The notes under the pieces: model-generated
The model's database searches: none
Seen by the model: the letters and a program-made list of their open reading frames with translations, nothing else
What the model was told of the DNA's origin: nothing
Shown: positions 1 to 64,000 of the stretch, in pieces
Position numbering within the stretch: the stretch's first letter is position 1
How the letters are laid out: every line of letters starts with the position of its first letter
Assembly: GCA_040752835.1 (NCBI GenBank)
Contig: JBFMGG010000004.1
Location: 95,032-159,031, forward strand
From: Campylobacterota bacterium
Lineage (GTDB): Bacteria; Campylobacterota; Campylobacteria; Campylobacterales; Sulfurimonadaceae
Direction of reading: 5' to 3'
DNA length: 64,000 nt
Made by a program: the position numbers and the translations under genes

Positions 1-120
1 CTTGTTGATCCGCAATCCCGAACTCAAACTCGCCAAGCTCTTATCCAACCCGGCGTTTGTCTTCTGTGCAAACATGTGTGCGTTCATCGCACCGATATTC
101 GTGTTAATTCTGAAACCCAT
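1..120 (-). CDS. Flagellin, N-terminal 40 residues (3' end outside window)
   Basis: The reverse strand from position 120 reads [15 protein letters not shown] and continues to [13 protein letters not shown], the conserved D0/D1 start of epsilonproteobacterial flagellins. Flagellin is the exported subunit of the flagellar filament. An AAGGA ribosome binding site lies just upstream of the ATG, and a sigma-28-like promoter about 70 bases further back supports late flagellar expression. Only the first 40 codons are in the window, so FlaA/FlaB identity cannot be settled. The gene is divergent from topA. Confidence 0.88.
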
Positions 121-189
121 GATAAATCCTTTTATCGCAAGAGCTTTATGCTCTCTCTTGTTTTATCAGCGTCCTTGCTGTTATGAACT

Positions 190-217
190 ATATCGGGTAT
201 CCGCAAAAAAAACTTTA
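190..217 (-). promoter_or_regulatory. Sigma-28 (FliA) type promoter for the flagellin gene
   Basis: On the minus strand TAAAGTTT (214-217 is the TAAA core) is followed after a short T-rich spacer by CCCGATAT (190-197). This matches the FliA consensus TAAAGTTT...GCCGATAA and the Campylobacter variant ending CGATAT, with the spacer one base longer than the enteric norm. It lies about 70 bases upstream of the flagellin ATG. Confidence 0.7.
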
Positions 218-292
218 GCCGTTTTACAATTTTTTTTGTTACACTTTCGAAATCTATCGGCAACATTATCCATATTATATAGGATTGACTAT

Positions 293-2518
293 TTGAAACT
301 CATCATCGTCGAGTCTCCGGCCAAAGCCAAGACCATCAAAAACTTTCTCTCCAAAGACTACGAAGTCATCGCTTCCAAAGGGCACATCCGCGACCTGCCC
401 AAAAACCGTTTCGGGATCAAGATCGACAACGAAACCCTGATTCCCGAGTACCGGATCAGCGATGACAGTACCGCTACCGTCAAACAGATCCAGGAACTTG
501 CGAAAAAAAGCGATCAGATCTACATCGCGACCGATGAGGACCGCGAAGGAGAAGCAATCGGCTGGCACATCGCCCACGCCATCGATAAGGACCCCGCGGC
601 ACTCCCCCGGATCGTCTTTCACGAAATTACCAAAACCGCCATTACCCACGCGCTCGAAACCCCACGATCCATCGACATGGACCGGGTAAACGCCCAGCAG
701 GCACGCCGTCTCCTGGATCGTATCGTGGGATACAAACTCTCCCCGCTGCTGGCCAGCAAAATCCAAAAAGGACTTTCCGCCGGACGGGTACAGTCCTCGA
801 CGCTGAAAATCGTCGTCGACCGGGAGCGTGAGATCCGCGCTTTCGTCCCCGAAGAATACTGGAGCATCGACACCGTCTTCGCTCCCGATATCGAAGCGAC
901 CCTTACCCTCCTCCATGCGGAAAAAATCGACAAGCTCTCAATCAAATCGGGCGACGAAGCCAAACGGATTGTTGAAACGCTCAAAGCGCAAAGCTATGCG
1001 GTCGGAGAGATCGAAACCAAAGAGCGCAAAAGCTCCACCCCCCCGCCGTTCATGACCTCGACACTGCAGCAGGCCGCCAGCTCGCAGCTTGGCTTCTCCC
1101 CCAAGAAAACGATGATGATCGCGCAGGCGCTGTACGAAGGGGTCAAAACGCCCGACGGGACGAGCGGGGTCATTACCTACATGCGTACCGACTCGCTCAA
1201 CCTGGCCGGCGAAGCGGTCGAAGCGGCGCGTGAAGTGATCGGCGAACGCTACGGCAAAGCCTATCTTCCCGAAAAACCCAAAGTCTACGTCAAAAAGGCC
1301 AAAGGGGCCCAGGAGGCCCACGAAGCGATCCGTCCGACGATGCTCTCGTTCACGCCCGAAATTGCGGCCGGTTACCTCAAACCCGACGAAATCAAACTCT
1401 ACCGCCTGATCTATAACCGCTTTTTAGCGTGTCAGATGAACGATGCCCGCTTCGAACAGCAAAGCATCGCGTTCGTATCCGAAGCGGCCGAATTCCGTGC
1501 GACGGGGCGAAAACTTCTCTTCGACGGATTTTACCGCGTCACCGGAAGCGACGATAAAGACAAGCTTCTCCCGACGCTGCGGACGGGGGAATCGATTTCG
1601 ATCCAGAGCATCACTACCGAGCAGCATTTCACCGAGCCGCCCTCACGCTACTCGGAAGCAAGCCTGATCAAAAAGCTCGAAACCGAAGGGATCGGACGCC
1701 CTTCGACGTACGCCCCGACCATTTCGACACTGCAGGCGCGCGATTACATCACGATCGAAAAACGCTCGATCATTCCGACCGAAATCGCTTTTACCGTCAC
1801 CGAACTGCTGGAAAAACACTTCAACGAAATCGTCGACGCGGGATTCACCGCCCAGATGGAAGAGACCCTCGATGAGATCAGCGAAGCGGGGAAATCGTGG
1901 CACGCTATCCTCCTCGATTTTTATTACCCTTTCATCGAGAAAATCGAAGCGGGAAAAACGTCCATCGCCAGCCTGAAAATGGCCAAGCCGCTCGGACGGA
2001 ACTGCCCGCAGTGCGGCAGCGAACTGCTCCTGCGTTCGGGACGCTACGGCGAATTCATCGCCTGCAGCGGCTTCCCGAAATGCAAATACACCGAACAGAC
2101 CGAAGAGAACAAAAAAGAGGATTCGGGTGCCCCTGCGGACGAAACGAGCGAAGAGACGTGCGAAAAATGCGGTGCGCCGATGGTGATCAAAAACGGTCGC
2201 AACGGGAAGTTCCTGGCGTGCAGCGCCTATCCCAAATGCAAAAACACGAAAACGCTCGCGGAGCAGAAAGTCTCCGCGATCCCCTGCCCCGACTGCGGCG
2301 GGAAACTGATCTGGCGCCAGTCGCGCCGGGGGGCGTTCTGGGGATGCGAACATTATCCCAAATGCAAATTCATCTCGAAATTCGAACCGAGCGACAAAAA
2401 ATGCGAGCTCGAAGGGTGCGACGGAGCACTGGCACGCCGTACCTACCGGAACAAAGAGGTGTACGAGTGCACCAAATGCAAAAACCGCACACCGGTGGAA
2501 GAAGAGAACGGGGAATGA
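293..2518 (+). CDS. topA: DNA topoisomerase I
   Basis: Type IA topoisomerase that relaxes negative supercoils by single-strand passage. The 741-residue protein starts at a TTG (293) because the Toprim motif LIIVESPAKAKTIK begins immediately there and AGGA lies 8 bases upstream; the open frame further upstream runs through the flagellin promoter. Visible motifs are the Toprim acidic patch DEDREGEAIGWH, the active-site tyrosine in GVITYMRTDS (near residue 295), and four C-terminal CxxC zinc ribbons, the last reading CELEGC...CTKC. Length is normal for the family. The stop overlaps the next ATG (ATGA), so it is translationally coupled to the phosphoesterase. Confidence 0.97.
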   Translation: MKLIIVESPAKAKTIKNFLSKDYEVIASKGHIRDLPKNRFGIKIDNETLIPEYRISDDSTATVKQIQELAKKSDQIYIATDEDREGEAIGWHIAHAIDKDPAALPRIVFHEITKTAITHALETPRSIDMDRVNAQQARRLLDRIVGYKLSPLLASKIQKGLSAGRVQSSTLKIVVDREREIRAFVPEEYWSIDTVFAPDIEATLTLLHAEKIDKLSIKSGDEAKRIVETLKAQSYAVGEIETKERKSSTPPPFMTSTLQQAASSQLGFSPKKTMMIAQALYEGVKTPDGTSGVITYMRTDSLNLAGEAVEAAREVIGERYGKAYLPEKPKVYVKKAKGAQEAHEAIRPTMLSFTPEIAAGYLKPDEIKLYRLIYNRFLACQMNDARFEQQSIAFVSEAAEFRATGRKLLFDGFYRVTGSDDKDKLLPTLRTGESISIQSITTEQHFTEPPSRYSEASLIKKLETEGIGRPSTYAPTISTLQARDYITIEKRSIIPTEIAFTVTELLEKHFNEIVDAGFTAQMEETLDEISEAGKSWHAILLDFYYPFIEKIEAGKTSIASLKMAKPLGRNCPQCGSELLLRSGRYGEFIACSGFPKCKYTEQTEENKKEDSGAPADETSEETCEKCGAPMVIKNGRNGKFLACSAYPKCKNTKTLAEQKVSAIPCPDCGGKLIWRQSRRGAFWGCEHYPKCKFISKFEPSDKKCELEGCDGALARRTYRNKEVYECTKCKNRTPVEEENGE

Positions 2519-3030
2519 AAATCGGCCTTTTGTCCGATACCCACAGTAAAAAAGGACGCTCGCAACGCCTGATCGACCATCTCGTTTCACAGGGAGCGGA
2601 GTTTTTGGTCCATGCCGGGGACATCGTCAAACCCGAAATCCTCGAGCAGCTAAAAGCCAGCGGCTTGCGCTACGTCGCGGTTTACGGGAACAATGACGCC
2701 AGACTCGTCGAATACCATGACCGATACAACCTCGTGCAAGAGCCCCATTATTTCAAACTCGGCGGTGCCGCGTTCAAACTGATGCACCTGCCGTTTTACA
2801 TGACTGCGGACGCGGAAATCGTCGTTTTCGGCCATACCCACGTCTTCGAATGCGATTTCAAAAACCGCACCCTATACCTCAATCCCGGAGAGTGCTGTGC
2901 CCGGGACAAACCGTTTTCGAGCGGGGCGATGCTGGAAATCACCCAGGAATTGTTCAAAGTCACCCATTATTCGCGCGCCGTCGGGAGCGATACCTTTGAA
3001 GAACGCCATTACACTTTTGAAAGATCGTAA
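2515..3030 (+). CDS. YfcE/MJ0936-family metallophosphoesterase
   Basis: A 171-residue calcineurin-like phosphoesterase. The dinuclear metal ligands are all visible: SDTH at 7-10, HAGD near 33-36, GNND near 58-61 and a late GHTH. YfcE-type enzymes hydrolyse phosphodiesters in the cytoplasm; the natural substrate is not evident. The ATG overlaps the topA stop, and bioB follows 3 bases after its stop, so the three are probably one transcript. Confidence 0.88.
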   Translation: MKIGLLSDTHSKKGRSQRLIDHLVSQGAEFLVHAGDIVKPEILEQLKASGLRYVAVYGNNDARLVEYHDRYNLVQEPHYFKLGGAAFKLMHLPFYMTADAEIVVFGHTHVFECDFKNRTLYLNPGECCARDKPFSSGAMLEITQELFKVTHYSRAVGSDTFEERHYTFERS

Positions 3031-3033
3031 ACC

Positions 3034-3882
3034 ATGAAAAAAATATTTCTCTGTTCCATCTGCAACATCAACAGTGGTACCTGCAATGAAGACTGCAAGT
3101 TTTGCAGCCAAAGCATCAAGTACAAAGCCGATATCGAACGTTACAAACAAAAACCGCTTCCCCGGATTCTCGACGAAGCACGACGCCTCGAAGCGCTCGG
3201 GGCGCTCGGATTCTGCCTCGTGACGGCCCAAAAAGGGCTGGATGACAAAACCCTCGAATTCGTCTGCAACGTCGCACACGCGGTAAAAAAAGAGGTTCCA
3301 AGACTCCGTCTGATCGCCTGTAACGGCACCGCGTCGGTAGATCAGCTGCGCGAACTCCAGCGCTCTGGGGTCGCGGCCTACAACCACAACCTGGAAACCA
3401 GCCGCGAATTCTATTCTCAAATCTGCACTACCCACCCGTGGGACGAACGGTACGAGACGTGCGAAAACGTCAATACCGTCGGACTCAAACTCATCAGCGG
3501 CGGAATTTTCGGAATGGGAGAGACCCACGATGACCGCATCAGCATGCTCCGTTCGCTCAAAGAGCTGAATCCCGTATCGGTCCCGCTGAACTTTTACCAT
3601 CACAATCCCGCCCTGCCGCTTAATCCCAGTCCGCTGAGCGTGGAGGAAGCCCTCTCCCTCATCACCCTCGCGCGGCAAACGCTCGATCGGGCCGACCGTA
3701 TCATGATCGCCGGCGGACGCGAAGTCACCTTCAAAGAACGGCAAAACGAAATCTTCGACGCCGGAGCCAACAGCATCGTCATCGGCGACTACCTCACAAC
3801 CGCCGGGCGCGATGCCCACCAGGATCTGCAAATGCTTCGCGGACTCGGTTTCGCGATTGCTACCTCACCCGAAGACAAATAG
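3034..3882 (+). CDS. bioB: Biotin synthase (short epsilonproteobacterial form)
   Basis: Radical-SAM enzyme that inserts sulfur into dethiobiotin. The N-terminus carries the CxxxCxxC cluster motif in GTCNEDCKFCSQS, and the body keeps YNHNLETS and the GGREVTF segment near the C-terminus. At 282 residues it is shorter than the enteric enzyme (about 345), as is usual in Campylobacterota. The start codon lies 3 bases after the phosphoesterase stop. A weak ribosome binding site fits coupled translation. Confidence 0.93.
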   Translation: MKKIFLCSICNINSGTCNEDCKFCSQSIKYKADIERYKQKPLPRILDEARRLEALGALGFCLVTAQKGLDDKTLEFVCNVAHAVKKEVPRLRLIACNGTASVDQLRELQRSGVAAYNHNLETSREFYSQICTTHPWDERYETCENVNTVGLKLISGGIFGMGETHDDRISMLRSLKELNPVSVPLNFYHHNPALPLNPSPLSVEEALSLITLARQTLDRADRIMIAGGREVTFKERQNEIFDAGANSIVIGDYLTTAGRDAHQDLQMLRGLGFAIATSPEDK

Positions 3883-3884
3883 GC

Positions 3885-3890
3885 TATAAT
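3885..3890 (+). promoter_or_regulatory. -10 element upstream of the AMMECR1-like gene
   Basis: TATAAT within GGCTATAATAGG lies 35 bases upstream of the GTG start at 3926, with no convincing -35 hexamer. That is typical of Campylobacterota housekeeping promoters. It lies directly after the bioB stop. Confidence 0.5.
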
Positions 3891-3925
3891 AGGATACCGC
3901 GATCCAGAAAGGGAGGAAGTATTCC

Positions 3926-4279
3926 GTGTCACAATCGGTACTGCTTACCATTGCCCGCCGCTCCATCGAAGAGGTTCTTCAAGCCGAAAACATCATCGAC
4001 CGGAACGAACTGTTGGAACAATATCCCGTTTTGACGCAGCCGATCGCGACGCAGGTCAATCTCTACCTCGGCGACGAGCTCAGGGGAAGCGCCAAAAGCG
4101 CCGTTCCCGAGCATTCGCTGCTCGAAGACATCATCCGCAACGCCAAAATCGCCGCCTTTCAGGATGAGAGCTTCGCCCCTCTCGTCACCTCCGAATACCT
4201 TCGCACATCGGTCGAACTGATCCTTTTCAGCCCCGAGGGGCCCCTCAGCCATAAAGACGCCCCGATCCTCTCGGAATAA
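3926..4279 (+). CDS. Short AMMECR1-like protein
   Basis: A 117-residue protein that starts at GTG behind a very strong GGGAGGAAG site. The sequence LLTIARRSIEEVL, then GDELRGSAKS, SLLEDIIRNAKIAAFQDESFAPL and SVELILFSP, follows the AMMECR1 domain order. The usual LRGCIG motif is LRGSAKS here, so the conserved cysteine is lost, and the domain is shorter than normal. AMMECR1 has no established biochemical role in bacteria, although many homologues neighbour radical-SAM genes, as bioB does here. The family call is by eye. Confidence 0.6.
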   Translation: MSQSVLLTIARRSIEEVLQAENIIDRNELLEQYPVLTQPIATQVNLYLGDELRGSAKSAVPEHSLLEDIIRNAKIAAFQDESFAPLVTSEYLRTSVELILFSPEGPLSHKDAPILSE

Positions 4280-4280
4280 T

Positions 4281-5228
4281 TCAGCGCGATTGGATGTAGC
4301 GGGCGATGGCGAAGCCGTGGTTCAACCCCAGCGCGATCGATCCCCCCGATTCCTGGGTAATGTCTCCGGCGACGAAAAGGCCCGGAACATTCGTCTCGTA
4401 GTTTTCATCATGGACCGGTTTTCCGTCCTCTTCGCGGATGCCGCTGCTTTGCAAAAAACCGCTCGGGGTCGTCCCCCCGATCGCATAGACGATCCGGTCG
4501 AACCGTTCCGACGAACCGTCGGAAAACAGGACGTTCACTTTTCCGCTTTCGTTTTCGACCCCCGTGATTTCGGTATTCAAAAGTGCCCGTACGGCCCGAT
4601 TGGCGATGGCCTGTGCGATATCGGCCTGGTTGGTGGGATTGGCACGCCGAAACGTCCCCCGCCGGTAACAGATCGCCACCTCGTTGTTGCCGCATAACTC
4701 TACCGCGTACTCGATCGCGGAATCGCCTCCGCCCACCACCATGATTTTTTCACCCGCACCACAGCCGTCGAGCGTATAATGGACCTGATCCTTGATGGAA
4801 GGGGGGATTTTGTAATCGGGCTTGTTCGGCTTACCCATCCGTCCGATGGTCACGACGACGTATCGGGCCCGGATCGAGTCTCCCGCCACCTGTACGTCGA
4901 ATGCATCGCCGTTTTTAACGATCTTCTGCACTTCGGTATGGGTCCGAAGCTCCAGGACTTCGTTGTCCAGCAGACGGTCGAAAAAATCGAGGGTCGACTC
5001 TTTGGTTCCGTCGACGAAATAGATGGTCCCGTCGAGCTCGACCTTCTGCCCCTTCCAGTCTTTGTCGACCCGCTTGCTGTCCTTGTAGAATTTACGGATG
5101 GTCGCATTGTGGTTTTCGTCTTTTTCCAGCAGCACGATATCGCGCATCCCCAGCACGTAACTTTCCACGGCCGTCGCTATGCCGGCCGGCCCGGCGCCGA
5201 TAATCGCCAATTGGTAGGTGTGTCCCAT
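4281..5228 (-). CDS. FAD/NAD(P)-dependent oxidoreductase, thioredoxin-reductase-like without CxxC (YpdA-like)
   Basis: A 315-residue two-dinucleotide-binding-domain flavoprotein. The N-terminal FAD motif is IIGAGPAGIATAVE, the central NAD(P) motif is VVGGGDSAIEYA, and the C-terminal FAD motif is PGLFVAGDIT. The redox CxxC of thioredoxin reductase is absent from the NAD(P) domain. This fits the YpdA-like group or ferredoxin/flavodoxin reductases; the electron acceptor cannot be deduced. It is convergent with the AMMECR1-like gene, with only 1 base between the stops. Confidence 0.8.
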   Translation of the reverse strand: MGHTYQLAIIGAGPAGIATAVESYVLGMRDIVLLEKDENHNATIRKFYKDSKRVDKDWKGQKVELDGTIYFVDGTKESTLDFFDRLLDNEVLELRTHTEVQKIVKNGDAFDVQVAGDSIRARYVVVTIGRMGKPNKPDYKIPPSIKDQVHYTLDGCGAGEKIMVVGGGDSAIEYAVELCGNNEVAICYRRGTFRRANPTNQADIAQAIANRAVRALLNTEITGVENESGKVNVLFSDGSSERFDRIVYAIGGTTPSGFLQSSGIREEDGKPVHDENYETNVPGLFVAGDITQESGGSIALGLNHGFAIARYIQSR

Positions 5229-5304
5229 CCCTTTTCCTCGTCGAATTGAATTTAATACTGTATCACAAAGAGGGATAAAATTTGATTTATGCTATGATGG
5301 GCGA

Positions 5305-5637
5305 ATGTACTATGTAATACAACGTCATCACGGAAATCCCAAAAAGCACTACATTGCTTACACGGTTCCCAAATACATCAGTTCCAATACAAGTCAGAAC
5401 GTCATCTTCGAATTCCGTCAGGACGGCGCCGTCAAACGCAAATGGGCCCCAAAAAGCGACATCGTCCTCCTCACCGACGATCGCGCCCTCTTCGAATCGA
5501 TCCTCACCAAACTCGAAAACCTCAAAAAAAATCACCTCGAACGGATCGACGAAGCCGAGATGCAGCTCAACCGCGAAATCTCCGAAATGCTCAGCGCCAT
5601 GCAGTTCGAATTCGACAATATTAAAGAAAGTAATTAA
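5305..5637 (+). CDS. Conserved hypothetical protein
   Basis: A 110-residue protein read from the ATG at 5305 (MYYVIQRHH). The longer open frame upstream overlaps the divergent oxidoreductase start and was not used. The N-terminal half is beta-like; the C-terminal half, from about residue 60, is a charged helix with coiled-coil spacing (LENLKKNHLERIDEAEMQL). There is no signal peptide or membrane segment. I do not recognise the family. The ribosome binding site is weak (GGGCGA). Confidence 0.6.
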   Translation: MYYVIQRHHGNPKKHYIAYTVPKYISSNTSQNVIFEFRQDGAVKRKWAPKSDIVLLTDDRALFESILTKLENLKKNHLERIDEAEMQLNREISEMLSAMQFEFDNIKESN

Positions 5638-5672
5638 CCTTTCGTTCACACCCTTCGATTAAAATTGTGTGT

Positions 5673-5678
5673 TATACT
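5673..5678 (+). promoter_or_regulatory. -10 element for the OmpA-family gene
   Basis: TATACT in an extended context (GTGTGTTATACT) lies about 30 bases upstream of the ATG at 5708, followed by a strong AAGGAG site at 5696-5701. Confidence 0.5.
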
Positions 5679-5707
5679 TTGTGAACTATGAATCGAAGGA
5701 GTTAATC

Positions 5708-6880
5708 ATGAAAAAAATCGCTTTGTCCGCTTTGGTAGCGGCGACGCTCGTTTCGGCGGCGGATTACAATTACGAAATCAGCCCGGTCGTCGGGTATCTG
5801 TGGAACAGTACCTCGGACGAAACCAACGCGGGAGCGATGGGAGGGGTCGACAACCGTGCCGTCTACGGCGTCGAGCTGCAGATGAACAACGCCTGCGAGC
5901 TGATCAAGCCCGAAATTTCAGTCCTTTACGGTCGCGACCGGGCAGCCGGTTATGCCGACAAAACAGGAGTGTTGACGACCATGCTCAACGGCGTCTACGA
6001 AGTCGGCGATTTTTCGGGGATCACCCCTTTCGCCAAAGCAGGGGTCGGGTATGAATGGTACACCAATACCCATCCCAACGATTACGACGGCTTTTTACTC
6101 GACGCCGGGGTGGGGATGAAAGCCGCCCTGACCGAGCAGCTCGCGTTGAAACTCGAGGGGCTGTATCTGTACAAAATGAACCGTAACGGCGTGGACGGCA
6201 GCAACGGCGAAGTCCACAACATCGCGGCGCTCGTCGGCCTGAGCTACAGTTTCGGCGAAAAAGCGGCCCCCGCCGTCGCGGCTCCGGTTGCCGCACAAGA
6301 GACCAAGCCCGAACCCAAACCCGAACCGAAACCTGAGCCCAAACCTCTCGTGGCCGCCCCGCTTGACAGCGACAAAGACGGGGTTTTCGACTCCAAAGAC
6401 CAGTGTCCCAACTCTCCGGCAGGGTTTGCGGTCGATGCCAAAGGGTGCAATCTCGACAGCGACAAAGACGGCGTGCTCGATCCTGCCGACAAATGCCCCG
6501 ATACTCCGGCCGGCTTTAAAGTCGATGCCGACGGATGCCCGCTCAAAGCGACCCTTCACCTCAATTTCGCATTCGATTCAAACAAAGTCGTCGATGCCGA
6601 CAGCACGGCGAAAGTCGATAATTTCGCGGCGTTCATGAAAGAAAGCCCGGCGTACAAAGCTTCGATCGTGGGTCACACCGATTCCATCGGAAAAGAAGCG
6701 TACAATCAAAAACTTTCCGAAAAACGGGCTGAAATCGTCAAATCGATGCTCGTTGAACGCGGCGTAGAAGCAGACCGCCTCTCCACCGGCGGAAAAGGCG
6801 AATCAACACCGATCGCCAGCAACAAAACCAAAGAGGGACGTGCGGAAAACCGCCGCATCGAAGTCGAACTTTCACACTAA
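5708..6880 (+). CDS. OmpA-family outer membrane protein with TSP3-type calcium repeats
   Basis: A 390-residue envelope protein anchoring the outer membrane to peptidoglycan. The start at 5708 has an AAGGAG site and a clear signal peptide (MKKIALSALVAATLVSA). Residues of about 20-190 form a beta-barrel region, followed by a KPEP-repeat linker. Two thrombospondin type-3-like repeats (DSDKDGVFDSKDQCPN and DSDKDGVLDPADKCPD) precede the C-terminal OmpA domain. Its peptidoglycan-binding core includes GHTDSIG and ENRRIEVEL. This is the OprF/OmpA domain order. The gene is alone and ends in a strong terminator. Confidence 0.92.
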   Translation: MKKIALSALVAATLVSAADYNYEISPVVGYLWNSTSDETNAGAMGGVDNRAVYGVELQMNNACELIKPEISVLYGRDRAAGYADKTGVLTTMLNGVYEVGDFSGITPFAKAGVGYEWYTNTHPNDYDGFLLDAGVGMKAALTEQLALKLEGLYLYKMNRNGVDGSNGEVHNIAALVGLSYSFGEKAAPAVAAPVAAQETKPEPKPEPKPEPKPLVAAPLDSDKDGVFDSKDQCPNSPAGFAVDAKGCNLDSDKDGVLDPADKCPDTPAGFKVDADGCPLKATLHLNFAFDSNKVVDADSTAKVDNFAAFMKESPAYKASIVGHTDSIGKEAYNQKLSEKRAEIVKSMLVERGVEADRLSTGGKGESTPIASNKTKEGRAENRRIEVELSH

Positions 6881-6887
6881 AATGACG

Positions 6888-6916
6888 GGGCGGGAATCCC
6901 TTCCCGCCCTTTTTTT
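6888..6916 (+). terminator. Rho-independent terminator after the OmpA-family gene
   Basis: A perfect 9-bp stem, GGGCGGGAA (6888-6896) and TTCCCGCCC (6901-6909), with a TCCC loop is followed by seven T residues. It lies between two convergent genes and could also serve msrA. Confidence 0.92.
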
Positions 6917-6924
6917 CTCGCTGG

Positions 6925-7449
6925 CTACCGCTTAACTTTTCCGCCGTATTTCTTCATAAATTTCTCTATTTTCGGAGCTATCACCGCATAGCAGTACCCT
7001 TGCGTCGGATGTTCGTCGTAATAATTCTGATGATACGGTTCCGCCGGATAAAATTCGGCGAGAGGGGAGACTTCGGTGACGATCGGAGCGTTCCAGTCGT
7101 TTTGGGCCTTTCGAATCGACTCGATGGCCTTCTGACGCTGCTGTTCGTTGTAATAGTAGATGACGGAGCGGTATTGCGTCCCTTTATCGGCCCCTTGTGC
7201 GTTGAGTGTGGTGGGATCGTGAATCACCCAGAAAATCTCGAGTATCTCTTCGTAGGTGATGACCGCCGGATCGAACGTCACTTCGACTACCTCGGCATGC
7301 CCCGTCGCACCCGTACAGACCTGCTCGTAGCTGGGATTTTTCCGCATCCCGCCGCTGTACCCGCTGACTGCGGCACTTACGCCCCGTACACGGCGGTAAA
7401 CCGCTTCGATGCACCAGAAGCACCCTCCGCCCAATAACGCTTTTTCCAT
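6925..7449 (-). CDS. msrA: Peptide methionine-(S)-S-oxide reductase
   Basis: Repairs methionine-S-sulfoxide in proteins. The 174-residue protein has the catalytic GCFWC motif at residues 8-12, plus GYSGG and GTQYRS, all MsrA signatures. It has the usual single-domain length and no fused MsrB. A GGAAAC-like site precedes the ATG. It is monocistronic and faces the OmpA-family terminator. Confidence 0.95.
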   Translation of the reverse strand: MEKALLGGGCFWCIEAVYRRVRGVSAAVSGYSGGMRKNPSYEQVCTGATGHAEVVEVTFDPAVITYEEILEIFWVIHDPTTLNAQGADKGTQYRSVIYYYNEQQRQKAIESIRKAQNDWNAPIVTEVSPLAEFYPAEPYHQNYYDEHPTQGYCYAVIAPKIEKFMKKYGGKVKR

Positions 7450-7669
7450 AACCTGTTTCCTTTTTGGTACGATTATGCGTTATTCGTTCTGTCGGACGCG
7501 TAAAAAAAATATTTTGCTTCAAAAGATTAAGATGCCCATTTTTTAATCAACTATTTGAATATTTTATACATCCCTTCGTTTACAATGTCATTGTTTCGTC
7601 AAAACCGTTATCGTCCGGTAATCTTTTATCGGTACGATACCGTTAATCTGATACGAAAGGAGTACAACC

Positions 7670-7750
7670 ATGGAAAAGATGACGCCGTTTGACAAGATGC
7701 TGCTCAAAAAACTTCGCCGTTCCAAACGTTCGAGCTGGATGGTCGATTAA
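7670..7750 (+). CDS. Small basic protein, 26 residues
   Basis: ATG at 7670 has a near-ideal AAAGGAG site (7656-7662, spacing 7) and opens a 26-codon frame ending TAA at 7750. The peptide starts MEKMTPFDKMLL, has a very basic centre (KKLRRSKRSS) and ends WMVD. It is an amphipathic, arginine/lysine-rich helix candidate with no signal peptide. It stands alone in the gap between msrA and the two-component genes, with a small hairpin (CGGTA-CGA-TACCG, 7630-7642) upstream. I do not recognise it. The quality of the ribosome binding site is the main argument for translation. Confidence 0.5.
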   Translation: MEKMTPFDKMLLKKLRRSKRSSWMVD

Positions 7751-7878
7751 CGTTTTTCTTTGCTCGCAAGAGCAACCGTTTCCTCATTTCTTCTTTTTTT
7801 CCGTTTACCGTCCGTACTTGTTTATTAACATCCCTGCGTCATAATGACATACCCATTCCACCATTGCGAGAAAAATCG

Positions 7879-8544
7879 ATGCTGTTTGCCCTGATGATCG
7901 AAGACGATCCCGACATTACGACGCTGCTGGTCAATTTTCTCAAAAGCTACGGCATCGCCCTCACGGCCCTGCCCAACCCCGCCGAAGGGCTGGAACTCCT
8001 ATCCCGCGAACGATTCGACTTTATCATCCTCGATCTCACGCTTCCCCAGATGGACGGACTGGAAGTGTGCCGGGCGATCCGAACGCTCACCGACGTGCCG
8101 ATCATCATCTCCAGTGCCCGCAGCGACATCCGCGACAAAGTCGTAGCCCTGGGCTATGGCGCCGACGACTACCTCCCCAAACCCTACGAGCCGCGCGAAC
8201 TCATCGCCCGGATCAAGAGCATATTGCGGCGCTACCGCCCCGAACGGGCGAACACAACCAAGCGCTTCTCCCTGAACCGGGACGAACAGTCGATCCTTTT
8301 TAACGGCGCACCCCTTTCCCTCACCCGTGCCGAGTACGAGATCCTCGCTCTTTTCATCGATCATCCCAACCAGACCCTCAGCCGCGATTTTCTTTCGGGG
8401 CATTCCGCATCGATTTCGCAGGAGAGCTCCGTACGGACGGTGGACGTCATCATCAGCCGTCTCCGGCAGAAAATCGAACACGATCCCAGAACGCCGCGAC
8501 ACATCCATTCGGTACGCGGAAGCGGATACCGTTTTTCGGGTTGA
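7879..8544 (+). CDS. OmpR-family response regulator, ArsR(HP0166)-like
   Basis: A 221-residue regulator with an N-terminal receiver domain. It has acidic residues IEDD near the start, the phosphoacceptor Asp in DLTLPQMDG (about residue 52), and the conserved Lys in LPKPYEP. The C-terminal winged helix (VRTVDVIISRLRQKI, RGSGYRF) is OmpR type. The receiver resembles Helicobacter ArsR, which handles acid response, but the signal here is unknown. The ATG at 7879 is preferred to an in-frame TTG 15 bases upstream. The kinase begins 3 bases after the stop. Confidence 0.88.
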   Translation: MLFALMIEDDPDITTLLVNFLKSYGIALTALPNPAEGLELLSRERFDFIILDLTLPQMDGLEVCRAIRTLTDVPIIISSARSDIRDKVVALGYGADDYLPKPYEPRELIARIKSILRRYRPERANTTKRFSLNRDEQSILFNGAPLSLTRAEYEILALFIDHPNQTLSRDFLSGHSASISQESSVRTVDVIISRLRQKIEHDPRTPRHIHSVRGSGYRFSG

Positions 8545-8547
8545 ACG

Positions 8548-9804
8548 GTGGGACAGAGCATTTTTTTCCGGATCACCCTCTTTTTTGTCGTGGTGATGCT
8601 CGGCGCAGGGGTCGGATTTTACGCCCTCTCCGTTCAGCTTCGCAAAGAGCACGAATCGCGTTTGCGCACGGAAGCGCAGGCCATGCTGGGAATACTGCGC
8701 CAAAGCGTCGTTTATCCCCATGCGCGGCGGATGACGTTCCTGCGCGAAAAAGGGTATCGCGTTCTTGCGCCCGAACCTGCGTTGATGCAATCGCTGGAGC
8801 CCGCTTTTTCCGGCGTTCCCGATGACTATCCGGTTGAAATCCGAGATTCGATGCGCGAAGGGATCATCCGCGTACTCAAAGATGCCGACCATCTCTACAT
8901 CCACCTGGTCCGCGCATCCCCCCCGATGGTGGTCGCCAAACCCGAAGCCGCGCGTCGTTCGCTGTGGCCGGACGTCGTTTTTGCAACGGTTCTGGGTGCC
9001 TTGCTGATCCTCTACTTGGCCATTGTCCGTACCCTCTTTCCCCTCACGCGTCTCATCCGCTCCATCCGTACCTACGGCGTCAGCGGGAGGTATGAACCGA
9101 TCGCTTCAAAAAGCCGGGACGAACTCGGCCTCATCAGCACGGCTCTCGATACCGCAATGCGAAAAAACCGTTCGCTGATCGAGGCGCGACAGCTCTTTTT
9201 GCGCAACATCATGCACGAGCTCAAAACGCCGATCACCGTCGGTAAACTTGCCCTTCCGTTTCTGAAAAAAGGGGAAGAAAAATCGATTCTCGAAAGGGCT
9301 TTCGTCCGGATGGAACAACTGATCCAGGAGGTCGTACGGGTCGAACAGATCACCTCCGGAGAGCTCAAACCCGACCTTCGCTCCTGCGATCCCTCCCTGA
9401 TCGGCGAAAAAGCGTGCGCGTTGCTCTTTTTGCGCGAGGAGCAGCGGGTCGAAACGCGTTTTGACGGAAACCTCATCACCGCCGACTGCGATGCGTTCGT
9501 CAGCGTCTTTAAAAACCTCATCGACAACGCTCTCAAATACAGCCCCGACCACGCGGTGCGAATCGAGCAGGAAGGCGACACCCTGATCTTTTCCAACGCG
9601 GGGGATGCGTGGGAGCCCAACCGGACCCTCGCTTCCCTGAGCGAACCCTTTTTTCACAGCCGTTCCCACCCCGAAAGCTTCGGATTGGGACTTTACATCG
9701 TCAAGTCGATTCTGGACGCTCACGGTTTTGAGATGGTTCATCGCTATCAGGACGGTCGCCACCGGTTTGAGGTGACGTGTCATCGCCCGCAGACGAGCGG
9801 TTAA
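8548..9804 (+). CDS. Sensor histidine kinase, ArsS-like
   Basis: A 418-residue membrane kinase that partners the preceding regulator. TM1 spans about residues 6-27 and TM2 about 148-168, flanking a periplasmic sensor of about 120 residues. A HAMP-like segment is followed by the phosphoacceptor box HELKTPIT (His near 223). The ATPase domain has NLIDNALKYS and GLGLYIVKS. It starts at GTG just after the regulator stop. Its last 104 bases overlap, tail to tail, the minus-strand sensor kinase. Confidence 0.88.
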   Translation: MGQSIFFRITLFFVVVMLGAGVGFYALSVQLRKEHESRLRTEAQAMLGILRQSVVYPHARRMTFLREKGYRVLAPEPALMQSLEPAFSGVPDDYPVEIRDSMREGIIRVLKDADHLYIHLVRASPPMVVAKPEAARRSLWPDVVFATVLGALLILYLAIVRTLFPLTRLIRSIRTYGVSGRYEPIASKSRDELGLISTALDTAMRKNRSLIEARQLFLRNIMHELKTPITVGKLALPFLKKGEEKSILERAFVRMEQLIQEVVRVEQITSGELKPDLRSCDPSLIGEKACALLFLREEQRVETRFDGNLITADCDAFVSVFKNLIDNALKYSPDHAVRIEQEGDTLIFSNAGDAWEPNRTLASLSEPFFHSRSHPESFGLGLYIVKSILDAHGFEMVHRYQDGRHRFEVTCHRPQTSG

Positions 9805-12322
9805 GCCGTATTTCGAAGCAGGCCCCTTTTGACGCGTTGTAAACGCTCAGTTTTCCCAGAAAGTGCTTTTCGATGATCGTTTTGGCCATGTACAGCCCGA
9901 TCCCCGTCCCCTGGGATTCAAATTTGGTCGTAAAATAGGGGTCGAATATCTTGTCGGCGATCGCGGGGGGAATTCCCCCTCCGGTATCCTCGATCGCAAT
10001 CGTGCAATAGTGCTCGTCGCTGACGCAACGGATAATGATTTTGCGCTCAGGGCTCCGATGCAGCTCGATCGCCTCGCGTGCGTTGTTGATGATGTTGATC
10101 AGCACCTGTTTGAGTTCGTTGGGGTATACAAGCACTTCCGTCAACGGATCGATCTCCCGTTCCACCGTAATCTTTTTTCGGATCAGCAGCGGTCCCAGAA
10201 GAGCTTCGACATCGTTGACAAGCGCATTGATGTTGACCGGGATCCGGCTGCGGTCTTGTTTGAAGAAATTGCGGAAGTCGTCGATCGTCTGGGACATGTA
10301 CTGTATCTGGGCTTCGGCGATGTCGATCACCTTGCGCGTGTCGCTTTTGGGGTCAAGCGGGCAGTTCAGACTCAGCCGCGTCATCGACAATCCCAGGATA
10401 TTGAGCGGCTGGCGCCACTGATGGGCGATCGATTCGAGCATCGAGCCGATTTCGGCCATCTTGGCCTGCTGCATCAGCAATTTTTCCTGTTTCCGGTTTT
10501 TGTCGACCGCTTTTTCGATCTCCTCCTGAAGCCGCTGATTAAACATCTCCAGTTCATCCGTCCGTTTTCGGACCAGTACGTCCAGACGGCGGTTTTTGTA
10601 CGCAATGAGCACAAACAATACCGCCATGAAACCGACAATCCACCATACGACCCGATAGTTGACTTGCGGAGCCGGGTCCATAACAAGCCATCGTCCGTGA
10701 ATCTCTTCGTATTCGGCCGGGGTGATGGAGCCAAGTACTTTATCGCTGATGGAAGCCAGCATCTCCCAATCCTTGCGGAACGCGAAGCCAATCTCGTACT
10801 GATAAGGGGTCTCGCCGACTACCTTGAGATGCTTGATGCCGTGGCGCTCGATCAGGTAGCTGACGACTCCCAGCCCCTCGATACACGCGTACGCTTCCCC
10901 CGAAGCGACTTTATTGAGTGCTTCAAGGGCCGAATCAGCCACGACCGGAACGATTTTCGGATAATGTTTGCGCAATATCTCTTCGGTGGCATACGAACGG
11001 ACGACCGCGACTTTCTTTCCGTCCAGATCCCCCAGATCGTTGACGAAACCCACTTTGGAATTGGCCACGATCACCATCGTCTGCTTCATGTAAGGCCGGC
11101 TAAACGCCAGACGTTCCTGGCGGGTGTCGGTAATGGCGACGCACGAGAGCATGTCAAGCTCTTTGTTGTACACCGCCTGAAGTGAATCGCTCCAGTACCG
11201 GCGGCTGTAATCGACTTCGAAACGGACACCGAGGCGCTTTTCGAGAAGGGCCAGGTACGAAGCGCTGATCCCGAAATGTCGTCCGTTTTGATCGACCGAT
11301 TCGATCGGCGGCCAGTCGTGGTCGATCCCCACCCGAATTACCGGATGGGCTTTGAGCCAGGCCCTCTCCTCTTGCGTCAGATGAAGAGAGCTTTGCTTGT
11401 ACAGTGCCGGACCGAACGGAGGCGTCGATTTTACCACCCCCATCAGACGATACCCCTGGGCAATCATTTCCAGCCGCATGGGATCAATCGAACCGAAGCT
11501 GACGTTGGGCCTGAAAGCGAGATCCCGCAGGACTCTCCCCTCGTAGATCAGGGCTTCGAGCGATTTCCCCTGCGGATTGTAATGGCGATGGATCAGTGCG
11601 GCCGTCTCTTCAATGTGCTCAAATGCCCAGAGCCATCCGCGAATCGACGCATCGTAAAAAGCATCCGCACGCTGAGGGTGTTCGGCAATCTCCTGCTGCG
11701 TCGTAAACAAAATATCGCTGTAATAATCGAACCCGTACTCTTTGGGATCGATCGGATGGGTTTCAATGCCCATTTTCTGAAGGATAAACGGCTCGTTGGA
11801 AAGATACGCGACCATAGCATCGGTTTCGTTGCGGGCCAGCGAACGGGGATCGTACGAATGGCGCTGTAGCTTCAAATCGGCATCATGCAGCCCCGCACTG
11901 CGGAGCATCGCCTGCATCTCCGCCCCCTCAACCGTATCGGGGGTCAGCATCACCCGTTTGTGCCGGAGATCTTTGGCGCTGCGGATATTGGCGTCTTTGC
12001 GGGTGAGCAGCACCATCGGGGAAGACTGGTAAATCGCCGCCATCATGACGATCGGCGCACCCGAAGCGTAATTGACGACCAAAGAAGAACGTCCGACTCC
12101 GTATTGGGCTTTTCCCTGCGTCACCGCCTGGATCGAATGGTGTGCGCTTTTCGCGTCCAGAATCGTCACATCAAGCCCGGCATCGGCGTAATACCCTTTT
12201 TCCTTGGCGACGTAATAACCGGCAAACTGGAACTGATGCAGCCATGAAAGCTGCAACGTAATTTTCTCCGACGCCCACAGCCACGAGGACACTATCGCCA
12301 AAATCAGCAACGCTCTTTTCAT
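9701..12322 (-). CDS. Histidine kinase with two periplasmic binding domains (NMT1/THI5-like plus SBP_bac_3-like)
   Basis: An 873-residue hybrid sensor. After a signal peptide come an NMT1/THI5-type binding domain (LQLSWLHQFQFAGYYVAKEKG, shared with pyrimidine, sulfonate and nitrile ligand binders; about residues 20-310) and an amino-acid-type binding domain (about 330-545). One TM segment (about 560-582), a coiled coil, and a kinase with HQWRQPLN follow, plus NNAREAI and GTGIGLYMAK. There is no attached receiver, so it must signal to a separate regulator. ATG at 12322 is chosen over a TTG 6 bases earlier. The last 30 or so residues run past the kinase fold and overlap the ArsS-like gene. Confidence 0.85.
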   Translation of the reverse strand: MKRALLILAIVSSWLWASEKITLQLSWLHQFQFAGYYVAKEKGYYADAGLDVTILDAKSAHHSIQAVTQGKAQYGVGRSSLVVNYASGAPIVMMAAIYQSSPMVLLTRKDANIRSAKDLRHKRVMLTPDTVEGAEMQAMLRSAGLHDADLKLQRHSYDPRSLARNETDAMVAYLSNEPFILQKMGIETHPIDPKEYGFDYYSDILFTTQQEIAEHPQRADAFYDASIRGWLWAFEHIEETAALIHRHYNPQGKSLEALIYEGRVLRDLAFRPNVSFGSIDPMRLEMIAQGYRLMGVVKSTPPFGPALYKQSSLHLTQEERAWLKAHPVIRVGIDHDWPPIESVDQNGRHFGISASYLALLEKRLGVRFEVDYSRRYWSDSLQAVYNKELDMLSCVAITDTRQERLAFSRPYMKQTMVIVANSKVGFVNDLGDLDGKKVAVVRSYATEEILRKHYPKIVPVVADSALEALNKVASGEAYACIEGLGVVSYLIERHGIKHLKVVGETPYQYEIGFAFRKDWEMLASISDKVLGSITPAEYEEIHGRWLVMDPAPQVNYRVVWWIVGFMAVLFVLIAYKNRRLDVLVRKRTDELEMFNQRLQEEIEKAVDKNRKQEKLLMQQAKMAEIGSMLESIAHQWRQPLNILGLSMTRLSLNCPLDPKSDTRKVIDIAEAQIQYMSQTIDDFRNFFKQDRSRIPVNINALVNDVEALLGPLLIRKKITVEREIDPLTEVLVYPNELKQVLINIINNAREAIELHRSPERKIIIRCVSDEHYCTIAIEDTGGGIPPAIADKIFDPYFTTKFESQGTGIGLYMAKTIIEKHFLGKLSVYNASKGACFEIRLNRSSAGDDTSPQTGGDRPDSDEPSQNRERPEST

Positions 12323-12420
12323 ACCCAAGAGTGTACCCTAACAATTATATCGCCTCCCTTATAAGCGCTTATGCTCCTTTTTGCTAGAATCGCGCCAATT
12401 TAGCCAAACAAAGGTTTTTC

Positions 12421-15400
12421 ATGTCGGTCAAAGCCTACCTCCTCGATACCATTACCCGTCGTCCGGTCATCATCGACGGCGCCATGGGAACGCAGCTACA
12501 GGAGCGAGCCGACAAGATTCCCGAATCGGCATGGGAAGGGATGGAAGGGTGTAACGAACTCCTCAACGTCACCTGTCCCGAAGTGATGGGATCCATTTTC
12601 CACGCCTATCTTACCGCGGGTGCCGATCTGATCACCACCAATACCTTCGGTGCCTTTAAATGGGTTTTGGACGAGTACGGAATCGCTCATCGCTCCTATG
12701 AACTCGCCCGTGCGGGTGCGGCGGTCTGTAAGGCGGAATGTGAAAAGTTTTCCACCCCCGAGCATCCCCGTTTCGTTCTCGCCTCGATCGGGCCGGGGAC
12801 GAAACTCCCCTCGCTTGGGCACATCCATTACGACGAAATGTTCGAGGGTTATGTCGAATGCTGTCTCGGTCTGATCGACGGGGGTGCCGATATTTTCCTT
12901 CTTGAAACCTGTCAGGACCCCCTGCAGATCAAAGCGGCGCTCCATGCGTGCGAAGCCGCCAACCGTGAACGGGGCACCAGCCTCCCGATTATGGTGTCGG
13001 TCACGATCGAACTGGCCGGGACGATGCTCATCGGAACCGATGCCCAGACGATTGCTGCCATCATGGAACCTTTCGACATTATCAGCCTCGGGTTCAACTG
13101 CGGTACGGGGCCCGAACAGTACGCCAAGCACGTCCGCACCCTCAGCTCGGTCTGGGGCAAACCGATTTCGGTCCACGCCAACGCCGGACTCCCCCAAAAC
13201 CGCGGAGGGTATTCGTTTTATCCGATGGGGCCGGACGAGTTTGCCGAACGTCAGTACGGTTTCCTCGAATACGATGGGGTCAGCTTTCTGGGGGGATGCT
13301 GCGGCACGACCCCCCAGCATATCCGCGCACTCGTCAACAAAGTATCCGCGGTTGCCCCGAAAAAACCTGTCGGGAGCCAGCCCAATGCGCTGGCCTCGCT
13401 TTTTGGCACAGCGGCACTGATGCAAGAACCCGCACCGCTCCTCGTCGGCGAACGATCGAACGCTACGGGTTCGAAAGCATTCCGCGAGCTCCTGCTGGCC
13501 GAAGATTACGAGGGGACGCTCAGCGTCGCGCAAGAACAGGTGCGCGCCGGGGCGCACGTCCTTGATCTCTCAGTCGGGTTTGCCGGACGGGACGAGACCA
13601 AAGACATGAATGCCGTCATGGCCCTCTACGCCCAGAAGATCAACCTCCCGATGATGCCCGACTCGACCCAGACCCCGGCGCTCGAAGCGGCACTCAAGCT
13701 CATCGGGGGAAAACCGATCATCAACTCGGTCAACCTCGAAGACGGGATTGAGAAGTTCGACAAAGTGTGCGCGCTGGCGAAAAAATTCGGTGCGGCCCTC
13801 GTCTGCCTCACGATCGACGAAACCGGCATGGCCAAAACCAAAGAGCGTAAACTCGAAGTGGCGGAGCGGATCTATGAACTGGCAACGAAGAAGCACGGGA
13901 TCAACCCCGAGGATCTCGTCTTCGACCTCCTCACTTTCACCGTCGGAAGCGGCGATGAAGAGTACCGCGATGCGGCGATTCAAACAATCGAAGCGATCCG
14001 TGAACTGCGGTCACGCCATCCCGAAGTCGGGGCCATCCTTGGACTTTCGAACATTTCGTTCGGTCTGCATAAAGACGCCCGGCCCTATCTGAACTCGGTC
14101 TTTTTGCACCACTGTATCGAAGCGGGTCTCACCTCGGTCATCATCAACGTCAAACACATTATCCCGATGGCCAAAATCAGCGACGAGGACAAAAAAATCT
14201 GTGAAGATCTCCTCTTCGACCGCCTCCCTGATGGAGCCGCCCTCTTTAATTTCATCAACCACTTCGACAGCCGCGAAGCGATCGATACGGCCGCCGAAGA
14301 CGAAGCCTATCTGGCCATGAGCGACGAGGAGAAGATCGCCAAGCTCCTGATGGACGGCGACAAGGAGCGGATGCTGCCGCTCGTCGAAGAGGTGCGCCAC
14401 CGTATCGCCCCGGAAAGAATCGTCAACGAAATTTTGATCGATGCGATGAAGGTGGTGGGGGAACTTTTCGGCTCGGGACAGATGCAGCTGCCGTTCGTAC
14501 TGCAAAGCGCCGAAACGATGAAAGCGACCGTCGACGCCCTCAATCCCCACCTGCCCAAACAGGAAAAGACGGCCGAAACCGTTTTGGTGCTGGGAACGGT
14601 CAAAGGGGACGTCCACGACGTGGGGAAAAATCTCGTCGACATCATCCTCACCAACAACGGGTTCAAGGTTATCAACCTGGGGATCAAGGTAGAGCTGGAA
14701 AGTTTCATCGAAGCGGTCAAAAACTCCAACGCTTCGGCGATCGGGATGAGCGGATTGCTCGTCAAATCGACGCAGGTGATGAAAGAAAACCTCGAAGCAC
14801 TCGCCCGTGAAGGGATCGAAATCCCGATCCTTCTGGGAGGCGCCGCGCTAACGCGCAGCTTTATCGACGATTTTTGCCGTCCGATCTACAAGGGGCCGAT
14901 TTTTTACTGCAAAGACGCGTTTGACGGGGTCACCGCGATGGGGCGGATCGAAGCGGGGAACATGGATACCGATTTGCACGGCAACGTCCGAGACGACTGG
15001 GAGACTACCCCCAAAGAGGAAATCGTCATCCCTCCGTTCGAAGAGCTCACGATGCCCTCACGCGACGTGCGGATCCCCACGCCGCCGTTCTGGGGGCGTC
15101 GCGTCATGGCCATCACGCCGCAGACGATGAATCTGGCGTTTGAATGGGTCAACCACAAAATCCTCTTCAAACAGCGCTGGGGATACAATTCCAAAGGGCT
15201 TTCCAAAGAGGCCTACCAAAAACAGCTCGACGACGTCGTGTGGCCCGCTTACGAGCGGCTCAAGTCGCAGTTTCTGAACGAAGGACTCTTCGATCCCAAG
15301 GTCGTTTACGGCTACTGGCCCTGCCGGGGCGACGACACGACGCTGCTCGTGTTCGATGCGGGGGAGGGGTGGAACAGCGAAAGCGAGCGTAACCGGGAAC

Positions 15401-15912
15401 CGCTGGAGAGCGTGATCGCCCGCGCAACCCATCAGTTCACCTTTCCGCGTCAGCGCAAAGCGCCCCACCGGGCGCTCAGCGACTTTTTTCACCGTGACCG
15501 CCACGACCTCCTCGCCCTCACCTGCGTGAGCGCCGGATCGCGTCTGAGCGAATACGAAAAAGAGCTTTACGATGCGGGGAAATACGCCGAATATTACCTG
15601 GTCCACGGCCTTGGGGTAGAACTGGCCGAGGCGCTCGCCGAAATTGCCCACAAACAGATCCGTCTGGACCTTGGGATCAGCGAGAACGAAGGCTCGACAT
15701 TGGCCGACGTACAAATGAACCGCTATCAGGGATCGCGCTACAGTTTCGGCTATCCGGCGTGTCCGGATCTCGAACTCAATGCGCCGCTTTTCGATCTGCT
15801 CAAACCCGAAGAACTGGGGATCACCCTCTCCGAAACGTTCCAGATCGTCCCGGAACAGTCGACGTCGGCGCTCGTCGTCTACCATCCGAACGCGACGTAT
15901 TACAATATTTAA
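12421..15912 (+). CDS. metH: Cobalamin-dependent methionine synthase
   Basis: Transfers methyl from methyltetrahydrofolate to homocysteine via methylcobalamin. All four modules are present in 1163 residues: the homocysteine/zinc barrel (Cys near 226 and the CC pair in GGCCGTTP near 293), the pterin barrel (about 340-600), and the B12 cap and Rossmann domain with DVHDVGKN (lower-ligand His near 732). A C-terminal AdoMet reactivation domain ends the protein. Length matches the family. An AAAGG site lies upstream of the ATG. No cobalamin or SAM riboswitch is visible in the short leader. Confidence 0.97.
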   Translation: MSVKAYLLDTITRRPVIIDGAMGTQLQERADKIPESAWEGMEGCNELLNVTCPEVMGSIFHAYLTAGADLITTNTFGAFKWVLDEYGIAHRSYELARAGAAVCKAECEKFSTPEHPRFVLASIGPGTKLPSLGHIHYDEMFEGYVECCLGLIDGGADIFLLETCQDPLQIKAALHACEAANRERGTSLPIMVSVTIELAGTMLIGTDAQTIAAIMEPFDIISLGFNCGTGPEQYAKHVRTLSSVWGKPISVHANAGLPQNRGGYSFYPMGPDEFAERQYGFLEYDGVSFLGGCCGTTPQHIRALVNKVSAVAPKKPVGSQPNALASLFGTAALMQEPAPLLVGERSNATGSKAFRELLLAEDYEGTLSVAQEQVRAGAHVLDLSVGFAGRDETKDMNAVMALYAQKINLPMMPDSTQTPALEAALKLIGGKPIINSVNLEDGIEKFDKVCALAKKFGAALVCLTIDETGMAKTKERKLEVAERIYELATKKHGINPEDLVFDLLTFTVGSGDEEYRDAAIQTIEAIRELRSRHPEVGAILGLSNISFGLHKDARPYLNSVFLHHCIEAGLTSVIINVKHIIPMAKISDEDKKICEDLLFDRLPDGAALFNFINHFDSREAIDTAAEDEAYLAMSDEEKIAKLLMDGDKERMLPLVEEVRHRIAPERIVNEILIDAMKVVGELFGSGQMQLPFVLQSAETMKATVDALNPHLPKQEKTAETVLVLGTVKGDVHDVGKNLVDIILTNNGFKVINLGIKVELESFIEAVKNSNASAIGMSGLLVKSTQVMKENLEALAREGIEIPILLGGAALTRSFIDDFCRPIYKGPIFYCKDAFDGVTAMGRIEAGNMDTDLHGNVRDDWETTPKEEIVIPPFEELTMPSRDVRIPTPPFWGRRVMAITPQTMNLAFEWVNHKILFKQRWGYNSKGLSKEAYQKQLDDVVWPAYERLKSQFLNEGLFDPKVVYGYWPCRGDDTTLLVFDAGEGWNSESERNREPLESVIARATHQFTFPRQRKAPHRALSDFFHRDRHDLLALTCVSAGSRLSEYEKELYDAGKYAEYYLVHGLGVELAEALAEIAHKQIRLDLGISENEGSTLADVQMNRYQGSRYSFGYPACPDLELNAPLFDLLKPEELGITLSETFQIVPEQSTSALVVYHPNATYYNI

Positions 15913-15925
15913 GGGTGTAAGGGAA

Positions 15926-17092
15926 TTATTTTTTCCACACCTTATCGATCCATTCCCCCATCTTTGCTTCGTAGCCGATGTTTTTAAACTCGACGAACCG
16001 GAGCGGTTTGGCGAGGTATTTTTGTTCGACCCATCCTCCGAAATCATGGGGATAGCGGTACCCCTTGTGCTGCTGACGCAAGTGTTCGGGTATTTCCAGG
16101 ATCAGCCCCTCGCGTACCGCCTGCTGCGCGGCATTGATCGCGTTATAGGCGGTATTGGATTTGGGGGAAGCGCACAGGTAGATGACCGCCTGCGAGAGGA
16201 TGATCCGTGCTTCGGGATATCCGATCTGTTTCACGGCGCCCATCGCCGATGCCGTCAGCGTCAACGCCTGGGGGTTGGCGTTGCCGACGTCTTCGGATGC
16301 GAGGATCACCAGACGCCGCGCGATGAATTCGGGGGGTTCTCCCCCCTCAATCAGGCGTGCCAGATAATACACCGCCGCATCCGGATCGCTCCCGCGGATG
16401 CTTTTGATCAAGGCCGATGCGAGATCGTAATGGACCCCCGCTTCGGAGCTCCCCCGCGCCTGTGCCGCAGGACGCAACGAGGTAAGCAGCTCTTTGGTGA
16501 TCGGTTTCTTGAGCGCTGCGGCCACTTCGAGGAGTTTGAGCATCGCTCTCGCATCACCGCCCGAACTGCGGATCAGGTATTCACGCGCTTCCTCGTCCGT
16601 TTCTATCCCCGTACGAACTAACAAAACGGCTAACGCTTCCTCACCAATCTCTTTGAGTTCGAACAGTAACGAGCGCGATCTCATCGCCGCCGTAAGGCTG
16701 AAATAGGGGTTTTCAGTCGATGCACCGATTACTAACACACTGTTTTTTTCCATAACCGGCAGTAACACTTCCTGCTGATTTTTCGAAAGACGGTGCACTT
16801 CGTCGATAAAGATCAACGGACGTTCGAGGGCGTTTTCGTATTGGTCGAAGACCTTGCGCAGCTGTTCGATCTTCAACGACGTGGCATTGAATTCGTAAAA
16901 CGGAAGCCCCATAGCCGAAGCGATAATCCGGGCCATCGACGTCTTGCCGCAGCCGGGGGGACCGTAGAAAAAAGAGTGGGTGAGGGCTCCCTCTTCGCAC
17001 AACGCCCGCAGCGGAGCTTCCGGGGAACACAGATGTTCCTGCCCCACTACCTCGTCAAAGCTTTTGGGGCGGAGAAGATAGGTAAAGTCCAA
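15926..17092 (-). CDS. rarA: Replication-associated recombination ATPase RarA/MgsA
   Basis: A 388-residue clamp-loader-like AAA+ protein acting at stalled forks. Walker A is GPPGCGKTSMA (about 44-54), Walker B is LIFIDEVHR, and the sensor segment is STENPYFSLTAAMRSRS. The C-terminal tetramerisation region keeps GSDPDAAVYYLARL and the FGGWVEQKYL end. It is last in a four-gene minus-strand operon and starts 5 bases after yjbQ. Confidence 0.93.
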   Translation of the reverse strand: MDFTYLLRPKSFDEVVGQEHLCSPEAPLRALCEEGALTHSFFYGPPGCGKTSMARIIASAMGLPFYEFNATSLKIEQLRKVFDQYENALERPLIFIDEVHRLSKNQQEVLLPVMEKNSVLVIGASTENPYFSLTAAMRSRSLLFELKEIGEEALAVLLVRTGIETDEEAREYLIRSSGGDARAMLKLLEVAAALKKPITKELLTSLRPAAQARGSSEAGVHYDLASALIKSIRGSDPDAAVYYLARLIEGGEPPEFIARRLVILASEDVGNANPQALTLTASAMGAVKQIGYPEARIILSQAVIYLCASPKSNTAYNAINAAQQAVREGLILEIPEHLRQQHKGYRYPHDFGGWVEQKYLAKPLRFVEFKNIGYEAKMGEWIDKVWKK

Positions 17093-17097
17093 AAACG

Positions 17098-17496
17098 TTA
17101 TCCCGCAATGACCTTGATCACGACTTCACGGGCCTGGCGGGGACCGTCGAATTCGCCGAAAAAGACCCCCTGCCATTTCCCGAACATGGGACGCCCTTCG
17201 TGAACGGGGATGCTGACCGATGCTCCCATGCGCGACGATTTGAGATGTGCCGCGGCATTGTCGCCGACGTGGGTGTAATGCTCATCGCTCGGGATCGTTT
17301 TGGACAACGCGGCAAGAAGGTCCCGGCGCAGGTTCGGATCGGCGTTTTCGAACAAAAAGACGCTTCCCGTCGTATGCGGGGTGAAGACGACGCAGATCCC
17401 CTCTTTGACTCCGGAAGTGATAACGGCTTCGCTCACCTCCTTACTGATGTCCATCAACTGTGTTTTGTGACTGGTCGGAAATTTGAGTATTTTCAT
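17098..17496 (-). CDS. YjbQ-family protein (UPF0047)
   Basis: A 132-residue single-domain protein of the YjbQ family. The characteristic segments are GICVVFTPHTTGSVFLFEN, a central DEHYTHVGDNAAAHLKSS and the late W/Q-G-FGEFDGPR. Family members have weak thiamine-phosphate synthase activity in vitro; the physiological role is unclear. The ATG overlaps the end of the pseudouridine synthase gene by 4 bases, so it is translationally coupled. Confidence 0.88.
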   Translation of the reverse strand: MKILKFPTSHKTQLMDISKEVSEAVITSGVKEGICVVFTPHTTGSVFLFENADPNLRRDLLAALSKTIPSDEHYTHVGDNAAAHLKSSRMGASVSIPVHEGRPMFGKWQGVFFGEFDGPRQAREVVIKVIAG

Positions 17497-18383
17497 TTTT
17501 TACGTTCACCTTTTACGAATTTTTTTGCGGATGCGGATTTTTCTTTCGCAGGTCTGGCATCTTTCTTCCCTTCCAGGGGATGATGTCGCCGCTCGTCGGG
17601 TTTGGGTTTTGATTTTTCGGCTTTTTCAACCGCTTCGAGAAAATCGCGAAGCGAAGCGTATTCGCTCCGTTCCAGAAAACGGACCTTGCCCGTCGGGAGG
17701 TTGTTCAGATCGATCCCGCCGAAACTGAGCCGCTTGAGGTCCACGACCTCGGCGCCGAAATGGGCAAAAAAACGACGGAGTTCCCGATTCTGCCCCTCCC
17801 CGATCGCCACTTTGAGGACCGAATAATCCCCCTGGTTTTTCTGGATCTGGTAGGCGAAAAACGGGGCGAACGTCATCGAGGTGATCTCGCTTTTTTCATG
17901 CGCTCCCGCGCTCGCATCCTCGACGGTAATCCCCTCGTCCATCGCCTTCATCATCGCCTCGGAGACGGGGCCTTTGATCTTGATTTTGTAAACCCGTTCC
18001 ATCTTCGACGTCATCAGGGCCGTGGCGACCCGCGACGCGTCGGTGAGCAGCAGCAGACCCTCGCTGGCGAAATCAAGCCGCCCGACAGGAATGTAGTGGC
18101 GGTACTGCTTGGCAAGCGAATCGTAAATGGTTTTGCGTCCCTGCGGGTCTTTTTTGGTGACGAGTTCGCCTCTGGGTTTGTTGTAGACGATGACGGTGAA
18201 CTGATCCTGCGGAACGATCTTTTTGCCGCTGATCATCACCTGGTCGTGTTTTTCGTCCACCTGGGTCGCGGGGTTCGTTTCGATCTCGCCGTTGACGCGG
18301 ACGTAGCCGTCCTGGATCGCCTGGTCGGCCTCACGTCGCGAATAGGTCGAGTAATGGGCGATAAATTTGTTCAGACGCATCAT
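17493..18383 (-). CDS. rRNA pseudouridine synthase, RsuA/RluB family
   Basis: A 296-residue enzyme that isomerises uridine in rRNA. The N-terminal S4 RNA-binding domain (MRLNKFIAHYSTYSRREADQ) is followed by the catalytic domain with the aspartate motif PVGRLDFASEGLLLLTD and the later EGQNRELRRFF. The C-terminal 40 residues are lysine-rich and low complexity. RluB, RluF or RsuA specificity cannot be assigned from sequence alone. Its start overlaps kdsD by 4 bases. Confidence 0.9.
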   Translation of the reverse strand: MMRLNKFIAHYSTYSRREADQAIQDGYVRVNGEIETNPATQVDEKHDQVMISGKKIVPQDQFTVIVYNKPRGELVTKKDPQGRKTIYDSLAKQYRHYIPVGRLDFASEGLLLLTDASRVATALMTSKMERVYKIKIKGPVSEAMMKAMDEGITVEDASAGAHEKSEITSMTFAPFFAYQIQKNQGDYSVLKVAIGEGQNRELRRFFAHFGAEVVDLKRLSFGGIDLNNLPTGKVRFLERSEYASLRDFLEAVEKAEKSKPKPDERRHHPLEGKKDARPAKEKSASAKKFVKGERKK

Positions 18384-19348
18384 GAAATACCTGCCTCCAC
18401 AAGAGTGTGAAGGTGCAGCGCACCCTCAATTTTACCGGCTTTGTCGGTGACGACCAGCAACTGGATTTTTTTGGACTCGATCAAGACGAGGGCGTCGCTG
18501 GCCAGCATCGTCGCATCGTCGATTATCAACGGGTGCTTGGTCGCATACGCCGACGCCGGAGCATCAAGCGAGAACGATTCGTTCATCAAGGCGCGGCGGA
18601 TATCGCCGTCACTGAGAAGCCCCGAGAGTTTCCCTTGCGCATCGCGCAGCATAACCGTCCCCAAACGTCCCTCGCTCAGAGCCAAAATAGCTTCTTTGAG
18701 CGGCGTGTCTTCCTCGACGATCGGAAGGTTTTCCGTCCGCATCAAATCGGAAACTTTGACAAACAACCGTTTGCCCAGCGAACCACCGGGATGGAACGAA
18801 GCAAAATCCTCTTTTTGAAAATTGCGCGCCTTCATCAGGCAGACCGCCAGCGCATCCCCCATCGCAAGCGTCAATGTCGTCGAAGAGGTAGGGGCCGCAT
18901 CCAGCGGACAGGCTTCCTTGCTGACATTGATATTGATCACGACGTCGCTGTATCGCCCCAACGTCGAACCGCTATTGCGGGTCATCCCGATAAGGGGGAT
19001 ATCGAACCGCTTGATGTGGGGGAGGATCGAGCTGAGCTCTTCGCTCTCGCCGCTGTAACTGATGGCGAGTACGGCGTCTTCTTTCCCGATCATCCCCAGA
19101 TCGCCGTGAAGCGCTTCGGTAGGGTGGAGGAAAAAGCTCGGCGTTCCGGTCGAGGCGAACGTCGCCGCGATCTTTGCCCCGATCAGTCCCGATTTTCCGA
19201 CACCGGTGATGATCAGCTTCCCTTTGCATCCAAGGATAATCTCTACGGCGCGTTCGATCTCTTCACCCATCCGTTCCGTTGCCTCACGGAGCATGGCGGC
19301 TTCGATTTCAAGTGTGTTTTTGGCTATTGCGATATAATCGTTGTTCAT
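18380..19348 (-). CDS. kdsD: Arabinose-5-phosphate isomerase (KdsD/KpsF)
   Basis: Converts ribulose-5-phosphate to arabinose-5-phosphate, the first step to Kdo for LPS. The 322-residue protein has an N-terminal SIS domain (ITGVGKSGLIGAKIAATFASTGTP, HGDLGMI, SYSGESEE) and two C-terminal CBS domains from about residue 205. It is first in the operon kdsD-rsuA/rluB-yjbQ-rarA. A -10 element sits exactly 7 bases upstream of the ATG, so the mRNA may be leaderless. Confidence 0.93.
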   Translation of the reverse strand: MNNDYIAIAKNTLEIEAAMLREATERMGEEIERAVEIILGCKGKLIITGVGKSGLIGAKIAATFASTGTPSFFLHPTEALHGDLGMIGKEDAVLAISYSGESEELSSILPHIKRFDIPLIGMTRNSGSTLGRYSDVVININVSKEACPLDAAPTSSTTLTLAMGDALAVCLMKARNFQKEDFASFHPGGSLGKRLFVKVSDLMRTENLPIVEEDTPLKEAILALSEGRLGTVMLRDAQGKLSGLLSDGDIRRALMNESFSLDAPASAYATKHPLIIDDATMLASDALVLIESKKIQLLVVTDKAGKIEGALHLHTLVEAGIS

Positions 19349-19355
19349 AAAAATA

Positions 19356-19361
19356 ATTATA
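19356..19361 (-). promoter_or_regulatory. -10 element 7 bases from the kdsD start (leaderless-type)
   Basis: On the minus strand GGCTATAAT is followed by seven bases (TATTTTT) and then the ATG of kdsD, so the expected transcription start coincides with the A of the start codon. There is no room for a ribosome binding site. Confidence 0.5.
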
Positions 19362-19392
19362 GCCGAATAACCTTATTAATTCAGGGCCGACC

Positions 19393-20784
19393 ATGCGCAA
19401 TCTCTATCTTGAAGTCAATTCGCTCGATCAGCGCGGCGTTTCCAAATACGCCCTTTCCGAAGAAATCATGATGGAACACGCCGCTGCGGGGATCAATACC
19501 CAAATCCGCAGCCGTTTTCCCCGAGGCTCCTCCGTATTGATCGCCTGCGGCAGCGGCAACAACGGTGCCGATGGTCTGGCGCTCGCCCGTCTGCTGGCGG
19601 GGGATTACCGTATCAGCGTCCATCTTCCTTTCGGGGCAAGCTCGCCGCTTGCGCAGCGCCAACGCGAACGGCTCGAAGCGATGGGGTACCGACACTCCCC
19701 CATCGAGGGGCCCTACAACGTCGTCGTCGATGCCCTTTTCGGCAGCGGGCTCTCGCGGGCGCTTGGGCCGACCGCGATCGAAGTGATGGAAAAGCTCAAC
19801 GCCCTGGAAGGCTTCAAAATCGCCTGCGACATCCCCAGCGGCCTTTATCCTTCGGGCACCCCCGACCGTTACACTTTCCGCGCCGACCTCACCCTCACGA
19901 TGGGCGCCCTCAAACGCTCCCTCTACAGCGACGCGGCCAAAGAGGTATGCGGGGAGATCCTCACCTGCGATCTGGGAATCGGACGCTCGTTTTACGAAAT
20001 CCCATCGGCATGGCAGCTCCTCGAAGAATCCGATCTCGCTCTGCCGATACGGACCCGCGCTTCGGCACACAAGGGCAGCTACGGCCATCTCGCCGTCGTC
20101 TGCGGCGAAAAAACGGGGGCGGCCGTCATCGCCGGTTCGGCGGCCCTGCGCTTCGGAACGGGTCTGGTAAGCCTCATCAGCAACGAAAACGTCACCATCC
20201 CGTACGAACTGATGCAGAGTCATTCCGTCCCTTCCGCCTCGACCGCCATTGCGATGGGAATGGGGCTTGGATGCGAATTCGACGACGGCGAACTCGCAAC
20301 GTTCCTGAACAATGAACTGCCGATGGTGCTCGACGCCGATATTTTTTATCACCCGCTCCTTCCCGGAGTGCTGAAGCGGAACAACCTCGTCCTGACCCCT
20401 CACCCGAAAGAATTTACCCAGATACTGCGTGTCACGGGATTGGCCGACATCGACGTCGGCGAACTCCAAAACGACCGGTTCGGTTATGCCTCCGCCTTTT
20501 GCGCGGCCTATCCCGAAGCGGTCCTCGTTCTCAAAGGATCGAATGTCATCATCGGTCGAAAGGATCGTTTCTTCATCAATCCCCACGGAACCGTCGCGTT
20601 GGCCAAAGGGGGAAGCGGGGATGTCCTCGGCGGACTCATCGGCGCATTGCTCGCCCAAGGGGTGGACCCCCTCGATGCCGCCATACAGGGTTCGCTCGCC
20701 CACACCCTTGCAGCCAAAGGATTCGAAGGGCATAATTACGCTCTCACTCCGTTTGACCTGATAGAAAGAATAGCCCGTTTATGA
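19393..20784 (+). CDS. nnr: Bifunctional NAD(P)H-hydrate epimerase / ADP-dependent dehydratase
   Basis: Repairs hydrated NAD(P)H. The 463-residue fusion has a YjeF-N epimerase domain (about 1-205, with IACGSGNNGADGLALAR and VVDALFGSGL) and a ribokinase-like dehydratase domain (about 215-463). The latter has AHKGSYGHLAV, LTPHPKEF and the catalytic GGSGDVLGG near residue 410. The fusion is common in bacteria. It is divergent from kdsD with a short shared gap. Its stop overlaps the purN ATG. Confidence 0.93.
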   Translation: MRNLYLEVNSLDQRGVSKYALSEEIMMEHAAAGINTQIRSRFPRGSSVLIACGSGNNGADGLALARLLAGDYRISVHLPFGASSPLAQRQRERLEAMGYRHSPIEGPYNVVVDALFGSGLSRALGPTAIEVMEKLNALEGFKIACDIPSGLYPSGTPDRYTFRADLTLTMGALKRSLYSDAAKEVCGEILTCDLGIGRSFYEIPSAWQLLEESDLALPIRTRASAHKGSYGHLAVVCGEKTGAAVIAGSAALRFGTGLVSLISNENVTIPYELMQSHSVPSASTAIAMGMGLGCEFDDGELATFLNNELPMVLDADIFYHPLLPGVLKRNNLVLTPHPKEFTQILRVTGLADIDVGELQNDRFGYASAFCAAYPEAVLVLKGSNVIIGRKDRFFINPHGTVALAKGGSGDVLGGLIGALLAQGVDPLDAAIQGSLAHTLAAKGFEGHNYALTPFDLIERIARL

Positions 20785-21338
20785 AAAAAATCGTTGCCCT
20801 CTTCAGCGGCGAGGGGACCAACCTCGCCAACCTGATCGACAAACTCCACCTTAAACACTGCGCCATCGTCGCCGCCATCACCAACAACCCCGAAGCCGCT
20901 GGAATTGCCAAAGCCCGCGCCGCCGGAATCCCGGTCGACGTACTCGATCACCGCGACTTCGAGAGCCGCGAAAGCTATGACACGGCACTGGTGAAACTGA
21001 TCGGTGAATATCAGCCCGACCTGGTCGTTTTGTGCGGCTTTATGCGGATTCTCACCCCCGCATTCACCTCGCAGGTCCGCTCCATCAACCTCCATCCATC
21101 ACTCCTTCCCGCATTCAAAGGCTCCCGTGCGATCGAACGGAGTTTCGAAAGCGACGAAAACGTATGCGGGGTGAGCGTTCACTGGGTTACCGACGAACTC
21201 GACGGAGGAGAGGTGATCATGCAAAAAAGCTTCATCAAAAGCGCGGACGAAACGCTCGAGAGCTTCACCGCCAAAATCCGCGCCATCGAACACGACATCC
21301 TCCCCTTAAGCGTCATCGCCTTGCTCAAGGAAGCATAG
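20781..21338 (+). CDS. purN: Phosphoribosylglycinamide formyltransferase
   Basis: Third step of purine synthesis using formyl-tetrahydrofolate. The 185-residue protein has [13 protein letters not shown] (phosphate loop), [10 protein letters not shown], and the catalytic signature [13 protein letters not shown]. It ends with the Asp-containing [13 protein letters not shown]. The length is normal. It is coupled to nnr by an ATGA overlap. Confidence 0.94.
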
Positions 21339-21396
21339 AATTCCTAAGAGTTTCTATGTTATAAGTCCCACATTAAACTCCCAAGGAGCCATCTTT

Positions 21397-22173
21397 ATGC
21401 ATACTCTGCAAATCGGAAAGTACACTCTCGGCAGCCGTCTCATCGTCGGCAGCGGCAAATACGATTCATTCGAAACCACCAAAGCGGCGACGCTCGCCAG
21501 CGGATCGGAGCTCATCACCGTAGCGGTACGGCGTCTTAACATCACCAACCCGAACGAACCGAACCTCCGCGACACGTTTGCGGGGACAAACGTGAAATTT
21601 CTCCCCAATTCCGCGGGATGTACGACCGCCGAAGAGGCGATTACCCTTTTTCGCCTCACGCGCGAAGCGACCGGCATCGACCTCATCAAGCTCGAGGTGA
21701 TTGGGGATACCCAAAAAACCCTCTACCCCGACGTCCTTGAGACGATCAAAGCGTGTGAAGTGTTGGCGAAAGACGGCTTTACGATCATGGCGTACACGTC
21801 TGATGATCCGATCATGGCACGCCGCCTCGAAGACGCGGGAGCCCATGCGATCATGCCGCTGGCCGCACCGATCGGTTCAGGCCTCGGGGTGCAAAACCGC
21901 TATAACATCGTGTTTGTCCGCGAAGCGGTCAAAGTCCCCGTCATCGTCGATGCGGGAATCGGATGCGCTTCGGATGCGGCGGCGGCGATGGAGCTGGGAG
22001 CGGACGGGATTTTGACCAATACGGCGATCGCGCAGGCGAAAGATCCGATCGCGATGGCCGAGGCGATGAAACACGCCGTCATCGCGGGGAGACTCAGCTA
22101 TATGGCCGGTCGGATTCCGAAACGGCCGTACGCGACGGCATCCTCACCCGTAGACGGGATGATCCAGTTTTAA
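21397..22173 (+). CDS. thiG: Thiazole synthase
   Basis: Builds the thiazole phosphate of thiamine with ThiS. The 258-residue TIM barrel keeps [10 protein letters not shown], the Schiff-base lysine in LIKLEVIGD (about residue 98), [17 protein letters not shown] and [13 protein letters not shown]. An AAGGAG site precedes the ATG. No thiS, thiH or TPP riboswitch is adjacent, so the rest of the pathway lies elsewhere. It is followed by a hairpin-rich intergenic element. Confidence 0.95.
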
Positions 22174-22177
22174 TGCT

Positions 22178-22461
22178 CTATACTTTTCTTTTTCATAAGA
22201 AAAGTATCAAAAGAAAATCGCCCTCACACCAAGTCGCTTAACCAGCCGCTTTTGCACTGCTGCAACGCGGCTTGGCTCTGGGTGTGGTGTGAGGGCAGAA
22301 AGTATTTGATGGAATGATTTTCGCATTCGCGAAAATAGATAACAAAACCCCCACGATCCAATACCTAGAGCCGCTCCGTTGGCAGCAGTGCCGAGAGGAA
22401 CGAGCGTTCTTGGATCGCGGTATGCTCTTTTGGTACTTTTCTCGCTAAAGAGAAAAGTACA
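22178..22461. repeat. Hairpin-rich intergenic element with terminal inverted repeats
   Basis: The whole thiG-MFS gap is folded sequence. Left hairpin ATACTTTTCTT/AAGAAAAGTAT (22180-22190/22197-22207) and right hairpin GTACTTTTCTC/GAGAAAAGTAC (22433-22443/22450-22460) are also inverted copies of each other, each flanked on its inner side by a CAAAAGA-like tail. Between them lie an 11-bp stem GCCCTCACACC/GGTGTGAGGGC (22220-22230/22286-22296) with an inner AGCCGC/GCGGCT stem, ATTTTCGC/GCGAAAAT (22317-22336), and CGATCCAA/TTGGATCG (22354-22361/22410-22417). It resembles a small non-autonomous palindromic repeat. No coding frame fits. Confidence 0.6.
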
Positions 22462-23691
22462 TTACGCTTCTATATAATCCAGATCCTCATGAAACGTTTC
22501 CCGCGTGTAGTACAGGGCGATCAACGCGATCGCAAACGTCACCCCTCCGACCACCGCCGCCGATCCCAGAACCCCCATGCTCTCTTTGAGGAGCATGAAA
22601 CTCGACGTGATGGGGACGACCGAACCGCGGACGAAATTGGGAACCGTCGTCGCAACGGTCGCACGGATATTGGTCCCGAACTGCTCGGCCGCCATCGTGA
22701 TGAACAGTGCCCAGTAGCCGCAGAAAACCCCCAGCCAGAACGCCGCCACGTAAAACGCCTCGGCACTTGCCCCAGAGAGGGTGAAATAATACACCACGCT
22801 CGCCACCGAAAGGACCATAAAGACGGCATACGCCCGTTTCCGGCTTCGCATCCGCTGCGAGAGGTAACCGCTGGCGAGATCGCCGACGGAGAGGCCGATG
22901 TAGGTGTACATGAGCGCTGCCCCCGCGCTTACTTCACCCTGGATGGAGAGGGCGGTTGCGAATTCGGGAGAGAACATCACCAGTACCCCGACGACGTACC
23001 ACAGCGGCATTCCGATAACGATCGCTTTGAGGTATTTGGCAAAAAGCTTTTTATGGCTGAAAAGGGCGAAAAAGTGACCCCGTTTGACGTCGTCGCTTGC
23101 ATGGTGTTCGAACATCGCCGATTCACGGACGCGGAAGCGGAGGACGAGCAGCATGAACCCCAGTACCCCGCCGATGATGTAGGCGTTACGCCAGGCAAAA
23201 TGCTCGGCGACGATGTTGGCCGCGACTACTCCCAGAACTCCGAACGCCGCAATCGTCATCACCCCGTATCCACGGTACTCCTTGGGAAGGATTTCGGCGA
23301 CCAGCGTCACCCCCGCCCCCAGTTCTCCGGCCAACCCGATTCCCGCGATAAAACGCAAAATCGCGTACTGTTCGACGTTGGTGACAAACGCGTTGAGCAG
23401 ATTCGCCACCGAATAGAGGATGATCGAGGCAAACAGCACCGACAGGCGCCCCCGCTTGTCCCCCAGAACCCCCCAGAGGATCCCCCCGATCAGCATCCCC
23501 GCCATCTGGGCGTTGAGGATGATCGATCCCCAGTAGGTAATCCCCTCTTTGTCCAGCCCCAGCTCGGTGAGGCTCTCGACCCGGACGACGCCGAACAAAA
23601 TAAGGTCGTAGATATCGACGAAATACCCCATCGCGATGACGATGACGGGGAGCGTTAAAACCTGGCGTACCACCGAAAGCGACGACGACAT
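22462..23691 (-). CDS. MFS transporter, sugar/metabolite:H+ symporter type
   Basis: A 409-residue major facilitator with about 12 membrane segments. The start at 23691 (MSSSLSVVRQ) is chosen because AAGGA lies upstream and the codon overlaps the preceding stop (TGATG). The loop 2-3 signature GVLGDKRGRLSVLF and the later RFIAGIGLAGELGAGVTLVAEILPK match the metabolite/H+ symporter branch (ProP/ShiA-like). The substrate is unknown. It is co-transcribed with the amino acid permease upstream. Confidence 0.85.
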   Translation of the reverse strand: MSSSLSVVRQVLTLPVIVIAMGYFVDIYDLILFGVVRVESLTELGLDKEGITYWGSIILNAQMAGMLIGGILWGVLGDKRGRLSVLFASIILYSVANLLNAFVTNVEQYAILRFIAGIGLAGELGAGVTLVAEILPKEYRGYGVMTIAAFGVLGVVAANIVAEHFAWRNAYIIGGVLGFMLLVLRFRVRESAMFEHHASDDVKRGHFFALFSHKKLFAKYLKAIVIGMPLWYVVGVLVMFSPEFATALSIQGEVSAGAALMYTYIGLSVGDLASGYLSQRMRSRKRAYAVFMVLSVASVVYYFTLSGASAEAFYVAAFWLGVFCGYWALFITMAAEQFGTNIRATVATTVPNFVRGSVVPITSSFMLLKESMGVLGSAAVVGGVTFAIALIALYYTRETFHEDLDYIEA

Positions 23692-25064
23692 CAGAGTCCT
23701 TCCGTTTTTGAATTTTTCACGCTGTAAAACGCGTAGATCAGCATCCCGATGATCGACCATCCGATAAAGCGCAGCCACGTATCAAAAGGGAGCCCGGCCA
23801 TCATGAACACGATCAGGATAAAATTGAGCGGCATCAGGATTTTAAACGCGGGAATCCGGAAAGCGGGCTGTATCGTGTTCTGACGGCGAAGAACGATGAT
23901 CGCGACCGCGACCATCAGGTACGCGAACAGGGTTCCGATATTGACCAGCTCGGCAAGCGTTTTGAGCGGAACCAACCCCGCAAGGATACTCAGAAAAACC
24001 CCGCCGAGCAACGTCGCCTTGAAAGGGGTGTTGTATTTGGGATGAATCTCGCTGAGGCTTTTGGGGAGCAGGTTGTCCCGGGAGAGGGCGAACAAAATCC
24101 GTGTAAAGCCCAATCCCATGACGATCATCACGGTCGTAATCGTGATGACCGCTCCCAGCGCGATGACGTTGGCGGCAAAGGGCTCATTGACCCGGTAGAG
24201 GGCAAACGCCAGCGCATCGGGAACGTTGAGTTCCTGATACGGAACGATCGCGGTGAGGGTGAAACTGACGAGGATGAAAAACACCAGGCTCAACGCCAGC
24301 GAAAGAATCAGCCCCAGCGGAATGTTCCGTTCGGGGTTTTTGGTCTCTTCGGCAACGGTACTGATCGCGTCGAATCCCAGATAGGCGAAAATGAGCAATG
24401 CCGCGGCATGCCACACCCCTTCCCATCCGTATGGGAAAAAGTTCGTGAGGTTATTCCAGTCGACGTGCGGCAGCCCGACAAAGACGAAAACGGCCAGCAC
24501 GGTAAGTTTGATAAACACGATTGCCGTATTGACCCGAGCGCTCTCTTTGATCCCGATGGCGAGGAGAATGAAAATCGCCAGGATAATCCCAAACGCGCTG
24601 ATATCGATATAAGTTCCGTTTGCGGGATCATACGCCCCGCTGAGCGCTTTTGGGATCGCGACCCCGACGCTCTCTTCGAGAAACCGGCGCAGATACCCCG
24701 ACCATCCCGTCGCGACCGCCGCGGTGGCAACCCCGTATTCCAACAGGAGATTCCATCCCACAAACCACGCAAAAACCTCACCCAGCGATGCGAACGTAAA
24801 ACTGTACGCACTTCCCGCGACGGGAAATGCAGAACTGAGTTCCGCGTAAATCAGTGCCGTGATCCCGATCATCACCGCCCCCAGCAAAAACGACAGCACG
24901 ATCGCAGGACCCGCCATCGTCGCCGCCGCCTGACCGGTAATGACGAAAATACCCGCGCCGATCACCGCGCCGATGCCGATAAACGTAACGTCCATCAGGC
25001 CGAGGCGGCGCTGAAACTCCCCGCCGACCCCCGACATGTCTTTTTTCCGAAAATACTTTTTCAT
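23691..25064 (-). CDS. APC-family amino acid permease
   Basis: A 457-residue transporter with about 12 TM helices. The N-terminus has the APC signature GIGAVIGAGIFVITGQAA and a conserved PAGS-like segment SAFPVAGSAYSFTFASLGE. The helix order and RNIPLGLI loop match the cationic amino acid transporter branch. The substrate is not determinable. It is first gene of the pair; its stop overlaps the MFS start. Confidence 0.88.
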   Translation of the reverse strand: MKKYFRKKDMSGVGGEFQRRLGLMDVTFIGIGAVIGAGIFVITGQAAATMAGPAIVLSFLLGAVMIGITALIYAELSSAFPVAGSAYSFTFASLGEVFAWFVGWNLLLEYGVATAAVATGWSGYLRRFLEESVGVAIPKALSGAYDPANGTYIDISAFGIILAIFILLAIGIKESARVNTAIVFIKLTVLAVFVFVGLPHVDWNNLTNFFPYGWEGVWHAAALLIFAYLGFDAISTVAEETKNPERNIPLGLILSLALSLVFFILVSFTLTAIVPYQELNVPDALAFALYRVNEPFAANVIALGAVITITTVMIVMGLGFTRILFALSRDNLLPKSLSEIHPKYNTPFKATLLGGVFLSILAGLVPLKTLAELVNIGTLFAYLMVAVAIIVLRRQNTIQPAFRIPAFKILMPLNFILIVFMMAGLPFDTWLRFIGWSIIGMLIYAFYSVKNSKTEGL

Positions 25065-25218
25065 TCCCCTCTCACCCCTTCGTTGGAATTGTGCCTCTTA
25101 TGGCCCCTATACCGCGATAATAAGTCCCGATTATACATAAAGTTTGATGGCGTTTTCTTGTCCGCATTCCCCTTCCCCCTCCGTTTCCCGAAAAACATTA
25201 CCATTGTAAACACGTCTC

Positions 25219-25247
25219 TTGACAAGATTTTTTCTTTCCGATATAAT
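25219..25247 (+). promoter_or_regulatory. Consensus sigma-70 promoter of the tRNA cluster
   Basis: TTGACA (25219-25224), 17-base spacer, TATAAT (25242-25247). Both hexamers are perfect, unusual in this genome, where genes mostly show only a -10. It lies 45 bases upstream of tRNA-Pro. Confidence 0.88.
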
Positions 25248-25291
25248 TTCGCCTCACTAATTTAGCTCGCTTTTGAGTAAATTAGGAAGGT

Positions 25292-25369
25292 CGGGGCGTA
25301 GCTCAGTATGGTTAGAGTACTTGGTTTGGGACCAAGGGGCCGGAGGTTCGAGTCCTCTCGCCCCGACCA
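25292..25369 (+). tRNA. tRNA-Pro (TGG)
   Basis: The acceptor arms CGGGGCG and CGCCCCG pair fully, with discriminator A and encoded CCA. The anticodon loop contains TGG, and the T arm has GGTTCGAGTCC. First of five tRNAs in tandem. Confidence 0.95.
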
Positions 25370-25410
25370 CGTTTTTTTCTTTCCTGTATCATTCAAATAG
25401 ATTTTTTCAT

Positions 25411-25488
25411 GGTGGGTGTAGCTCAGTTGGTTAGAGCACCAGATTGTGGTCCTGGGGGTCGTGGGTTCAATTCCCATCATCCACCCCA
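25411..25488 (+). tRNA. tRNA-His (GTG)
   Basis: The acceptor GTGGGTG/CATCCAC is preceded by the extra G(-1) paired to C73 that is diagnostic of tRNA-His. The anticodon GTG sits in ATTGTGGT. CCA is encoded. Confidence 0.95.
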
Positions 25489-25535
25489 TGTTTCTGTTTG
25501 GATACCTTTTGATACGCGATGTTTTAGAAGGATGT

Positions 25536-25612
25536 GCGTCCGTAGCTCAATTGGATAGAGTAACGGACTTCGGATCCGTAGGTTATAGGTTCGAACCCTA
25601 TCGGGCGCACCA
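25536..25612 (+). tRNA. tRNA-Arg (TCG)
   Basis: The acceptor GCGTCCG pairs with CGGGCGC, with CCA encoded. The anticodon loop CTTCGGA gives TCG, reading CGN arginine codons. Confidence 0.93.
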
Positions 25613-25623
25613 TATAGTCTTTC

Positions 25624-25700
<77 letters not shown>

Positions 25701-25726
25701 CCTTAGACTTTTATACTGTATCGTGC

Positions 25727-25811
25727 GCGGACGTGGTGAAATTGGTAGACACGCCAGACTTAGGATCTGGTGCCTCACGGTGTGAAGGTTCAAGTCCTTT
25801 CGTCCGCACCA
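25727..25811 (+). tRNA. tRNA-Leu (TAG), island attachment site
   Basis: An 85-base class II tRNA. The acceptor GCGGACG pairs with CGTCCGC, the anticodon loop CTTAGGA gives TAG, there is a variable arm (GCCTCACGGTGT), and CCA is encoded. Its last 57 bases recur exactly at the right end of the island, so the island integrated here while keeping the tRNA intact. Confidence 0.95.
25755..25811 (+). repeat. attL core (57-bp repeat, 3' end of tRNA-Leu)
   Basis: From CAGACTTAGG in the anticodon stem-loop to the terminal CCA. Identical to 44417-44473; identity ends exactly at CCA on one side and within the anticodon stem on the other. Confidence 0.93.
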
Positions 25812-25872
25812 TGCCTTAAATAGGCACTTTTCAAGCTTTTTCTTCTTTTTTTTAAGAAATAAAAAAAATCAT

Positions 25873-25895
25873 TTTTTACTACATTTTTACTACAA
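25873..25895 (+). repeat. Tandem TTTTTACTACA repeat, candidate integrase arm site (left)
   Basis: Two adjacent copies, TTTTTACTACA and TTTTTACTACAA. The same tandem pair occurs at 44269-44292 near the right end, in the same orientation. Arm-type sites for tyrosine integrases are usually short direct repeats placed like this; the assignment is inference. Confidence 0.55.
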
Positions 25896-26063
25896 CCTCT
25901 ACTATTAGCTCAAACTTTTTTTCGCGTGATAATTTTATTTTTTCAACGAAGCTACCCATACTCCACTTTTCATGAAAAATATCGTAACAATATGAAACGT
26001 TTTGATACACTTTGATAGCCTATGAAAATTTATTAACATAGCTCTTTTTTTCAACTATGATTC

Positions 26064-26166
26064 CCCCGTTACGATTATTCAACGGGGTACCAAGTGTTTT
26101 ATCACTCCCAAGTGATGGAAGCCTCTCGGCTTCCCGTTGAGTAATTCAATTGGGACACTTGGTACC
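26064..26166 (+). other. Compact structured element, candidate non-coding RNA or DNA structure
   Basis: Within about 100 bases there are five perfect complementarities: CCCCGTT/AACGGGG (26064-26070/26081-26087), TCAACGGG/CCCGTTGA (26079-26086/26133-26140), GGTACCAAGTGT/ACACTTGGTACC (26086-26097/26155-26166), ATCACT/AGTGAT (26101-26106/26111-26116) and GGAAGCC/GGCTTCC (26117-26123/26128-26134). The first and second stems compete for the same AACGGG strand. The second and third cross like a pseudoknot. No reading frame explains it. Confidence 0.5.
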
Positions 26167-26381
26167 TGCGCCCTTACTCACAAATCCATTCCCATTGTTC
26201 AATATATGAAAGGCGTATCATCAAGCGTCTGGTGAAGTATATATTTTGATTGTGACCATCATAGTCTCTGCTCATAATGCAGTACCCGAAATATAGAAAA
26301 AAGAGTAGAAGTTGATGCGGCTGCGGCTGGCTCTCACAGGGAAACCAAAAGGGGGATCGATCACACGCGAAAAGTGGCGCT

Positions 26382-26702
26382 GTGGTAGATACTATGCTCT
26401 CTGCACCTTCTCATACCGACCTAAATCCAAGACTCTCACATAATGGACACGGAACAAACTGTACAGCACAACCGACAGTTGATGGTATGCTCTTGCCGAG
26501 CGTGAAAAAGGCGAAGAGGCTATTCGACGATCAATCGAAACGACGGAATTATAACGTAAATTTAGTTGGTGGAATTTCAAGTGCGGAGAAGTATGCCCAA
26601 TTTTTTGGGAGCTTTGAAGCCCCTAACTGCGTCATCTCCTCACTTCTCACTCTGGAATGTGATAAAGAAAGAAGAAAATCAGGGGCGAGGCAAACAGGAT
26701 GA
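26382..26702 (+). CDS. Doubtful ORF, 106 residues
   Basis: An open frame from a GTG with no ribosome binding site. The composition is unremarkable, there is no signal peptide or membrane segment, and I recognise no motif. It ends 10 bases before the convergent HTH gene. It may be a decayed gene or simply an open frame in the otherwise empty left end of the island. Confidence 0.2.
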   Translation: MVDTMLSAPSHTDLNPRLSHNGHGTNCTAQPTVDGMLLPSVKKAKRLFDDQSKRRNYNVNLVGGISSAEKYAQFFGSFEAPNCVISSLLTLECDKERRKSGARQTG

Positions 26703-26711
26703 AAATGATTT

Positions 26712-27011
26712 TTAGCGAAAATTATTTGAGACTATATCGTTCTCAATCTTTTCGCGATTATACAAGACCAAGCCGTTAATATAATGGTAGTGTATCCCCT
26801 CATGAAGCACTCCTTTATTTCTAAGTTGATATGTCCAGTTTTTACTGCGTCCAAAATATAAAGCCAGCTCAGTTTCAGTGAGCAAAGGTTTATTCAATCC
26901 ATTAGAAATGATAAGTTTTTCAGATAGCTCAATTGAGCTACCAATGAGTTGTACGACTTGGTCATGCAAAAGATCCACGGGAATCTTTCGTATGGTGTCA
27001 CCTAAGAACAC
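26712..27011 (-). CDS. Small HTH protein, excisionase/MerR-like
   Basis: A 99-residue protein. Residues of about 43-95 form a winged-helix module of the excisionase type: LLTETELALYFGRSKNWTYQLRNKG, then HYHYINGLVLYNREKIEND. The N-terminal 40 residues are helical. Such proteins act as recombination directionality factors or small regulators; its position near the left end of an integrated element suits an excisionase. The start is a GTG with weak support. Confidence 0.6.
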   Translation of the reverse strand: MFLGDTIRKIPVDLLHDQVVQLIGSSIELSEKLIISNGLNKPLLTETELALYFGRSKNWTYQLRNKGVLHEGIHYHYINGLVLYNREKIENDIVSNNFR

Positions 27012-27478
27012 TTTGCAAATGGCCTGTTCGCTTAGAGTTACTTAAGTGCAATTGTTTTCGAATTTAGCATTAGAACCGTTGAGTAACAATTCCTATGATA
27101 TTCGTTCATTCGTTTATTTTAGATCAGTAGCAGAATTGAAACAACTCTTTTACTTAGATCCATTTCTCTTTTCTAAATCATATACATGATTCAGTTTGAT
27201 AACGTTATCAATACTTGTCTATACCCTCTAGAACATCAAATATCCATGAAGTTTTAAGACTCGATCCATATAGCATTTTCCAGTGAAGCTATTTATTTTC
27301 TATTGAATCTTCAATTGCCTCAAATTTTGAAGATTTATTGTGTTTAAATTCATCCCGATCCAAATTATATATTAGAATAGAAAAGAAAGCAAGTGTATTA
27401 TTTTATAAATAAAACATAAAATTTGACAACGCCAAAAAAAAGTTGTATTATTTTGCTGTAAAACAAAATGGAGCATAA
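27012..27478. other. Intergenic regulatory region before the hsd-CBASS operon
   Basis: No gene. It contains a perfect 16-bp palindrome TTGATAACGTTATCAA (27196-27211), a 9-bp inverted repeat AATCTTCAA/TTGAAGATT (27306-27314/27327-27335), and the operon promoter at its right end. The palindrome is a candidate operator for one of the island's HTH proteins. Confidence 0.55.
27423..27451 (+). promoter_or_regulatory. Sigma-70 promoter of the hsd-CBASS operon
   Basis: TTGACA (27423-27428), 17-base spacer, TATTAT (27446-27451), 28 bases upstream of the first ATG. CAAC and GTTG flank an A-tract in the spacer and could form a small operator. A GGAGC site precedes the ATG. No other clear promoter lies before the end of the eight-gene run. 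Confidence 0.8.
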
Positions 27479-28063
27479 ATGAAGGTTGGAAAAATTTCTG
27501 ACATTAGAATCGGTTTGCCTTTAGCTCGTAAAAAAGGTGATATTCATGATGATCAGTTTTTTAGATACAAAGCGGTCACATTAAAAGCTTTCTCTTCAAC
27601 GGGTCAGTTGCTTCATGATGAGCTCGACGAGTTCATTGCAAGCGAGGAATTGAGTGAAAGCTACATCACACAAGAAGGTGATATTTTGGTTCGATTGAGA
27701 GAACCGAATACGGCTGTCTATATTGATAAAGAAAGTAGCGGTTTGCTTGTTCCTGCATTAATGGCGATCATCAAACCAAAAAAGGAAATCAATAGTCGTT
27801 ATCTCACCCACTATATCAACTCAAATGAAGCACAAAAAAGACTTCACAAAGAGCTTCAAGGGACAACGATCCAAATGCTCAAAGCAAGTGAACTGGCTGA
27901 TTTAGACGTAACTTTACCACCCGAAGAGACTCAAGAAGAAATTGTTGCGATGCTGAATCTTGCCAATCGTGAGATCGAGCTACTTGATACTCTCAAATCA
28001 CTAAAAACGCAATTCAAAAATGAACTACTCGACACTATTTTAAAAAAGGAAATAAATCAATGA
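27479..28063 (+). CDS. Half-size HsdS-like specificity protein
   Basis: A 194-residue protein with one target-recognition-domain-like unit and one C-terminal coiled coil (from about residue 150: PPEETQEEIVAMLNLANREIELLDTLKSL). The motif LKASELADLDVTLPP is the HsdS-type end-of-domain signature. A full HsdS has two such units and lies two genes downstream, so this may be an alternative or regulatory specificity subunit. It is first in the operon; its stop overlaps the hsdM ATG (ATGA). Confidence 0.75.
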   Translation: MKVGKISDIRIGLPLARKKGDIHDDQFFRYKAVTLKAFSSTGQLLHDELDEFIASEELSESYITQEGDILVRLREPNTAVYIDKESSGLLVPALMAIIKPKKEINSRYLTHYINSNEAQKRLHKELQGTTIQMLKASELADLDVTLPPEETQEEIVAMLNLANREIELLDTLKSLKTQFKNELLDTILKKEINQ

Positions 28064-29550
28064 AAACAACAAAAGAAGTAATCAATAACGTAGTATGGAA
28101 AGCATGTGACACCTTTCGAGGGACAATGGATAGTTCACAATACAAAGACTACGTCCTCAGTATGCTATTCGTCAAATATCTATCGGACTTCTATAAAGAG
28201 AAACTTCAAACTCTTAATGACAAATACAATGGGGATGAAGATCGTGTACAAAGAGCACTCCAGAGAGAAAAATTCGTTCTCGATGAGAGCTGCACGTTTG
28301 AATATCTACTCAAACATAAAGAGGCAAATAATCTTGGTGAAGTTATCAATAAAGCCCTTGAAAAGATAGAAGAAGACAACCCTGAAAAACTCGAAGGGAT
28401 CTTTAGAAACGTTGATTTCAATGACAAAAAAGTTCTCGGCGATACCAAAGAGAGAAACAGTATCCTCAAACACCTTCTCGAAGATTTTAGCGATTCGCGA
28501 CTGGATTTGAGCCCGAGCAAACTCACTGGTCAAGACATCATTGGAGACAGCTATGAATATCTAATCGCTCACTTTGCTAGTGATGCAGGTAAAAAAGGTG
28601 GTGAGTTTTTTACTCCAAGCGAAGTCTCAACACTATTAGCAAAACTCGTAGAGCCAAAAGAGGGCGATCGAATCTACGATCCTACTTGTGGTTCTGGATC
28701 ATTGCTTATCAAGGCATCTAAAGAAGTCGGATCTGCAAACTTCGCTATTTACGGTCAAGAGAAAAATGGGCAAACGCACGCGCTTTGCCGGATGAATATG
28801 TATCTGCACGAGATTAACGATGCCAAGATCGAATGGGGGGATACCATCAGAAACCCTTTGCACGTCGAAGATGACAAGCTCATGAAGTTTGATGTGGTCG
28901 TTGCCAATCCACCGTTCAGTCTCGATAAATGGGGGGCAGATTTCGCTGAAAATGACCCTTATAGAAGATTTAGTGATTATGGCATACCACCAAAAAGCAA
29001 AGGCGATTACGCCTTTGTGACTCACATGATCAAAAGTCTCAATGAAAAAGGGAGAATGGGGGTTGTCCTCCCTCATGGTGTCTTATTTCGTGGTGCCAGT
29101 GAAGGAAGAATCCGAGAGAAACTGATCAATGAAAATTTACTCGATGCTGTCATCGGATTACCGGCGAATCTCTTCTTTGGTACTGGTATTCCAGCTACGA
29201 TCCTTATATTTAAAAAGAATAGAACTCAAAAAGATATTCTCTTTATCGATGCAAGTAAAGAAGAAGTTGATAAAGCTAAAAATCAAAATAATCTAACCGA
29301 AGAAAATATCCAAAAGATACTTGACACATACAGAAGTAGAAGTGAGATAGAAAAATATTCTCATGTGGCAACGATAGAAGAGATACAAGAAAACGACTAT
29401 AACCTCAATATTCCAAGATATGTCGATACATTTGAAGAGGAAGAACCGGTAGATATCGAGACTACAAAAGCAAGTATTGAAAAAGTGGAAAATGAATTAG
29501 CATCTATCAAAACTCAAATGAGTGCATATCTCAAAGAGTTGGGACTATAA
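28060..29550 (+). CDS. hsdM: Type I restriction-modification methyltransferase subunit
   Basis: A 496-residue N6-adenine methyltransferase. The N-terminal helical HsdM domain (SSQYKDYVLSMLFVKYLSDFY) is followed by the catalytic domain with SAM motif I in YDPTCGSGSLLIK and the catalytic NPPF (VVANPPFSL). With HsdS it methylates the recognition site; with HsdR it forms the restriction complex. The start overlaps the half-HsdS gene, and hsdS starts 1 base after its stop. Confidence 0.95.
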   Translation: MKTTKEVINNVVWKACDTFRGTMDSSQYKDYVLSMLFVKYLSDFYKEKLQTLNDKYNGDEDRVQRALQREKFVLDESCTFEYLLKHKEANNLGEVINKALEKIEEDNPEKLEGIFRNVDFNDKKVLGDTKERNSILKHLLEDFSDSRLDLSPSKLTGQDIIGDSYEYLIAHFASDAGKKGGEFFTPSEVSTLLAKLVEPKEGDRIYDPTCGSGSLLIKASKEVGSANFAIYGQEKNGQTHALCRMNMYLHEINDAKIEWGDTIRNPLHVEDDKLMKFDVVVANPPFSLDKWGADFAENDPYRRFSDYGIPPKSKGDYAFVTHMIKSLNEKGRMGVVLPHGVLFRGASEGRIREKLINENLLDAVIGLPANLFFGTGIPATILIFKKNRTQKDILFIDASKEEVDKAKNQNNLTEENIQKILDTYRSRSEIEKYSHVATIEEIQENDYNLNIPRYVDTFEEEEPVDIETTKASIEKVENELASIKTQMSAYLKELGL

Positions 29551-29551
29551 G

Positions 29552-30733
29552 ATGGAAACAATAGCTCCAAGTGGATATAAAAAGACCAAAGTTGGTGTTA
29601 TCCCAACGGATTGGAATTTGCACCGAATTGACGAAGTGTTAACAAGAGTACGAAAACCTCTTGAAGTAAAGCCTGACGAAAAGTATCAAGAAATAGGGAT
29701 TCGATCTCATGGGAAGGGACTTTTCTACAAAGATTTTACTACTATTGATGAGATAGGTGATAAATCAGTGTTTTGGGTTGAACCAGATTGCTTTATTGTT
29801 AATATCGTATTTGCATGGGAACAAGCCATAGGGAAAACTACTGAAAATGAAAAAGGTATGATTGCTTCTCATCGATTTCCGATGTATAAGCCTCAAAAGA
29901 ACATATTAGATCTTGATTATTTGGTTTACTTGTTTAAATCTAAACGCGGTAAGTATTTACTCGAACTCGCTTCACCGGGTGGGGCTGGACGGAATAAAAC
30001 ACTGGGGCAAGGTGAATTTGCAGAACTTCAAATTCCATTACCACCTTTTAGTGAACAAGAAAAAATAGCTCACATACTTACTACTTGGGATGAAGCCATC
30101 GTAAAACAAGAAGAGCTTATCAGAGAGAAAGAACAACTTAAAAAAGGGCTTATGCAAAAGCTACTAAGTGGTGAAATTCGTTTTGATGGGTTTTCAGATC
30201 CATGGAAATTTGTAAAACTTGGAGACTTACTGGACTATGAGCAACCAACACAATATTTAGTTAAAGATACTAATTATAATGACAGTTACGATACTCCTGT
30301 TCTGACAGCTGGTAAAACCTTCATACTTGGATATACAAATGAAAAAAGTGGAATTTATAAAAATAATTTACCTGTCATAATCTTCGATGATTTCACTACA
30401 GCAACACAATTTGTAGATTTTCCATTCAAAGCTAAATCATCAGCGATGAAAATTTTAAAGCCAAAAAACAACACTGTCAATATGAACTTGATTTATGAGT
30501 TTATTCAAATGATCAATTTCGTTGCTGATGATCACAAACGATATTGGATATCTGAATATCAAGAATTAGAAATTAAGTTGCCATCTGAAGAAGAGCAACG
30601 AAAAATAGCTGATATCTTAATCTTTGCAACCAAAGAAATCAGTCTTCTTAAAAATGAACTTGAAGAGCTAAAACAGCAGAAAAAAGGGCTAATGCAAAAG
30701 TTACTGACTGGTGAAGTGAGGGTAAAAATATGA
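29552..30733 (+). CDS. hsdS: Type I restriction-modification specificity subunit
   Basis: A 393-residue protein with two target recognition domains, each followed by a conserved helical spacer. The spacers end in near-identical KKGLMQKLLSGEIRF and KKGLMQKLLTGEVRV, giving the normal pseudo-symmetric HsdS. The near-repeat at DNA level (around 30140 and 30680) could support domain exchange by recombination. ATG 29552 is chosen because an upstream in-frame ATG lies inside hsdM. Its stop overlaps the phospholipase ATG. Confidence 0.92.
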   Translation: METIAPSGYKKTKVGVIPTDWNLHRIDEVLTRVRKPLEVKPDEKYQEIGIRSHGKGLFYKDFTTIDEIGDKSVFWVEPDCFIVNIVFAWEQAIGKTTENEKGMIASHRFPMYKPQKNILDLDYLVYLFKSKRGKYLLELASPGGAGRNKTLGQGEFAELQIPLPPFSEQEKIAHILTTWDEAIVKQEELIREKEQLKKGLMQKLLSGEIRFDGFSDPWKFVKLGDLLDYEQPTQYLVKDTNYNDSYDTPVLTAGKTFILGYTNEKSGIYKNNLPVIIFDDFTTATQFVDFPFKAKSSAMKILKPKNNTVNMNLIYEFIQMINFVADDHKRYWISEYQELEIKLPSEEEQRKIADILIFATKEISLLKNELEELKQQKKGLMQKLLTGEVRVKI

Positions 30734-31686
30734 GTAAAAAATTTAGAATTCTCTGTTTAGACGGCGGCGGTATTAGAGGACTATACTCTGCACAGCTTTT
30801 AAAAAGAATACAAGACGATTGCGGTGTGAATTTCTATAATGATTTTGATTTGATCGTTGGAACGTCTACCGGCTCAATTTTGGCTGGGTCTATTGTCAAA
30901 AAAATTGCTATTGATAAAGTAATTTCTCTATATGAGTATGAAGGCAAAAATATTTTTAAGAAGAGATGGTTGTCTAGAATTGGTTTGTTTGGCAGTAGAT
31001 ATAACCCTAATCCATTAAAAGAACAATTGAAAACGATTTTTGAAAATACGGTGTTTGGAGATATAGAGAAACCTCTTTTAATATGTGCTACTGACATTGG
31101 GAATTCAACACAATTCGTTTTTAAGACAACTTTCAATGGTCAAAATGATAGCAATGGGAATACCAAAGAGTTGGTTAGAGATAAAAAGATAGCTTTATAT
31201 GATGCTATTTTGGCTTCATCTTCAGCACCCATCTTTTTCCCTCCACATAAAATTGGCAATCATTTGCTTGCAGATGGAGGGCTTTGGGCAAACAGTCCTG
31301 TTCTAGTTGCATTGGCTGAGGCAAAAAAGATTTTTAAGGTTGAGCCTCAAGATGTTTCTATTGTCTCAATTGGAACAGGTGTAGAAGAAAATGATTATCA
31401 TATAAATACCAAATTCTGGGGGTTCTTAACTGGCTGGAAAAGAGAAAAACTTATTTCGATGATTTTAAATTTGCAGACTAAAACTAATAATAGTTTGCTG
31501 CAATTTTTAATGCCGAAAGAAAATATTTTACGTTTGACATATACAAGCGACAAAACTCTGCCTCTTGATGATATATCCCAGAATGAAAACTTGCTCAGTA
31601 AAGCAGATCATGACTTTACTTCTCGACACGCTGAAATTCAATCGTTTATAAATAAATACATAAAGGACAAAGATGTCGACCAATAA
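30730..31686 (+). CDS. Patatin-like phospholipase, CBASS effector (CapV-like)
   Basis: A 318-residue patatin. The oxyanion motif DGGGIRG is at 11-17, the nucleophile elbow GTSTG has Ser46, and the catalytic Asp is in DGGLWANSP (about 182). In CBASS, CapV phospholipases are switched on by cyclic dinucleotides and degrade the inner membrane to abort infection. The gene directly precedes a CD-NTase, overlapping it by 14 bases, and that pairing supports the CBASS role. It overlaps hsdS by 4 bases. Confidence 0.88.
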   Translation: MSKKFRILCLDGGGIRGLYSAQLLKRIQDDCGVNFYNDFDLIVGTSTGSILAGSIVKKIAIDKVISLYEYEGKNIFKKRWLSRIGLFGSRYNPNPLKEQLKTIFENTVFGDIEKPLLICATDIGNSTQFVFKTTFNGQNDSNGNTKELVRDKKIALYDAILASSSAPIFFPPHKIGNHLLADGGLWANSPVLVALAEAKKIFKVEPQDVSIVSIGTGVEENDYHINTKFWGFLTGWKREKLISMILNLQTKTNNSLLQFLMPKENILRLTYTSDKTLPLDDISQNENLLSKADHDFTSRHAEIQSFINKYIKDKDVDQ

Positions 31687-32851
31687 AGAACTATTTAAAA
31701 TTTTAGAAAAAGTCGGTGACTCTTTAGAGATCACCAAATCTCAATATAAATTAGCGGAAGAACGCTATAAAGCCGTAGGAAAATGGCTGGCTGAAGGCGA
31801 ATATTGTTTATTGGGTGATGGTAAAAAACAATGTTTTAAAGATGGTGAAATATACCCTCAGGGTTCGATTAGATTGGGAACGACTGTCAAACCCATCGGA
31901 AAAAATGAGTTCGATATTGATCTGGTTTTTTATACGCCAAATGTTTCGGCAGATATGATCAAGCCTGAACGTTTAAAGGAACTTATTGGTGATCGGCTTA
32001 AAGAACATGACACCTACAAAAAAATGCTCACCCCTTTAAATAGAGGCTGGTGTATTAATTATGCCAATGAATTCCATCTCGACATCACACCATCACTCGA
32101 TAATCATCACGAGCCATTCAATGAGAGTGAACTGGTAGCTGATGAAAAACTTGAACGCTATATGCCTACCAATCCCGAAGGATATGCGCAATGGTTCGAT
32201 AATATCTCATCAATAGAGCCGATATCAGAATTTACAAAAAATATGTTTGAATCAAGAAATACAATCCTTATGACTGAAGACGCAGCAACAGTCACTGAAT
32301 TGCCAGAACATGACTCAAACAAACCTCTTTTAAAAAGATATATTCAAATTTTTAAAAGACATAGAGACATGATGTTCGATGGTAGAGACGATGCGCCTAT
32401 TTCAATCATTATTACTACTCTAGCAACCAAATCCTATGAATATTGTATTCGACATTTCACGTATTACAATGAGTATAGCTTAATGATCGATACTTTGAAA
32501 AACATGCCTTTATTTATCGAAACAAGAAATACTTTACATTGGATAGAAAATCCTACAGTTACAGGTGAAAATTTTGCAGAAAAGTGGAATTACACTCCAA
32601 TAAAAAAACAAAATTTTGATTCATGGCACACGGAAATAGTAAAAATGTTTGAATCGATTAATAACCTCAAAGGTCAACATTTAATTTTTGAATCGCTCAA
32701 AAAAGGATTGGGAGAGTCCCCTGTCAATAAAGTTTACAACGACATGACACAAAAGGTTGATGACTATAGACAAAGAGGACTTTTAGGTGCTGGATTCGGA
32801 ACTCTATCTGATTCTCATCCGGTCAAAAAAAATACATTTTTTGGAAACTAA
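31673..32851 (+). CDS. CD-NTase (cGAS/DncV-like nucleotidyltransferase) of CBASS
   Basis: A 392-residue OAS/cGAS-fold enzyme. The signature is complete: PQGSIRLGTTVKPI (GS near 64-65), the metal-binding pair in EFDIDLVFY (about 81 and 83), and a third Asp in FHLDITPS (about 139). Such enzymes make cyclic oligonucleotides on phage infection. The product cannot be read from sequence; patatin effectors are most often paired with cGAMP-type dinucleotides. It lies between the effector and an E2-like gene. Confidence 0.88.
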   Translation: MSTNKELFKILEKVGDSLEITKSQYKLAEERYKAVGKWLAEGEYCLLGDGKKQCFKDGEIYPQGSIRLGTTVKPIGKNEFDIDLVFYTPNVSADMIKPERLKELIGDRLKEHDTYKKMLTPLNRGWCINYANEFHLDITPSLDNHHEPFNESELVADEKLERYMPTNPEGYAQWFDNISSIEPISEFTKNMFESRNTILMTEDAATVTELPEHDSNKPLLKRYIQIFKRHRDMMFDGRDDAPISIIITTLATKSYEYCIRHFTYYNEYSLMIDTLKNMPLFIETRNTLHWIENPTVTGENFAEKWNYTPIKKQNFDSWHTEIVKMFESINNLKGQHLIFESLKKGLGESPVNKVYNDMTQKVDDYRQRGLLGAGFGTLSDSHPVKKNTFFGN

Positions 32852-33451
32852 ATGTCATTTGCAAAAGGGGTCTCTAAGTACAAAACACTAAGTTTAGAAC
32901 AACAGTACTTTAATATAAAAAATTGTCCCCTGGCATCTAATGGAAGAGGAGAATTTTCACGTGACTATTTTTATTGGGAGTTTACTGCACAACCAACTCC
33001 TCTCAGTAAAACTTACCTCGTATTGCTCATTTTTCATATGGATAATTATTCACCTGATGTTTTTATACTGGATCAGGATGTTTGGGATATATCGAAAAAA
33101 AAATCTATTCCTCACCTCTACGATTCCAAAAGGGTCAAATTATGTCTATATTACCCAGCATACAAAGATTGGGATCAGACTATGCCATTAAATACGACAT
33201 TCGTGCCATGGACTTATTTGTGGCTGTATTATTATGAAGAATGGTTATTTTCATGTGAATGGAAAGGTGGAGGAGAACATCCATCGAGTAAAAATTCTGA
33301 AGAAAATGACAAAAAACAGGTAAGTATTTTCAATAAGTTTCGAAAACAAAAAGCAAAAAAAACGAATAAAGAAGATAAAGCTAAACAAATCATTCATTCC
33401 ATTTATGAACAACGCAGAAAAGCTTATATAGAACGCGAAGGAGTAGCATGA
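32852..33451 (+). CDS. E2-like protein of short type II CBASS
   Basis: A 199-residue protein directly after the CD-NTase stop. Residues of about 50-145 carry a prokaryotic E2-like fold pattern: VKLCLYYP with a candidate catalytic Cys98, then PWTYLWLYYYEEWLFSCEWKGGGEHP. This LCLYxP...W...GGGxHP pattern recurs in the stand-alone E2-like genes of short type II CBASS, where they conjugate or prime the CD-NTase without an E1 or JAB partner. The C-terminal 50 residues are lysine-rich. Its stop overlaps hsdR by 4 bases. Confidence 0.72.
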   Translation: MSFAKGVSKYKTLSLEQQYFNIKNCPLASNGRGEFSRDYFYWEFTAQPTPLSKTYLVLLIFHMDNYSPDVFILDQDVWDISKKKSIPHLYDSKRVKLCLYYPAYKDWDQTMPLNTTFVPWTYLWLYYYEEWLFSCEWKGGGEHPSSKNSEENDKKQVSIFNKFRKQKAKKTNKEDKAKQIIHSIYEQRRKAYIEREGVA

Positions 33452-36400
33452 AACAAGATATCTTTGCAGAGTTGACTCTTCAAAACAACACCATAGAGCT
33501 ATTAAAAAAGATGGGCTATACCTTTATCAGCCAAGAAGAGAATGTAAGAGTTCGCAATGGCAAGCTTGGAGAGGTGATACTCAAAGACATTCTCCTCGAA
33601 CAACTTCAAAAGATTAATAGCTTTGAATACAAAGGGGTAGAGTATACATTTTCCCCAAAAAATATCGCCAAAGCGATCGAAGAACTCAATGTTCCACTCA
33701 ATGAAGGTCTCATGAGTGCTAATCAAAAAATCAGTGACAAACTCATGCTCGGAACCAGTTATGACGAAGAGCTGATCGACGGTGTCAAAAAAAGCTTCTC
33801 TCTCCAATATATCGATTTCAAAAATCCTGAAAAAAATATCTTTCATATCACAGAAGAGTTCACTGTCAACCGTCAAATTACATCTGAAATTGAGAAGACT
33901 AGACGGCCTGACTTGGTACTTTTTATCAACGGTATCCCGTTTGCAGTGATCGAACTGAAAAAATCCAGTGTAGACGCGGAGCAAGGTATCTCTCAAATGA
34001 TCCGCAATCAAGGTAAAGATGAGATTCCGCATCTCTTCAAATACATTCAGCTCACTATCGCCGGAAACAACCACAGCCCTAAATATGCTACAGCAGGGAC
34101 ACCTAAAAAGTTCTATGCCGTATGGGAAGAGGAAGAATTCAAAAGTGAACCAAGCAACCTCATAGAAAATAGAACGGTGAGTGCGCTGGATAAAACTATT
34201 TTTGCACTCTTCAATAAAAAGCGTGTGATCGAAATTTTGCACTCTTATATCATCTTTGACAACAAAATCAAAAAAGTGGCGCGTTATCAGCAATTTTTTG
34301 CGATCAAAGAGATCGTCAAAAAGATCAATGTGTTTGATAATACCGGTAGACGTGACGGTGGGCTCGTATGGCATACGCAAGGAAGCGGGAAGTCACTCAC
34401 GATGGCAATGCTCACAAAAGTGATCAAACGCGATATCGTAGGTTCTAAAATCATTGTGGTCACAGATAGAACGGATTTGGATAGACAGATACACACGACG
34501 TTTGCCAATAGTGAAATAAAAGCGGGACGTGCCAGTAGTGGTCATGATCTGATCGAAAAACTACAATCAGGCATGAGTGTTATCACTACGCTGATTCATA
34601 AATTTGAGACGGTTGAAAAAGAAAAAATCGTTTTGGATGATCCTAACATCTTTGTGCTCGTCGATGAATCACACCGAACCCAAGGCGGTGATCTGCATAA
34701 GTCGATGAAAAAAGTGTTTGATAACGGATGCTATCTCGGGTTTACAGGTACACCACTGCTCAAACGTGAAAAAAGTTCTATCGCGAAATTTGGGGGGTTG
34801 ATTCATAAATACACGATTGATCAAGCAGTACGAGACAACGCCGTTTTACCTCTACTTTATGAGGGTAGATTGGTCGATCAGTGGGTGAATGATCAAAACG
34901 GACTGGATCGACGGTTTGAGATGATTTCTCGTGACTTGAATGATGAACAAAAAATGGATTTAAAAAGAAAATGGGCGAGATTTCAGCGAATCGCTTCGAG
35001 TGAACGGCGTCTGGAGATGATCGCGCTTGATATCAATGAGCATTTCATCAAAAATGTACAGGGAACAGGGTTCAAAGCGATGTTAGCTACCAGTAGTAAA
35101 TACGAAGCGATCAAATATCACTCTATTTTTGAAGAATTTGGCAATATCAAAACCTCATTTGTCATTTCCGCTCCAGATACGAGAGAGGGGCATGACGAAG
35201 TCGATGAGAGCAATAAACAATTCGTTATCGAAGCGTGGAATAAACTCATTAGAAAATATGGCGACGAAGAGCGTTTTCTCGAAAAAATCAAAGACGAATT
35301 TATCGAAGGTGATGAGATCGAATTGCTGATTGTAGTTGATAAACTCCTGACCGGGTTTGACGCACCAAGAGCGGCGATACTCTATATAGACAAAGAGCTC
35401 AAAGAACATAATCTCTTGCAAGCAATCGCACGTGTTAACCGTCTTTATGATGGAAAAGATTTCGGATTTATTGTTGATTATCGAGGGCTTCTGGGTAACC
35501 TTGACCAAGCTCTAACTTCATACAGCTCACTTGATGGCTTCGAAGAAGAAGATCTTCTGGGTGCTGTTATCGATATCAAAGAAGAAGTGGCGAGAGTAAA
35601 AACGTTTTATTCTCATCTCAAAGAGCTTTTTGACCCCGTCGACAATAAAAACGATCAAGAGAGTTATGAAGTTTTCTTGGGTGATGAAGAGAAAAGAAAA
35701 GAGTTTTATGAGCTCCTATCATCCTACGCAAGAGCACTCAAGCTCGCCCTCTCTAGTGACAAAATTACCGAAGTATTCACCAAAGTAGAGATAGAAGAGT
35801 ACAAAAGAGCTATGAAGTTTTACAGCGAACTTCGTAAAAGCGTCAAAATTCGCTATCACGAAGAGGTGGACTTCGGTAAATATGAAAAGCAGATGCAAAA
35901 GCTTCTGGATACATTTATCAGTGCCGAAGAGGTGAATCAACTCACTAAGCTCGTTAATATATTCGAAGCAGATTTTGAAAAAGAGCTGGATCGTGTGGTT
36001 GGGGATAATGCGAGAGCTGATACCATCATCAGTGCCAGTACTAAAGTGATTTCTGAGCGACGAGAGCAAAATCCGGCGTATTACGACAAACTCTCTAAGC
36101 GGATTCAAGAGATTTTGGATGAGTATAAAGAGGGGCGTCTTAGCGATGAAGATAAACTCAAACATGCGAAAGATATTCGTTCACTATTGATGCAAAAAAA
36201 TAGTGACGATCTTGACGAATACCCAGAACAAATCAAACATAATGCTATGGCACGATCGTTTTATGATAACCTACAAGCGTATATGAAAGAGATACCATCG
36301 GAAACGTTTGTAGAAGTGGTACTCAAGGTAGATTCTATTTTCAAAGAAGCATCCAAAAAACCCGATTGGGAAAATAATAACGATGTTAAAAATACTATTG

Positions 36401-36522
36401 ATCAAGAGATTGACGATTTACTTTGGGAGCTTGAAAGTACCCATAAAATTAAATTCGCCGACTTAGATGAGATCATCGCTCAAGTTCGTTCCATCGGCAT
36501 CAACAACTATGCAAAGAGATAA
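33448..36522 (+). CDS. hsdR: Type I restriction enzyme endonuclease/translocase subunit
   Basis: A 1024-residue HsdR. The N-terminal nuclease motif is in RRPDLVLFINGIPFAVIELKKSS (Asp...Glu-x-Lys, about residues 152-172). The SF2 helicase follows, with GSGKSLTMAML, VDESHRTQGG and LLTGFDAPRAAILY. The long helical C-terminal part contacts HsdM/HsdS. The length is normal. It is separated from hsdS by the three CBASS genes yet joined to them by overlapping stop/start codons. Confidence 0.95.
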   Translation: MKQDIFAELTLQNNTIELLKKMGYTFISQEENVRVRNGKLGEVILKDILLEQLQKINSFEYKGVEYTFSPKNIAKAIEELNVPLNEGLMSANQKISDKLMLGTSYDEELIDGVKKSFSLQYIDFKNPEKNIFHITEEFTVNRQITSEIEKTRRPDLVLFINGIPFAVIELKKSSVDAEQGISQMIRNQGKDEIPHLFKYIQLTIAGNNHSPKYATAGTPKKFYAVWEEEEFKSEPSNLIENRTVSALDKTIFALFNKKRVIEILHSYIIFDNKIKKVARYQQFFAIKEIVKKINVFDNTGRRDGGLVWHTQGSGKSLTMAMLTKVIKRDIVGSKIIVVTDRTDLDRQIHTTFANSEIKAGRASSGHDLIEKLQSGMSVITTLIHKFETVEKEKIVLDDPNIFVLVDESHRTQGGDLHKSMKKVFDNGCYLGFTGTPLLKREKSSIAKFGGLIHKYTIDQAVRDNAVLPLLYEGRLVDQWVNDQNGLDRRFEMISRDLNDEQKMDLKRKWARFQRIASSERRLEMIALDINEHFIKNVQGTGFKAMLATSSKYEAIKYHSIFEEFGNIKTSFVISAPDTREGHDEVDESNKQFVIEAWNKLIRKYGDEERFLEKIKDEFIEGDEIELLIVVDKLLTGFDAPRAAILYIDKELKEHNLLQAIARVNRLYDGKDFGFIVDYRGLLGNLDQALTSYSSLDGFEEEDLLGAVIDIKEEVARVKTFYSHLKELFDPVDNKNDQESYEVFLGDEEKRKEFYELLSSYARALKLALSSDKITEVFTKVEIEEYKRAMKFYSELRKSVKIRYHEEVDFGKYEKQMQKLLDTFISAEEVNQLTKLVNIFEADFEKELDRVVGDNARADTIISASTKVISERREQNPAYYDKLSKRIQEILDEYKEGRLSDEDKLKHAKDIRSLLMQKNSDDLDEYPEQIKHNAMARSFYDNLQAYMKEIPSETFVEVVLKVDSIFKEASKKPDWENNNDVKNTIDQEIDDLLWELESTHKIKFADLDEIIAQVRSIGINNYAKR

Positions 36523-37168
36523 CATCACCATTGTTTACAAGGATATCAAACACGCCAATCTAAAGGTCAAACCAAATCAAGAAGTATTGCTAACAGTGCC
36601 TCTTGATATGACGGATGGGGAAATTGAACATATCCTTGTAAAAAGAGCCAATTGGGTCAATCAGCAGCTCAAACTTTTTCAAAAAAACACGCAACCAAAA
36701 AAAGAGCTAGTGAGCGGTGAAAGCTTTTTGTATCTTGGTAAGAATTATCGCCTAAAGGTGATCGAATCAAACGAAGAAAAAGCTCGACTGAATCGTGGAT
36801 ATTTTGAACTCTTTGTTAAAGACAAACATGACTATAGCAGAAAAGAAAAGCTCATCAATGATTGGTATAAATCTAGGGCTATGGAGTATTTTCAAAAAAA
36901 TATTGACAAATATAACGCTATCGTCAAACTAGAGATCAAAGCGGTTCGAATTAGATCCATGAAAACACGCTGGGGATCGTGTAACCCTAAAAAATCCTAT
37001 ATCAATCTAAATCTTGAACTCATCAAAAAACCAAAAAGCTCAATTGAGTATGTCATTTTTCATGAATTGGTTCATTTGATCCATAATGATCATAGTAAAA
37101 ACTTCTACAATCATCTGAGTTTGCATATGCCTGATTGGCAGAAAAGAAAGGCAAACCTCGAACGATAA
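36509..37168 (+). CDS. SprT/YgjP-type zinc metallopeptidase
   Basis: A 219-residue WLM/YgjP (DUF45) protein. The zinc motif is HELVHLIH (near residue 184), preceded by RWGSCNPKKSYINLN, the family hallmark. Homologues often end type I RM operons; their substrate is not established. The start at 36509 overlaps the end of hsdR by 14 bases. It is the last gene of the operon; a hairpin follows. Confidence 0.88.
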   Translation: MQRDNITIVYKDIKHANLKVKPNQEVLLTVPLDMTDGEIEHILVKRANWVNQQLKLFQKNTQPKKELVSGESFLYLGKNYRLKVIESNEEKARLNRGYFELFVKDKHDYSRKEKLINDWYKSRAMEYFQKNIDKYNAIVKLEIKAVRIRSMKTRWGSCNPKKSYINLNLELIKKPKSSIEYVIFHELVHLIHNDHSKNFYNHLSLHMPDWQKRKANLER

Positions 37169-37173
37169 TAAAA

Positions 37174-37196
37174 ATGTGTTTCTAATTGAAACACAT
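37174..37196 (+). terminator. Hairpin at the end of the hsd-CBASS operon
   Basis: Perfect 9-bp stem ATGTGTTTC/GAAACACAT with a TAATT loop, starting 6 bases after the operon's last stop. There is no T-tract, so termination is uncertain. Confidence 0.45.
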
Positions 37197-37377
37197 ACTG
37201 AAATTTGTATTTTTAGGGTCAAATTTGCAAATAGCTCTAAATAATTTCAAATGATTTTATATAGCTATACCCCCATATTTTCCGTATTTTTTTGCCCTTC
37301 CTTTCCAATTTTTTCTTTTCTATACTTATCTCAACAAATAGCTATGCGTTAATTTTTTTGCAATTAGAGGAAAGGTT

Positions 37378-37641
37378 ATGACGGAAAAAGAACTCGTTGA
37401 AATGATGTACGGGAAACATAAAAAATGGCTGCTTAATGCCAATGAAGCAGCTGCAGAATGGGGCAGTAGTTATTCTGCTTTAAGCAAATTATTTGGTGGG
37501 AGTGACGCTCTCCCTGAAAAAATGCTTTTGCAAAAGCAAATCATTCCCCCTTGGACTATGTTTGGTCAAAAGCGAATGTGGAAAATCACGGATATTGCCG
37601 CATGGTTGGTTAATACAGAAAATACGGAGGTTAAAAAATGA
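37378..37641 (+). CDS. Small HTH DNA-binding protein
   Basis: An 87-residue protein with a strong GAGGAAAGG site. LLNANEAAAEWGSSYSALSKLFG, followed by PPWTMFGQKRMWKITDIAAWLV, is the excisionase-like or phage-type winged HTH layout. It is first of a four-gene run (HTH, membrane protein, coupling ATPase, replication-relaxation protein), and its stop overlaps the next ATG by 4 bases. It may regulate that run or the element's transfer region. Confidence 0.65.
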   Translation: MTEKELVEMMYGKHKKWLLNANEAAAEWGSSYSALSKLFGGSDALPEKMLLQKQIIPPWTMFGQKRMWKITDIAAWLVNTENTEVKK

Positions 37642-38324
37642 ATAATCAGCCCTTCAATAATTATTCGAATTCAGGACAAAACAACAACGATTACCAGCGT
37701 CAGCGACAACTTGATGCTGATCGCCAAAAACAGACTTATAAAATGGCAGCAGAACAGGCTTTGGATCACATTGCTAGAGATTATCAAAACGCTCAAGCGA
37801 ACAATCTGAAGAACTGGAAGCTTGATCCATCGGACAAAGCAGCTGTTATACGCTATTATAAACGGTACTGGGATTCGCAGTTCATATCTATTTCTATCTC
37901 AATTTTGATCCTAACATTTCTTGTATCGTTTTATACGAAATGGGCTGTTTTTGGTATTTTTGCAGTCTTCATATTTCGTATAAGATTCTCCCAGCCGGTA
38001 TTTTTGAGGTATCTACTGAATGATCATGAACTAACCGGCAAGCAAATCACCGAAATCAAGGACAAAATCTTTTACAAACAGCTTGAAACCAGTATGACCG
38101 CACTCTTAACGGCTATTTTGATATTGGTAAGCTATAGCAGCTTATTGTTTTCAAAGAGTATCTATCTTGCTAAAGATATGAGTTTTGACGAGATCCAAAA
38201 ATTGGTCTCAATTCTCTCGAAGCCATCTCCATTTTATCTGGAAAATGAGCTTTTTGCATACTTCAATGTGGCTTCTATTCTCGTGTTGATGCTATTGAAA
38301 ATCTATGAGAAATGGAGCAAGTGA
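37638..38324 (+). CDS. Membrane protein of the coupling-ATPase module
   Basis: A 228-residue protein. The N-terminus (1-30) is asparagine/glutamine-rich. Two hydrophobic helices at about 80-118 and two more at about 150-172 and 205-223 predict four TM segments. I recognise no family. Its stop overlaps the start of the VirD4/TraG-like ATPase (TGATG). That ATPase has no TM of its own, so this protein is a candidate membrane anchor supplied as a separate chain. Confidence 0.6.
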   Translation: MNNQPFNNYSNSGQNNNDYQRQRQLDADRQKQTYKMAAEQALDHIARDYQNAQANNLKNWKLDPSDKAAVIRYYKRYWDSQFISISISILILTFLVSFYTKWAVFGIFAVFIFRIRFSQPVFLRYLLNDHELTGKQITEIKDKIFYKQLETSMTALLTAILILVSYSSLLFSKSIYLAKDMSFDEIQKLVSILSKPSPFYLENELFAYFNVASILVLMLLKIYEKWSK

Positions 38325-39862
38325 TGTTTTTTAAAACTCCAGCTAGAGAAAAAAATACTACCCAAAACAATGTGTACGCGCAACAAAGCGCGTATGGGCG
38401 AGGCATCACCTCTATTCAATCTGCCAAAGATGAATTGTACCGTCAGCCAAAACGTTTTAATCCGCTGCAATACCTCGAAAAAAACCGATATTTTTTGGGA
38501 TTAAATCATCTTAATGGTCAACCGACATATAACTATGAATCGATTCATACCCAAATCGTTGCACCTACTCGCTCTGGAAAGGGTGTTTTCATCGGGATCA
38601 AAGCCGTTGAAGCATTACGTGAATATCGTGGTTTGATTGTCATTGACCCTAAAGAAGATGATTTTCTCCCTCAAGTCATACTTGAAGAGCTTGATCGACA
38701 GAATCGCACCGCTGATTTTCAAATACTAAATTGGCCAAATGATTTTGGCTATACCGTATTTTCACCTACTGATACAATCGAAGAAGCGACCAAAAAGATG
38801 ACGATCATGCTCAATTTGATAGAAAACGATACCGAATTAGGGGCAAGTCATTATCGAAAAAGCGAGCGCATATTACTCTCAAAAATAATGCACATCTTTT
38901 TCAATGTCGAAAAGCTTTTAAGCATTAAAATAGACCGTTCACTGGCTGGCTTGTCGCAGTTTTTAAAATACGTCATTGCTGATTTAAATGCTGCTAGTGA
39001 ATTTGTCAAAGAACAGGAAAAAAGCAAGCCAAATTTTGACAAGCTCGAAAAGCTTTCAAAACGGTATTTCGATCCAGAACTATTTATAAAAATGGATCTG
39101 AAGCCTTCACAGATGGCGATATTGGAGTCGTTGCAGTTTTCCATTTCCGAGTTTGATAATGTCACTATCTACGATAAATATCATCTTGCAGATGCTCTGA
39201 CAAAAGGTAAAGTACTCTATATCAAAAGCGACATGCTGGATGAAACAGCACTCAAGTTTTTGAAACTTGTCATCACAGATATCATTCAGCAGTCTAAAAA
39301 AATGAAGAGTCAAACGAATTGCTTGGTAATACTGGATGAGCTTTCATTCTATCCGACACAGATTTTATCGGCTGGGCTCGCCACGGCAGCAGGATTTGGA
39401 GTTAAATTTATCTTGTCATATCAAAGTGAAGCACAAATGCGTGATGAGAGCTTGCGTGTCGCCATCAAAGACAACTGCCAAACGAAGATTTATTATAAAA
39501 CATCCGATGATAAAACGCTCAAATACATCGAACTTTTAAGCGGCTTGGAATTGGTTTCACAAGTGACAAAAAAGGGGCATGAAACAACTATCAGACAGAT
39601 GCAAGAGGAGCACATGAACATCACACGTCTTCGTGCGTTGCCTCGCTCAACCGTGGCGATCTTGATTGAAGAGAATCTCAATGAAATGAAGATTTTTCAA
39701 ACATCACCAATACCTGTACGGCAAAAGTTCGACTGGACACAACTCAATGCGAAACAAGTACAAATTCCAAAATTTGAACTCAAAAAAGCATTTGCAGTTG
39801 AGCTTGTTTCGGTGGATACGATTGAACTATCCGCAACTACTTCTAAAGAGCTGGTTTTATAG
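38324..39862 (+). CDS. Type IV coupling protein-like ATPase (VirD4/TraG family), TM-less
   Basis: A 512-residue hexameric-type DNA translocase. Walker A is APTRSGKG (about residue 85) and Walker B is CLVILDELSFYP. The TraG/VirD4 C-terminal pattern DNCQTKIYYKTSDDKT and RLRALPRSTVAIL is present. Family members link relaxosomes to a T4SS and normally begin with two TM helices; none is present here. ATG 38324 has GGAG upstream and overlaps the membrane-protein stop. No T4SS channel genes accompany it. Confidence 0.82.
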   Translation: MFFKTPAREKNTTQNNVYAQQSAYGRGITSIQSAKDELYRQPKRFNPLQYLEKNRYFLGLNHLNGQPTYNYESIHTQIVAPTRSGKGVFIGIKAVEALREYRGLIVIDPKEDDFLPQVILEELDRQNRTADFQILNWPNDFGYTVFSPTDTIEEATKKMTIMLNLIENDTELGASHYRKSERILLSKIMHIFFNVEKLLSIKIDRSLAGLSQFLKYVIADLNAASEFVKEQEKSKPNFDKLEKLSKRYFDPELFIKMDLKPSQMAILESLQFSISEFDNVTIYDKYHLADALTKGKVLYIKSDMLDETALKFLKLVITDIIQQSKKMKSQTNCLVILDELSFYPTQILSAGLATAAGFGVKFILSYQSEAQMRDESLRVAIKDNCQTKIYYKTSDDKTLKYIELLSGLELVSQVTKKGHETTIRQMQEEHMNITRLRALPRSTVAILIEENLNEMKIFQTSPIPVRQKFDWTQLNAKQVQIPKFELKKAFAVELVSVDTIELSATTSKELVL

Positions 39863-39871
39863 GGGGAGGGG

Positions 39872-40537
39872 ATGATTACCGACAGAGACATAGAAATATT
39901 CAAATTCATCAATCGCTACGGCAAAAGCTATATTGAGGTACTTGCAAAAACATTTTTCACTAATGAGCAAGTTGCCCGTAATCGTATCAATAGCCTTGCG
40001 AAACAAAACTTGATAAGCTATTGGAATACTGGTTTGATGAAACCGCGTAGAGCAATAGTTCTCTCAAATGATTCAAAAATGCTACTTGAATCTGAACATG
40101 AGATCATTGCCAAAACAGTGAAGCTCAATCGCACTACAATCCATCACAACATCATCGAACAAATTGCCGATTATCACCTTGGAAGGATTGGCATAGTTGA
40201 GAGGGCAACGGTTGCTACGCATTGCAGCAAGCTTCATCATGTGCCTGATTTTATTTTTACCAACGAACAGGGTAATAAAATCAATATCGAAGTGGAGCTG
40301 ACCAAAAAATCAGCTCCTCGTTACGCTGGCATCATGAAGGATGTCAGCAAAGACAATGTGGATGCGATCATCTATATTTTAGACAGTGCCACTAAAATAA
40401 GATCATACGCTTCCATCATGCCAAAATGGCATAAACTCTTTTTTATCGACATTGATGATTTGATAAAAAATATTGATCAAACAGGGCAAATCAAACCGCA
40501 CTCGCAGGAGGTGAGTTTGTTTGAAGCCCCTATTTGA
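39872..40537 (+). CDS. Replication-relaxation family protein
   Basis: A 221-residue protein with an N-terminal winged HTH (about 1-60) and a C-terminal alpha/beta domain holding PDFIFTNEQGNKINIEVELT. That is the Replic_Relax/MobC-like layout with a PD-(D/E)xK-like core (D, E-x-E). Homologues on plasmids help in mobilisation or replication of relaxed DNA. A GGGGAGGGG site precedes the ATG. It is last in the module, next to the structured region. Confidence 0.72.
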   Translation: MITDRDIEIFKFINRYGKSYIEVLAKTFFTNEQVARNRINSLAKQNLISYWNTGLMKPRRAIVLSNDSKMLLESEHEIIAKTVKLNRTTIHHNIIEQIADYHLGRIGIVERATVATHCSKLHHVPDFIFTNEQGNKINIEVELTKKSAPRYAGIMKDVSKDNVDAIIYILDSATKIRSYASIMPKWHKLFFIDIDDLIKNIDQTGQIKPHSQEVSLFEAPI

Positions 40538-40542
40538 GATGC

Positions 40543-40583
40543 TATTTAAAAGTCTGTTCAACTCGTAAACAGACTTTTAAATA
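40543..40583 (+). terminator. Perfect 16-bp inverted repeat after the replication-relaxation gene
   Basis: TATTTAAAAGTCTGTT (40543-40558) and its exact complement (40568-40583) with a CAACTCGTA loop begin 5 bases after the stop codon. The A/T ends can act as a bidirectional terminator. Confidence 0.6.
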
Positions 40584-40630
40584 AGTAATGCGGTACTCAA
40601 ACCTCGTATGGTCGGTTGTTTGCACCTTAT

Positions 40631-40887
40631 GGGCGCGTCTGGAGTAAACTCCCGACCCCGATGTGCCATCCGGCGTTTGTTGACACAAAAAAATTAACAC
40701 ACTCGCAAGTGTTAACATTTTTATCTCATCAACACCTGAGCATCATCAAGTTTATCTACAACTTGCGCCTCCCCGCAACTTGCTATCTAAACTGAATGAT
40801 TTGTCCCATCGGGGTCTGGCGACACTAAAAATTTACGCTCAGATTTTTACAAAATCTAACGCTATTTTTAGGCTCCAAGACGCGCCC
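40631..40887. repeat. Long inverted-repeat block
   Basis: GGGCGCGTCTGGAG (40631-40644) pairs with CTCCAAGACGCGCCC (40873-40887) except for one base. GACCCCGAT (40654-40662) pairs exactly with ATCGGGGTC (40808-40816). The right part contains CTAAAAAT/ATTTTTAG (40825-40832/40864-40871) enclosing AGATTTT/AAAATCT. Its role is unknown; the position beside a coupling ATPase suggests a DNA-processing site. Confidence 0.6.
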
Positions 40888-41084
40888 AGTCTCCGTTGCG
40901 CTCTTTTAAAAAAATCATCTCCCAGATAATTTTTTCAAAAAAGCTCTCTTCGCCATCTTCACAAGGAAATGAAAAATAGTGGATGATTTTTCATTTTTAT
41001 CTATCATGTGAATCTCACGTATGGTGAGCTATCTTTCTTTATATTTTTATTTTTAACAAAAGAACATCAACGGGAGAAATAAAT

Positions 41085-41263
41085 AATATTATCATTAAAG
41101 CAATATATTATTACAATCAATGATAATATGCCTATTTTATGATAATATAAGCTTTGTATTTTGATGCCATAAAACACATGTATGGGATTTAAATCTTATA
41201 TTATCATTAATATCATATTTTATTGAAGCCATTGAGAAAGTTATTTTTTTATGATAATATAAG
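41085..41263. promoter_or_regulatory. Five-copy operator array upstream of the AbiEi-like gene
   Basis: The motif TTATGATAATATAAG occurs in full at 41137-41151 and 41249-41263, as the shorter AATGATAATAT at 41119-41129, and inverted at 41085-41096 and 41195-41207. The last copy ends 3 bases before the ATG and covers the AAGG ribosome binding site. Bound protein would block both promoter and translation start, as expected for an autoregulated antitoxin gene. Confidence 0.65.
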
Positions 41264-41266
41264 GCT

Positions 41267-42298
41267 ATGGAAAAGAAATATAAAGAACTTTTAAATACTG
41301 TAAAAGATGAATTTGATTTGTCTATATCATTTGGACAAGCGAGTCAAGAAGTCAAATTGCCTCCTATAATAAGAATGGAATATGATATAGAGTTAATTAA
41401 AATAGAATTTATTGAATTTGCCTTAATCACTCCAAAACATCAAGAGCCAGATTCAATAAAGCGGATAAATATGATACAGGAAAGGTACAATAAGCCTCTT
41501 TTATACCTAAGTGAAAACATAGCCTCACCTCTTAAAAGACAGTTTCTTGATTCTCACATATCATTCGTATCTAAAAATATGATATACCTATATCCTCTTT
41601 TGCTGATTCAAAAAGATAGAGGTGAATTTGTTCAAAACAAAAATATAAAAAATATAAATATATCTATGCAACCTTTAATGCTTTATCTCCTATACAATCA
41701 TAGATATGATGATCATTTTAGTGTTGAAAAAATTCATTCAGAGTTTAAACAAAGTATTCCAACAATATATAGATATATCCAAGTTTTAGAAGATTTATCT
41801 TTAATAAAAGTAGAAAAGGATGGAAGAAATAAATTTTTTAAACTAAATCAAGAGATGTCTTTTGAGAAGATGATAGAACTATTGCGTTCACCTGTCAAAG
41901 AAACAGTTTTTATAAAGCATGAAGACTTTCAAAGGATAAATAAAAATCATCAATATTGTATAGCTGGTGAAAGCGCACTTAGTCAATATAATCTAGCCGT
42001 AAGTCAACAAAGCTATGCAGTTTTTTACAATGATACAAAAGGAAGGGAATGGGATAAAGTGAATTATTCTTCTCGTTATTATGATGAATACGATGAAATA
42101 CAAAAGTGGCATTATGATCCAAAAAGTATCAACAAAATGATAAAAGATTCGTATATGTATTACCAAGATAGTGTTGATCCAATATCACTATATTTAAGCC
42201 TTAGAGATATTGATATTGATATTGATATTAGACTTACAGATGCAATAGAGGAATTATTTGAAGAGATTAAAAGGTTATATGGATGGCAAACGATATAG
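41267..42298 (+). CDS. AbiEi-like transcriptional regulator/antitoxin
   Basis: A 343-residue protein. The middle (about 140-200) holds a winged HTH: SVEKIHSEFKQSIPTIYRYIQVLEDLSLIKVEKDG. The C-terminal part includes the AGESALSQYNLA segment resembling the AbiEi C-terminal domain. The N-terminal 130 residues are not recognised and are longer than in classic AbiEi. A 16-base overlap with a DxD nucleotidyltransferase gene and the operator array support a type IV AbiE-like toxin-antitoxin unit. The HTH placement differs from the standard N-terminal one, so the family is tentative. Confidence 0.6.
   Translation: MEKKYKELLNTVKDEFDLSISFGQASQEVKLPPIIRMEYDIELIKIEFIEFALITPKHQEPDSIKRINMIQERYNKPLLYLSENIASPLKRQFLDSHISFVSKNMIYLYPLLLIQKDRGEFVQNKNIKNINISMQPLMLYLLYNHRYDDHFSVEKIHSEFKQSIPTIYRYIQVLEDLSLIKVEKDGRNKFFKLNQEMSFEKMIELLRSPVKETVFIKHEDFQRINKNHQYCIAGESALSQYNLAVSQQSYAVFYNDTKGREWDKVNYSSRYYDEYDEIQKWHYDPKSINKMIKDSYMYYQDSVDPISLYLSLRDIDIDIDIRLTDAIEELFEEIKRLYGWQTI
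42206..42229 (+). repeat. Four tandem GATATT hexamers inside the AbiEi-like gene
   Basis: Four exact copies encode alternating Asp-Ile near the C-terminus (about residues 314-321). The hexamer unit keeps frame on slippage, so only length would vary. Confidence 0.8.
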
Positions 42299-43008
42299 TA
42301 CAAGGATTATCCCATTTTTCAGATTTTTTTACGGATTACAAGGATGATTACATAGTTATTGGTGGTGTGGCAACTGCTTTACATTTGAAAAGATATGGTG
42401 CTACATCAATCAGGGCCACTTTGGATATTGATTTAATAGTCCTAGATGATCAAAAAAATAGTACTTTTGTAGATAGAATGGTTGAATATGTAAAAACAGT
42501 AAGCTATCAGCACTGTGGTATATATAAAGAAGAAACGAGGATATTATATCAATTTAAAGATCCTGTCATTAAAGACGCACCAGAGCAAATAGAACTATTT
42601 ACTATTGATGAAATAAAAGATGAGAAATTAACCTTTATACGGCTGGAGGGGAGTGAATACTATTTTTATATTAGTGCAATAGTTCTGAATAGTGATTACA
42701 GAGAACTCATTGATCAGTTTAAGCTAGATCATCATAATTTATCAATAGCAGCTCCTGAAGTTTTAATACCATTAAAAGCATTAGCATATGTAAATCTTGG
42801 AAAAGAAGGCACAAAAAGAGCTTTGAGAGAACAGAAAAAACATCTTGATGATATCAAAAGACTAATAGAATATGTCGAGGAAGAAAAAATTGAAGTAAGT
42901 GAGAAAATTTATAATGATCTTACCACGGTTTTAGGGGAAGTAAAAAAAATTAGAGGTAGAGAAGAGTTAGCTGATAACGCTTTAAAGGTATATGTTAAAA
43001 AAGCGTAA
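42283..43008 (+). CDS. AbiEii-like nucleotidyltransferase toxin
   Basis: A 241-residue nucleotidyltransferase. The core motif is VIGGVATALHLKRYG, followed by TLDIDLIV (the DxD metal pair), typical of AbiEii/DUF1814-type toxins, which modify tRNA or nucleotides. The C-terminal half is helical and charged. It starts inside the upstream gene, so the two are coupled. The promoter array in front of the pair fits an autoregulated TA operon. Confidence 0.72.
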   Translation: MANDIVQGLSHFSDFFTDYKDDYIVIGGVATALHLKRYGATSIRATLDIDLIVLDDQKNSTFVDRMVEYVKTVSYQHCGIYKEETRILYQFKDPVIKDAPEQIELFTIDEIKDEKLTFIRLEGSEYYFYISAIVLNSDYRELIDQFKLDHHNLSIAAPEVLIPLKALAYVNLGKEGTKRALREQKKHLDDIKRLIEYVEEEKIEVSEKIYNDLTTVLGEVKKIRGREELADNALKVYVKKA

Positions 43009-43022
43009 AATTTACGGCTCTT

Positions 43023-44168
43023 CTAAAACAAAGCTTTCGTGATATTGTGTCTGATGTTAGGAATTAAATGTGCGTAACGCATTGTCATATCAATATTTTT
43101 ATGACCTAATTGCTCTTTTATCTGTAATATATCAAGCCCTGCTTCTGCAAGCCAACTCGCATGGGTATGACGAAGTGAGTGGGCAGTAATTTTATATTTA
43201 GTATCCAGAGCGTTATTACCTGGAATAACACTTTCTACCGCCGTTGCAAAATAATCCGGCATTCTCAAAATTATCCCTCCGTCACTATTATTGATGACAT
43301 TTTCATTTACTCTGTTTTCATAAAGGTCATTAATCGTTTCGCGAAGGGTTTCATTCATTGCGATATGGCGCTCATTGCCATTTTTTGTCTTTTTGAAAAA
43401 AATCGTATTGTTAGCAAAATTGACATCAGCCCATTTCAATCGAGTATCGATACCCGTTTTGTTTTTCTGAGATGAGGCACCTGTAATTTCACTAAACCGT
43501 GCACCGGTAAAAAGGAGTAGTACCATCAAATGATACGTCAAAGGGTGTGTAGATTCCAAAATCTCTAAAATTTTTCTAGCCTGTTCTTTCGTTAAATACC
43601 CTTGTCGTTTATTATCAATTTCTGGCATTTTGACTTTGCCGGCACTCATAGGATTGGTAAAGTTTTTGAGTATATCATGTTTGATCGCGTAATTGATGAT
43701 CGTTCGGATGAGTGTTAATTGATGCTTGATTGTTTGCGATTCCAAACCCTTTTCTATCAGTTCTTGCTTGAATTTCTCAAAATCTAATGAAGCTAGATCC
43801 TTGACATTTTTTTGTCCAAAAATAGGCCTGATGTGTTTTTTATAATTCCGTTCATCCATGAGATAGGATTTTTTATTTGCCTTTGCATAACTGTAAAACT
43901 CTTCCCAAATAGCCTCAAATTTTAGTTTCGAAGTTCGACCAGCTTTGATAGTTGGCTCTTCATCATGCTGAAGCTTATACTTCATTTCGATCAATTTAGC
44001 ATAAGCATCTTTTACGGTAAAATCAGAAATTTTCGTTTTTTTACCTACAAGTACTTTAACTGGCTTGCCTTGATCATCACGATAATTGATGTAATAGGAG
44101 ATATCGCCATTCTTTAGCTCGTTGATCCAAACGCCTTCATATTTTCCACCAACTGGCTTCAGTCCCAT
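43023..44168 (-). CDS. Tyrosine site-specific recombinase (island integrase)
   Basis: A 381-residue phage-type integrase. The N-terminal arm/core-binding part is followed by the catalytic domain with TGARFSEI (Arg I), HSLRHTHASWLAEAG (HxxR) and LGHKNIDMTMRYAHL (Tyr nucleophile). ATG 44168 is preferred over an upstream TTG because GGAG lies 9 bases before it. It reads away from the right attachment repeat 250 bases off, which places it as the island's own integrase. Confidence 0.93.
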   Translation of the reverse strand: MGLKPVGGKYEGVWINELKNGDISYYINYRDDQGKPVKVLVGKKTKISDFTVKDAYAKLIEMKYKLQHDEEPTIKAGRTSKLKFEAIWEEFYSYAKANKKSYLMDERNYKKHIRPIFGQKNVKDLASLDFEKFKQELIEKGLESQTIKHQLTLIRTIINYAIKHDILKNFTNPMSAGKVKMPEIDNKRQGYLTKEQARKILEILESTHPLTYHLMVLLLFTGARFSEITGASSQKNKTGIDTRLKWADVNFANNTIFFKKTKNGNERHIAMNETLRETINDLYENRVNENVINNSDGGIILRMPDYFATAVESVIPGNNALDTKYKITAHSLRHTHASWLAEAGLDILQIKEQLGHKNIDMTMRYAHLIPNIRHNITKALF

Positions 44169-44268
44169 TTTATAACTCTCCAATTTAACGACAAAACTGC
44201 TTTTTATATATAATTCGTCGTTTTTTTATTGAAAAAGTATAACAAAGTTTTCGTAATAAGAAGTGATT

Positions 44269-44292
44269 TTTTTACTACAATTTTTACTACAA
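44269..44292 (+). repeat. Tandem TTTTTACTACAA repeat, candidate integrase arm site (right)
   Basis: Two exact adjacent 12-mers, matching the pair at 25873-25895. They lie between the integrase gene and attR. Confidence 0.6.
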
Positions 44293-44416
44293 AGTTTGAA
44301 AAATGATGAAAATGAAAGCATAATAATGAAAAACAAGGAAGGCTATATAATCCCAAAATATAGGGATTTTGAAAAGATTTGAAAAGATTTAAGAAATTAT
44401 GAAAAATGCCAAAAAA

Positions 44417-44473
44417 CAGACTTAGGATCTGGTGCCTCACGGTGTGAAGGTTCAAGTCCTTTCGTCCGCACCA
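44417..44473 (+). repeat. attR core (57-bp copy of tRNA-Leu 3' end)
   Basis: Exact copy of 25755-25811. It lacks the 5' half of the tRNA, so it is not a tRNA gene. Confidence 0.93.
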
Positions 44474-44574
44474 CCCTTCCAATATTTTTCTTTCAATCCC
44501 CCTTTTCAATGACAATCCCAACCGTTTATCCGACTGCGTTATAATAATTGCCATCCCTTGAAAAAGGCGGCAGC

Positions 44575-47136
44575 ATGAACCTTCCTTCCGCACCCTGGTC
44601 CGAAACAGCCGACACCCTTTTAACCCGTTTGGAGACTTCCGCCGAAGGGTTGAGTGCGCTGGATGCCGAAAACCGCCTCACCCGTTTCGGTCCCAACGGA
44701 ATCGAAGAGGAAGAACGCTCCAGAATCTCCCTTTTTCTGGCCCAGTTCGCAAGCCCGATTGTCTGGATTCTTCTGACTGCGGCCCTCATCAGCTTTGTCA
44801 TGGAACATCACAAAGACGGCGTCATCATCCTCGCCGTTTTGACCATCAACGCCCTGTTAGGGTTTTATCAGGAACTCAAAGCCGAAACGTCGATCCGCGC
44901 CCTGCAAAAACTCACCGAAAGCCACGTCAAAGTTCTACGAAGCGGCATCAATGCCCTGATTCCTTCACGCGAACTGGTCCCCGGAGACATCGTGCTCCTG
45001 GTGGAGGGGGATATCGTCCCTGCGGACATACGGCTCTTCGAATCCCATGCTCTTCAAGTGGATGAAGCGGTGTTGACGGGGGAATCCCTCCCCTGTGATA
45101 AAAATGCCGATACGGTGCTGGGTGAGGACACTCCCTTGTTTGAACGGACCAATACCGTTTTTTCGGGAACCTCCGTCCTCAGGGGTAAAGCACTCGGGAT
45201 CGTCGCGGCGACGGGAGAATCGACCCAAATAGCGCGTATCGCCCAATCGGCCCAGGAAGCATCCCCCCACTCGCCCCTCACCAAATCAATCCGCCATTTT
45301 TCCAGACTCCTGATCGCGGCTATTGTGCTGATCCTCTCGTTTCTTGCCCTTATTGCCCTGATGCAGGGGCGAAGCATCGAAGAGGTGGCAACTTTCATGC
45401 TCGCCCAGCTTGTTTCCGCAGTTCCCGAAGGGCTCCCGATCGTCATCACCCTGACCCTCGCGATCGGAGCCTACCGGCTGAGCCGCCACAAAGTACTGGT
45501 CCGCCATCTCCCTTCCGTCGAATCTCTAGGGAGCGCGACCGTGATCGCAACCGATAAAACGGGGACTCTTACCGAAGGCGTTTTATCCGTCAGGGAAGAG
45601 ATTGCCCTCGATCCCGACGGACTCAGGCTGTGTGCCGCACTGTGCAACGATTCGCTAAACGGTACCGGAGATGCCGTCGACGTAGCCCTGGCACAATGGC
45701 TTGCAGAGGAGTATGACATGCTCCGAAACCGTTACGAACGGATCTATTTTCATCCGTTTGATCCCATCACCCGCATGATGGCTACCGTCAACCGTCGCGG
45801 GAAGGATGAAAAACTCTACGTCAAAGGGGCATACGAAGCCCTCATCCCCTTAGCCGTCAATCCCGAACACGAGCTTGAACGCCTTTCCCGCGCGCATGAC
45901 GCCATGGCCGAGCGGGGGCTGAGGGTCCTTGCGTTCGGATTCAGCGATCATCACTGGGAAGACCCTTCCTCCGCACCGTTCGTCCTGACGGGACTCGTCG
46001 CATTCGCCGACCGCCCCAAAACGGGGCTGGACGAAACGATAACCGTTGCCCGCGAAGCGGGGATCGGGTTGATTATGATTACCGGCGACAACCCGGTTAC
46101 GGCGGGAGTCATCGCCCGCGAAGTCGGGATCTGCAGAGGAGAAGCCCGCATTCTGCTCGGAAGCGATCTCGATCGGATCGACGACAAGACGCTTGCGGAG
46201 AAACTTCGGCATACCGATGTCGTGGCCCGCGCGATGCCCGAGCACAAATACCGCATCGTTCGTGTCCTTCAGCAAGAAGGGGAAATCGTCGCGGTCACCG
46301 GAGACGGAGTCAACGACGTTCCGGCGCTCAAGGCGGCCGATCTCGGGATCGCGATGGGAAACGGCAGTGAAGCGGCCAAATCCTCCTCCAAAATGGTCAT
46401 CGGCGACAACAATCTGGGAGTCATTATCGATGCCGTACGTCAGGGAAGAATCATTGCCGACAACCTGCGCAAAGTGCTCTTTTATCTCCTCTCGACGAGC
46501 CTTGGAGAAATTCTTATCATCAGCGGCGCCATCCTGATGGGGCTTCCCCTTCCGCTTCACCCGACCCAAATTCTGTGGATCAACATTGTGACCGACGGGG
46601 TCAATGACAAGACCTTCGCGATGTGCAAAGAAGAGGGGAACGTCATGCAAAGGGGAGTACGCAAAGTTAACCGACAGTTTTTCGACAACGCGATGCTGCT
46701 GCGGCTGGTATGGTTTGCCTTTTCGACCGCGCTGATGTCGCTCGTCCTCTTTTTTTATCTACTCTCCAGCGATCATCCCTACGAAACGGCCCTGACCGCC
46801 ACATTCTGCACGGTGGTCGTCGCTCAATGGATCAACGCCGTTTTTGCGCAAAAAGAGGGGGAACCGTTGTTGAAAAACATCAGACGCACCCTGACGATCA
46901 ACCCCTGGCTGTGGTTCGGGATCAGCGGGGGAATCGCGCTTCAGGCGATTGCGCTGTACGCCATCCCCGAATGGTTCCACGTCATTCCCCCCACCGCCGA
47001 AATATTGCTCTACGTTCTCGTGGCCTCTTTGGGAATTTTCATTCTCGAAGAGGGGTACAAGTGGGGAGAATACTACGTCAATGCCCGGTTAAAGAAAAAA
47101 AATCACGGCTCGACCAAATCGGCGGAAGGCTCGTAA
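44575..47136 (+). CDS. Cation-translocating P-type ATPase (P2/Ca2+-type)
   Basis: An 853-residue P-type pump. The actuator loop is LTGESLP, TM4 has VPEGLPIVITL, the phosphorylated Asp is in ATDKTGTLTEG (about 327), and the hinge is GDGVNDVPALKAADLGIAMG. The PEGL TM4 motif and the N-terminal cation-ATPase domain (WSETADTLLTRLET) favour the P2A/Ca2+ or related Mn2+/Na+ branch rather than the heavy-metal branch with CPC. The cation is unproven. ATG 44575 has a GGCGG site. Its last 34 bases overlap the convergent EAL gene. Confidence 0.88.
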   Translation: MNLPSAPWSETADTLLTRLETSAEGLSALDAENRLTRFGPNGIEEEERSRISLFLAQFASPIVWILLTAALISFVMEHHKDGVIILAVLTINALLGFYQELKAETSIRALQKLTESHVKVLRSGINALIPSRELVPGDIVLLVEGDIVPADIRLFESHALQVDEAVLTGESLPCDKNADTVLGEDTPLFERTNTVFSGTSVLRGKALGIVAATGESTQIARIAQSAQEASPHSPLTKSIRHFSRLLIAAIVLILSFLALIALMQGRSIEEVATFMLAQLVSAVPEGLPIVITLTLAIGAYRLSRHKVLVRHLPSVESLGSATVIATDKTGTLTEGVLSVREEIALDPDGLRLCAALCNDSLNGTGDAVDVALAQWLAEEYDMLRNRYERIYFHPFDPITRMMATVNRRGKDEKLYVKGAYEALIPLAVNPEHELERLSRAHDAMAERGLRVLAFGFSDHHWEDPSSAPFVLTGLVAFADRPKTGLDETITVAREAGIGLIMITGDNPVTAGVIAREVGICRGEARILLGSDLDRIDDKTLAEKLRHTDVVARAMPEHKYRIVRVLQQEGEIVAVTGDGVNDVPALKAADLGIAMGNGSEAAKSSSKMVIGDNNLGVIIDAVRQGRIIADNLRKVLFYLLSTSLGEILIISGAILMGLPLPLHPTQILWINIVTDGVNDKTFAMCKEEGNVMQRGVRKVNRQFFDNAMLLRLVWFAFSTALMSLVLFFYLLSSDHPYETALTATFCTVVVAQWINAVFAQKEGEPLLKNIRRTLTINPWLWFGISGGIALQAIALYAIPEWFHVIPPTAEILLYVLVASLGIFILEEGYKWGEYYVNARLKKKNHGSTKSAEGS

Positions 47137-49559
47137 AAATAATACCCCTGCGACGCATCGACGCCGCTGGCTTTGACCCGTTCGTAGATCTCTTCGCTCG
47201 ATACGAATTCGGCGACGGTGCTGATCCCCATCTCGTGGGCGAATTCGGCGATATGCTTGACGAAAATCTGCGCGTTCCGGTCGTGCGGAAGGTTTTTGAT
47301 CAGCGTCCCGTCGATTTTGATCGTATCGACGTTGAGCTTGAGAAGGTGGTCGAAATTCGAATAGCCCGATCCGAAATCATCAATCGCAAACCGGCATCCG
47401 ATCGATTTGAAGCGGTCGACGAACGCCGACACCGCATCGTAATTTTCAAACCCTTCGCTTTCGAGAATTTCGAAAATGATCAGCCGCCCCATCCCTTCAC
47501 GCAATATGGTCGATTCGAGATAATCGGCCAGGTCGGGGTTCGTCAGATCCTGCGTCGAGAGGTTCAGACTCACCGGCAACTCGCTCCCTTTGAAGCGCGC
47601 GATCACTTTATCGATCATGATTTTGGTCAATTCGGGATAGATTTTCGTTTTTTTGGCGATTTCAAGAAACAGGTAGGGGGAGATCACCTTTCCCTCGGGA
47701 TCGATCAGACGGATCAGCGCCTCGTATTTGACGATCCGGCCCGTCACGTTATCGACGATCGGCTGAAAGAAAGGGACGATGCGGGATTCTTCGACCGCCT
47801 CTTTGATCCGTTTGTACCAGGCGATATTTTTCCCCTGTTCCTGCTTCACTTCGTACGAAAAAACCTCCAGGCTACGCCGTTTACGCTTGGCCTCTTTGAG
47901 CGCGGCGGTGGCGTGTTCAAGGACCCGTTCCGAAGTGGGCGCAATCCCGACGGTGATGGTGAGGACGATTTCGATCCCCTCGATCACGAAAGACTCTTTT
48001 TGCGTCATCGCGATCAGGCGGTCCAAAAACGCGATGCAGTAACTCATGTCACTGCACTCTTCGTACACCAGCGCGTATTCATCACTCCCCATCTTGTACA
48101 GCGAAATATGGGGTTCGGCCGCGATCATCCGCTTGAGCCAGTGGGCATACCCCGAGAGAATCGCATCCCCGATCGTAATCCCGTAGACATCGTTGATATC
48201 GCTGAAACGGTCGATGTTGATGATCGCCAGGGCCGAGATTCCTTTGCGTTCCAGCGCTTCGACCAGCGAAAAACGGTTCGGAAGATCGGTTACGGCATCG
48301 GTTGTGAGATGATACTGCAGCCGTGTGCGTTGGGTGAACGAACCGACGGCAAATCCGATGTCCCCTGCGAGTTCTTCGAGCATTGCAATCTCTTTGGCTT
48401 CGAATCCGTGGGAGTTTTTGGCATAGATCGTCATCACCCCGATCGGCAGTGCATCGATCGTTTCGACCAGGGGAATGGCGATAACCGAACCGAACTGCCC
48501 CTTTTCGGCGATGTAGCGCCATGCACCCAGCGACGTATTGTGCTCGAGATGGTCGATGATGATTGTTTCGTTTTCGGTGTAAGCAACTACCGAAGGGTCT
48601 CTTTCGTCAAGGTGTTCCTGATCGAGATCGATTTTCATCCCGCCGTACAGGTACCCCGTAGTATCGTTCGAAAAAGCCTCGACGACCAGGGCGCTGTTAG
48701 CCCGCAACGCGATATGGCAGAGCTCGTACCCGGGATGCTGTGCGAGACGGTTGCAGGAATGATGCAGCAGTTCGCCGACATTCCGGGCGGTTAAAAGATA
48801 CTGATTGATATCGGCTACGGTACGCAGTATTCCGTCGAGATAACGGGTTTCGTCAAGCGCTTCTCTCAGATGATCCTGCTGGATTTTCATCGAACGGAAC
48901 GATTCGCCCAGCGTCGCATCTAGCAACGACAATTCTTCGATCAGATGGTCCCGATGCCCCGTCTCCTGTTTTTGGGCACGATAGGCGATCTCCTCCAGGG
49001 GTCGGATCATCCAGCGGCGGACAACGCCATAAAGGCTCAGCGCCACGACCGCAAAGACCAGGAAAAGGGTGAGACCGTAAAACAGCGCGATCTGGTTGAG
49101 GCGGCTGTAAATGAACTCCTCGTTCAACTCGATCAGCAATAATGCCCGTTCCTGCCGCGACTCCGGAAAATAGGCGATTTCCGCCGCATACCGCAGATGG
49201 TGGTCGCGTATCCCCTGCTGGATCTGGGAGACCGGAAGATACCCTTCTGCGATCATTTTTCCCGCAAGGGTACGGGACGAAGACGCGCCGATCGTTTTCC
49301 CGTCCCGCGACAGGGAAAAGACCGCTACCGCGTCGTCGATCGCGGCCGACTGGTCTAGCAGCGCCTGGATGGAATCGGGCCGGTTGTTTTGCAGCGCTTT
49401 GCTCAGGTCTTCTTCGAGATTGAAAATGCTTTGATTCAACGCCGTCGCCACATAACGCAGCGTAATCATCCTCTCGACGTAGTAAAATCCGGCCGACACG
49501 ACCGAAATGGCGAGAAACGCGACGGCGATGTTGATCAGGACGAAGCGCTGGATCTTCAC
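47103..49559 (-). CDS. Membrane GGDEF/EAL protein with HAMP and GAF domains
   Basis: An 818-residue cyclic-di-GMP protein. TM1 (about 8-28) and TM2 (about 165-187) flank a periplasmic sensor, followed by HAMP, GAF (about 245-400), GGDEF-like (about 405-555) and EAL (about 575-815). The GGDEF site reads GSDEY, so cyclase activity is doubtful. The EAL domain keeps EALIRL, NLS, DDFGSGYSN and KID, so phosphodiesterase activity is plausible. It starts in a 4-base overlap with the upstream binding-protein gene, suggesting the two form one sensor. Confidence 0.88.
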   Translation of the reverse strand: MKIQRFVLINIAVAFLAISVVSAGFYYVERMITLRYVATALNQSIFNLEEDLSKALQNNRPDSIQALLDQSAAIDDAVAVFSLSRDGKTIGASSSRTLAGKMIAEGYLPVSQIQQGIRDHHLRYAAEIAYFPESRQERALLLIELNEEFIYSRLNQIALFYGLTLFLVFAVVALSLYGVVRRWMIRPLEEIAYRAQKQETGHRDHLIEELSLLDATLGESFRSMKIQQDHLREALDETRYLDGILRTVADINQYLLTARNVGELLHHSCNRLAQHPGYELCHIALRANSALVVEAFSNDTTGYLYGGMKIDLDQEHLDERDPSVVAYTENETIIIDHLEHNTSLGAWRYIAEKGQFGSVIAIPLVETIDALPIGVMTIYAKNSHGFEAKEIAMLEELAGDIGFAVGSFTQRTRLQYHLTTDAVTDLPNRFSLVEALERKGISALAIINIDRFSDINDVYGITIGDAILSGYAHWLKRMIAAEPHISLYKMGSDEYALVYEECSDMSYCIAFLDRLIAMTQKESFVIEGIEIVLTITVGIAPTSERVLEHATAALKEAKRKRRSLEVFSYEVKQEQGKNIAWYKRIKEAVEESRIVPFFQPIVDNVTGRIVKYEALIRLIDPEGKVISPYLFLEIAKKTKIYPELTKIMIDKVIARFKGSELPVSLNLSTQDLTNPDLADYLESTILREGMGRLIIFEILESEGFENYDAVSAFVDRFKSIGCRFAIDDFGSGYSNFDHLLKLNVDTIKIDGTLIKNLPHDRNAQIFVKHIAEFAHEMGISTVAEFVSSEEIYERVKASGVDASQGYYFYEPSADLVEP

Positions 49560-50458
49560 GGCAGCAGCCTGTCGGTTTTAATGTTTTGCGAATGAAGGTA
49601 TTCGACAATCGTCGGGGGAACCGTATCGTGGACCCATTCGATCCCTTCGGTACTTTCAATGAACTCGTCGTAGGTCTGCCCTTCCAGATACCCTTTGACG
49701 ACCGAATAATACTCTTTGGGGTCTTGCTTGAACCGTTTGATCGCCAATCCCATGATCTCTTTGAGGCGGACGAACTCCTCTTCGTTCCCCTCAATCACTT
49801 TTTCATCCACAAAAAGGGCGTCGATAACGTAAAAGTTTTTCAACGTCTGCGTCGATGCAAGCGTGCGATACCCCTTTTTCCGAAGTTCCGAAAGATAAGG
49901 CGAATACGAGACGAGGATTACCGCTTCCGACATCATCGGCATCGCGGAGATGTTTTTCTGGGACGAATCGATCTGACTGAATAATTCGGGTTCCAGCCCG
50001 TTTTCCCGTACAAACGCATTGAAAAAATCTTCATTCAGCGATCCCCTTTCAAGAAAAACCTTCACCGGCTGTTTCGATGAACGAAGTTCCTCCAGCGAAC
50101 GGTTTGAAAGGATGGCATCGGCCCCGTAGGAGTGATCGATCAAAAAAACGGGCTTGATCGTATGCTGATCTTTAAAGTGCATCAGCTCGTACTGCGTCGC
50201 CGTAAACCCCCGGGTAAACCCGCGATGATAAAGACGCGCGTTGTCGGTCAGGTCAACCAGCCAGATGAATTTGAACGGAGAATCGTCAAGCCACCCTTTT
50301 TCCTGCGCGTAGATCAGCGGGGTAAAGCCTACCCACGGGTTGGTCGAAATCCGGATTTCGGAAGTAATTGAGGGGCGGTTGAGATAATAGTACAATGAAA
50401 CGGCGACCATCGAAATGAGCATAACAAGAGCGATAACAACAACATATGCTTTTTTCAT
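49556..50458 (-). CDS. NMT1-like periplasmic binding protein paired with the EAL gene
   Basis: A 300-residue protein with one N-terminal membrane anchor/signal segment (MKKAYVVVIALVMLISMVAV). The mature part resembles the NMT1/SsuA-type ligand binders: ISTNPWVGFTPLIYAQEKGW and FTRGFTATQYELMHFK. There are no ABC permease or ATPase genes nearby, so it probably feeds a signal to the neighbouring GGDEF/EAL protein rather than acting in import. The start at 50458 avoids an implausible N-terminal extension. Confidence 0.78.
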   Translation of the reverse strand: MKKAYVVVIALVMLISMVAVSLYYYLNRPSITSEIRISTNPWVGFTPLIYAQEKGWLDDSPFKFIWLVDLTDNARLYHRGFTRGFTATQYELMHFKDQHTIKPVFLIDHSYGADAILSNRSLEELRSSKQPVKVFLERGSLNEDFFNAFVRENGLEPELFSQIDSSQKNISAMPMMSEAVILVSYSPYLSELRKKGYRTLASTQTLKNFYVIDALFVDEKVIEGNEEEFVRLKEIMGLAIKRFKQDPKEYYSVVKGYLEGQTYDEFIESTEGIEWVHDTVPPTIVEYLHSQNIKTDRLLP

Positions 50459-50612
50459 CAGGATGCTCTCAAATGAATTTTGATGCCTTGGTCTCATATG
50501 GTAACATAAATTTGCCCGATCGTTCACCGCATCTGCGGGAGATTGCTCCGGGTACTACCCGCCTCCGGGCGGTAAATGCTACAATTACGCTGATTTTTCG
50601 GGGGAGTCGCTT

Positions 50613-51455
50613 GTGAAGTACCTGTTTATTCTGTTGTTGGTAGTCTCTTTTCCGGGATGGGGAAGCGAAACGTTTAACGGCAAAAGCGCTTTGGTCGTCC
50701 TGCCGCTTCCCGCCGGCAAAGTATCGTTTGCCGATGCGAACCTCAGCGTCGTGGCACATCCCCTCGATCGCACCAGGGGGATCGTCATCGTTCCGGTCGA
50801 CTATTACACCTCCGCCGGCGACTACAACATCACCTGGAACGCCCCGGGGAAAAACATCCCGATGGGATTGAGCGTTCGCGACGGTGCGTATCCTTCGGAA
50901 ACCCTCAGCGTCGATCCCGCCAAAGTGACTCCCCCGCCCGAGGCGATGGAGAGGATCGAACAAGAAAAAGCCGAAGCCGAAGCGATTTACGCAACATTCA
51001 CCCCGATACGTTACTGGGACAAACCGTTCGTCCGCCCGATGGATTCGAACATTACCAGCGTATACGGAGCCAAACGCACCTACAACGGAACCCTCAAAAG
51101 CTATCACGGGGGAGTCGATTTTCGCGCACGCACGCCCCAACCGATCTTGGCCGCCAATGACGGAATCGTCGTCCTCGCCAAAGAGCGCTATTACGCCGGA
51201 GACACGGTTATTATCGATCACGGCGAAGGGATTTACAGCTGTTATTTTCACCTCAGCCGCTATGGCGTCAAGGTCGGACAATACGTGAGGAGGGGAGACG
51301 TGATCGGTCTTACGGGGGCAACCGGACGGATTACGGGACCGCATCTGCATTTTGGCATGACGGTCCACTCCCGCCAAACCGATCCGCTCCATCTGATCGC
51401 ACAAATCAACGGATTGTTCGAAAAGGCGCCCGATGCGACCGTCGCTTCTCGCTAG
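50613..51455 (+). CDS. M23-family peptidoglycan endopeptidase
   Basis: A 280-residue secreted LytM-type metallopeptidase. After a signal peptide (KYLFILLLVVSFPGWGS) comes a beta domain. The M23 catalytic domain lies at about 165-260 with SYHGGVDFRA (HxxxD) and GPHLHFGM (HxH). All zinc ligands are present, so it should be active in cell-wall hydrolysis or cell shape. GTG start with a GGGGAG site. Its last 23 bases overlap the next gene. Confidence 0.9.
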   Translation: MKYLFILLLVVSFPGWGSETFNGKSALVVLPLPAGKVSFADANLSVVAHPLDRTRGIVIVPVDYYTSAGDYNITWNAPGKNIPMGLSVRDGAYPSETLSVDPAKVTPPPEAMERIEQEKAEAEAIYATFTPIRYWDKPFVRPMDSNITSVYGAKRTYNGTLKSYHGGVDFRARTPQPILAANDGIVVLAKERYYAGDTVIIDHGEGIYSCYFHLSRYGVKVGQYVRRGDVIGLTGATGRITGPHLHFGMTVHSRQTDPLHLIAQINGLFEKAPDATVASR

Positions 51456-52128
51456 CCTGCTGCTGGCTTCGGCCCTCCACGGATTCTCGACCACCAATCT
51501 TCAGTACCTCTATGGCAGTTTCGAAGGACCGACGTTTCTGGATACGGTTGAGGGGGCGAAACATACCTTAACCGCCGAGCATTACCGTACGTTCGGGTAC
51601 GGGGATGTGTTTGCGTTCGTCGATTACGTCTATACCCCCAAAGGGTTGCGGTTCAGCGGAAAGAAAAACGACCTCTACGGAGAATTTTCACCCCGTATCA
51701 GCTTCAATAAAATCGCCGATCTTCCCGTATCGTCCGGGGTATTCAAAGAGTGGTATGCAGCCTATCAGCACAATCGCGCAGACGGCTACCGGGCCGATCT
51801 ATACGGGGTGGGATGCGATCTGAACATTCCTGGATTCGACGTGTTCAGCCTCAACGGCTACCGCAAAGCGCGCTCGCAAATGAGCGATACCTATCAGCTC
51901 TCGGGGAACTATTCCGCGGCGCTGAGCGAAGCGTGGCTTTTCGAGGGGTACTTTGACTGGACGGGAGCCGATTTTCTGACGCAGAACCAACTGCTGTTCA
52001 ACCTCTCCCCCTTTCTGGGGATCCGGGAGGGACAGCTCCGTATCGGGACCGAATGGCATTATTATCGCGAAAACGGCTCCGACACCGACAACGACGTCTT
52101 CCAGGCGATGATCAAGTACAGCTGGTAA
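51433..52128 (+). CDS. Tsx/OmpK-like outer membrane channel
   Basis: A 231-residue barrel protein with a signal peptide (LLASLLLASALHGFS). It has the nucleoside-specific channel pattern: NLQYLYGSFEG at the start, TAEHYRTFGYGDVFAFVDYV, and a final aromatic (AMIKYSW). It is coupled to the M23 gene by a 23-base overlap. Nucleoside specificity is inferred from the family. Confidence 0.75.
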   Translation: MRPSLLASLLLASALHGFSTTNLQYLYGSFEGPTFLDTVEGAKHTLTAEHYRTFGYGDVFAFVDYVYTPKGLRFSGKKNDLYGEFSPRISFNKIADLPVSSGVFKEWYAAYQHNRADGYRADLYGVGCDLNIPGFDVFSLNGYRKARSQMSDTYQLSGNYSAALSEAWLFEGYFDWTGADFLTQNQLLFNLSPFLGIREGQLRIGTEWHYYRENGSDTDNDVFQAMIKYSW

Positions 52129-52224
52129 TCAATCTTTTTTCATTACGGCCCAGATAAAGCCGCCCAGCCCGATCCCCACCACGATCACCAAAAATCCGAC
52201 CTGAAACCAGTCCATCGCGCTCAT
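52129..52224 (-). CDS. Small single-pass membrane protein, 31 residues
   Basis: The ATG at 52224 overlaps the rlmN stop (ATGA), with GGAGG inside the rlmN end as ribosome binding site. The peptide begins MSAMDWFQ, has one hydrophobic helix ([20 protein letters not shown]) and ends KKD. The layout loosely resembles CcoS-type cytochrome oxidase assembly peptides, but it is shorter and lacks their tail, so I make no assignment. It ends directly beside the convergent Tsx-like gene. Confidence 0.6.
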
Positions 52225-53297
52225 TGTTCCGCCTCCTTCAAATCTTTTTCTTTAAGTTGACCGCACGCGGCGCTGATATCGAGCCCTTTGGAATCGCGGA
52301 TCGTACAGAGGACGCCGTGCTTGATCAGGTACTCCTGAAACGCGACCATGTCCGCACGAGAAGGACGCTGATAGTCGCTTCCCGGATAGGGGTTGAAATA
52401 GATCAGGTTCACCTTCGCCTTGATCCCGTGCAGCAGTTTGACGAGCTTTTTCGCCGATCCCAAGTCGTCGTTTTTACCCTTGATGACGAGGTACTCGAAC
52501 ATCACCCGTTTGCGGGTGTCAATGGGAAAGCGCTTCACCGCGTCGATAATCGATGCGATGTTGTAGGCTTTGTTCATCGGGATGAGTTCGGTGCGCAGCT
52601 CGTCATCGACGGCGTGAAGGCTGATGGCGATATGGACCCCCAGATCCATCTCCCCGAGTCTGTCGATCTTGGTACTCAGACCGCTGGTGGAGACCGTCTG
52701 CCGCTTGCCCGAAATGCTCAAACCTTCCTCGTCTTTGAGAATCTGGATCGCACGGGCCAGGTTGTCGAGATTATCGAGCGGCTCTCCCATCCCCATGTAG
52801 ACAATGTTCAGACGGCGGTGGGCCGCGAGGTTGTTGTCCATCTTCACCGATAGCACCTGCGCGACGATTTCGCCTGCGCTAAGGTCGCGGGTAAATCCCC
52901 CCTTGGCGGTCAGGCAGAACGAACATCCCACCTTGCATCCCACCTGCGTCGAGACACAGACGGTGTAGCGGGCTTCGTGCTCGACGTTCCCCTCCTCGTC
53001 GATGCTTTCGTCCTTCATCTTCAGCCACACCGTCTCGACGGTTTTGCCGTCGCGCAATTCGAAAAGGTACTTGATCGTCCCGTCACTGGAACACTCCTTG
53101 CGGACGATTCTGAGCGGCAGTATGTCGTACTCTTGCGCAAGCTCTTCACGCATCGCTTTGGGAAGGTTCTGCATCGCGTCAAAGCTTGTTGCGTACTGAT
53201 GGTAGATCCATCCCCATATCTGTTTGGCGCGGAAGGAAGGCCTGAGCATCTGAGCCAATTCGGCTTTCGTATAATCGAGGATGCACTTTTTATCCAC
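52221..53297 (-). CDS. rlmN: Dual-specificity 23S rRNA/tRNA methyltransferase
   Basis: A radical-SAM enzyme that makes C2-methyladenosine in 23S rRNA (A2503) and tRNA (A37). The 358-residue protein has CKVGCSFC (CxxxCxxC), the GEPLDN loop, and the mechanistic cysteine in AACGQL near the C-terminus. Its start overlaps the nucleosidase-family gene by 8 bases, and its stop overlaps the small membrane-protein ORF. Confidence 0.95.
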
Positions 53298-53841
53298 GGA
53301 TCAGCCCCTTTTCTTTTAAATGCTCTTTGAGCAGCACTTTTGCAAACCCGTGATTGGCGATGAAATCGCGGTGGGCATTCGCATCGCAATAATTGGTGAT
53401 GCAAAACACCCCGCCGGCGGGGATGCCGAAAATCTGCGCAACCCGCATCACGCTGAAAAACTCCATATTCTCAATCCCCAGCCCCAACGCACGAAACTTC
53501 TCCATCGCACGCTCGCTCGTCGTGATGTAGTTGGAGCCGTTGACGACCACATCCTTGGTATCCTCCGTTTGTGCCGAAACCACGTTATCAATCGGTGTGT
53601 AAGCGTTCTGATCCAAAAACCCCAGCTCGATGTTCGCCGCCGTTTTGGATTCGACGATCTCGTGGATTTTATACTCGCCGTAACTCCCGGCACTCCCGAC
53701 GAAAAGGAGAAACTCGGGTTTGTGGAGCAGACACAGACGGGTCAGGCTCATGGCACTGTCCACCAGTCCCACCCCGATCGGGGTCGCGAAATCAAACGTC
53801 TCGTTATTGCCGGCACAGAGAATCATCGCAAACCTTATCAT
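53290..53841 (-). CDS. Phosphorylase/nucleosidase superfamily protein (PNP/MTAN-like, short)
   Basis: A 183-residue PNP/UDP-phosphorylase-fold protein. [12 protein letters not shown] matches the base-binding glycine loop, and [32 protein letters not shown] corresponds to the E-x-M-E and substrate Asp region of MTA/SAH nucleosidases. It is about 50 residues shorter than MTAN. The first 38 bases overlap the end of mcrC. The substrate is unproven. Confidence 0.72.
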
Positions 53842-55048
53842 TTAGTAAATCGAAGAATACTACTTTTAGATTTAGACCTTGATTTGATTCGCAAGTTGAC
53901 TCTTTGAAATAGTGAAAATGGTTTCCTTGCATTTCGTTGCTTTTTGGGTAAATCAGATACATGTCTTTACATTGCTCGTATTTTGTACCGTATGCGTAGA
54001 GCTGATACATATCGCTTTGATTTACGCCGTTGTTCGTTTTTTCTTCATCCAAAATTTTCCATTTGGTATCGGCGATAATCATCTGATCTTGATGATGAAT
54101 GACAATGTCGGGTTTAAGTCTGAATTTCCCCGAGCCATTTTCATACGCCAAATGATGGGTTTTATCTTGAGTAGTAATCCGATCAAACTGCCTGCGTAAA
54201 TACGCCGCAACATAGCTTTCAAACAATAAATTCATATCGAACAAAAGGGCAAATGAAAGATCATTTCCTCTGTAAGGACTAAAGCTGTTATTGTCCAAAA
54301 ATGTTCTGCACCAAATCAAAACTTGCTCATAATCTCTCATCTGCCGATTGGGCTTGATTTTCGAAAAATCGGTTTTAAAATCCACAGACGGTGTAATAGC
54401 ATCGAACACAAACAAAAATTCTCGAATCCGTTGCTGATTACGGTTAGAAGAAGACCGCTTGTAGAGATATTGCAATGTCGTTTTGATCAATCGGTTTTCA
54501 ACTCGATCACTGCTGAACTCTTCGTATTCGACAAAAAACCGCTCTTTGTGAATAAAATTTTGTTTGACATGCTCTCCCATTTTGAGCTTACCTTTGAGAA
54601 AAGGGAGATTCTCTTCACGGCCTATGTAGTCGCTCTTAATCCCGCGCTGAATGAGTTTGGCAAGCTCATCCAAAAACATCGTAATAAATATCTCAAACAA
54701 GGGCATTTTAGCACTCTGTAAATGAGCCGAATTAAAACTTCGGAAAGGGGAGTTTTTGAGCGTCCGAAGCATTTTAAACAAAATTTCTTTTGCTTGTTTA
54801 GGGTCATCGTTTTGAAAAATTTTTGGGAGGATTTCGATGGTTGTGCCGTCTTTGGTTTGGATCACTCCGACGAAATTTTGAGCCTGCAAAACTTTTCCAA
54901 ACCCTTTTTTAGTGGTGAGTTTGAGATATTCGGCGGTTGGCTCGTTTTCGAGTACAAATTTTTCAATCGCTTCAAAATTATGAGGCGTTATGTAGTGAGG
55001 CTTTTGAGCATCTTTACACTGTAAAAATTCATACTCTTTAATAATCAT
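53804..55048 (-). CDS. mcrC: McrC nuclease subunit of a McrBC restriction system
   Basis: A 414-residue McrC/LlaJI-type protein. An N-terminal beta domain (about 1-110, with KVLQAQNFVGVIQT and TIEILPKI) is followed by the PD-(D/E)xK nuclease core: FRLKPDIVIHHQDQMIIADTKWK. With McrB it cuts modified-cytosine DNA. Its start overlaps mcrB by 4 bases. The last 12 or so codons run into the nucleosidase-family gene. Confidence 0.9.
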   Translation of the reverse strand: MIIKEYEFLQCKDAQKPHYITPHNFEAIEKFVLENEPTAEYLKLTTKKGFGKVLQAQNFVGVIQTKDGTTIEILPKIFQNDDPKQAKEILFKMLRTLKNSPFRSFNSAHLQSAKMPLFEIFITMFLDELAKLIQRGIKSDYIGREENLPFLKGKLKMGEHVKQNFIHKERFFVEYEEFSSDRVENRLIKTTLQYLYKRSSSNRNQQRIREFLFVFDAITPSVDFKTDFSKIKPNRQMRDYEQVLIWCRTFLDNNSFSPYRGNDLSFALLFDMNLLFESYVAAYLRRQFDRITTQDKTHHLAYENGSGKFRLKPDIVIHHQDQMIIADTKWKILDEEKTNNGVNQSDMYQLYAYGTKYEQCKDMYLIYPKSNEMQGNHFHYFKESTCESNQGLNLKVVFFDLLNDKVCDDSLCRQ

Positions 55049-56664
55049 GATTGCAGTTTTGTGTAATCAAAACTCTTTTTGATCGAATAGATAAATTTTT
55101 CATCATCGAAAATATCTGATTTTACTTCGATTTTATCGATAAAACCATCACCCAACACCATGCGGATTTTTTCCCAATCGTCATAAAAATATTCCTGCAA
55201 CAGGGGAAAAATTTTGTTACGCATCACATCGTCTAAATCTTCTTTGCTCCGAACATCGATAAAATATGCATGCCCGATCGTGTGATCCCGATCATAGAGG
55301 TATTCGATACGCTGATTGATTTTGGTGAGGATTTTTTTGAGGTCAATCCCCTCGGGTGTTTTATCGTTCAATGCTTCCAAATCGGGCATCATCTCTTCGA
55401 AATGAAACCGACGGCGCAATGCCGTATCCATGAGAGCGATACTGCGGTCAGCCGTGTTCATCGTCCCAATAATATAGAGGTTTTGGGGAACGCCGAATTC
55501 TTCGTTACTATAAGGGAGTCTAAGTCTGATTGCTTCATCCGCACCGATCCGTTTGCTCGGTTCGATCAGAGTGATAAGTTCTCCGAAGATTTTGGAAATA
55601 TTACCGCGATTGATTTCGTCGATGATGAGAATGTAGTTTCGCTTTTCTTGATCAGAATCGATTTTTCCAAACAAATTATTTTCACTGGCGATCTCTTTCC
55701 AATCGTTATAGCCGTTTGACTGTCTTCCAAGAATAACGGAAGATGCCGCGCTCATGCTTTGGAAAACGTAATCTTCTTCCAAAATGTAAAACTCGGTTTC
55801 CTCTCTTAATTTTGCTTGTTTTAGAACCTTGTTTTTTAACTCGATGTAATTGTAGTTATCGAAAGACGGAGCCTGTCCTTTTCTGATTTTCGAGCCTTTC
55901 AATACTCTGTATGTATTAGCATCATCCTCGATCATTTCAGCTTGAATATTTAACGTTTTTGCATGCAAAGCAAATTTCTTTTTATTCAAAACGGGATTGC
56001 TTTTCTTTGTGTAATTCTCCAATGATTTTTTGGACATTTTTTTGAAAATACCGTCTTTGACGGCATAAATCATTTCATTACCGTCTTCATTTCCTTCTTC
56101 GCCAACGGGAATCGCTCTGATCCCTTCGACAAACTCTTCATACCCGTAGCTTTGGTGAAAAGTTATAAATTCTATCTGCCCTGATTTTCGGTACTCTTCG
56201 AATTTTGCTTTTGCTTCTTTCCGATCCGTTGAAACTGTCCCGTCGATAATCGCTAACGCTTTTGTGATTGTGTTATAGGTTTTTCCTGTGCCGGGAGGTC
56301 CATAGAGAATTTGGTTAAGAGGAGTTAGTTTTAATAAAGGCTGCTTCTTCAATTCAATAGTAATGTCGCAATGACTTTGAATATATTGATGGATCGTTTC
56401 AAATAAAGTTATCCTACCGTCTTCTCTTCCTAAAGTTTCATTACCTCTCCAACCTTCAAATAAAAACTTATATAAATTATCTTTTGTTATAGCTTCATAT
56501 GTTTTTTTTTCAGTATTGAATACAATTTTATAATTTCCATTTTCACGTTTGACTAAATTGATCTTAGTCCCTCTTTGTGTTTCGAGAGGTAATTTATCAT
56601 CATTTTCTTTTATAGCATGATCTAAACATGAGCATATCAAATCAAATTTTTTATCATTTGTCAT
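55045..56664 (-). CDS. mcrB: McrB-type AAA+ GTPase of a McrBC restriction system
   Basis: A 539-residue motor. Walker A is YGPPGTGKTYN, Walker B is LIIDEINRGNISKIFGELI, and the GTPase signature MNTADRS is in GTMNTADRSIALMDTALRRRF. The N-terminal 120 residues are a recognition domain of unknown specificity. ATG 56664 is chosen because GAGG lies upstream; a TTG 21 bases earlier is less likely. It lies 39 bases after hepT and overlaps mcrC by 4 bases. Confidence 0.92.
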   Translation of the reverse strand: MTNDKKFDLICSCLDHAIKENDDKLPLETQRGTKINLVKRENGNYKIVFNTEKKTYEAITKDNLYKFLFEGWRGNETLGREDGRITLFETIHQYIQSHCDITIELKKQPLLKLTPLNQILYGPPGTGKTYNTITKALAIIDGTVSTDRKEAKAKFEEYRKSGQIEFITFHQSYGYEEFVEGIRAIPVGEEGNEDGNEMIYAVKDGIFKKMSKKSLENYTKKSNPVLNKKKFALHAKTLNIQAEMIEDDANTYRVLKGSKIRKGQAPSFDNYNYIELKNKVLKQAKLREETEFYILEEDYVFQSMSAASSVILGRQSNGYNDWKEIASENNLFGKIDSDQEKRNYILIIDEINRGNISKIFGELITLIEPSKRIGADEAIRLRLPYSNEEFGVPQNLYIIGTMNTADRSIALMDTALRRRFHFEEMMPDLEALNDKTPEGIDLKKILTKINQRIEYLYDRDHTIGHAYFIDVRSKEDLDDVMRNKIFPLLQEYFYDDWEKIRMVLGDGFIDKIEVKSDIFDDEKFIYSIKKSFDYTKLQS

Positions 56665-56703
56665 TTTTTCCTCTTTAACTTCCAAATCATTTGAAAATCT
56701 GTA

Positions 56704-57084
56704 TCACGATTTCACTTCATCCAATATCGTCATTGTTACACTCAATAATCCATCAATCTCGTGTGCACAAATCTCATAAATCGTTTCGGCATCGAGGTCG
56801 AAATAGTGATGTGACAAAATATCCCGTATCCCTTTGACCTGTTTCCACGGGATTTGGGGATATTTCTCCAAAAGCTGAAATTCGGTGAGCTTATCGACGT
56901 TTTTAAACCCTTCCCCGATGGCGATCAGGCGCATCGAAATACTGTCGAGCTTTTCAAGCCCCCGTTCATCTTTGAGAAAATCATCGCTGGTTTGAATACT
57001 TTGAAATCGTTGTTGGATTAGTTTTAATGAGGTGATGATGTCTTCGAGGGTAGAGCGCAGTATCAAAAGCCGGTCATTGTGCAT
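56704..57084 (-). CDS. hepT: HepT-like toxin (type VII TA)
   Basis: A 126-residue HEPN-domain protein (DUF86). The active-site motif R-x4-H-x-Y is visible in GIRDILSHHYFD. HepT toxins are ribonucleases held inactive by MntA-mediated AMPylation. The gene begins 11 bases inside the end of mntA, so the two are coupled. Confidence 0.85.
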   Translation of the reverse strand: MHNDRLLILRSTLEDIITSLKLIQQRFQSIQTSDDFLKDERGLEKLDSISMRLIAIGEGFKNVDKLTEFQLLEKYPQIPWKQVKGIRDILSHHYFDLDAETIYEICAHEIDGLLSVTMTILDEVKS

Positions 57085-57376
57085 AGATCACATCTCTTTT
57101 GATCATCTCTAAAAAGAGGGGTTTCATATGTTTGTGTTCGCGGACGATATCCACTTTTTTGTGCAGGTCGTTCTCGATCTGTTCTTTGATCGCGACCATA
57201 TCGAACAATGAGGGCTTCATTTTGACGATAATATCGATGTCGCTGTTCTCTTTGGCTTCGTCGCGTGCGAAACTGCCAAACAACCCGATTTGTTCGACGG
57301 CATATTTGGTCTTGAACTCTTGAAAATGGCGTGAAAGGTAGTCTAAAATATCCGATTTTTTAATATTCGTCGCCAC
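57074..57376 (-). CDS. mntA: MntA-like nucleotidyltransferase antitoxin
   Basis: A 100-residue minimal nucleotidyltransferase with the exact GSX10DXD motif: GSFARDEAKENSDIDI. MntA transfers AMP to the tyrosine of HepT. GTG start with AAAAGGGGG upstream. It is first of the mntA-hepT-mcrB-mcrC run. Confidence 0.87.
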   Translation of the reverse strand: MATNIKKSDILDYLSRHFQEFKTKYAVEQIGLFGSFARDEAKENSDIDIIVKMKPSLFDMVAIKEQIENDLHKKVDIVREHKHMKPLFLEMIKRDVIYAQ

Positions 57377-57409
57377 AACAGCCCCCTTTTCAAAAATCCA
57401 CTTGTTTTA

Positions 57410-57415
57410 ATTATA
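57410..57415 (-). promoter_or_regulatory. -10 element of the mntA-hepT-mcrBC run
   Basis: TATAAT on the minus strand (GGTTATAATTAAAA), 33 bases before the mntA GTG, in the short gap after hisF. No other clear promoter lies between it and rlmN. Confidence 0.5.
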
Positions 57416-57429
57416 ACCGATTTTTAATC

Positions 57430-58194
57430 CTAAAGCCGTACCGGAATACCGTTGGCCGATAGATAGCGCTTGAGATCCATAATGTCGATCTCTTTGTAGT
57501 GGAAGATGCTTGCCGCCAGCGCCGCATCGGCGCCGTGCTCAAACGCCTCTTTGATGTGCTCCATCGTCCCGGCCCCGCCGCTGGCGATGACGGGGACGTT
57601 GACCATCCGGCTGATCTGCTCGGTGATGGAGAGATCGAATCCCGCCTTGGTCCCGTCGGCGTCCATCGAGGTGAGCAAAATCTCCCCGGCACCGCGGTCG
57701 ACCGCTTCACGCGCCCAATCGAGGGCATTGATCCCCGTATCGACCCGTCCGCCGTTGAGATAGACGTTATACTGATCCCCTGTTTTTTTCACGTCGATCG
57801 CGACGACGATGCACTGGCTCCCGAAACGTTTTGCCCCCTCGTCGATCAGTTCGGGGCGTTTGATCGCGGCGGAGTTGACGCTCACTTTGTCGCACCCCAC
57901 GGCGAGGAGGCGGTAGATGTCGTCGAGCTTACGGATCCCTCCCCCGACCGTGAGGGGGATGAACACCTCGCGGGCCACCCGCTCGACGATGTGAACGATC
58001 GTATCGCGCTCTTCGTGCGAGGCGGTAATATCGAGAAACGTCAGCTCGTCCGCCCCCTCTTCGTTATACCGTTTGGCGACTTCGACGGGGTCCCCGGCAT
58101 CTTTGAGACCGACAAAATTCACCCCTTTGACGACTCGTCCGTCTTTGACATCGAGACACGGAATGATCCGTTTAGCGAAAAAATTCTCCATCAT
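57430..58194 (-). CDS. hisF: Imidazole glycerol phosphate synthase cyclase subunit
   Basis: A TIM-barrel cyclase of histidine synthesis working with HisH. The 254-residue protein has [29 protein letters not shown], and the C-terminal phosphate loop in IASGGAG. Catalytic aspartates are present in CLDV and in SMDADGT. Start 58194 (MMENFF) has GGAG upstream. A -10 TATAAT lies at 58229-58234 on the minus strand. Confidence 0.95.
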
Positions 58195-58359
58195 TGGGCA
58201 CACTCCGCCTTCTGTTCATAATGCTCTTATTATACCCCCACTTCTCTTAACCCCCCATTACCAAAAGTAACGATAAGAAAACAAAATAGATGTTTTCAAC
58301 ATAAACCGTTCACAAACGTTTGATTTTTTGGTTTAATAGGGGATTAACACTTGGTTGGC

Positions 58360-58365
58360 TATAAT
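58360..58365 (+). promoter_or_regulatory. -10 element 7 bases from the rsmA start (leaderless-type)
   Basis: GGCTATAAT, then seven bases (CTCTTTG), then ATG 58373. The geometry is the same as at kdsD. No ribosome binding site fits. Confidence 0.5.
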
Positions 58366-58372
58366 CTCTTTG

Positions 58373-59149
58373 ATGCAGAACCGTGCCGCAATCGCCAAAA
58401 AAAAGTTTGGCCAGAATTTTTTACGTGATGAAGCCGTTTTGGCGCAAATCATCCAATCGATGCCCGATACGCCTCACCGTATTGCCGAAATCGGGCCTGG
58501 ATTAGGTGATTTGACTAAATATTTAGTTGATGTCAAAAGTGTCACCGCTTTTGAGGTCGATACCGACTTGTGCAAGCACTTGGAGCACCACTTTGCCGAT
58601 GCCATCGCTACCGGCGCCCTGACTCTCCGCTGCGGAGACGTTCTGGAGCACTGGAAGAGTGAGCTTTTGGACGAACCGTACGATCTGGTGGCGAATCTGC
58701 CCTACTATATCGCGACGAATATCATCCTCAAAGCCCTCGCCGATCCGGCGTGCCGCAACCTGCTTGTCATGATTCAGCGTGAAGTGGCGGAAAAGTTTTC
58801 CGCCGCACCCGGAGAGAGAGCTTTCGGGGCCCTCAGCGTCATTGCGCAGAGCGTGGGAGAGACGAGCATCGTCCTGCACGTTCCGCCCAGCGCGTTCGAG
58901 CCCGCTCCCAAAGTCGATTCAGCCGTACTGCTCATTCGAAAAACGGCGAATCGTAATGATACGGGGTTTGAAGAGATGCTGCGCGCCGCCTTCGCGCAGC
59001 CGCGAAAAACCCTGTACAAAAATCTTTCCGCACGCTGCGACGGGAAAACGCTCGCTCAAGCCTTTGAATCGCTTGAACTCGTTCCTACCGTCCGACCTCA
59101 TCAGCTCAGCACCTCCGACTATCACCGGCTCTACACCCTTTTGCACTAA
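58373..59149 (+). CDS. rsmA: 16S rRNA dimethyladenosine transferase
   Basis: Dimethylates the two adjacent adenines of the 16S 3' hairpin late in 30S assembly. The 258-residue protein has KKFGQNFLRD, SAM motif IAEIGPGLGDLT and the catalytic NLPYYIATNI. ATG 58373 is preferred; the open frame extends 18 bases further upstream to a TTG. RNase J follows after about 80 bases. Confidence 0.93.
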   Translation: MQNRAAIAKKKFGQNFLRDEAVLAQIIQSMPDTPHRIAEIGPGLGDLTKYLVDVKSVTAFEVDTDLCKHLEHHFADAIATGALTLRCGDVLEHWKSELLDEPYDLVANLPYYIATNIILKALADPACRNLLVMIQREVAEKFSAAPGERAFGALSVIAQSVGETSIVLHVPPSAFEPAPKVDSAVLLIRKTANRNDTGFEEMLRAAFAQPRKTLYKNLSARCDGKTLAQAFESLELVPTVRPHQLSTSDYHRLYTLLH

Positions 59150-59231
59150 GCCTTTTTCGGCTTTTCTCGACTGGTAGGGCATTCGAAAAATACATCTATC
59201 GCGCTATCGAGCGCTGAGAAGGAAACACAAC

Positions 59232-61310
59232 ATGACAGACGATAAAACAGAATCACAATCACAGCCGCAAGGCGAATCCCGCAACCGCCGACGCCGGCCG
59301 TTCCGCAACCGCAACAACCGTCCGGCCGAGGGGACGGCGGAGAATCAGACAGAGGCACGCGCACCCCGCGAGAACCGTCCTCCGCGCGGCGAACGCCCTC
59401 GCAACGACAACCGTGCACCCCGCGGCGAACGCCCCCGTAACGACAACCGCCCTCCGCGCGGCGAACGCCCGGCCGAAGGTGCCGAAGGGGCCAATGAGGC
59501 CGAAACCGTCCGTTCCGGTCGTGACCGCGGACGCGGCGGACGCCGCGGTGCCCCCAGCGCGCCGATCGACGGAAACCTCCGCGATTTCGTCGCCAAAAAT
59601 CAGGACGCGCACCGCAACCGTCTCAATCCGCACTACAAGCTCGACCTCAACAGCAACGAAAAAGTACGTATCACCCCTCTGGGCGGTCTGGGTGAAATCG
59701 GAGGGAACATCACCGTTATCGAAACCGAAAACGAAGCGATCATCATCGACATCGGGATGAGCTTCCCCGATGAGGAGATGCACGGCGTCGACATCCTGGT
59801 TCCCGATTTCAGCTACCTGCGTGAAATCCGCAAAAAAATCGTTGCGGTCATCATCACCCATGCTCACGAAGACCACATCGGAGGCGTCCCCTACTTTTTC
59901 AAAGAGATGCAGTTCCCGATCTACGGAACTCCGCTTCCCCTTGCGATGATCGGCAACAAATTCGACGAGCACCACATGCGCGACTTCCGCCGCTATTTCA
60001 ACCCGATCGTCAAACGGGTCCCCTATAAAATCGGTAACGACTTCGAAATCGAATGGATGCACATGACCCACTCGATCATCGATTCGTCCGCCCTCGCGAT
60101 CACGACCAAAGCCGGAACGATCATCCACACCGGAGACTTCAAAATCGACCATACGCCGGTCGACGGTTACACCGCCGACTTGCACCGCCTCGCTCATTAC
60201 GGCGAAAAAGGGGTTCTGTGTCTCCTTTCGGATTCGACCAACTCCTACAACAAAGACTGGACGCCCAGCGAACTCTCCGTCGCTCCGGGGTTTGACCGTA
60301 TTTTCGCCAAAGCCGAAGGACGCATCATCATGTCGACGTTCAGCTCGAACATCCACCGGGTCTACCAGGCGATCCTCGCCGGGATCAAATACGGACGGAA
60401 AGTGTGCGTCATCGGTCGCTCGATGGAACGGAACCTCGAAGTGTGTATGCAGTACGACTACATCAAGCTTCCCAAAAACATTTTCATCGATGCCGAAGAA
60501 GCCAATCGGATGAGCGACAAAGATGTCCTGATCGTCACTACCGGAAGCCAGGGAGAACCCAGCTCGGCACTGTTCCGGATGGCGATCGGCGAACACCGCC
60601 ACATCAAAATCAAGCCGACCGACCTGATCGTCCTCTCCGCCCGTGCGATCCCGGGGAACGAAGGCTCGATTTCGGGAATGCTCAACTACCTCCAGCGTGC
60701 GGGCGCAAAAGTCGCCAACGACCGTGACATCCACGTCTCGGGCCATGCGAGTATGGAGGAGCAGAAACTGATGCTCCGCCTTACCAACCCGAAATTCTTT
60801 CTCCCGGTCCACGGAGAATACAACCACATCCAGAAACACAAAGAGACCGGGATTTCGTGCGGCGTCCCCGAGCGGAACATCCTCTTGATGAGCGACGGAG
60901 ACTGCATCGAAGTCGGTCCGAAGTTTATGCGCAAAGCCAAAACGGTTAAAACGGGCAAAACCTACATCGACAACCAAAACAACCACCAGATCGAAGACGA
61001 CATCGTCATCGACCGCCAGAAAATGGCCTCGGAAGGGATGGTGGTCCTCGTCGCGCAGGTCAGCGCCGCCGATTCGCATCTGCTCTCCAAACCGCTCGTT
61101 ACGAGCTTCGGCCTAGTCGCCGACCGTCACGACAAAGCGTTTGCGGCTGAGATGGAAGACGTCCTCGAACACTTCCTCCTCAACATGAAGCCGGGGCTCA
61201 TCGAGAATCCCAAAGCGCTCGAAAACGACCTGCGTCAGGTAGTGCGCAAGCACATCTACCGCAAGATGAAGAAATATCCACTCATCGTTCCCCACGTTTT
61301 CGTAATGTAA
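59232..61310 (+). CDS. rnj: Ribonuclease J
   Basis: A 692-residue 5'-exo/endonuclease of mRNA turnover. The first 125 residues are an unstructured, arginine-rich segment with repeated PRGERPRNDN units. The metallo-beta-lactamase domain has THAHEDHIGG (about 208), and the beta-CASP part and the C-terminal domain follow. A comparable N-terminal extension is known for Helicobacter RNase J. The start has a GAAGGAAAC site. Confidence 0.94.
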   Translation: MTDDKTESQSQPQGESRNRRRRPFRNRNNRPAEGTAENQTEARAPRENRPPRGERPRNDNRAPRGERPRNDNRPPRGERPAEGAEGANEAETVRSGRDRGRGGRRGAPSAPIDGNLRDFVAKNQDAHRNRLNPHYKLDLNSNEKVRITPLGGLGEIGGNITVIETENEAIIIDIGMSFPDEEMHGVDILVPDFSYLREIRKKIVAVIITHAHEDHIGGVPYFFKEMQFPIYGTPLPLAMIGNKFDEHHMRDFRRYFNPIVKRVPYKIGNDFEIEWMHMTHSIIDSSALAITTKAGTIIHTGDFKIDHTPVDGYTADLHRLAHYGEKGVLCLLSDSTNSYNKDWTPSELSVAPGFDRIFAKAEGRIIMSTFSSNIHRVYQAILAGIKYGRKVCVIGRSMERNLEVCMQYDYIKLPKNIFIDAEEANRMSDKDVLIVTTGSQGEPSSALFRMAIGEHRHIKIKPTDLIVLSARAIPGNEGSISGMLNYLQRAGAKVANDRDIHVSGHASMEEQKLMLRLTNPKFFLPVHGEYNHIQKHKETGISCGVPERNILLMSDGDCIEVGPKFMRKAKTVKTGKTYIDNQNNHQIEDDIVIDRQKMASEGMVVLVAQVSAADSHLLSKPLVTSFGLVADRHDKAFAAEMEDVLEHFLLNMKPGLIENPKALENDLRQVVRKHIYRKMKKYPLIVPHVFVM

Positions 61311-61348
61311 AGTGCGCCGTGCGCACTTTACCTGCCCGTTCTTTTTTT
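61307..61348 (+). terminator. Terminator after RNase J
   Basis: A perfect 11-bp stem GTAAAGTGCGC/GCGCACTTTAC (61307-61317/61321-61331) with a 3-base loop overlaps the RNase J stop codon and is followed by a T-rich tail. Confidence 0.8.
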
Positions 61349-61395
61349 AATCCCTTCTTCGCTATACTCTCCGAAACCCTATGAAAGATTTACTC

Positions 61396-62016
61396 ATGAA
61401 AGTAACCCTTCATCATCACACCCCTCTGGTCATCTGTTCCGACGCCATCCGTACCTGTTGGCAAAGTTTTGACAAAAGCGACAACGGCGGCGAAAAAGAT
61501 CGGGAACTCATCGACCGCGTCGGGAACAAATTCAAGCACGCTTCGACGCTCGAACACCTCGTCTACAACTTCTACATCGAAGGGATCAGCCGCGCGCTGC
61601 TCCAGGAACTTGCCCGCCACCGTATGGCGAGTCTGAGTGTCAAAAGCACACGCTATACCCTCAAAGAGCTCAAAGACGAAGAGCCGTTTTCAATCGACCA
61701 TAAAGAACGTGCTTCCAAATACCTGGTAATGACCGGTGTGGATATGGTGGATGAAATGAGTATCCGCGCCCTCGAAAACCTCCGTATCGTGCTCGTAGAG
61801 GGAATCAGTAACGATCGGGCCAAATACTGCCTTCCCGAAAGCTACAAAACCGAACTCACCTGGACGATCAACGCCCGCAGCCTTCAGAACTTTATCGCGC
61901 TGCGCAGCGACAAAGCGGCCCTTTGGGAAATCCGGGACCTGGCGCACGCCGTCTTCGACGCTTTGCCCGAAGAACACCGTTATCTGTTCGAAAATTCACT
62001 CAAAGAGGAACACTGA
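61396..62016 (+). CDS. thyX: Flavin-dependent thymidylate synthase
   Basis: Makes dTMP using FAD and methylene-tetrahydrofolate. The 206-residue protein has the ThyX motif RHRMASLSVKSTRY and STLEHLVYNF. ATG 61396 (MKVTLHHHTPL) matches the start of Helicobacter ThyX; an in-frame ATG at 61381 adds five residues. A TATACT -10 lies at 61362-61367. The lipoprotein gene follows 1 base after the stop. Confidence 0.94.
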   Translation: MKVTLHHHTPLVICSDAIRTCWQSFDKSDNGGEKDRELIDRVGNKFKHASTLEHLVYNFYIEGISRALLQELARHRMASLSVKSTRYTLKELKDEEPFSIDHKERASKYLVMTGVDMVDEMSIRALENLRIVLVEGISNDRAKYCLPESYKTELTWTINARSLQNFIALRSDKAALWEIRDLAHAVFDALPEEHRYLFENSLKEEH

Positions 62017-62017
62017 T

Positions 62018-62260
62018 ATGAAAACACGGATCTTTATTGCCGCGGCCGCGGCCGCTCTCCTGTCAAGCGGATGTGCCGAAAAACAGCTTGTCATCAACGG
62101 GATGATCTGCCCTGCGGGAACCAACGAGGACCGTGCACGGGCCGATTTCGCCGAATGCCGCGTCTACGACCTTGAAGCGGCTACCAAAGCTTCCCGCGCA
62201 CCGCTTACGATCGAGTGTCAGAAATGCCTCGAAAGCAAAGGGTACAAAATCGAGCAATAA
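62018..62260 (+). CDS. Small lipoprotein
   Basis: An 80-residue protein with a lipoprotein signal peptide ending in LLSSGC (Cys19). The mature part has conserved-looking cysteines in MICPAG, AECRVY and IECQKCLESKGY, suggesting disulfides. It begins 1 base after thyX and is probably co-transcribed. Function unknown. Confidence 0.75.
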   Translation: MKTRIFIAAAAAALLSSGCAEKQLVINGMICPAGTNEDRARADFAECRVYDLEAATKASRAPLTIECQKCLESKGYKIEQ

Positions 62261-62331
62261 CGTCATGCTTTCGCGCATGGCGGTGTTGTCCTACTAAACG
62301 GAAGTTTGGGAAAAAAGAAGAAGAGAGGAGT

Positions 62332-62359
62332 GGGGCTCTCGAAGAGCCCCGCACTTTTT
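62332..62359 (-). terminator. Bidirectional terminator between the lipoprotein gene and rplT
   Basis: The stem GGGGCTCT/AGAGCCCC (62332-62339/62343-62350) is followed on the plus side by GCACTTTTT and on the minus side by pyrimidine-rich DNA. It lies between convergent genes. Confidence 0.75.
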
Positions 62360-62711
62360 AGAGCGCTGATTTGGCCTGAGCAGTGAGGGCGGTGAATGCC
62401 GCCGCGTCGTTCATAGCCATATCGGCAAGGATTTTGCGATCAAGTTCGATGTTGGCACGTTTAAGACCGTTCATGAAAGTCGAATAGTTCATACCGTTAA
62501 GGCGGCAAGCCGCGTTGATACGGATGATCCACAGTTTACGGAAATCCCGTTTTTTCTGTTTACGGTCGCGGAATGCGTATACGAGTGAGCGTTCGAGCTG
62601 CTCTTTCGCTTTACGGAAATGTTTGCGTCTTCCGCTGTAGAAACCGCGTGCAAGTTTCAGTACTTTTTTATGACGTCTGCGTCTTACGACACCTGTTTTA
62701 ACTCTTGGCAT
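62358..62711 (-). CDS. rplT: 50S ribosomal protein L20
   Basis: A 117-residue L20: [19 protein letters not shown], then [21 protein letters not shown]. Full length. Last gene of thrS-infC-rpmI-rplT. In other bacteria L20 represses this operon; no clear L20 site was identified here. Confidence 0.97.
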
Positions 62712-62810
62712 TGTTTTCCTTTCTTTACCCGGTACATCTCAATTTTAATGACGGGGTGCCGCTCTTGTGCGGACTTGCCCAGACTAATCTGGAGGGTATT
62801 CTCGCGGCGT

Positions 62811-63005
62811 TTAGCCTACGATCATTTTTTTGATCGCTTTTTCGTCTACTTTAGCAACCACTTTAGGAGTGTTTTGCTTGCGACGGGTAGCTGCATCTTG
62901 CTTTGTCAAAATGTGGCTGCGGAACGCTGTACCACGTTTGATAGTGCCGTTTTTCTTTACTTTGAAGCGTTTGACCGCCCCTTTAACCGACTTCATTTTT
63001 GGCAT
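62811..63005 (-). CDS. rpmI: 50S ribosomal protein L35
   Basis: A 64-residue L35: [20 protein letters not shown] and [15 protein letters not shown]. About 100 bases separate it from rplT. Confidence 0.97.
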
Positions 63006-63046
63006 CGACTTGATCCTTTCGCAAAAATTCTCTAAAAGAGGGGCGA

Positions 63047-63052
63047 ATTATA
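63047..63052 (-). promoter_or_regulatory. Extended -10 promoter for rpmI-rplT
   Basis: The minus strand reads TATGCTATAATTCGC, an extended -10 about 42 bases before the L35 ATG. It gives rpmI-rplT an internal promoter downstream of infC. Two hairpins lie between it and the infC stop: GCGGAA/TTCCGC (63099-63113) and CTTCCCCC/GGGGGAAG (63124-63142). Confidence 0.6.
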
Positions 63053-63147
63053 GCATAAAATTGTTGAAGATGTGCCCCGTTCTTATGGAGGCGGGAGAGC
63101 GGAAGAATTCCGCAGAAGGTCGCCTTCCCCCTCGGGGGGAAGAGAGA

Positions 63148-63678
63148 TTATTTTTTGTCTTCTTTTTTCGGAAGGACGAGCATGTTGCAGTAACGCCCTT
63201 CCATCGCGGGAGCTTTGTCCATCGTCCCGACATCCTCGACCATCGGCCACACTTTTTTGAGAACGGCTTCAGCCGCTTCGGGGTGCGCCATTTCGCGTCC
63301 GCGGAGGAAGACACGGAATTTGACGTGTTTCCCCTCGGTTAGGAATTCGCGCGCATGTTTGACTTTGTAGCTGATGTCGTTGTCGGCGATTTTTACCGAG
63401 AGCTTGATCTCTTTGACTTCAACTTTGGTCTGTTTTTTGCGCGCTTCTTTTTTCTTTTTCTCTTCTTGGTAATGAAACTTGCCGTAGTCCATGATTTTAG
63501 CGACGGGGGGTTTCGCATCCGGAGAGATGAGGACGAGATCGAGTCCCATATCGTTTGCTTTGTCCATCGCTTCTTTAATGGAAACGATACCTAATGCTTC
63601 GCCGCCGTCGATAACGCAGCGTACCTCAGGAACCCTGATATCTTCGTTCATCAGGACTCGGTCTTGTTTTTTACTCAA
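63148..63678 (-). CDS. infC: Translation initiation factor IF-3
   Basis: A 176-residue IF-3 with [13 protein letters not shown] at the N-domain, the lysine-rich linker ([21 protein letters not shown]) and the C-domain [10 protein letters not shown]. The start is a TTG overlapping the thrS stop (TTGA). A rare start codon is the norm for infC and part of its autoregulation in other bacteria, although the classic codon is ATT. Confidence 0.95.
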
Positions 63679-64000
63679 AAATGTACCTCATTTATTTTGT
63701 TTTTGACGAGAGAGAGGAACTCTTCCTCGCTCAGGTTGTATTGTTCACGTTTACGGCGGTCACGTACCGCAACGTTTCTGGAGTTCACCTCTTCATCGCC
63801 CAGTACGATGATCATCGGAACCCGCCCTTTTTCCGCCGTACGGATCCGTTTATTGAGGCTTTCGTTCTTATCGAAAATCTCGTAATCGGCTCCGAGGTCC
63901 ATCAGTTTTTCGCCCAGTTCCCGCGCGTAGGCGACATGCGGTTCGGCGATCGGAACGATCGCTACCTGCGTCGGAGCGATAAACATCGGGAATTCCCCAG
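63675..64000 (-). CDS. thrS: Threonyl-tRNA synthetase, C-terminal part (5' end outside window)
   Basis: The last 108 or so residues are in the window: [23 protein letters not shown], then [24 protein letters not shown], the anticodon-binding domain of class II ThrRS. The catalytic and editing domains lie beyond position 64000. Its stop overlaps the infC start. Confidence 0.93.

Follow-up and report, generated by a model that had tools for sequence, protein, structure and literature searches.

An eight-gene operon on an integrative element

We analysed a 64,000-nucleotide stretch of a Campylobacterota genome, which we call the window. From 27479 to 37168, it contains eight densely spaced genes in the same direction (Table 1), and we reproduced all of the coordinates in the initial annotation of this region. 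Pfam and PADLOC also bear out its gene order: half-HsdS, HsdM, HsdS, a CapV patatin, a CD-NTase, an E2-like protein, and HsdR. The last gene does encode a peptidase, but YgjP-like is a better label than the proposed SprT, as the SprT-like match (2e-7) is secondary. (The longest open reading frame for this gene begins at 36467, with an ATG at 36509; for HsdS, an alternative GTG start at 29522 would give 403 amino acids.) The M, S, and R subunits of the type I restriction-modification (RM) system have intact motifs and, by gene order and packing, are arranged as one operon.

Table 1. Features of the operon and of the element that carries it.
Feature	Position	Strand	Evidence
tRNA-Leu	25727-25811		
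attL-type repeat, 3' end of tRNA-Leu(tag)	25755..25811	+	perfect 57-bp match to 44417-44473
Best promoter-like site, TTGACA-17-TATTAT	27423..27451	+	consensus scan, 11/12; 27 bases 5' of first start codon
Half-HsdS, 194 aa, one target-recognition domain	27479..28063	+	Pfam PF01420 3e-11
HsdM methyltransferase, 496 aa	28060..29550	+	PF02384 2e-117, HsdM_N; DPTCGSG and NPPF motifs
HsdS, 393 aa from ATG, two specificity domains	29552..30733	+	PF01420 2e-23, two stretches
CapV-like patatin phospholipase, 318 aa, predicted CBASS effector, slot B cargo	30730..31686	+	PF01734 4e-30; PADLOC CBASS phospholipase PDLC00758 2e-84
CD-NTase, 392 aa	31673..32851	+	SMODS 2e-11; PADLOC cyclase PDLC00780 1e-109
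E2-like protein, 199 aa	32852..33451	+	PADLOC E2 PDLC00864 3e-44
HsdR, 1024 aa	33448..36522	+	PF18766 2e-76 (SWI2/SNF2), PF04313 5e-36 (HSDR_N); GSGKS, DESH, PD...ELK
YgjP-like zinc metallopeptidase	36509..37168	+	PF01863 4e-62; HELVH motif
Type IV coupling-type ATPase, element mobility gene	38312..39862	+	PF02534, PF12696
Phage-type (tyrosine) integrase of element	43023..44183	-	PF00589 2.6e-23
attR-type repeat	44417..44473	+	perfect 57-bp copy

With the ATG starts of HsdS (29552) and the peptidase (36509), the successive junctions are -4, +1, -4, -14, 0, -4, and -14 bases, in agreement with the overlaps of 0-16 bases or 1-base gaps described before. The site at 27423 had been called the only clear promoter. 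It is the top-scoring site on the + strand, but an internal promoter is possible, because promoter-like sites are no more common in the region than in shuffled sequences (40 vs. 33.3, standard deviation 5.6). Terminator-like sites are more common than in shuffles (14 vs. 5.8, standard deviation 2.7), and a few of them lie on the + strand within hsdM, CapV, and E2. We infer that the eight genes are co-transcribed. The operon sits on an 18.7-kb tRNA-Leu integrative element that is flanked by a perfect 57-bp direct repeat.

A short type II CBASS between hsdS and hsdR

As judged from the sequence, the trio that separates hsdS from hsdR forms a short type II CBASS, with a CD-NTase and an E2 and without an E1 or JAB gene. 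(PADLOC named neither among the eight operon genes; for HsdM and both HsdS, this refers to the matches listed.) The trio's location, as first described, is confirmed, and the arrangement is compact and unidirectional. In the CD-NTase, the catalytic residues Gly64-Ser65, Asp81-x-Asp83, and Asp137 are invariant in an alignment of seven sequences. The protein ends in NTFFGN, and NTFFG-type tails are common among relatives that have an E2. The nearest solved structures to both the CD-NTase and the E2 come from the SmCdnG-E2 short CBASS (PDB:8hsb; chain A, 1e-59, and chain B, 2e-18). The E2-like protein had no match at all in Pfam. Its Cys98 lies within the motif LCLY (residues 97-100), which is present in 36 of 39 E2 rows (near-duplicates counted). 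CapV has the motifs GTSTG, DGG, and GGGIRG and has relatives in PDB (9kh7 and 8zr9). Given its family and catalytic motifs, we predict that CapV is an effector activated by a cyclic nucleotide, and the CBASS is probably active.

A conserved scaffold with two variable slots

We then compared related hsd loci. Among 58 HsdR matches, we examined 36 (33 retrieved, plus the window, L011, and L019), and 29 of these were resolved, meaning that M, S, and R were found without a reverse open reading frame of over 150 amino acids inside. (The other 22 matches were left out: 21 were shorter or more distant, and G264 contains stops.) Similarly, we examined 30 of 31 Bacteroidota HsdM matches, of which 23 were resolved; the centre, G497, was excluded because it was discovered via its nested CBASS.

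The same scaffold is kept across the sampled loci from both groups: half-HsdS, HsdM, slot A, HsdS, slot B, HsdR, and YgjP. Of the resolved loci, 26/29 from Campylobacteria and 21/23 from Bacteroidota begin with the half-HsdS, and YgjP lies 3' of hsdR in 26/29 and 20/23. The initial annotation held that hsdS and hsdR are normally adjacent, but this is not so in this hsd family: slot B is occupied in 26/29 and 21/23 resolved loci and empty in 3/29 and 2/23, if any same-strand open reading frame of at least 70 amino acids is counted. (Some of the short frames could be artefacts, and the slot A frame of L072 and L075 is a fragment of a split HsdS.) In one locus with an empty slot (L060), there is a 4-base overlap between hsdS and hsdR. 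Across the 49 occupied loci, of which 47 come from the resolved sets and two (L010 and L124) from outside them, the junction from hsdS to cargo is within -60 to +30 bases in 46, and the hsdR side is tight in just 35.

The cargo of both slots varies, and includes RhuM, Abi_2, Fic, RloC-like ATPases, and CBASS with CapV, SAVED, or 2TM effectors; except for verified CBASS parts, the Bacteroidota names come from profiles built for this analysis, not from Pfam. Some cargo belongs to PADLOC PDC families, namely RhuM (PDC-S05), RloC-like proteins (PDC-S06), PDC-S34, and PDC-S42.

CBASS recurs in these slots

The initial annotation had proposed a search for the same synteny, and it succeeded: two other genomes of the same genus and Aliarcobacter cryaerophilus likewise have the trio between hsdS and hsdR. 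In a Bacteroidota genome, CapV, CD-NTase, and E2 are again between hsdS and hsdR, with a CD-NTase from another family. Because the gene order recurs, the objection that it might be absent from every other genome fails, and a chance insertion peculiar to the window's genome is ruled out. Overall, CBASS with confirmed protein families occupies slots in four resolved loci of each group (4/29 Campylobacteria, 4/23 Bacteroidota). The four from Campylobacteria include the window, and three of them have the same cassette lineage. Another Campylobacteria example, L059, is interrupted by a contig end.

Within the resolved loci, 8 CD-NTase frames lie between hsdM and hsdR (227 kb) and 1 lies outside (566 kb; P = 3e-4, and P = 1.5e-3 when the window is left out), but the loci are partly dependent and the search models came partly from nested examples, which biases the count toward the inside.

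Cassettes are exchanged

We have two kinds of evidence that the cargo is swapped. First, the scaffold blocks of L019, L058, and L063 share 87-95% DNA identity. This similarity extends to the end of hsdS, except for the target-recognition parts of hsdS, is absent across the unrelated cargo, and returns no more than about 10 bases from where an AlbA-domain gene begins, ahead of hsdR. The right-hand edge of the cargo is thus the AlbA gene and not hsdR (in L063, a Fic gene separates the two). Because highly similar scaffolds bear unrelated cargo whose edges coincide with gene boundaries, we conclude that cassettes are exchanged. Also, L019 has a cassette of the window's type on a different HsdM lineage, and its CD-NTase clusters with the window's.

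Second, between the window and G080, synonymous divergence (dS) is 0.026 for CapV and 0.160 for CD-NTase, versus 0.834 for HsdM, 0.834 for HsdR, 0.666 for E2, 0.573 for half-HsdS, and 0.331 for YgjP. This contrast and the three loci above rule out strict co-inheritance of the cargo with the hsd genes. The slot has long been in use, and the CBASS is one of the cargos that can be exchanged in it.

Comparison with known systems

As the initial annotation noted, nested defence genes in RM operons are known in general: prrC, the Campylobacter rlo and mlo genes, and DarTG2 in E. coli are examples. The gene prrC lies between hsdS and hsdR. As in EcoprrI/PrrC, a suicide function is nested within a type I operon in the window, but PrrC is a single anticodon nuclease that is silenced by the RM enzyme, whereas the CBASS is a signalling system of three genes that has a sensor of its own. 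The PrrC family had no match among the operon's eight proteins (for HsdM and the two HsdS, among the matches listed).

In the hsd loci of Campylobacter jejuni, rlo frames lie between hsdR and hsdS and mlo frames between hsdS and hsdM (Miller 2005, as cited in PMC5183652 and PMC2610378). Our scaffold fits that pattern, as frames vary at both positions within one hsd family. The likeness, so far as those citing accounts describe it, covers the phylum, the two insertion positions, the varying cargo, and the RloC-type ATPases; the passages of PMC5183652 and PMC2610378 on these loci name no CBASS. To those accounts, we add CBASS, the presence of the half-HsdS/YgjP scaffold outside the phylum, and the exchange edges.

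The RptR-RMS-DarTG2-M48 island of E. coli E2348/69 has, in the account in PMC12255303, an abortive system between hsdS and hsdR and a metallopeptidase after hsdR, and its authors consider the site a potential recombination hotspot. It differs in having DarTG2 instead of CBASS and the repressor RptR first, and the description we drew on mentions no half-HsdS. Finally, the PDC families are presented in PMC12988326, in the portion relevant here, as "guilt-by-embedding" candidates, and the four that we found are cargo in the same slots as CBASS.

Our results extend this known embedding by showing that CBASS has been captured repeatedly and by giving direct evidence that cargo is swapped, with the same CapV-CD-NTase-E2 order in one position for CD-NTases of two families. 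Restriction operons can accommodate entire signalling defence systems, in the manner of a socket. Because several slot cargos have no known domain, looking in the slots is a workable way to discover new defence genes.

A probable chassis for exchangeable defences

The operon resembles a socket in which defences are swapped, as the slot holds other unrelated genes in its relatives, many of them defence genes. We think it probable (roughly 75%) that a widespread type I RM scaffold is a chassis on which defence cargo is exchanged; in the window, this cargo is an SmCdnG-like short type II CBASS in slot B. The upstream promoter would give a single mRNA, and overlapping stop and start codons may couple translation at HsdS-CapV and E2-HsdR. 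The RM enzyme would cleave incoming unmodified DNA. If a phage evaded it, the E2-primed CD-NTase would sense infection and produce a cyclic nucleotide, and CapV would break down the membrane and kill the cell ahead of phage release. Cassettes would be replaced by recombination in flanking genes, and the entire operon would move on integrative elements.

It is plausible, as first proposed, that abortive infection is a backup to restriction, and we infer a layered defence of RM and CBASS. Functional layering of restriction and abortive infection is an old question that becomes testable here, because there are similar operons that carry cargo, lack it, or carry a different one. A broader claim, which we consider unlikely, is that a dedicated chassis across several phyla swaps whole defence cassettes at two fixed sites; that CBASS was captured several times independently, with SAVED-type systems confined, so far as observed, to slot A and CapV- or 2TM-type systems to slot B; and that the RM enzyme gives the cargo a common functional input beyond the shared promoter (through expression, position-dependent stoichiometry, or licensing upon failure of restriction).

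Instead, the RM enzyme might gate the CBASS, either by silencing it in a complex or because an anti-restriction protein or restriction products trigger it, so that nesting would reflect a dedicated interaction. There is a precedent, as the relevant parts of PMC3874165 and PMC3874168 describe prrC in the type I operon prrABD, with PrrC sequestered by the enzyme and freed upon T4 infection, and the recurrence of CapV, CD-NTase, and E2 in this position with CD-NTases of two families would also fit. But the same slots accept many unrelated cargos without a common domain, so a specific contact for each would be hard to reconcile. Also, Campylobacterota relatives of the CD-NTase with an E2 are found outside hsd genes (L012, L020, and L021), and CBASS has its own infection sensing. 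RloC of Acinetobacter baylyi is, in the relevant part of PMC3874168, unlinked to hsd and not silenced by RM. Overall, gating by the enzyme seems quite improbable.

We give a similarly low chance to retention by RM addiction, in which the cargo is kept since losing the methyltransferase is costly, and the benefit is inheritance and not layered defence. The location on an integrative element is consistent with this, as is a slot B that is rarely empty even though its cargo varies, but type I systems are only weakly addictive, since their restriction is controlled post-translationally. Ordinary defence-island clustering, with a CBASS inserted by chance where position matters only through a free promoter, would fit the 74 of 79 CD-NTase loci that are not inside hsd genes (flanks of up to 10 kb, models of the present hsd family) and the cargo-free S(short)-M-S-R operon of Sutcliffiella horikoshii that merely neighbours a CBASS, but recurrence across separate lineages, the sharp cassette edges, and the inside/outside contrast make it very unlikely.

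Relatives of the CD-NTase in other contexts

Among the 79 loci, hsd genes are on both sides of the CD-NTase in only 3 and upstream only in 2 more. None of the 3 relatives on viral contigs is nested in hsd; on one of these contigs (L022), hsd genes adjoin the relative on the opposite strand. Plasmids gave 128 records with a relative, and none of the 3 that we inspected was nested. Next to the L088 relative, we suspected a WYL/CapW-type regulator by eye, but dropped it after Pfam gave no match; this contig stops within the CD-NTase, so hsd genes could lie beyond, and the genome has no close HsdM (best E = 1.5e-5). Upstream of three relatives, we considered Druantia type III. Because the 1184-amino-acid partner of the helicase in L010 had no match in PADLOC or Pfam, we reduced this to "DruE-like"; the L010 helicase itself matches DruE models.

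A CBASS nested in a type I restriction-modification operon

All eight genes of the operon lie on the forward strand. They encode half-HsdS, HsdM, HsdS, a CapV-like patatin, a CD-NTase (CdnT), an E2-like protein, HsdR, and a YgjP-like metallopeptidase, with junctions of -4, +1, -4, -14, 0, -4, and -14 bases (ATG starts for HsdS and the peptidase; see the table). Active-site motifs known for the respective families were found in HsdM, HsdR, CapV, CD-NTase, E2, and the peptidase. The two chains of PDB entry 8hsb (SmCdnG with E2) are the best solved relatives of the CD-NTase and E2, while those of CapV are patatins, several of them named CBASS phospholipases. Because of this gene content, the motifs, and the nearest solved relatives, we identify the locus from its sequence as a complete type I RM operon with a short type II CBASS inside. 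The same-strand genes, tight junctions, and family matches thus bear out the nested arrangement proposed in the initial annotation. The genome's only SMODS match is within this operon. By analogy with its relatives, the CapV-CdnT-E2 trio would have CBASS chemistry.

Coordinates of the operon and of features in related loci
Feature	Sequence	Coordinates
Nested operon (+)	window	27479-37168
Promoter-like site	window	27423
Half-HsdS	window	27479-28063
HsdS start	window	29552
Peptidase start	window	36509
Perfect 57-bp direct repeats	window	25755-25811 and 44417-44473
Gene pair resembling AbiEi/AbiEii by eye	window	41267-43008
HsdM-HsdS-CapV-CD-NTase and following gene	L127	3163-7812
CapV-CD-NTase	L088	2893-5982
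2057-aa ORF (oriented to HsdR)	L057	11095-17268
Helicase region	L010	503-8924
Helicase region	L011	16536-20000 and 11669-16543 (-)
Helicase region	L019	106-4992
1184-aa protein	L010	503-4057
1208-aa protein	L019	12379-16005

The nested arrangement recurs

We searched 151 genomes of the family for the CD-NTase and found a match in 7; in three (the window's own genome, G080, and G067), identity was at least 92%. Across 397 genomes of the class, 8 had a match, and G323 was added at 80%. In G080, G067, and G323, CapV-CdnT-E2 again follows hsdS and precedes hsdR. One gene (AlbA/HATPase) lies between E2 and hsdR in G067, and two do in G323 (a 1208-aa unknown and an AlbA gene). The nested CBASS is therefore real and recurrent, and the gene order is more general than was first supposed.

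We also scanned 84,980 species genomes and found 132 relatives of the CD-NTase, the best of which were kept as 79 loci. Five have hsd genes on the same strand, around or before the CD-NTase. These flank it on both sides in three (G067, G323, and L124 from a Saprospirales MAG) and are only upstream in two: L127 from a Thermoanaerobaculia MAG, with no HsdR seen on its 10-kb contig, and L144 from a Pyramidobacter MAG, whose contig stops after the CD-NTase. The other 74 showed no such arrangement with models that could miss distant hsd families. In L127, the CD-NTase has 500 amino acids and is followed by one protein with a cytidine-deaminase domain and a HATPase_c_4 domain. A Sulfurovum MAG (L088) has CapV and a 63% identical CD-NTase, with no hsd genes upstream; the contig ends inside the CD-NTase. 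A divergent 301-aa protein there resembles a WYL-type regulator on visual inspection and had no Pfam match.

A conserved scaffold with variable cargo

An HsdR search of 397 Campylobacteria genomes gave 55 with a match; 36 loci were read, and HsdM, HsdS, and HsdR were resolved in 29. Similarly, an HsdM search of 345 Bacteroidota genomes gave 31 with a match, 30 loci read, and 23 resolved. Half-HsdS precedes HsdM in 26/29 and 21/23 resolved loci, and YgjP follows HsdR in 26/29 and 20/23, respectively. The single-TRD half-HsdS is thus conserved at the head of this hsd family's operons in both phyla; in Sutcliffiella horikoshii (L210), too, a short subunit S is annotated before HsdM. The gap between HsdS and HsdR (slot B) is empty in just 3/29 and 2/23 loci. 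The gap between HsdM and HsdS (slot A) is empty in 14/29 and 5/23; in two more, L072 and L075, it has only an HsdS piece. In L057, where no HsdS was called, most of HsdR lies within a single ORF of 2057 aa, which means that HsdR is fused to a long additional segment.

Cargo families (Pfam/PADLOC) include RhuM (PDC-S05), Abi_2, BRO-N, Fic, RloC-like AAA_13 (PDC-S06), PtuA-like AAA, HAD-domain PDC-S34, PDC-S42, DUF3800, AlbA/HATPase, and trypsin-like proteins. (Families were assigned mostly from one representative per cluster; for Bacteroidota, profiles based on these clusters supplied the labels.) Several cargo proteins had no Pfam or PADLOC match.

Several CBASS types are among the cargo. CapV-CdnT-E2 occurs in Campylobacteria in the window, L011, and L019, and outside the sample in L010. 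L058 has an SMODS/AGS_C cyclase with SLATT 2TM effectors, as does L059, which is cut by the contig end. Among Bacteroidota, L178 has CapV-CdnT-E2 between HsdS and HsdR, with a cyclase of another PADLOC family (PDLC00774); L179 and L124 have SAVED-CdnT-E2; L182 has SAVED-CdnT; and L193 has an AGS cyclase with 2TM. In these few loci, CapV and 2TM types are in slot B and SAVED types are in slot A (L124, L179, L182; also behind HsdM in L144/L207, with no HsdS seen).

Of the four close loci with a nested CBASS, three (L010, L011, and L019) have a helicase of 1624-1628 aa directly upstream of half-HsdS. The L010 copy matches DruE models, and the other two cluster with it. In L010 and L011, an uncharacterised protein of the 1184-aa type precedes the helicase, so these operons may hold three defence systems. 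Neither the 1208-aa protein (L019) nor the 1184-aa protein (L010) had a Pfam or PADLOC match; both are candidate defence proteins of unknown type.

Cargo is exchanged between scaffolds

First, scaffold blocks of L019, L058, and L063 are 87-95% identical at the DNA level. The match extends to the end of hsdS, except in its target-recognition parts, is lost over the cargo (CapV-CdnT-E2-1208 aa, AGS cyclase-SLATT, or trypsin-like-77 aa-685 aa), and returns about 10 bases or less from where the AlbA gene upstream of hsdR starts. (L063 has an additional Fic gene between AlbA and hsdR.) Cargo has thus been swapped between these scaffolds, and the window-type cassette in L019 is on another scaffold lineage; in the HsdM tree, the L019 scaffold is on a different lineage from the window's.

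Second, synonymous divergence between the window and G080 is 0.83 for HsdM and HsdR, 0.67 for E2, 0.57 for half-HsdS, and 0.33 for YgjP, versus 0.16 for CD-NTase and 0.03 for CapV. Identity rises to 97-100% at about 30.8 to 32.1 kb, and hsdS has been replaced (38% identity). When the window is compared with G080 and G067, the dN/dS of CapV-CdnT-E2 is 0.05-0.13, values expected of genes under purifying selection.

On the recurrence of CBASS as cargo, a quick 62-row CD-NTase tree, on which L178 has a very long branch, requires 6 changes for the nested label, and well-supported branches force at least 4 of these. In a quick 55-row HsdM tree, 8 changes are required for the CBASS label (at least 6 forced), versus 10.3 on average with shuffled labels, so this label is only mildly clustered. 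Gains and losses are indistinguishable in both.

Expression and precedents

Of 49 occupied loci, 46 have hsdS and cargo tightly joined (-60 to +30 bases), and 35 have cargo and hsdR so joined. The promoter-like site at 27423 could drive co-expression of all operon genes, and adjoining genes may be translationally coupled. Terminator-like sites number 14 in the operon region versus 5.8 in shuffles, and this excess counts against a single undisturbed transcript; a subset of the sites lies within hsdM, CapV, and E2 on the + strand. From the known action of both systems, restriction would act first and suicide later.

The embedding concept is already known; what this analysis adds is the CBASS cargo and the direct evidence of swapping. 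In published work, prrC is embedded in prrABD, sequestered and then released (PMC3874165); C. jejuni has rlo between hsdR and hsdS and mlo between hsdS and hsdM (PMC5183652, citing Miller 2005), with rlo genes described as inserts in type I loci in work on RloC (PMC2610378); A. baylyi RloC is independent of RM (PMC3874168); DarTG2 separates hsdS from hsdR, and a metallopeptidase lies downstream, at a "potential recombination hotspot" (PMC12255303); and the PDC families are described (PMC12988326). In the literature that we covered on CBASS with RM, nesting, or embedding, we did not find CBASS named between hsdS and hsdR. Earlier publication is possible, and we do not claim that the arrangement is unpublished.

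The element that carries the operon

The operon is in a GC-poor stretch bounded by tRNA-Leu and a perfect 57-bp copy of its 3' end, with a coupling-type ATPase inside and, close to the distal end, an integrase of the phage type. Three other genomes of the genus have close integrase relatives (4/41 including the window's own), and none of the three has a match to the window's CD-NTase. Conversely, the two other genomes of the genus in which the CBASS is nested have no close integrase. The operon thus seems separable from its vehicle. Elements in sibling genomes (L215, L216, and L217), with integrases 84-88% identical to the window's, carry other HsdM/HsdS-like genes; that of L217 has a different hsd operon, in which five ORFs separate an HsdS-like gene from an HsdR-like one. 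By eye, a gene pair in the window resembles AbiEi/AbiEii-type toxin-antitoxin systems, the second gene being nucleotidyltransferase-like; Pfam gave no support for this, and the pair lies at the position listed in the table.

Follow-up and report, generated by a model that had tools for sequence, protein, structure and literature searches.

A stand-alone E2-like protein in a Campylobacterota CBASS operon and its probable action on the C-terminal tail of its partner cyclase

The 64,000-nucleotide stretch of Campylobacterota DNA analysed here (the window) encodes, at 32852..33451 on the + strand, a stand-alone protein of 199 aa (ATG start) that is a ubiquitin-E2-like enzyme of the same family as the E2 of the Serratia marcescens CBASS. 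By analogy with that system, we consider it highly probable that this is a regulatory E2 which would cleave the tail of its own cyclase via Cys98, hold the cyclase as a thioester and transfer it to a lysine, and so activate the cyclase and a phospholipase. To our knowledge, the mechanism of E2-only CBASS is known from one Serratia system, and the locus in the window would extend it to the Campylobacterota.

We assign family and fold because a PADLOC E2 model matches the open reading frame (2.8e-44), phmmer connects the protein to the Serratia E2 (8hsb chain B, 1.7e-18), and the predicted structure retrieves the Serratia E2 chains; Pfam and NCBIfam profile searches with the 199-aa protein returned no match. 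The AF2 model, which was built on an alignment of relatives (pLDDT 86.4, pTM 0.81), had 8yjy_B as its top structural match (Z 15.5 over 142 residues, rmsd 2.5) and also matched 8hsb_B (Z 14.0), whereas UEV, UFC1 and Cap2 reached Z scores of about 8-9, far below the Serratia E2 chains. A sequence-only reading of the window had proposed a stand-alone E2-like gene beside a CD-NTase and had named a predicted fold unrelated to E2 as what would speak against this; the fold obtained is that of an E2. The motifs to which it had pointed are all found where it had placed them, namely LCLYYP with Cys98, the W-rich segment (W120, W124, W131 and W137) and GGGEHP at 139-144. Cys98 (codon 33143..33145, +), its candidate for the catalytic residue, is invariant in 46/46 aligned E2s and aligns with Cys101 of the Serratia E2, while C25 and C135 vary in the same alignment. 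On the strength of this conservation, Cys98 is likely the catalytic residue of the enzyme.

A search of GTDB genomes gave 149 relatives of the E2, 80 of which were kept; relatives are present in 6/397 genomes of the Campylobacterota, and further ones were obtained from plasmids. Viral contigs contained no close relative when queried with the single protein. With an alignment as the query they yielded one distant E2, and phage records yielded one distant match; on these results, the idea of a notably phage-borne gene was rejected.

The E2 gene belongs to a run of genes in the order hsdM, hsdS, patatin, CD-NTase, E2, hsdR and a YgjP-like gene, all on the + strand and with short overlaps or no gap between them. 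The type I restriction-modification (R-M) methyltransferase gene hsdM (28060..29550; Pfam N6_Mtase 1.5e-117, HsdM_N 1.3e-29) stands upstream, and hsdS (29522..30733; Methylase_S 2.3e-23) shares its last 4 bases with the beginning of the patatin gene. The product of the latter (30730..31686), a patatin-like phospholipase of the CapV/CapE type, carries the motifs GGGIRG, GTSTG and DGG and is a recognised CBASS effector, scoring above the cut-off of the NCBIfam model CBASS_lipase NF041079 (7.7e-69) and matching the PADLOC phospholipase effector (2.2e-84) and Pfam Patatin (4e-30). The CD-NTase (31673..32851) is CdnG-like, with matches to a PADLOC cyclase model (1.4e-109), Pfam SMODS (2.4e-11) and SmCdnG (8hsb_A, phmmer 1e-59) and with an AF2 model of pTM 0.84; its residues G64-S65, D81, D83 and D137 are invariant among 37 aligned cyclases. 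The E2 gene adjoins it with 0 bases between the two, and the ATG of hsdR (33448..36522; TIGR00348 5.7e-148) overlaps the stop codon of the E2 gene. The neighbourhood of CD-NTase and E2 is therefore as the sequence-only reading had described it, supported by PADLOC, Pfam SMODS and phmmer.

The same reading had also held that the E2 lacks an E1 or JAB partner and belongs to the short type II class of CBASS. Both statements stand: profile searches of the CBASS operon found neither an E1 (ThiF) nor a JAB gene, Prok-JAB has no match in the whole genome, and ThiF occurs in it twice, in proteins of 263 and 272 aa whose genes lie on other contigs. The features of a Cap2/Cap3-type system are absent, as the E2 of 199 aa has no ThiF domain and the last residue of the cyclase is neither G nor A. 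Instead, an E2 fold with its cysteine, an adjoining CD-NTase and an effector occur together in an operon free of E1 and JAB genes. The patatin, CD-NTase and E2 genes are thus a short (E2-only) type II CBASS, for which anti-phage activity is predicted.

Beyond what that reading had covered, the window shows a conserved tail on the cyclase, a nesting of the CBASS genes in an R-M operon and a mobile island. The cyclase tail, N387-T-F-F-G-N392 (codons 32831..32848, +), is the proposed site of processing by the E2. All of the 83 distinct intact partner cyclases that were fetched end in N-x-F-[FY]-G followed by 1-7 residues, and in two further loci (L018 and L047) the motif lies in another frame, consistent with frameshifts. 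Among loci found mainly by their cyclase, the strict motif is present in 12 of the 16 that carry this E2 family, the other four having variant ends such as HDFHGGRV and HRFFGGETAR, and in none of about 20 loci with related cyclases but without this E2 family; the association is significant by Fisher's test (1.5e-6) when kinship is ignored. The covariation owes something to shared ancestry, because a given E2 family is paired for the most part with a single clade of cyclases. Covariation of tail and E2 supports an E1-independent processing of the cyclase tail by the E2, in line with what is reported of Serratia. The partners of ThiF-type Cap2 proteins mostly end in GFA or GRLG, and for cyclases of E1-E2 systems a rule of a C-terminal G or A has been reported for 1,583 proteins (PMC10097602). 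Natural fusions of cyclase and E2, suggested by the PADLOC model PDLC00816, were not found in 299 genomes; the sole match that spans both parts (L132) has a stop between them.

In SmCdnG, the corresponding NTFYG occupies residues 402-406 of a chain of 407. A point against such processing in the window is the terminal Asn of its cyclase, which sets it apart from most of its relatives (mostly D or R). A table in a review (PMC12135389) assigns the E2-dependent cGASylation of Yan et al. 2024 to Y405 of a prokaryotic cyclase, whose equivalent here is F390. This entry makes it uncertain that the scissile bond follows the Gly, and the cut may fall at F390 or, alternatively, at the adjacent G391.

Carried over from the Serratia system, the sequence of events would be as follows. 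With Cys98, the E2 would attack the C-terminal end of its own cyclase, cutting within N-T-F-F-G-N and forming a thioester with the newly made C-terminus, so that cleavage of the peptide bond would take the place of the usual activation by an E1; the lack of E1 and JAB genes would find its explanation in this replacement. The C-terminus would then pass from Cys98 to a lysine, and the likeliest bearer of that lysine is a second cyclase molecule. In the Serratia system of Yan et al. (2024), the E2 is reported to process the cyclase C-terminus, which becomes attached first to a cysteine and later to a lysine. Linked cyclases would make the cyclic nucleotide that activates the phospholipase, whose damage to the membrane would abort phage growth. 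Activation by conjugation of one cyclase to another has been proposed for an E2-only system in work cited in a passage of PMC11153139.

A different source of activation could be imagined in the two ThiF-family proteins: a housekeeping E1 of the ThiF/MoeB type, encoded elsewhere, might activate the cyclase, and the E2 would then be an ordinary E2 domain like that of Cap2. We regard this as very improbable. Both proteins are about half as long as Cap2 and encoded far from the CBASS locus, and the ThiF family occurs in 12/14 control genomes, as would be expected of housekeeping enzymes. Unlike adenylated cyclases, the cyclase in the window lacks a terminal G or A, and since further residues always trail the conserved Gly, adenylation of this Gly would need prior trimming; a JAB protease is absent from the genome. 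Quite improbable, too, is a mainly structural role, in which the E2 would scaffold the cyclase non-covalently or keep it inactive, with catalysis a minor matter. The Serratia CdnG and E2 do form a stable complex, seen by cryo-EM (8hsb, 8yjy), but a mere subunit would hardly account for an invariant Cys98 next to variable other cysteines, nor for a cyclase tail kept in every intact partner. Both observations are in line with the reading preferred here, that the E2 cuts and conjugates the cyclase tail.

A further alternative concerns the E2's own C-terminus (residues 145-199; 33284..33448, +), a lysine-rich linker followed by a predicted helix at 167-197 with the pattern I-Y-x-x-R. The sequence-only reading had called this tail unusual and lysine-rich, and rightly so: 12 of the 55 residues after GGGEHP are K, a content reached by 0/2722 55-aa windows of the neighbouring operon proteins, and tails of 50-60 residues are found in 7/7 Campylobacterota E2s, as against <=32 residues in 39 others. 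Its suggestion of a nucleic-acid contact is not supported, because the net charge of the tail runs from +8 to -2 among homologues. It had also named the tail as a possible target of conjugation. An E2 that modifies itself, its tail serving as chief acceptor of conjugated cyclase, is a reading that we hold to be unlikely. Campylobacterota tails do contain 15-24% K and a conserved helix; however, no lysine in them is invariant, and because relatives in other phyla keep the E2-cyclase pair without such a tail, it is not a general acceptor.

In the AF2 model, the tail is in part a low-confidence linker, while the helix has a pLDDT of about 90-97 over most of its length. Compared with an 88% identical relative (L016), the helix shows 0 nonsynonymous and 3 synonymous differences in only 31 codons, and the linker varies more freely. 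As evidence for conservation of the helix these 31 codons are weak when taken by themselves, and the pattern I-[YC]-x-x-R, common to tailed E2s with an overall identity down to about 30-35%, adds support to it. The added C-terminal helix is the only unusual part of the E2 and is specific to the Campylobacterota; as a conserved extra element it offers a defined, deletable part. Our guess would be that the tail docks the cyclase or a second E2. A link to one effector was rejected, as E2s with a tail are encoded beside patatin effectors and beside SAVED effectors. The tail may have arisen once or twice: a quick cyclase tree gives one change if labelled groups only are counted and two if all rows are. 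We hold it to be rather unlikely that E1-free conjugation is a property of the whole family of E2-only CBASS enzymes, with the E2 cysteine attacking a peptide bond in the cyclase tail N-x-F-[FY]-G-x and keeping the energy of that bond in a thioester, and that the added helix of the Campylobacterota substitutes for the missing partners as an acceptor or regulator. Were the E1-free route general, it would represent a minimal ubiquitin-like conjugation for which two proteins are sufficient.

The R-M and CBASS genes are part of an 18.66-kb integrative island (25727-44484), on which a tyrosine integrase (43023-44183, - strand) and a T4CP-like gene (38312-39862) are also encoded. It lies between a tRNA-Leu gene (25727-25811) and an exact copy, 57 bp long, of the tRNA 3' end at 44417. 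In two related loci, L097 and L098, the CBASS genes likewise lie between hsdS and hsdR; a SLFN_AlbA_2-type gene, missing from the window, stands there between E2 and hsdR, and L097 has in this place a further gene of 1208 aa with no Pfam match. Because BLASTP found no matches to the hsd genes of the window in the other GTDB loci, within the flanks that were fetched, the nesting looks like a trait of the window's lineage, although an hsdR is annotated close to the relative on a plasmid (L015). Upstream of hsdM, a short HsdS-like reading frame (27479-28063, 194 aa), with relatives in L097 and L098, is possibly a half-size specificity subunit. Elsewhere on the island, two adjacent reading frames at 41267-43008 (343 and 241 aa) may be a toxin-antitoxin or Abi pair; the second matches AbiEii weakly (0.0085) and begins like a nucleotidyltransferase.

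Of the known systems, the Serratia marcescens CdnG-E2 CBASS (PDB 8hsb, 8yjy, 9kkb; Yan et al. 2024, doi 10.1038/s41564-024-01684-z) shares with that of the window the E2 fold, the position of the catalytic Cys in an LCL motif, and a single E2 paired with a CdnG-like cyclase whose tail reads N-T-F-[FY]-G plus a residue. The Serratia E2 (162 aa) is about 28% identical to the E2 of the window over 142 residues and lacks its 55-aa tail with the helix. With UFC1 and Tsg101/UEV, which are eukaryotic, about 10% identical and act on different substrates, the fold alone is in common. Type II CBASS with Cap2, an E1-E2 fusion, and the JAB protein Cap3 (e.g., 7to3) resembles the window system in the fold of its E2 domain (7to3_A, Z 7.9) and in having a CD-NTase partner, but the window has no E1 domain or JAB gene, and its cyclase does not end in a bare G/A. 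The stand-alone CBASS E2s of the PADLOC model PDLC00859 (loci L108, L115 and L117) likewise stand singly beside a related CD-NTase; they differ in length (about 215-230 aa), in a CPCGCN-like cysteine cluster and in partner cyclases that end KPW-x(3-4). Across L108, L115, L117 and L125, the cyclases end KPW-x(2-4), and the PDLC00859 E2 is the next gene in the first three. The end of the cyclase can thus serve as a sequence test, as N-x-F-[FY]-G-x, a terminal G/A and KPW-x separate the three types of E2.
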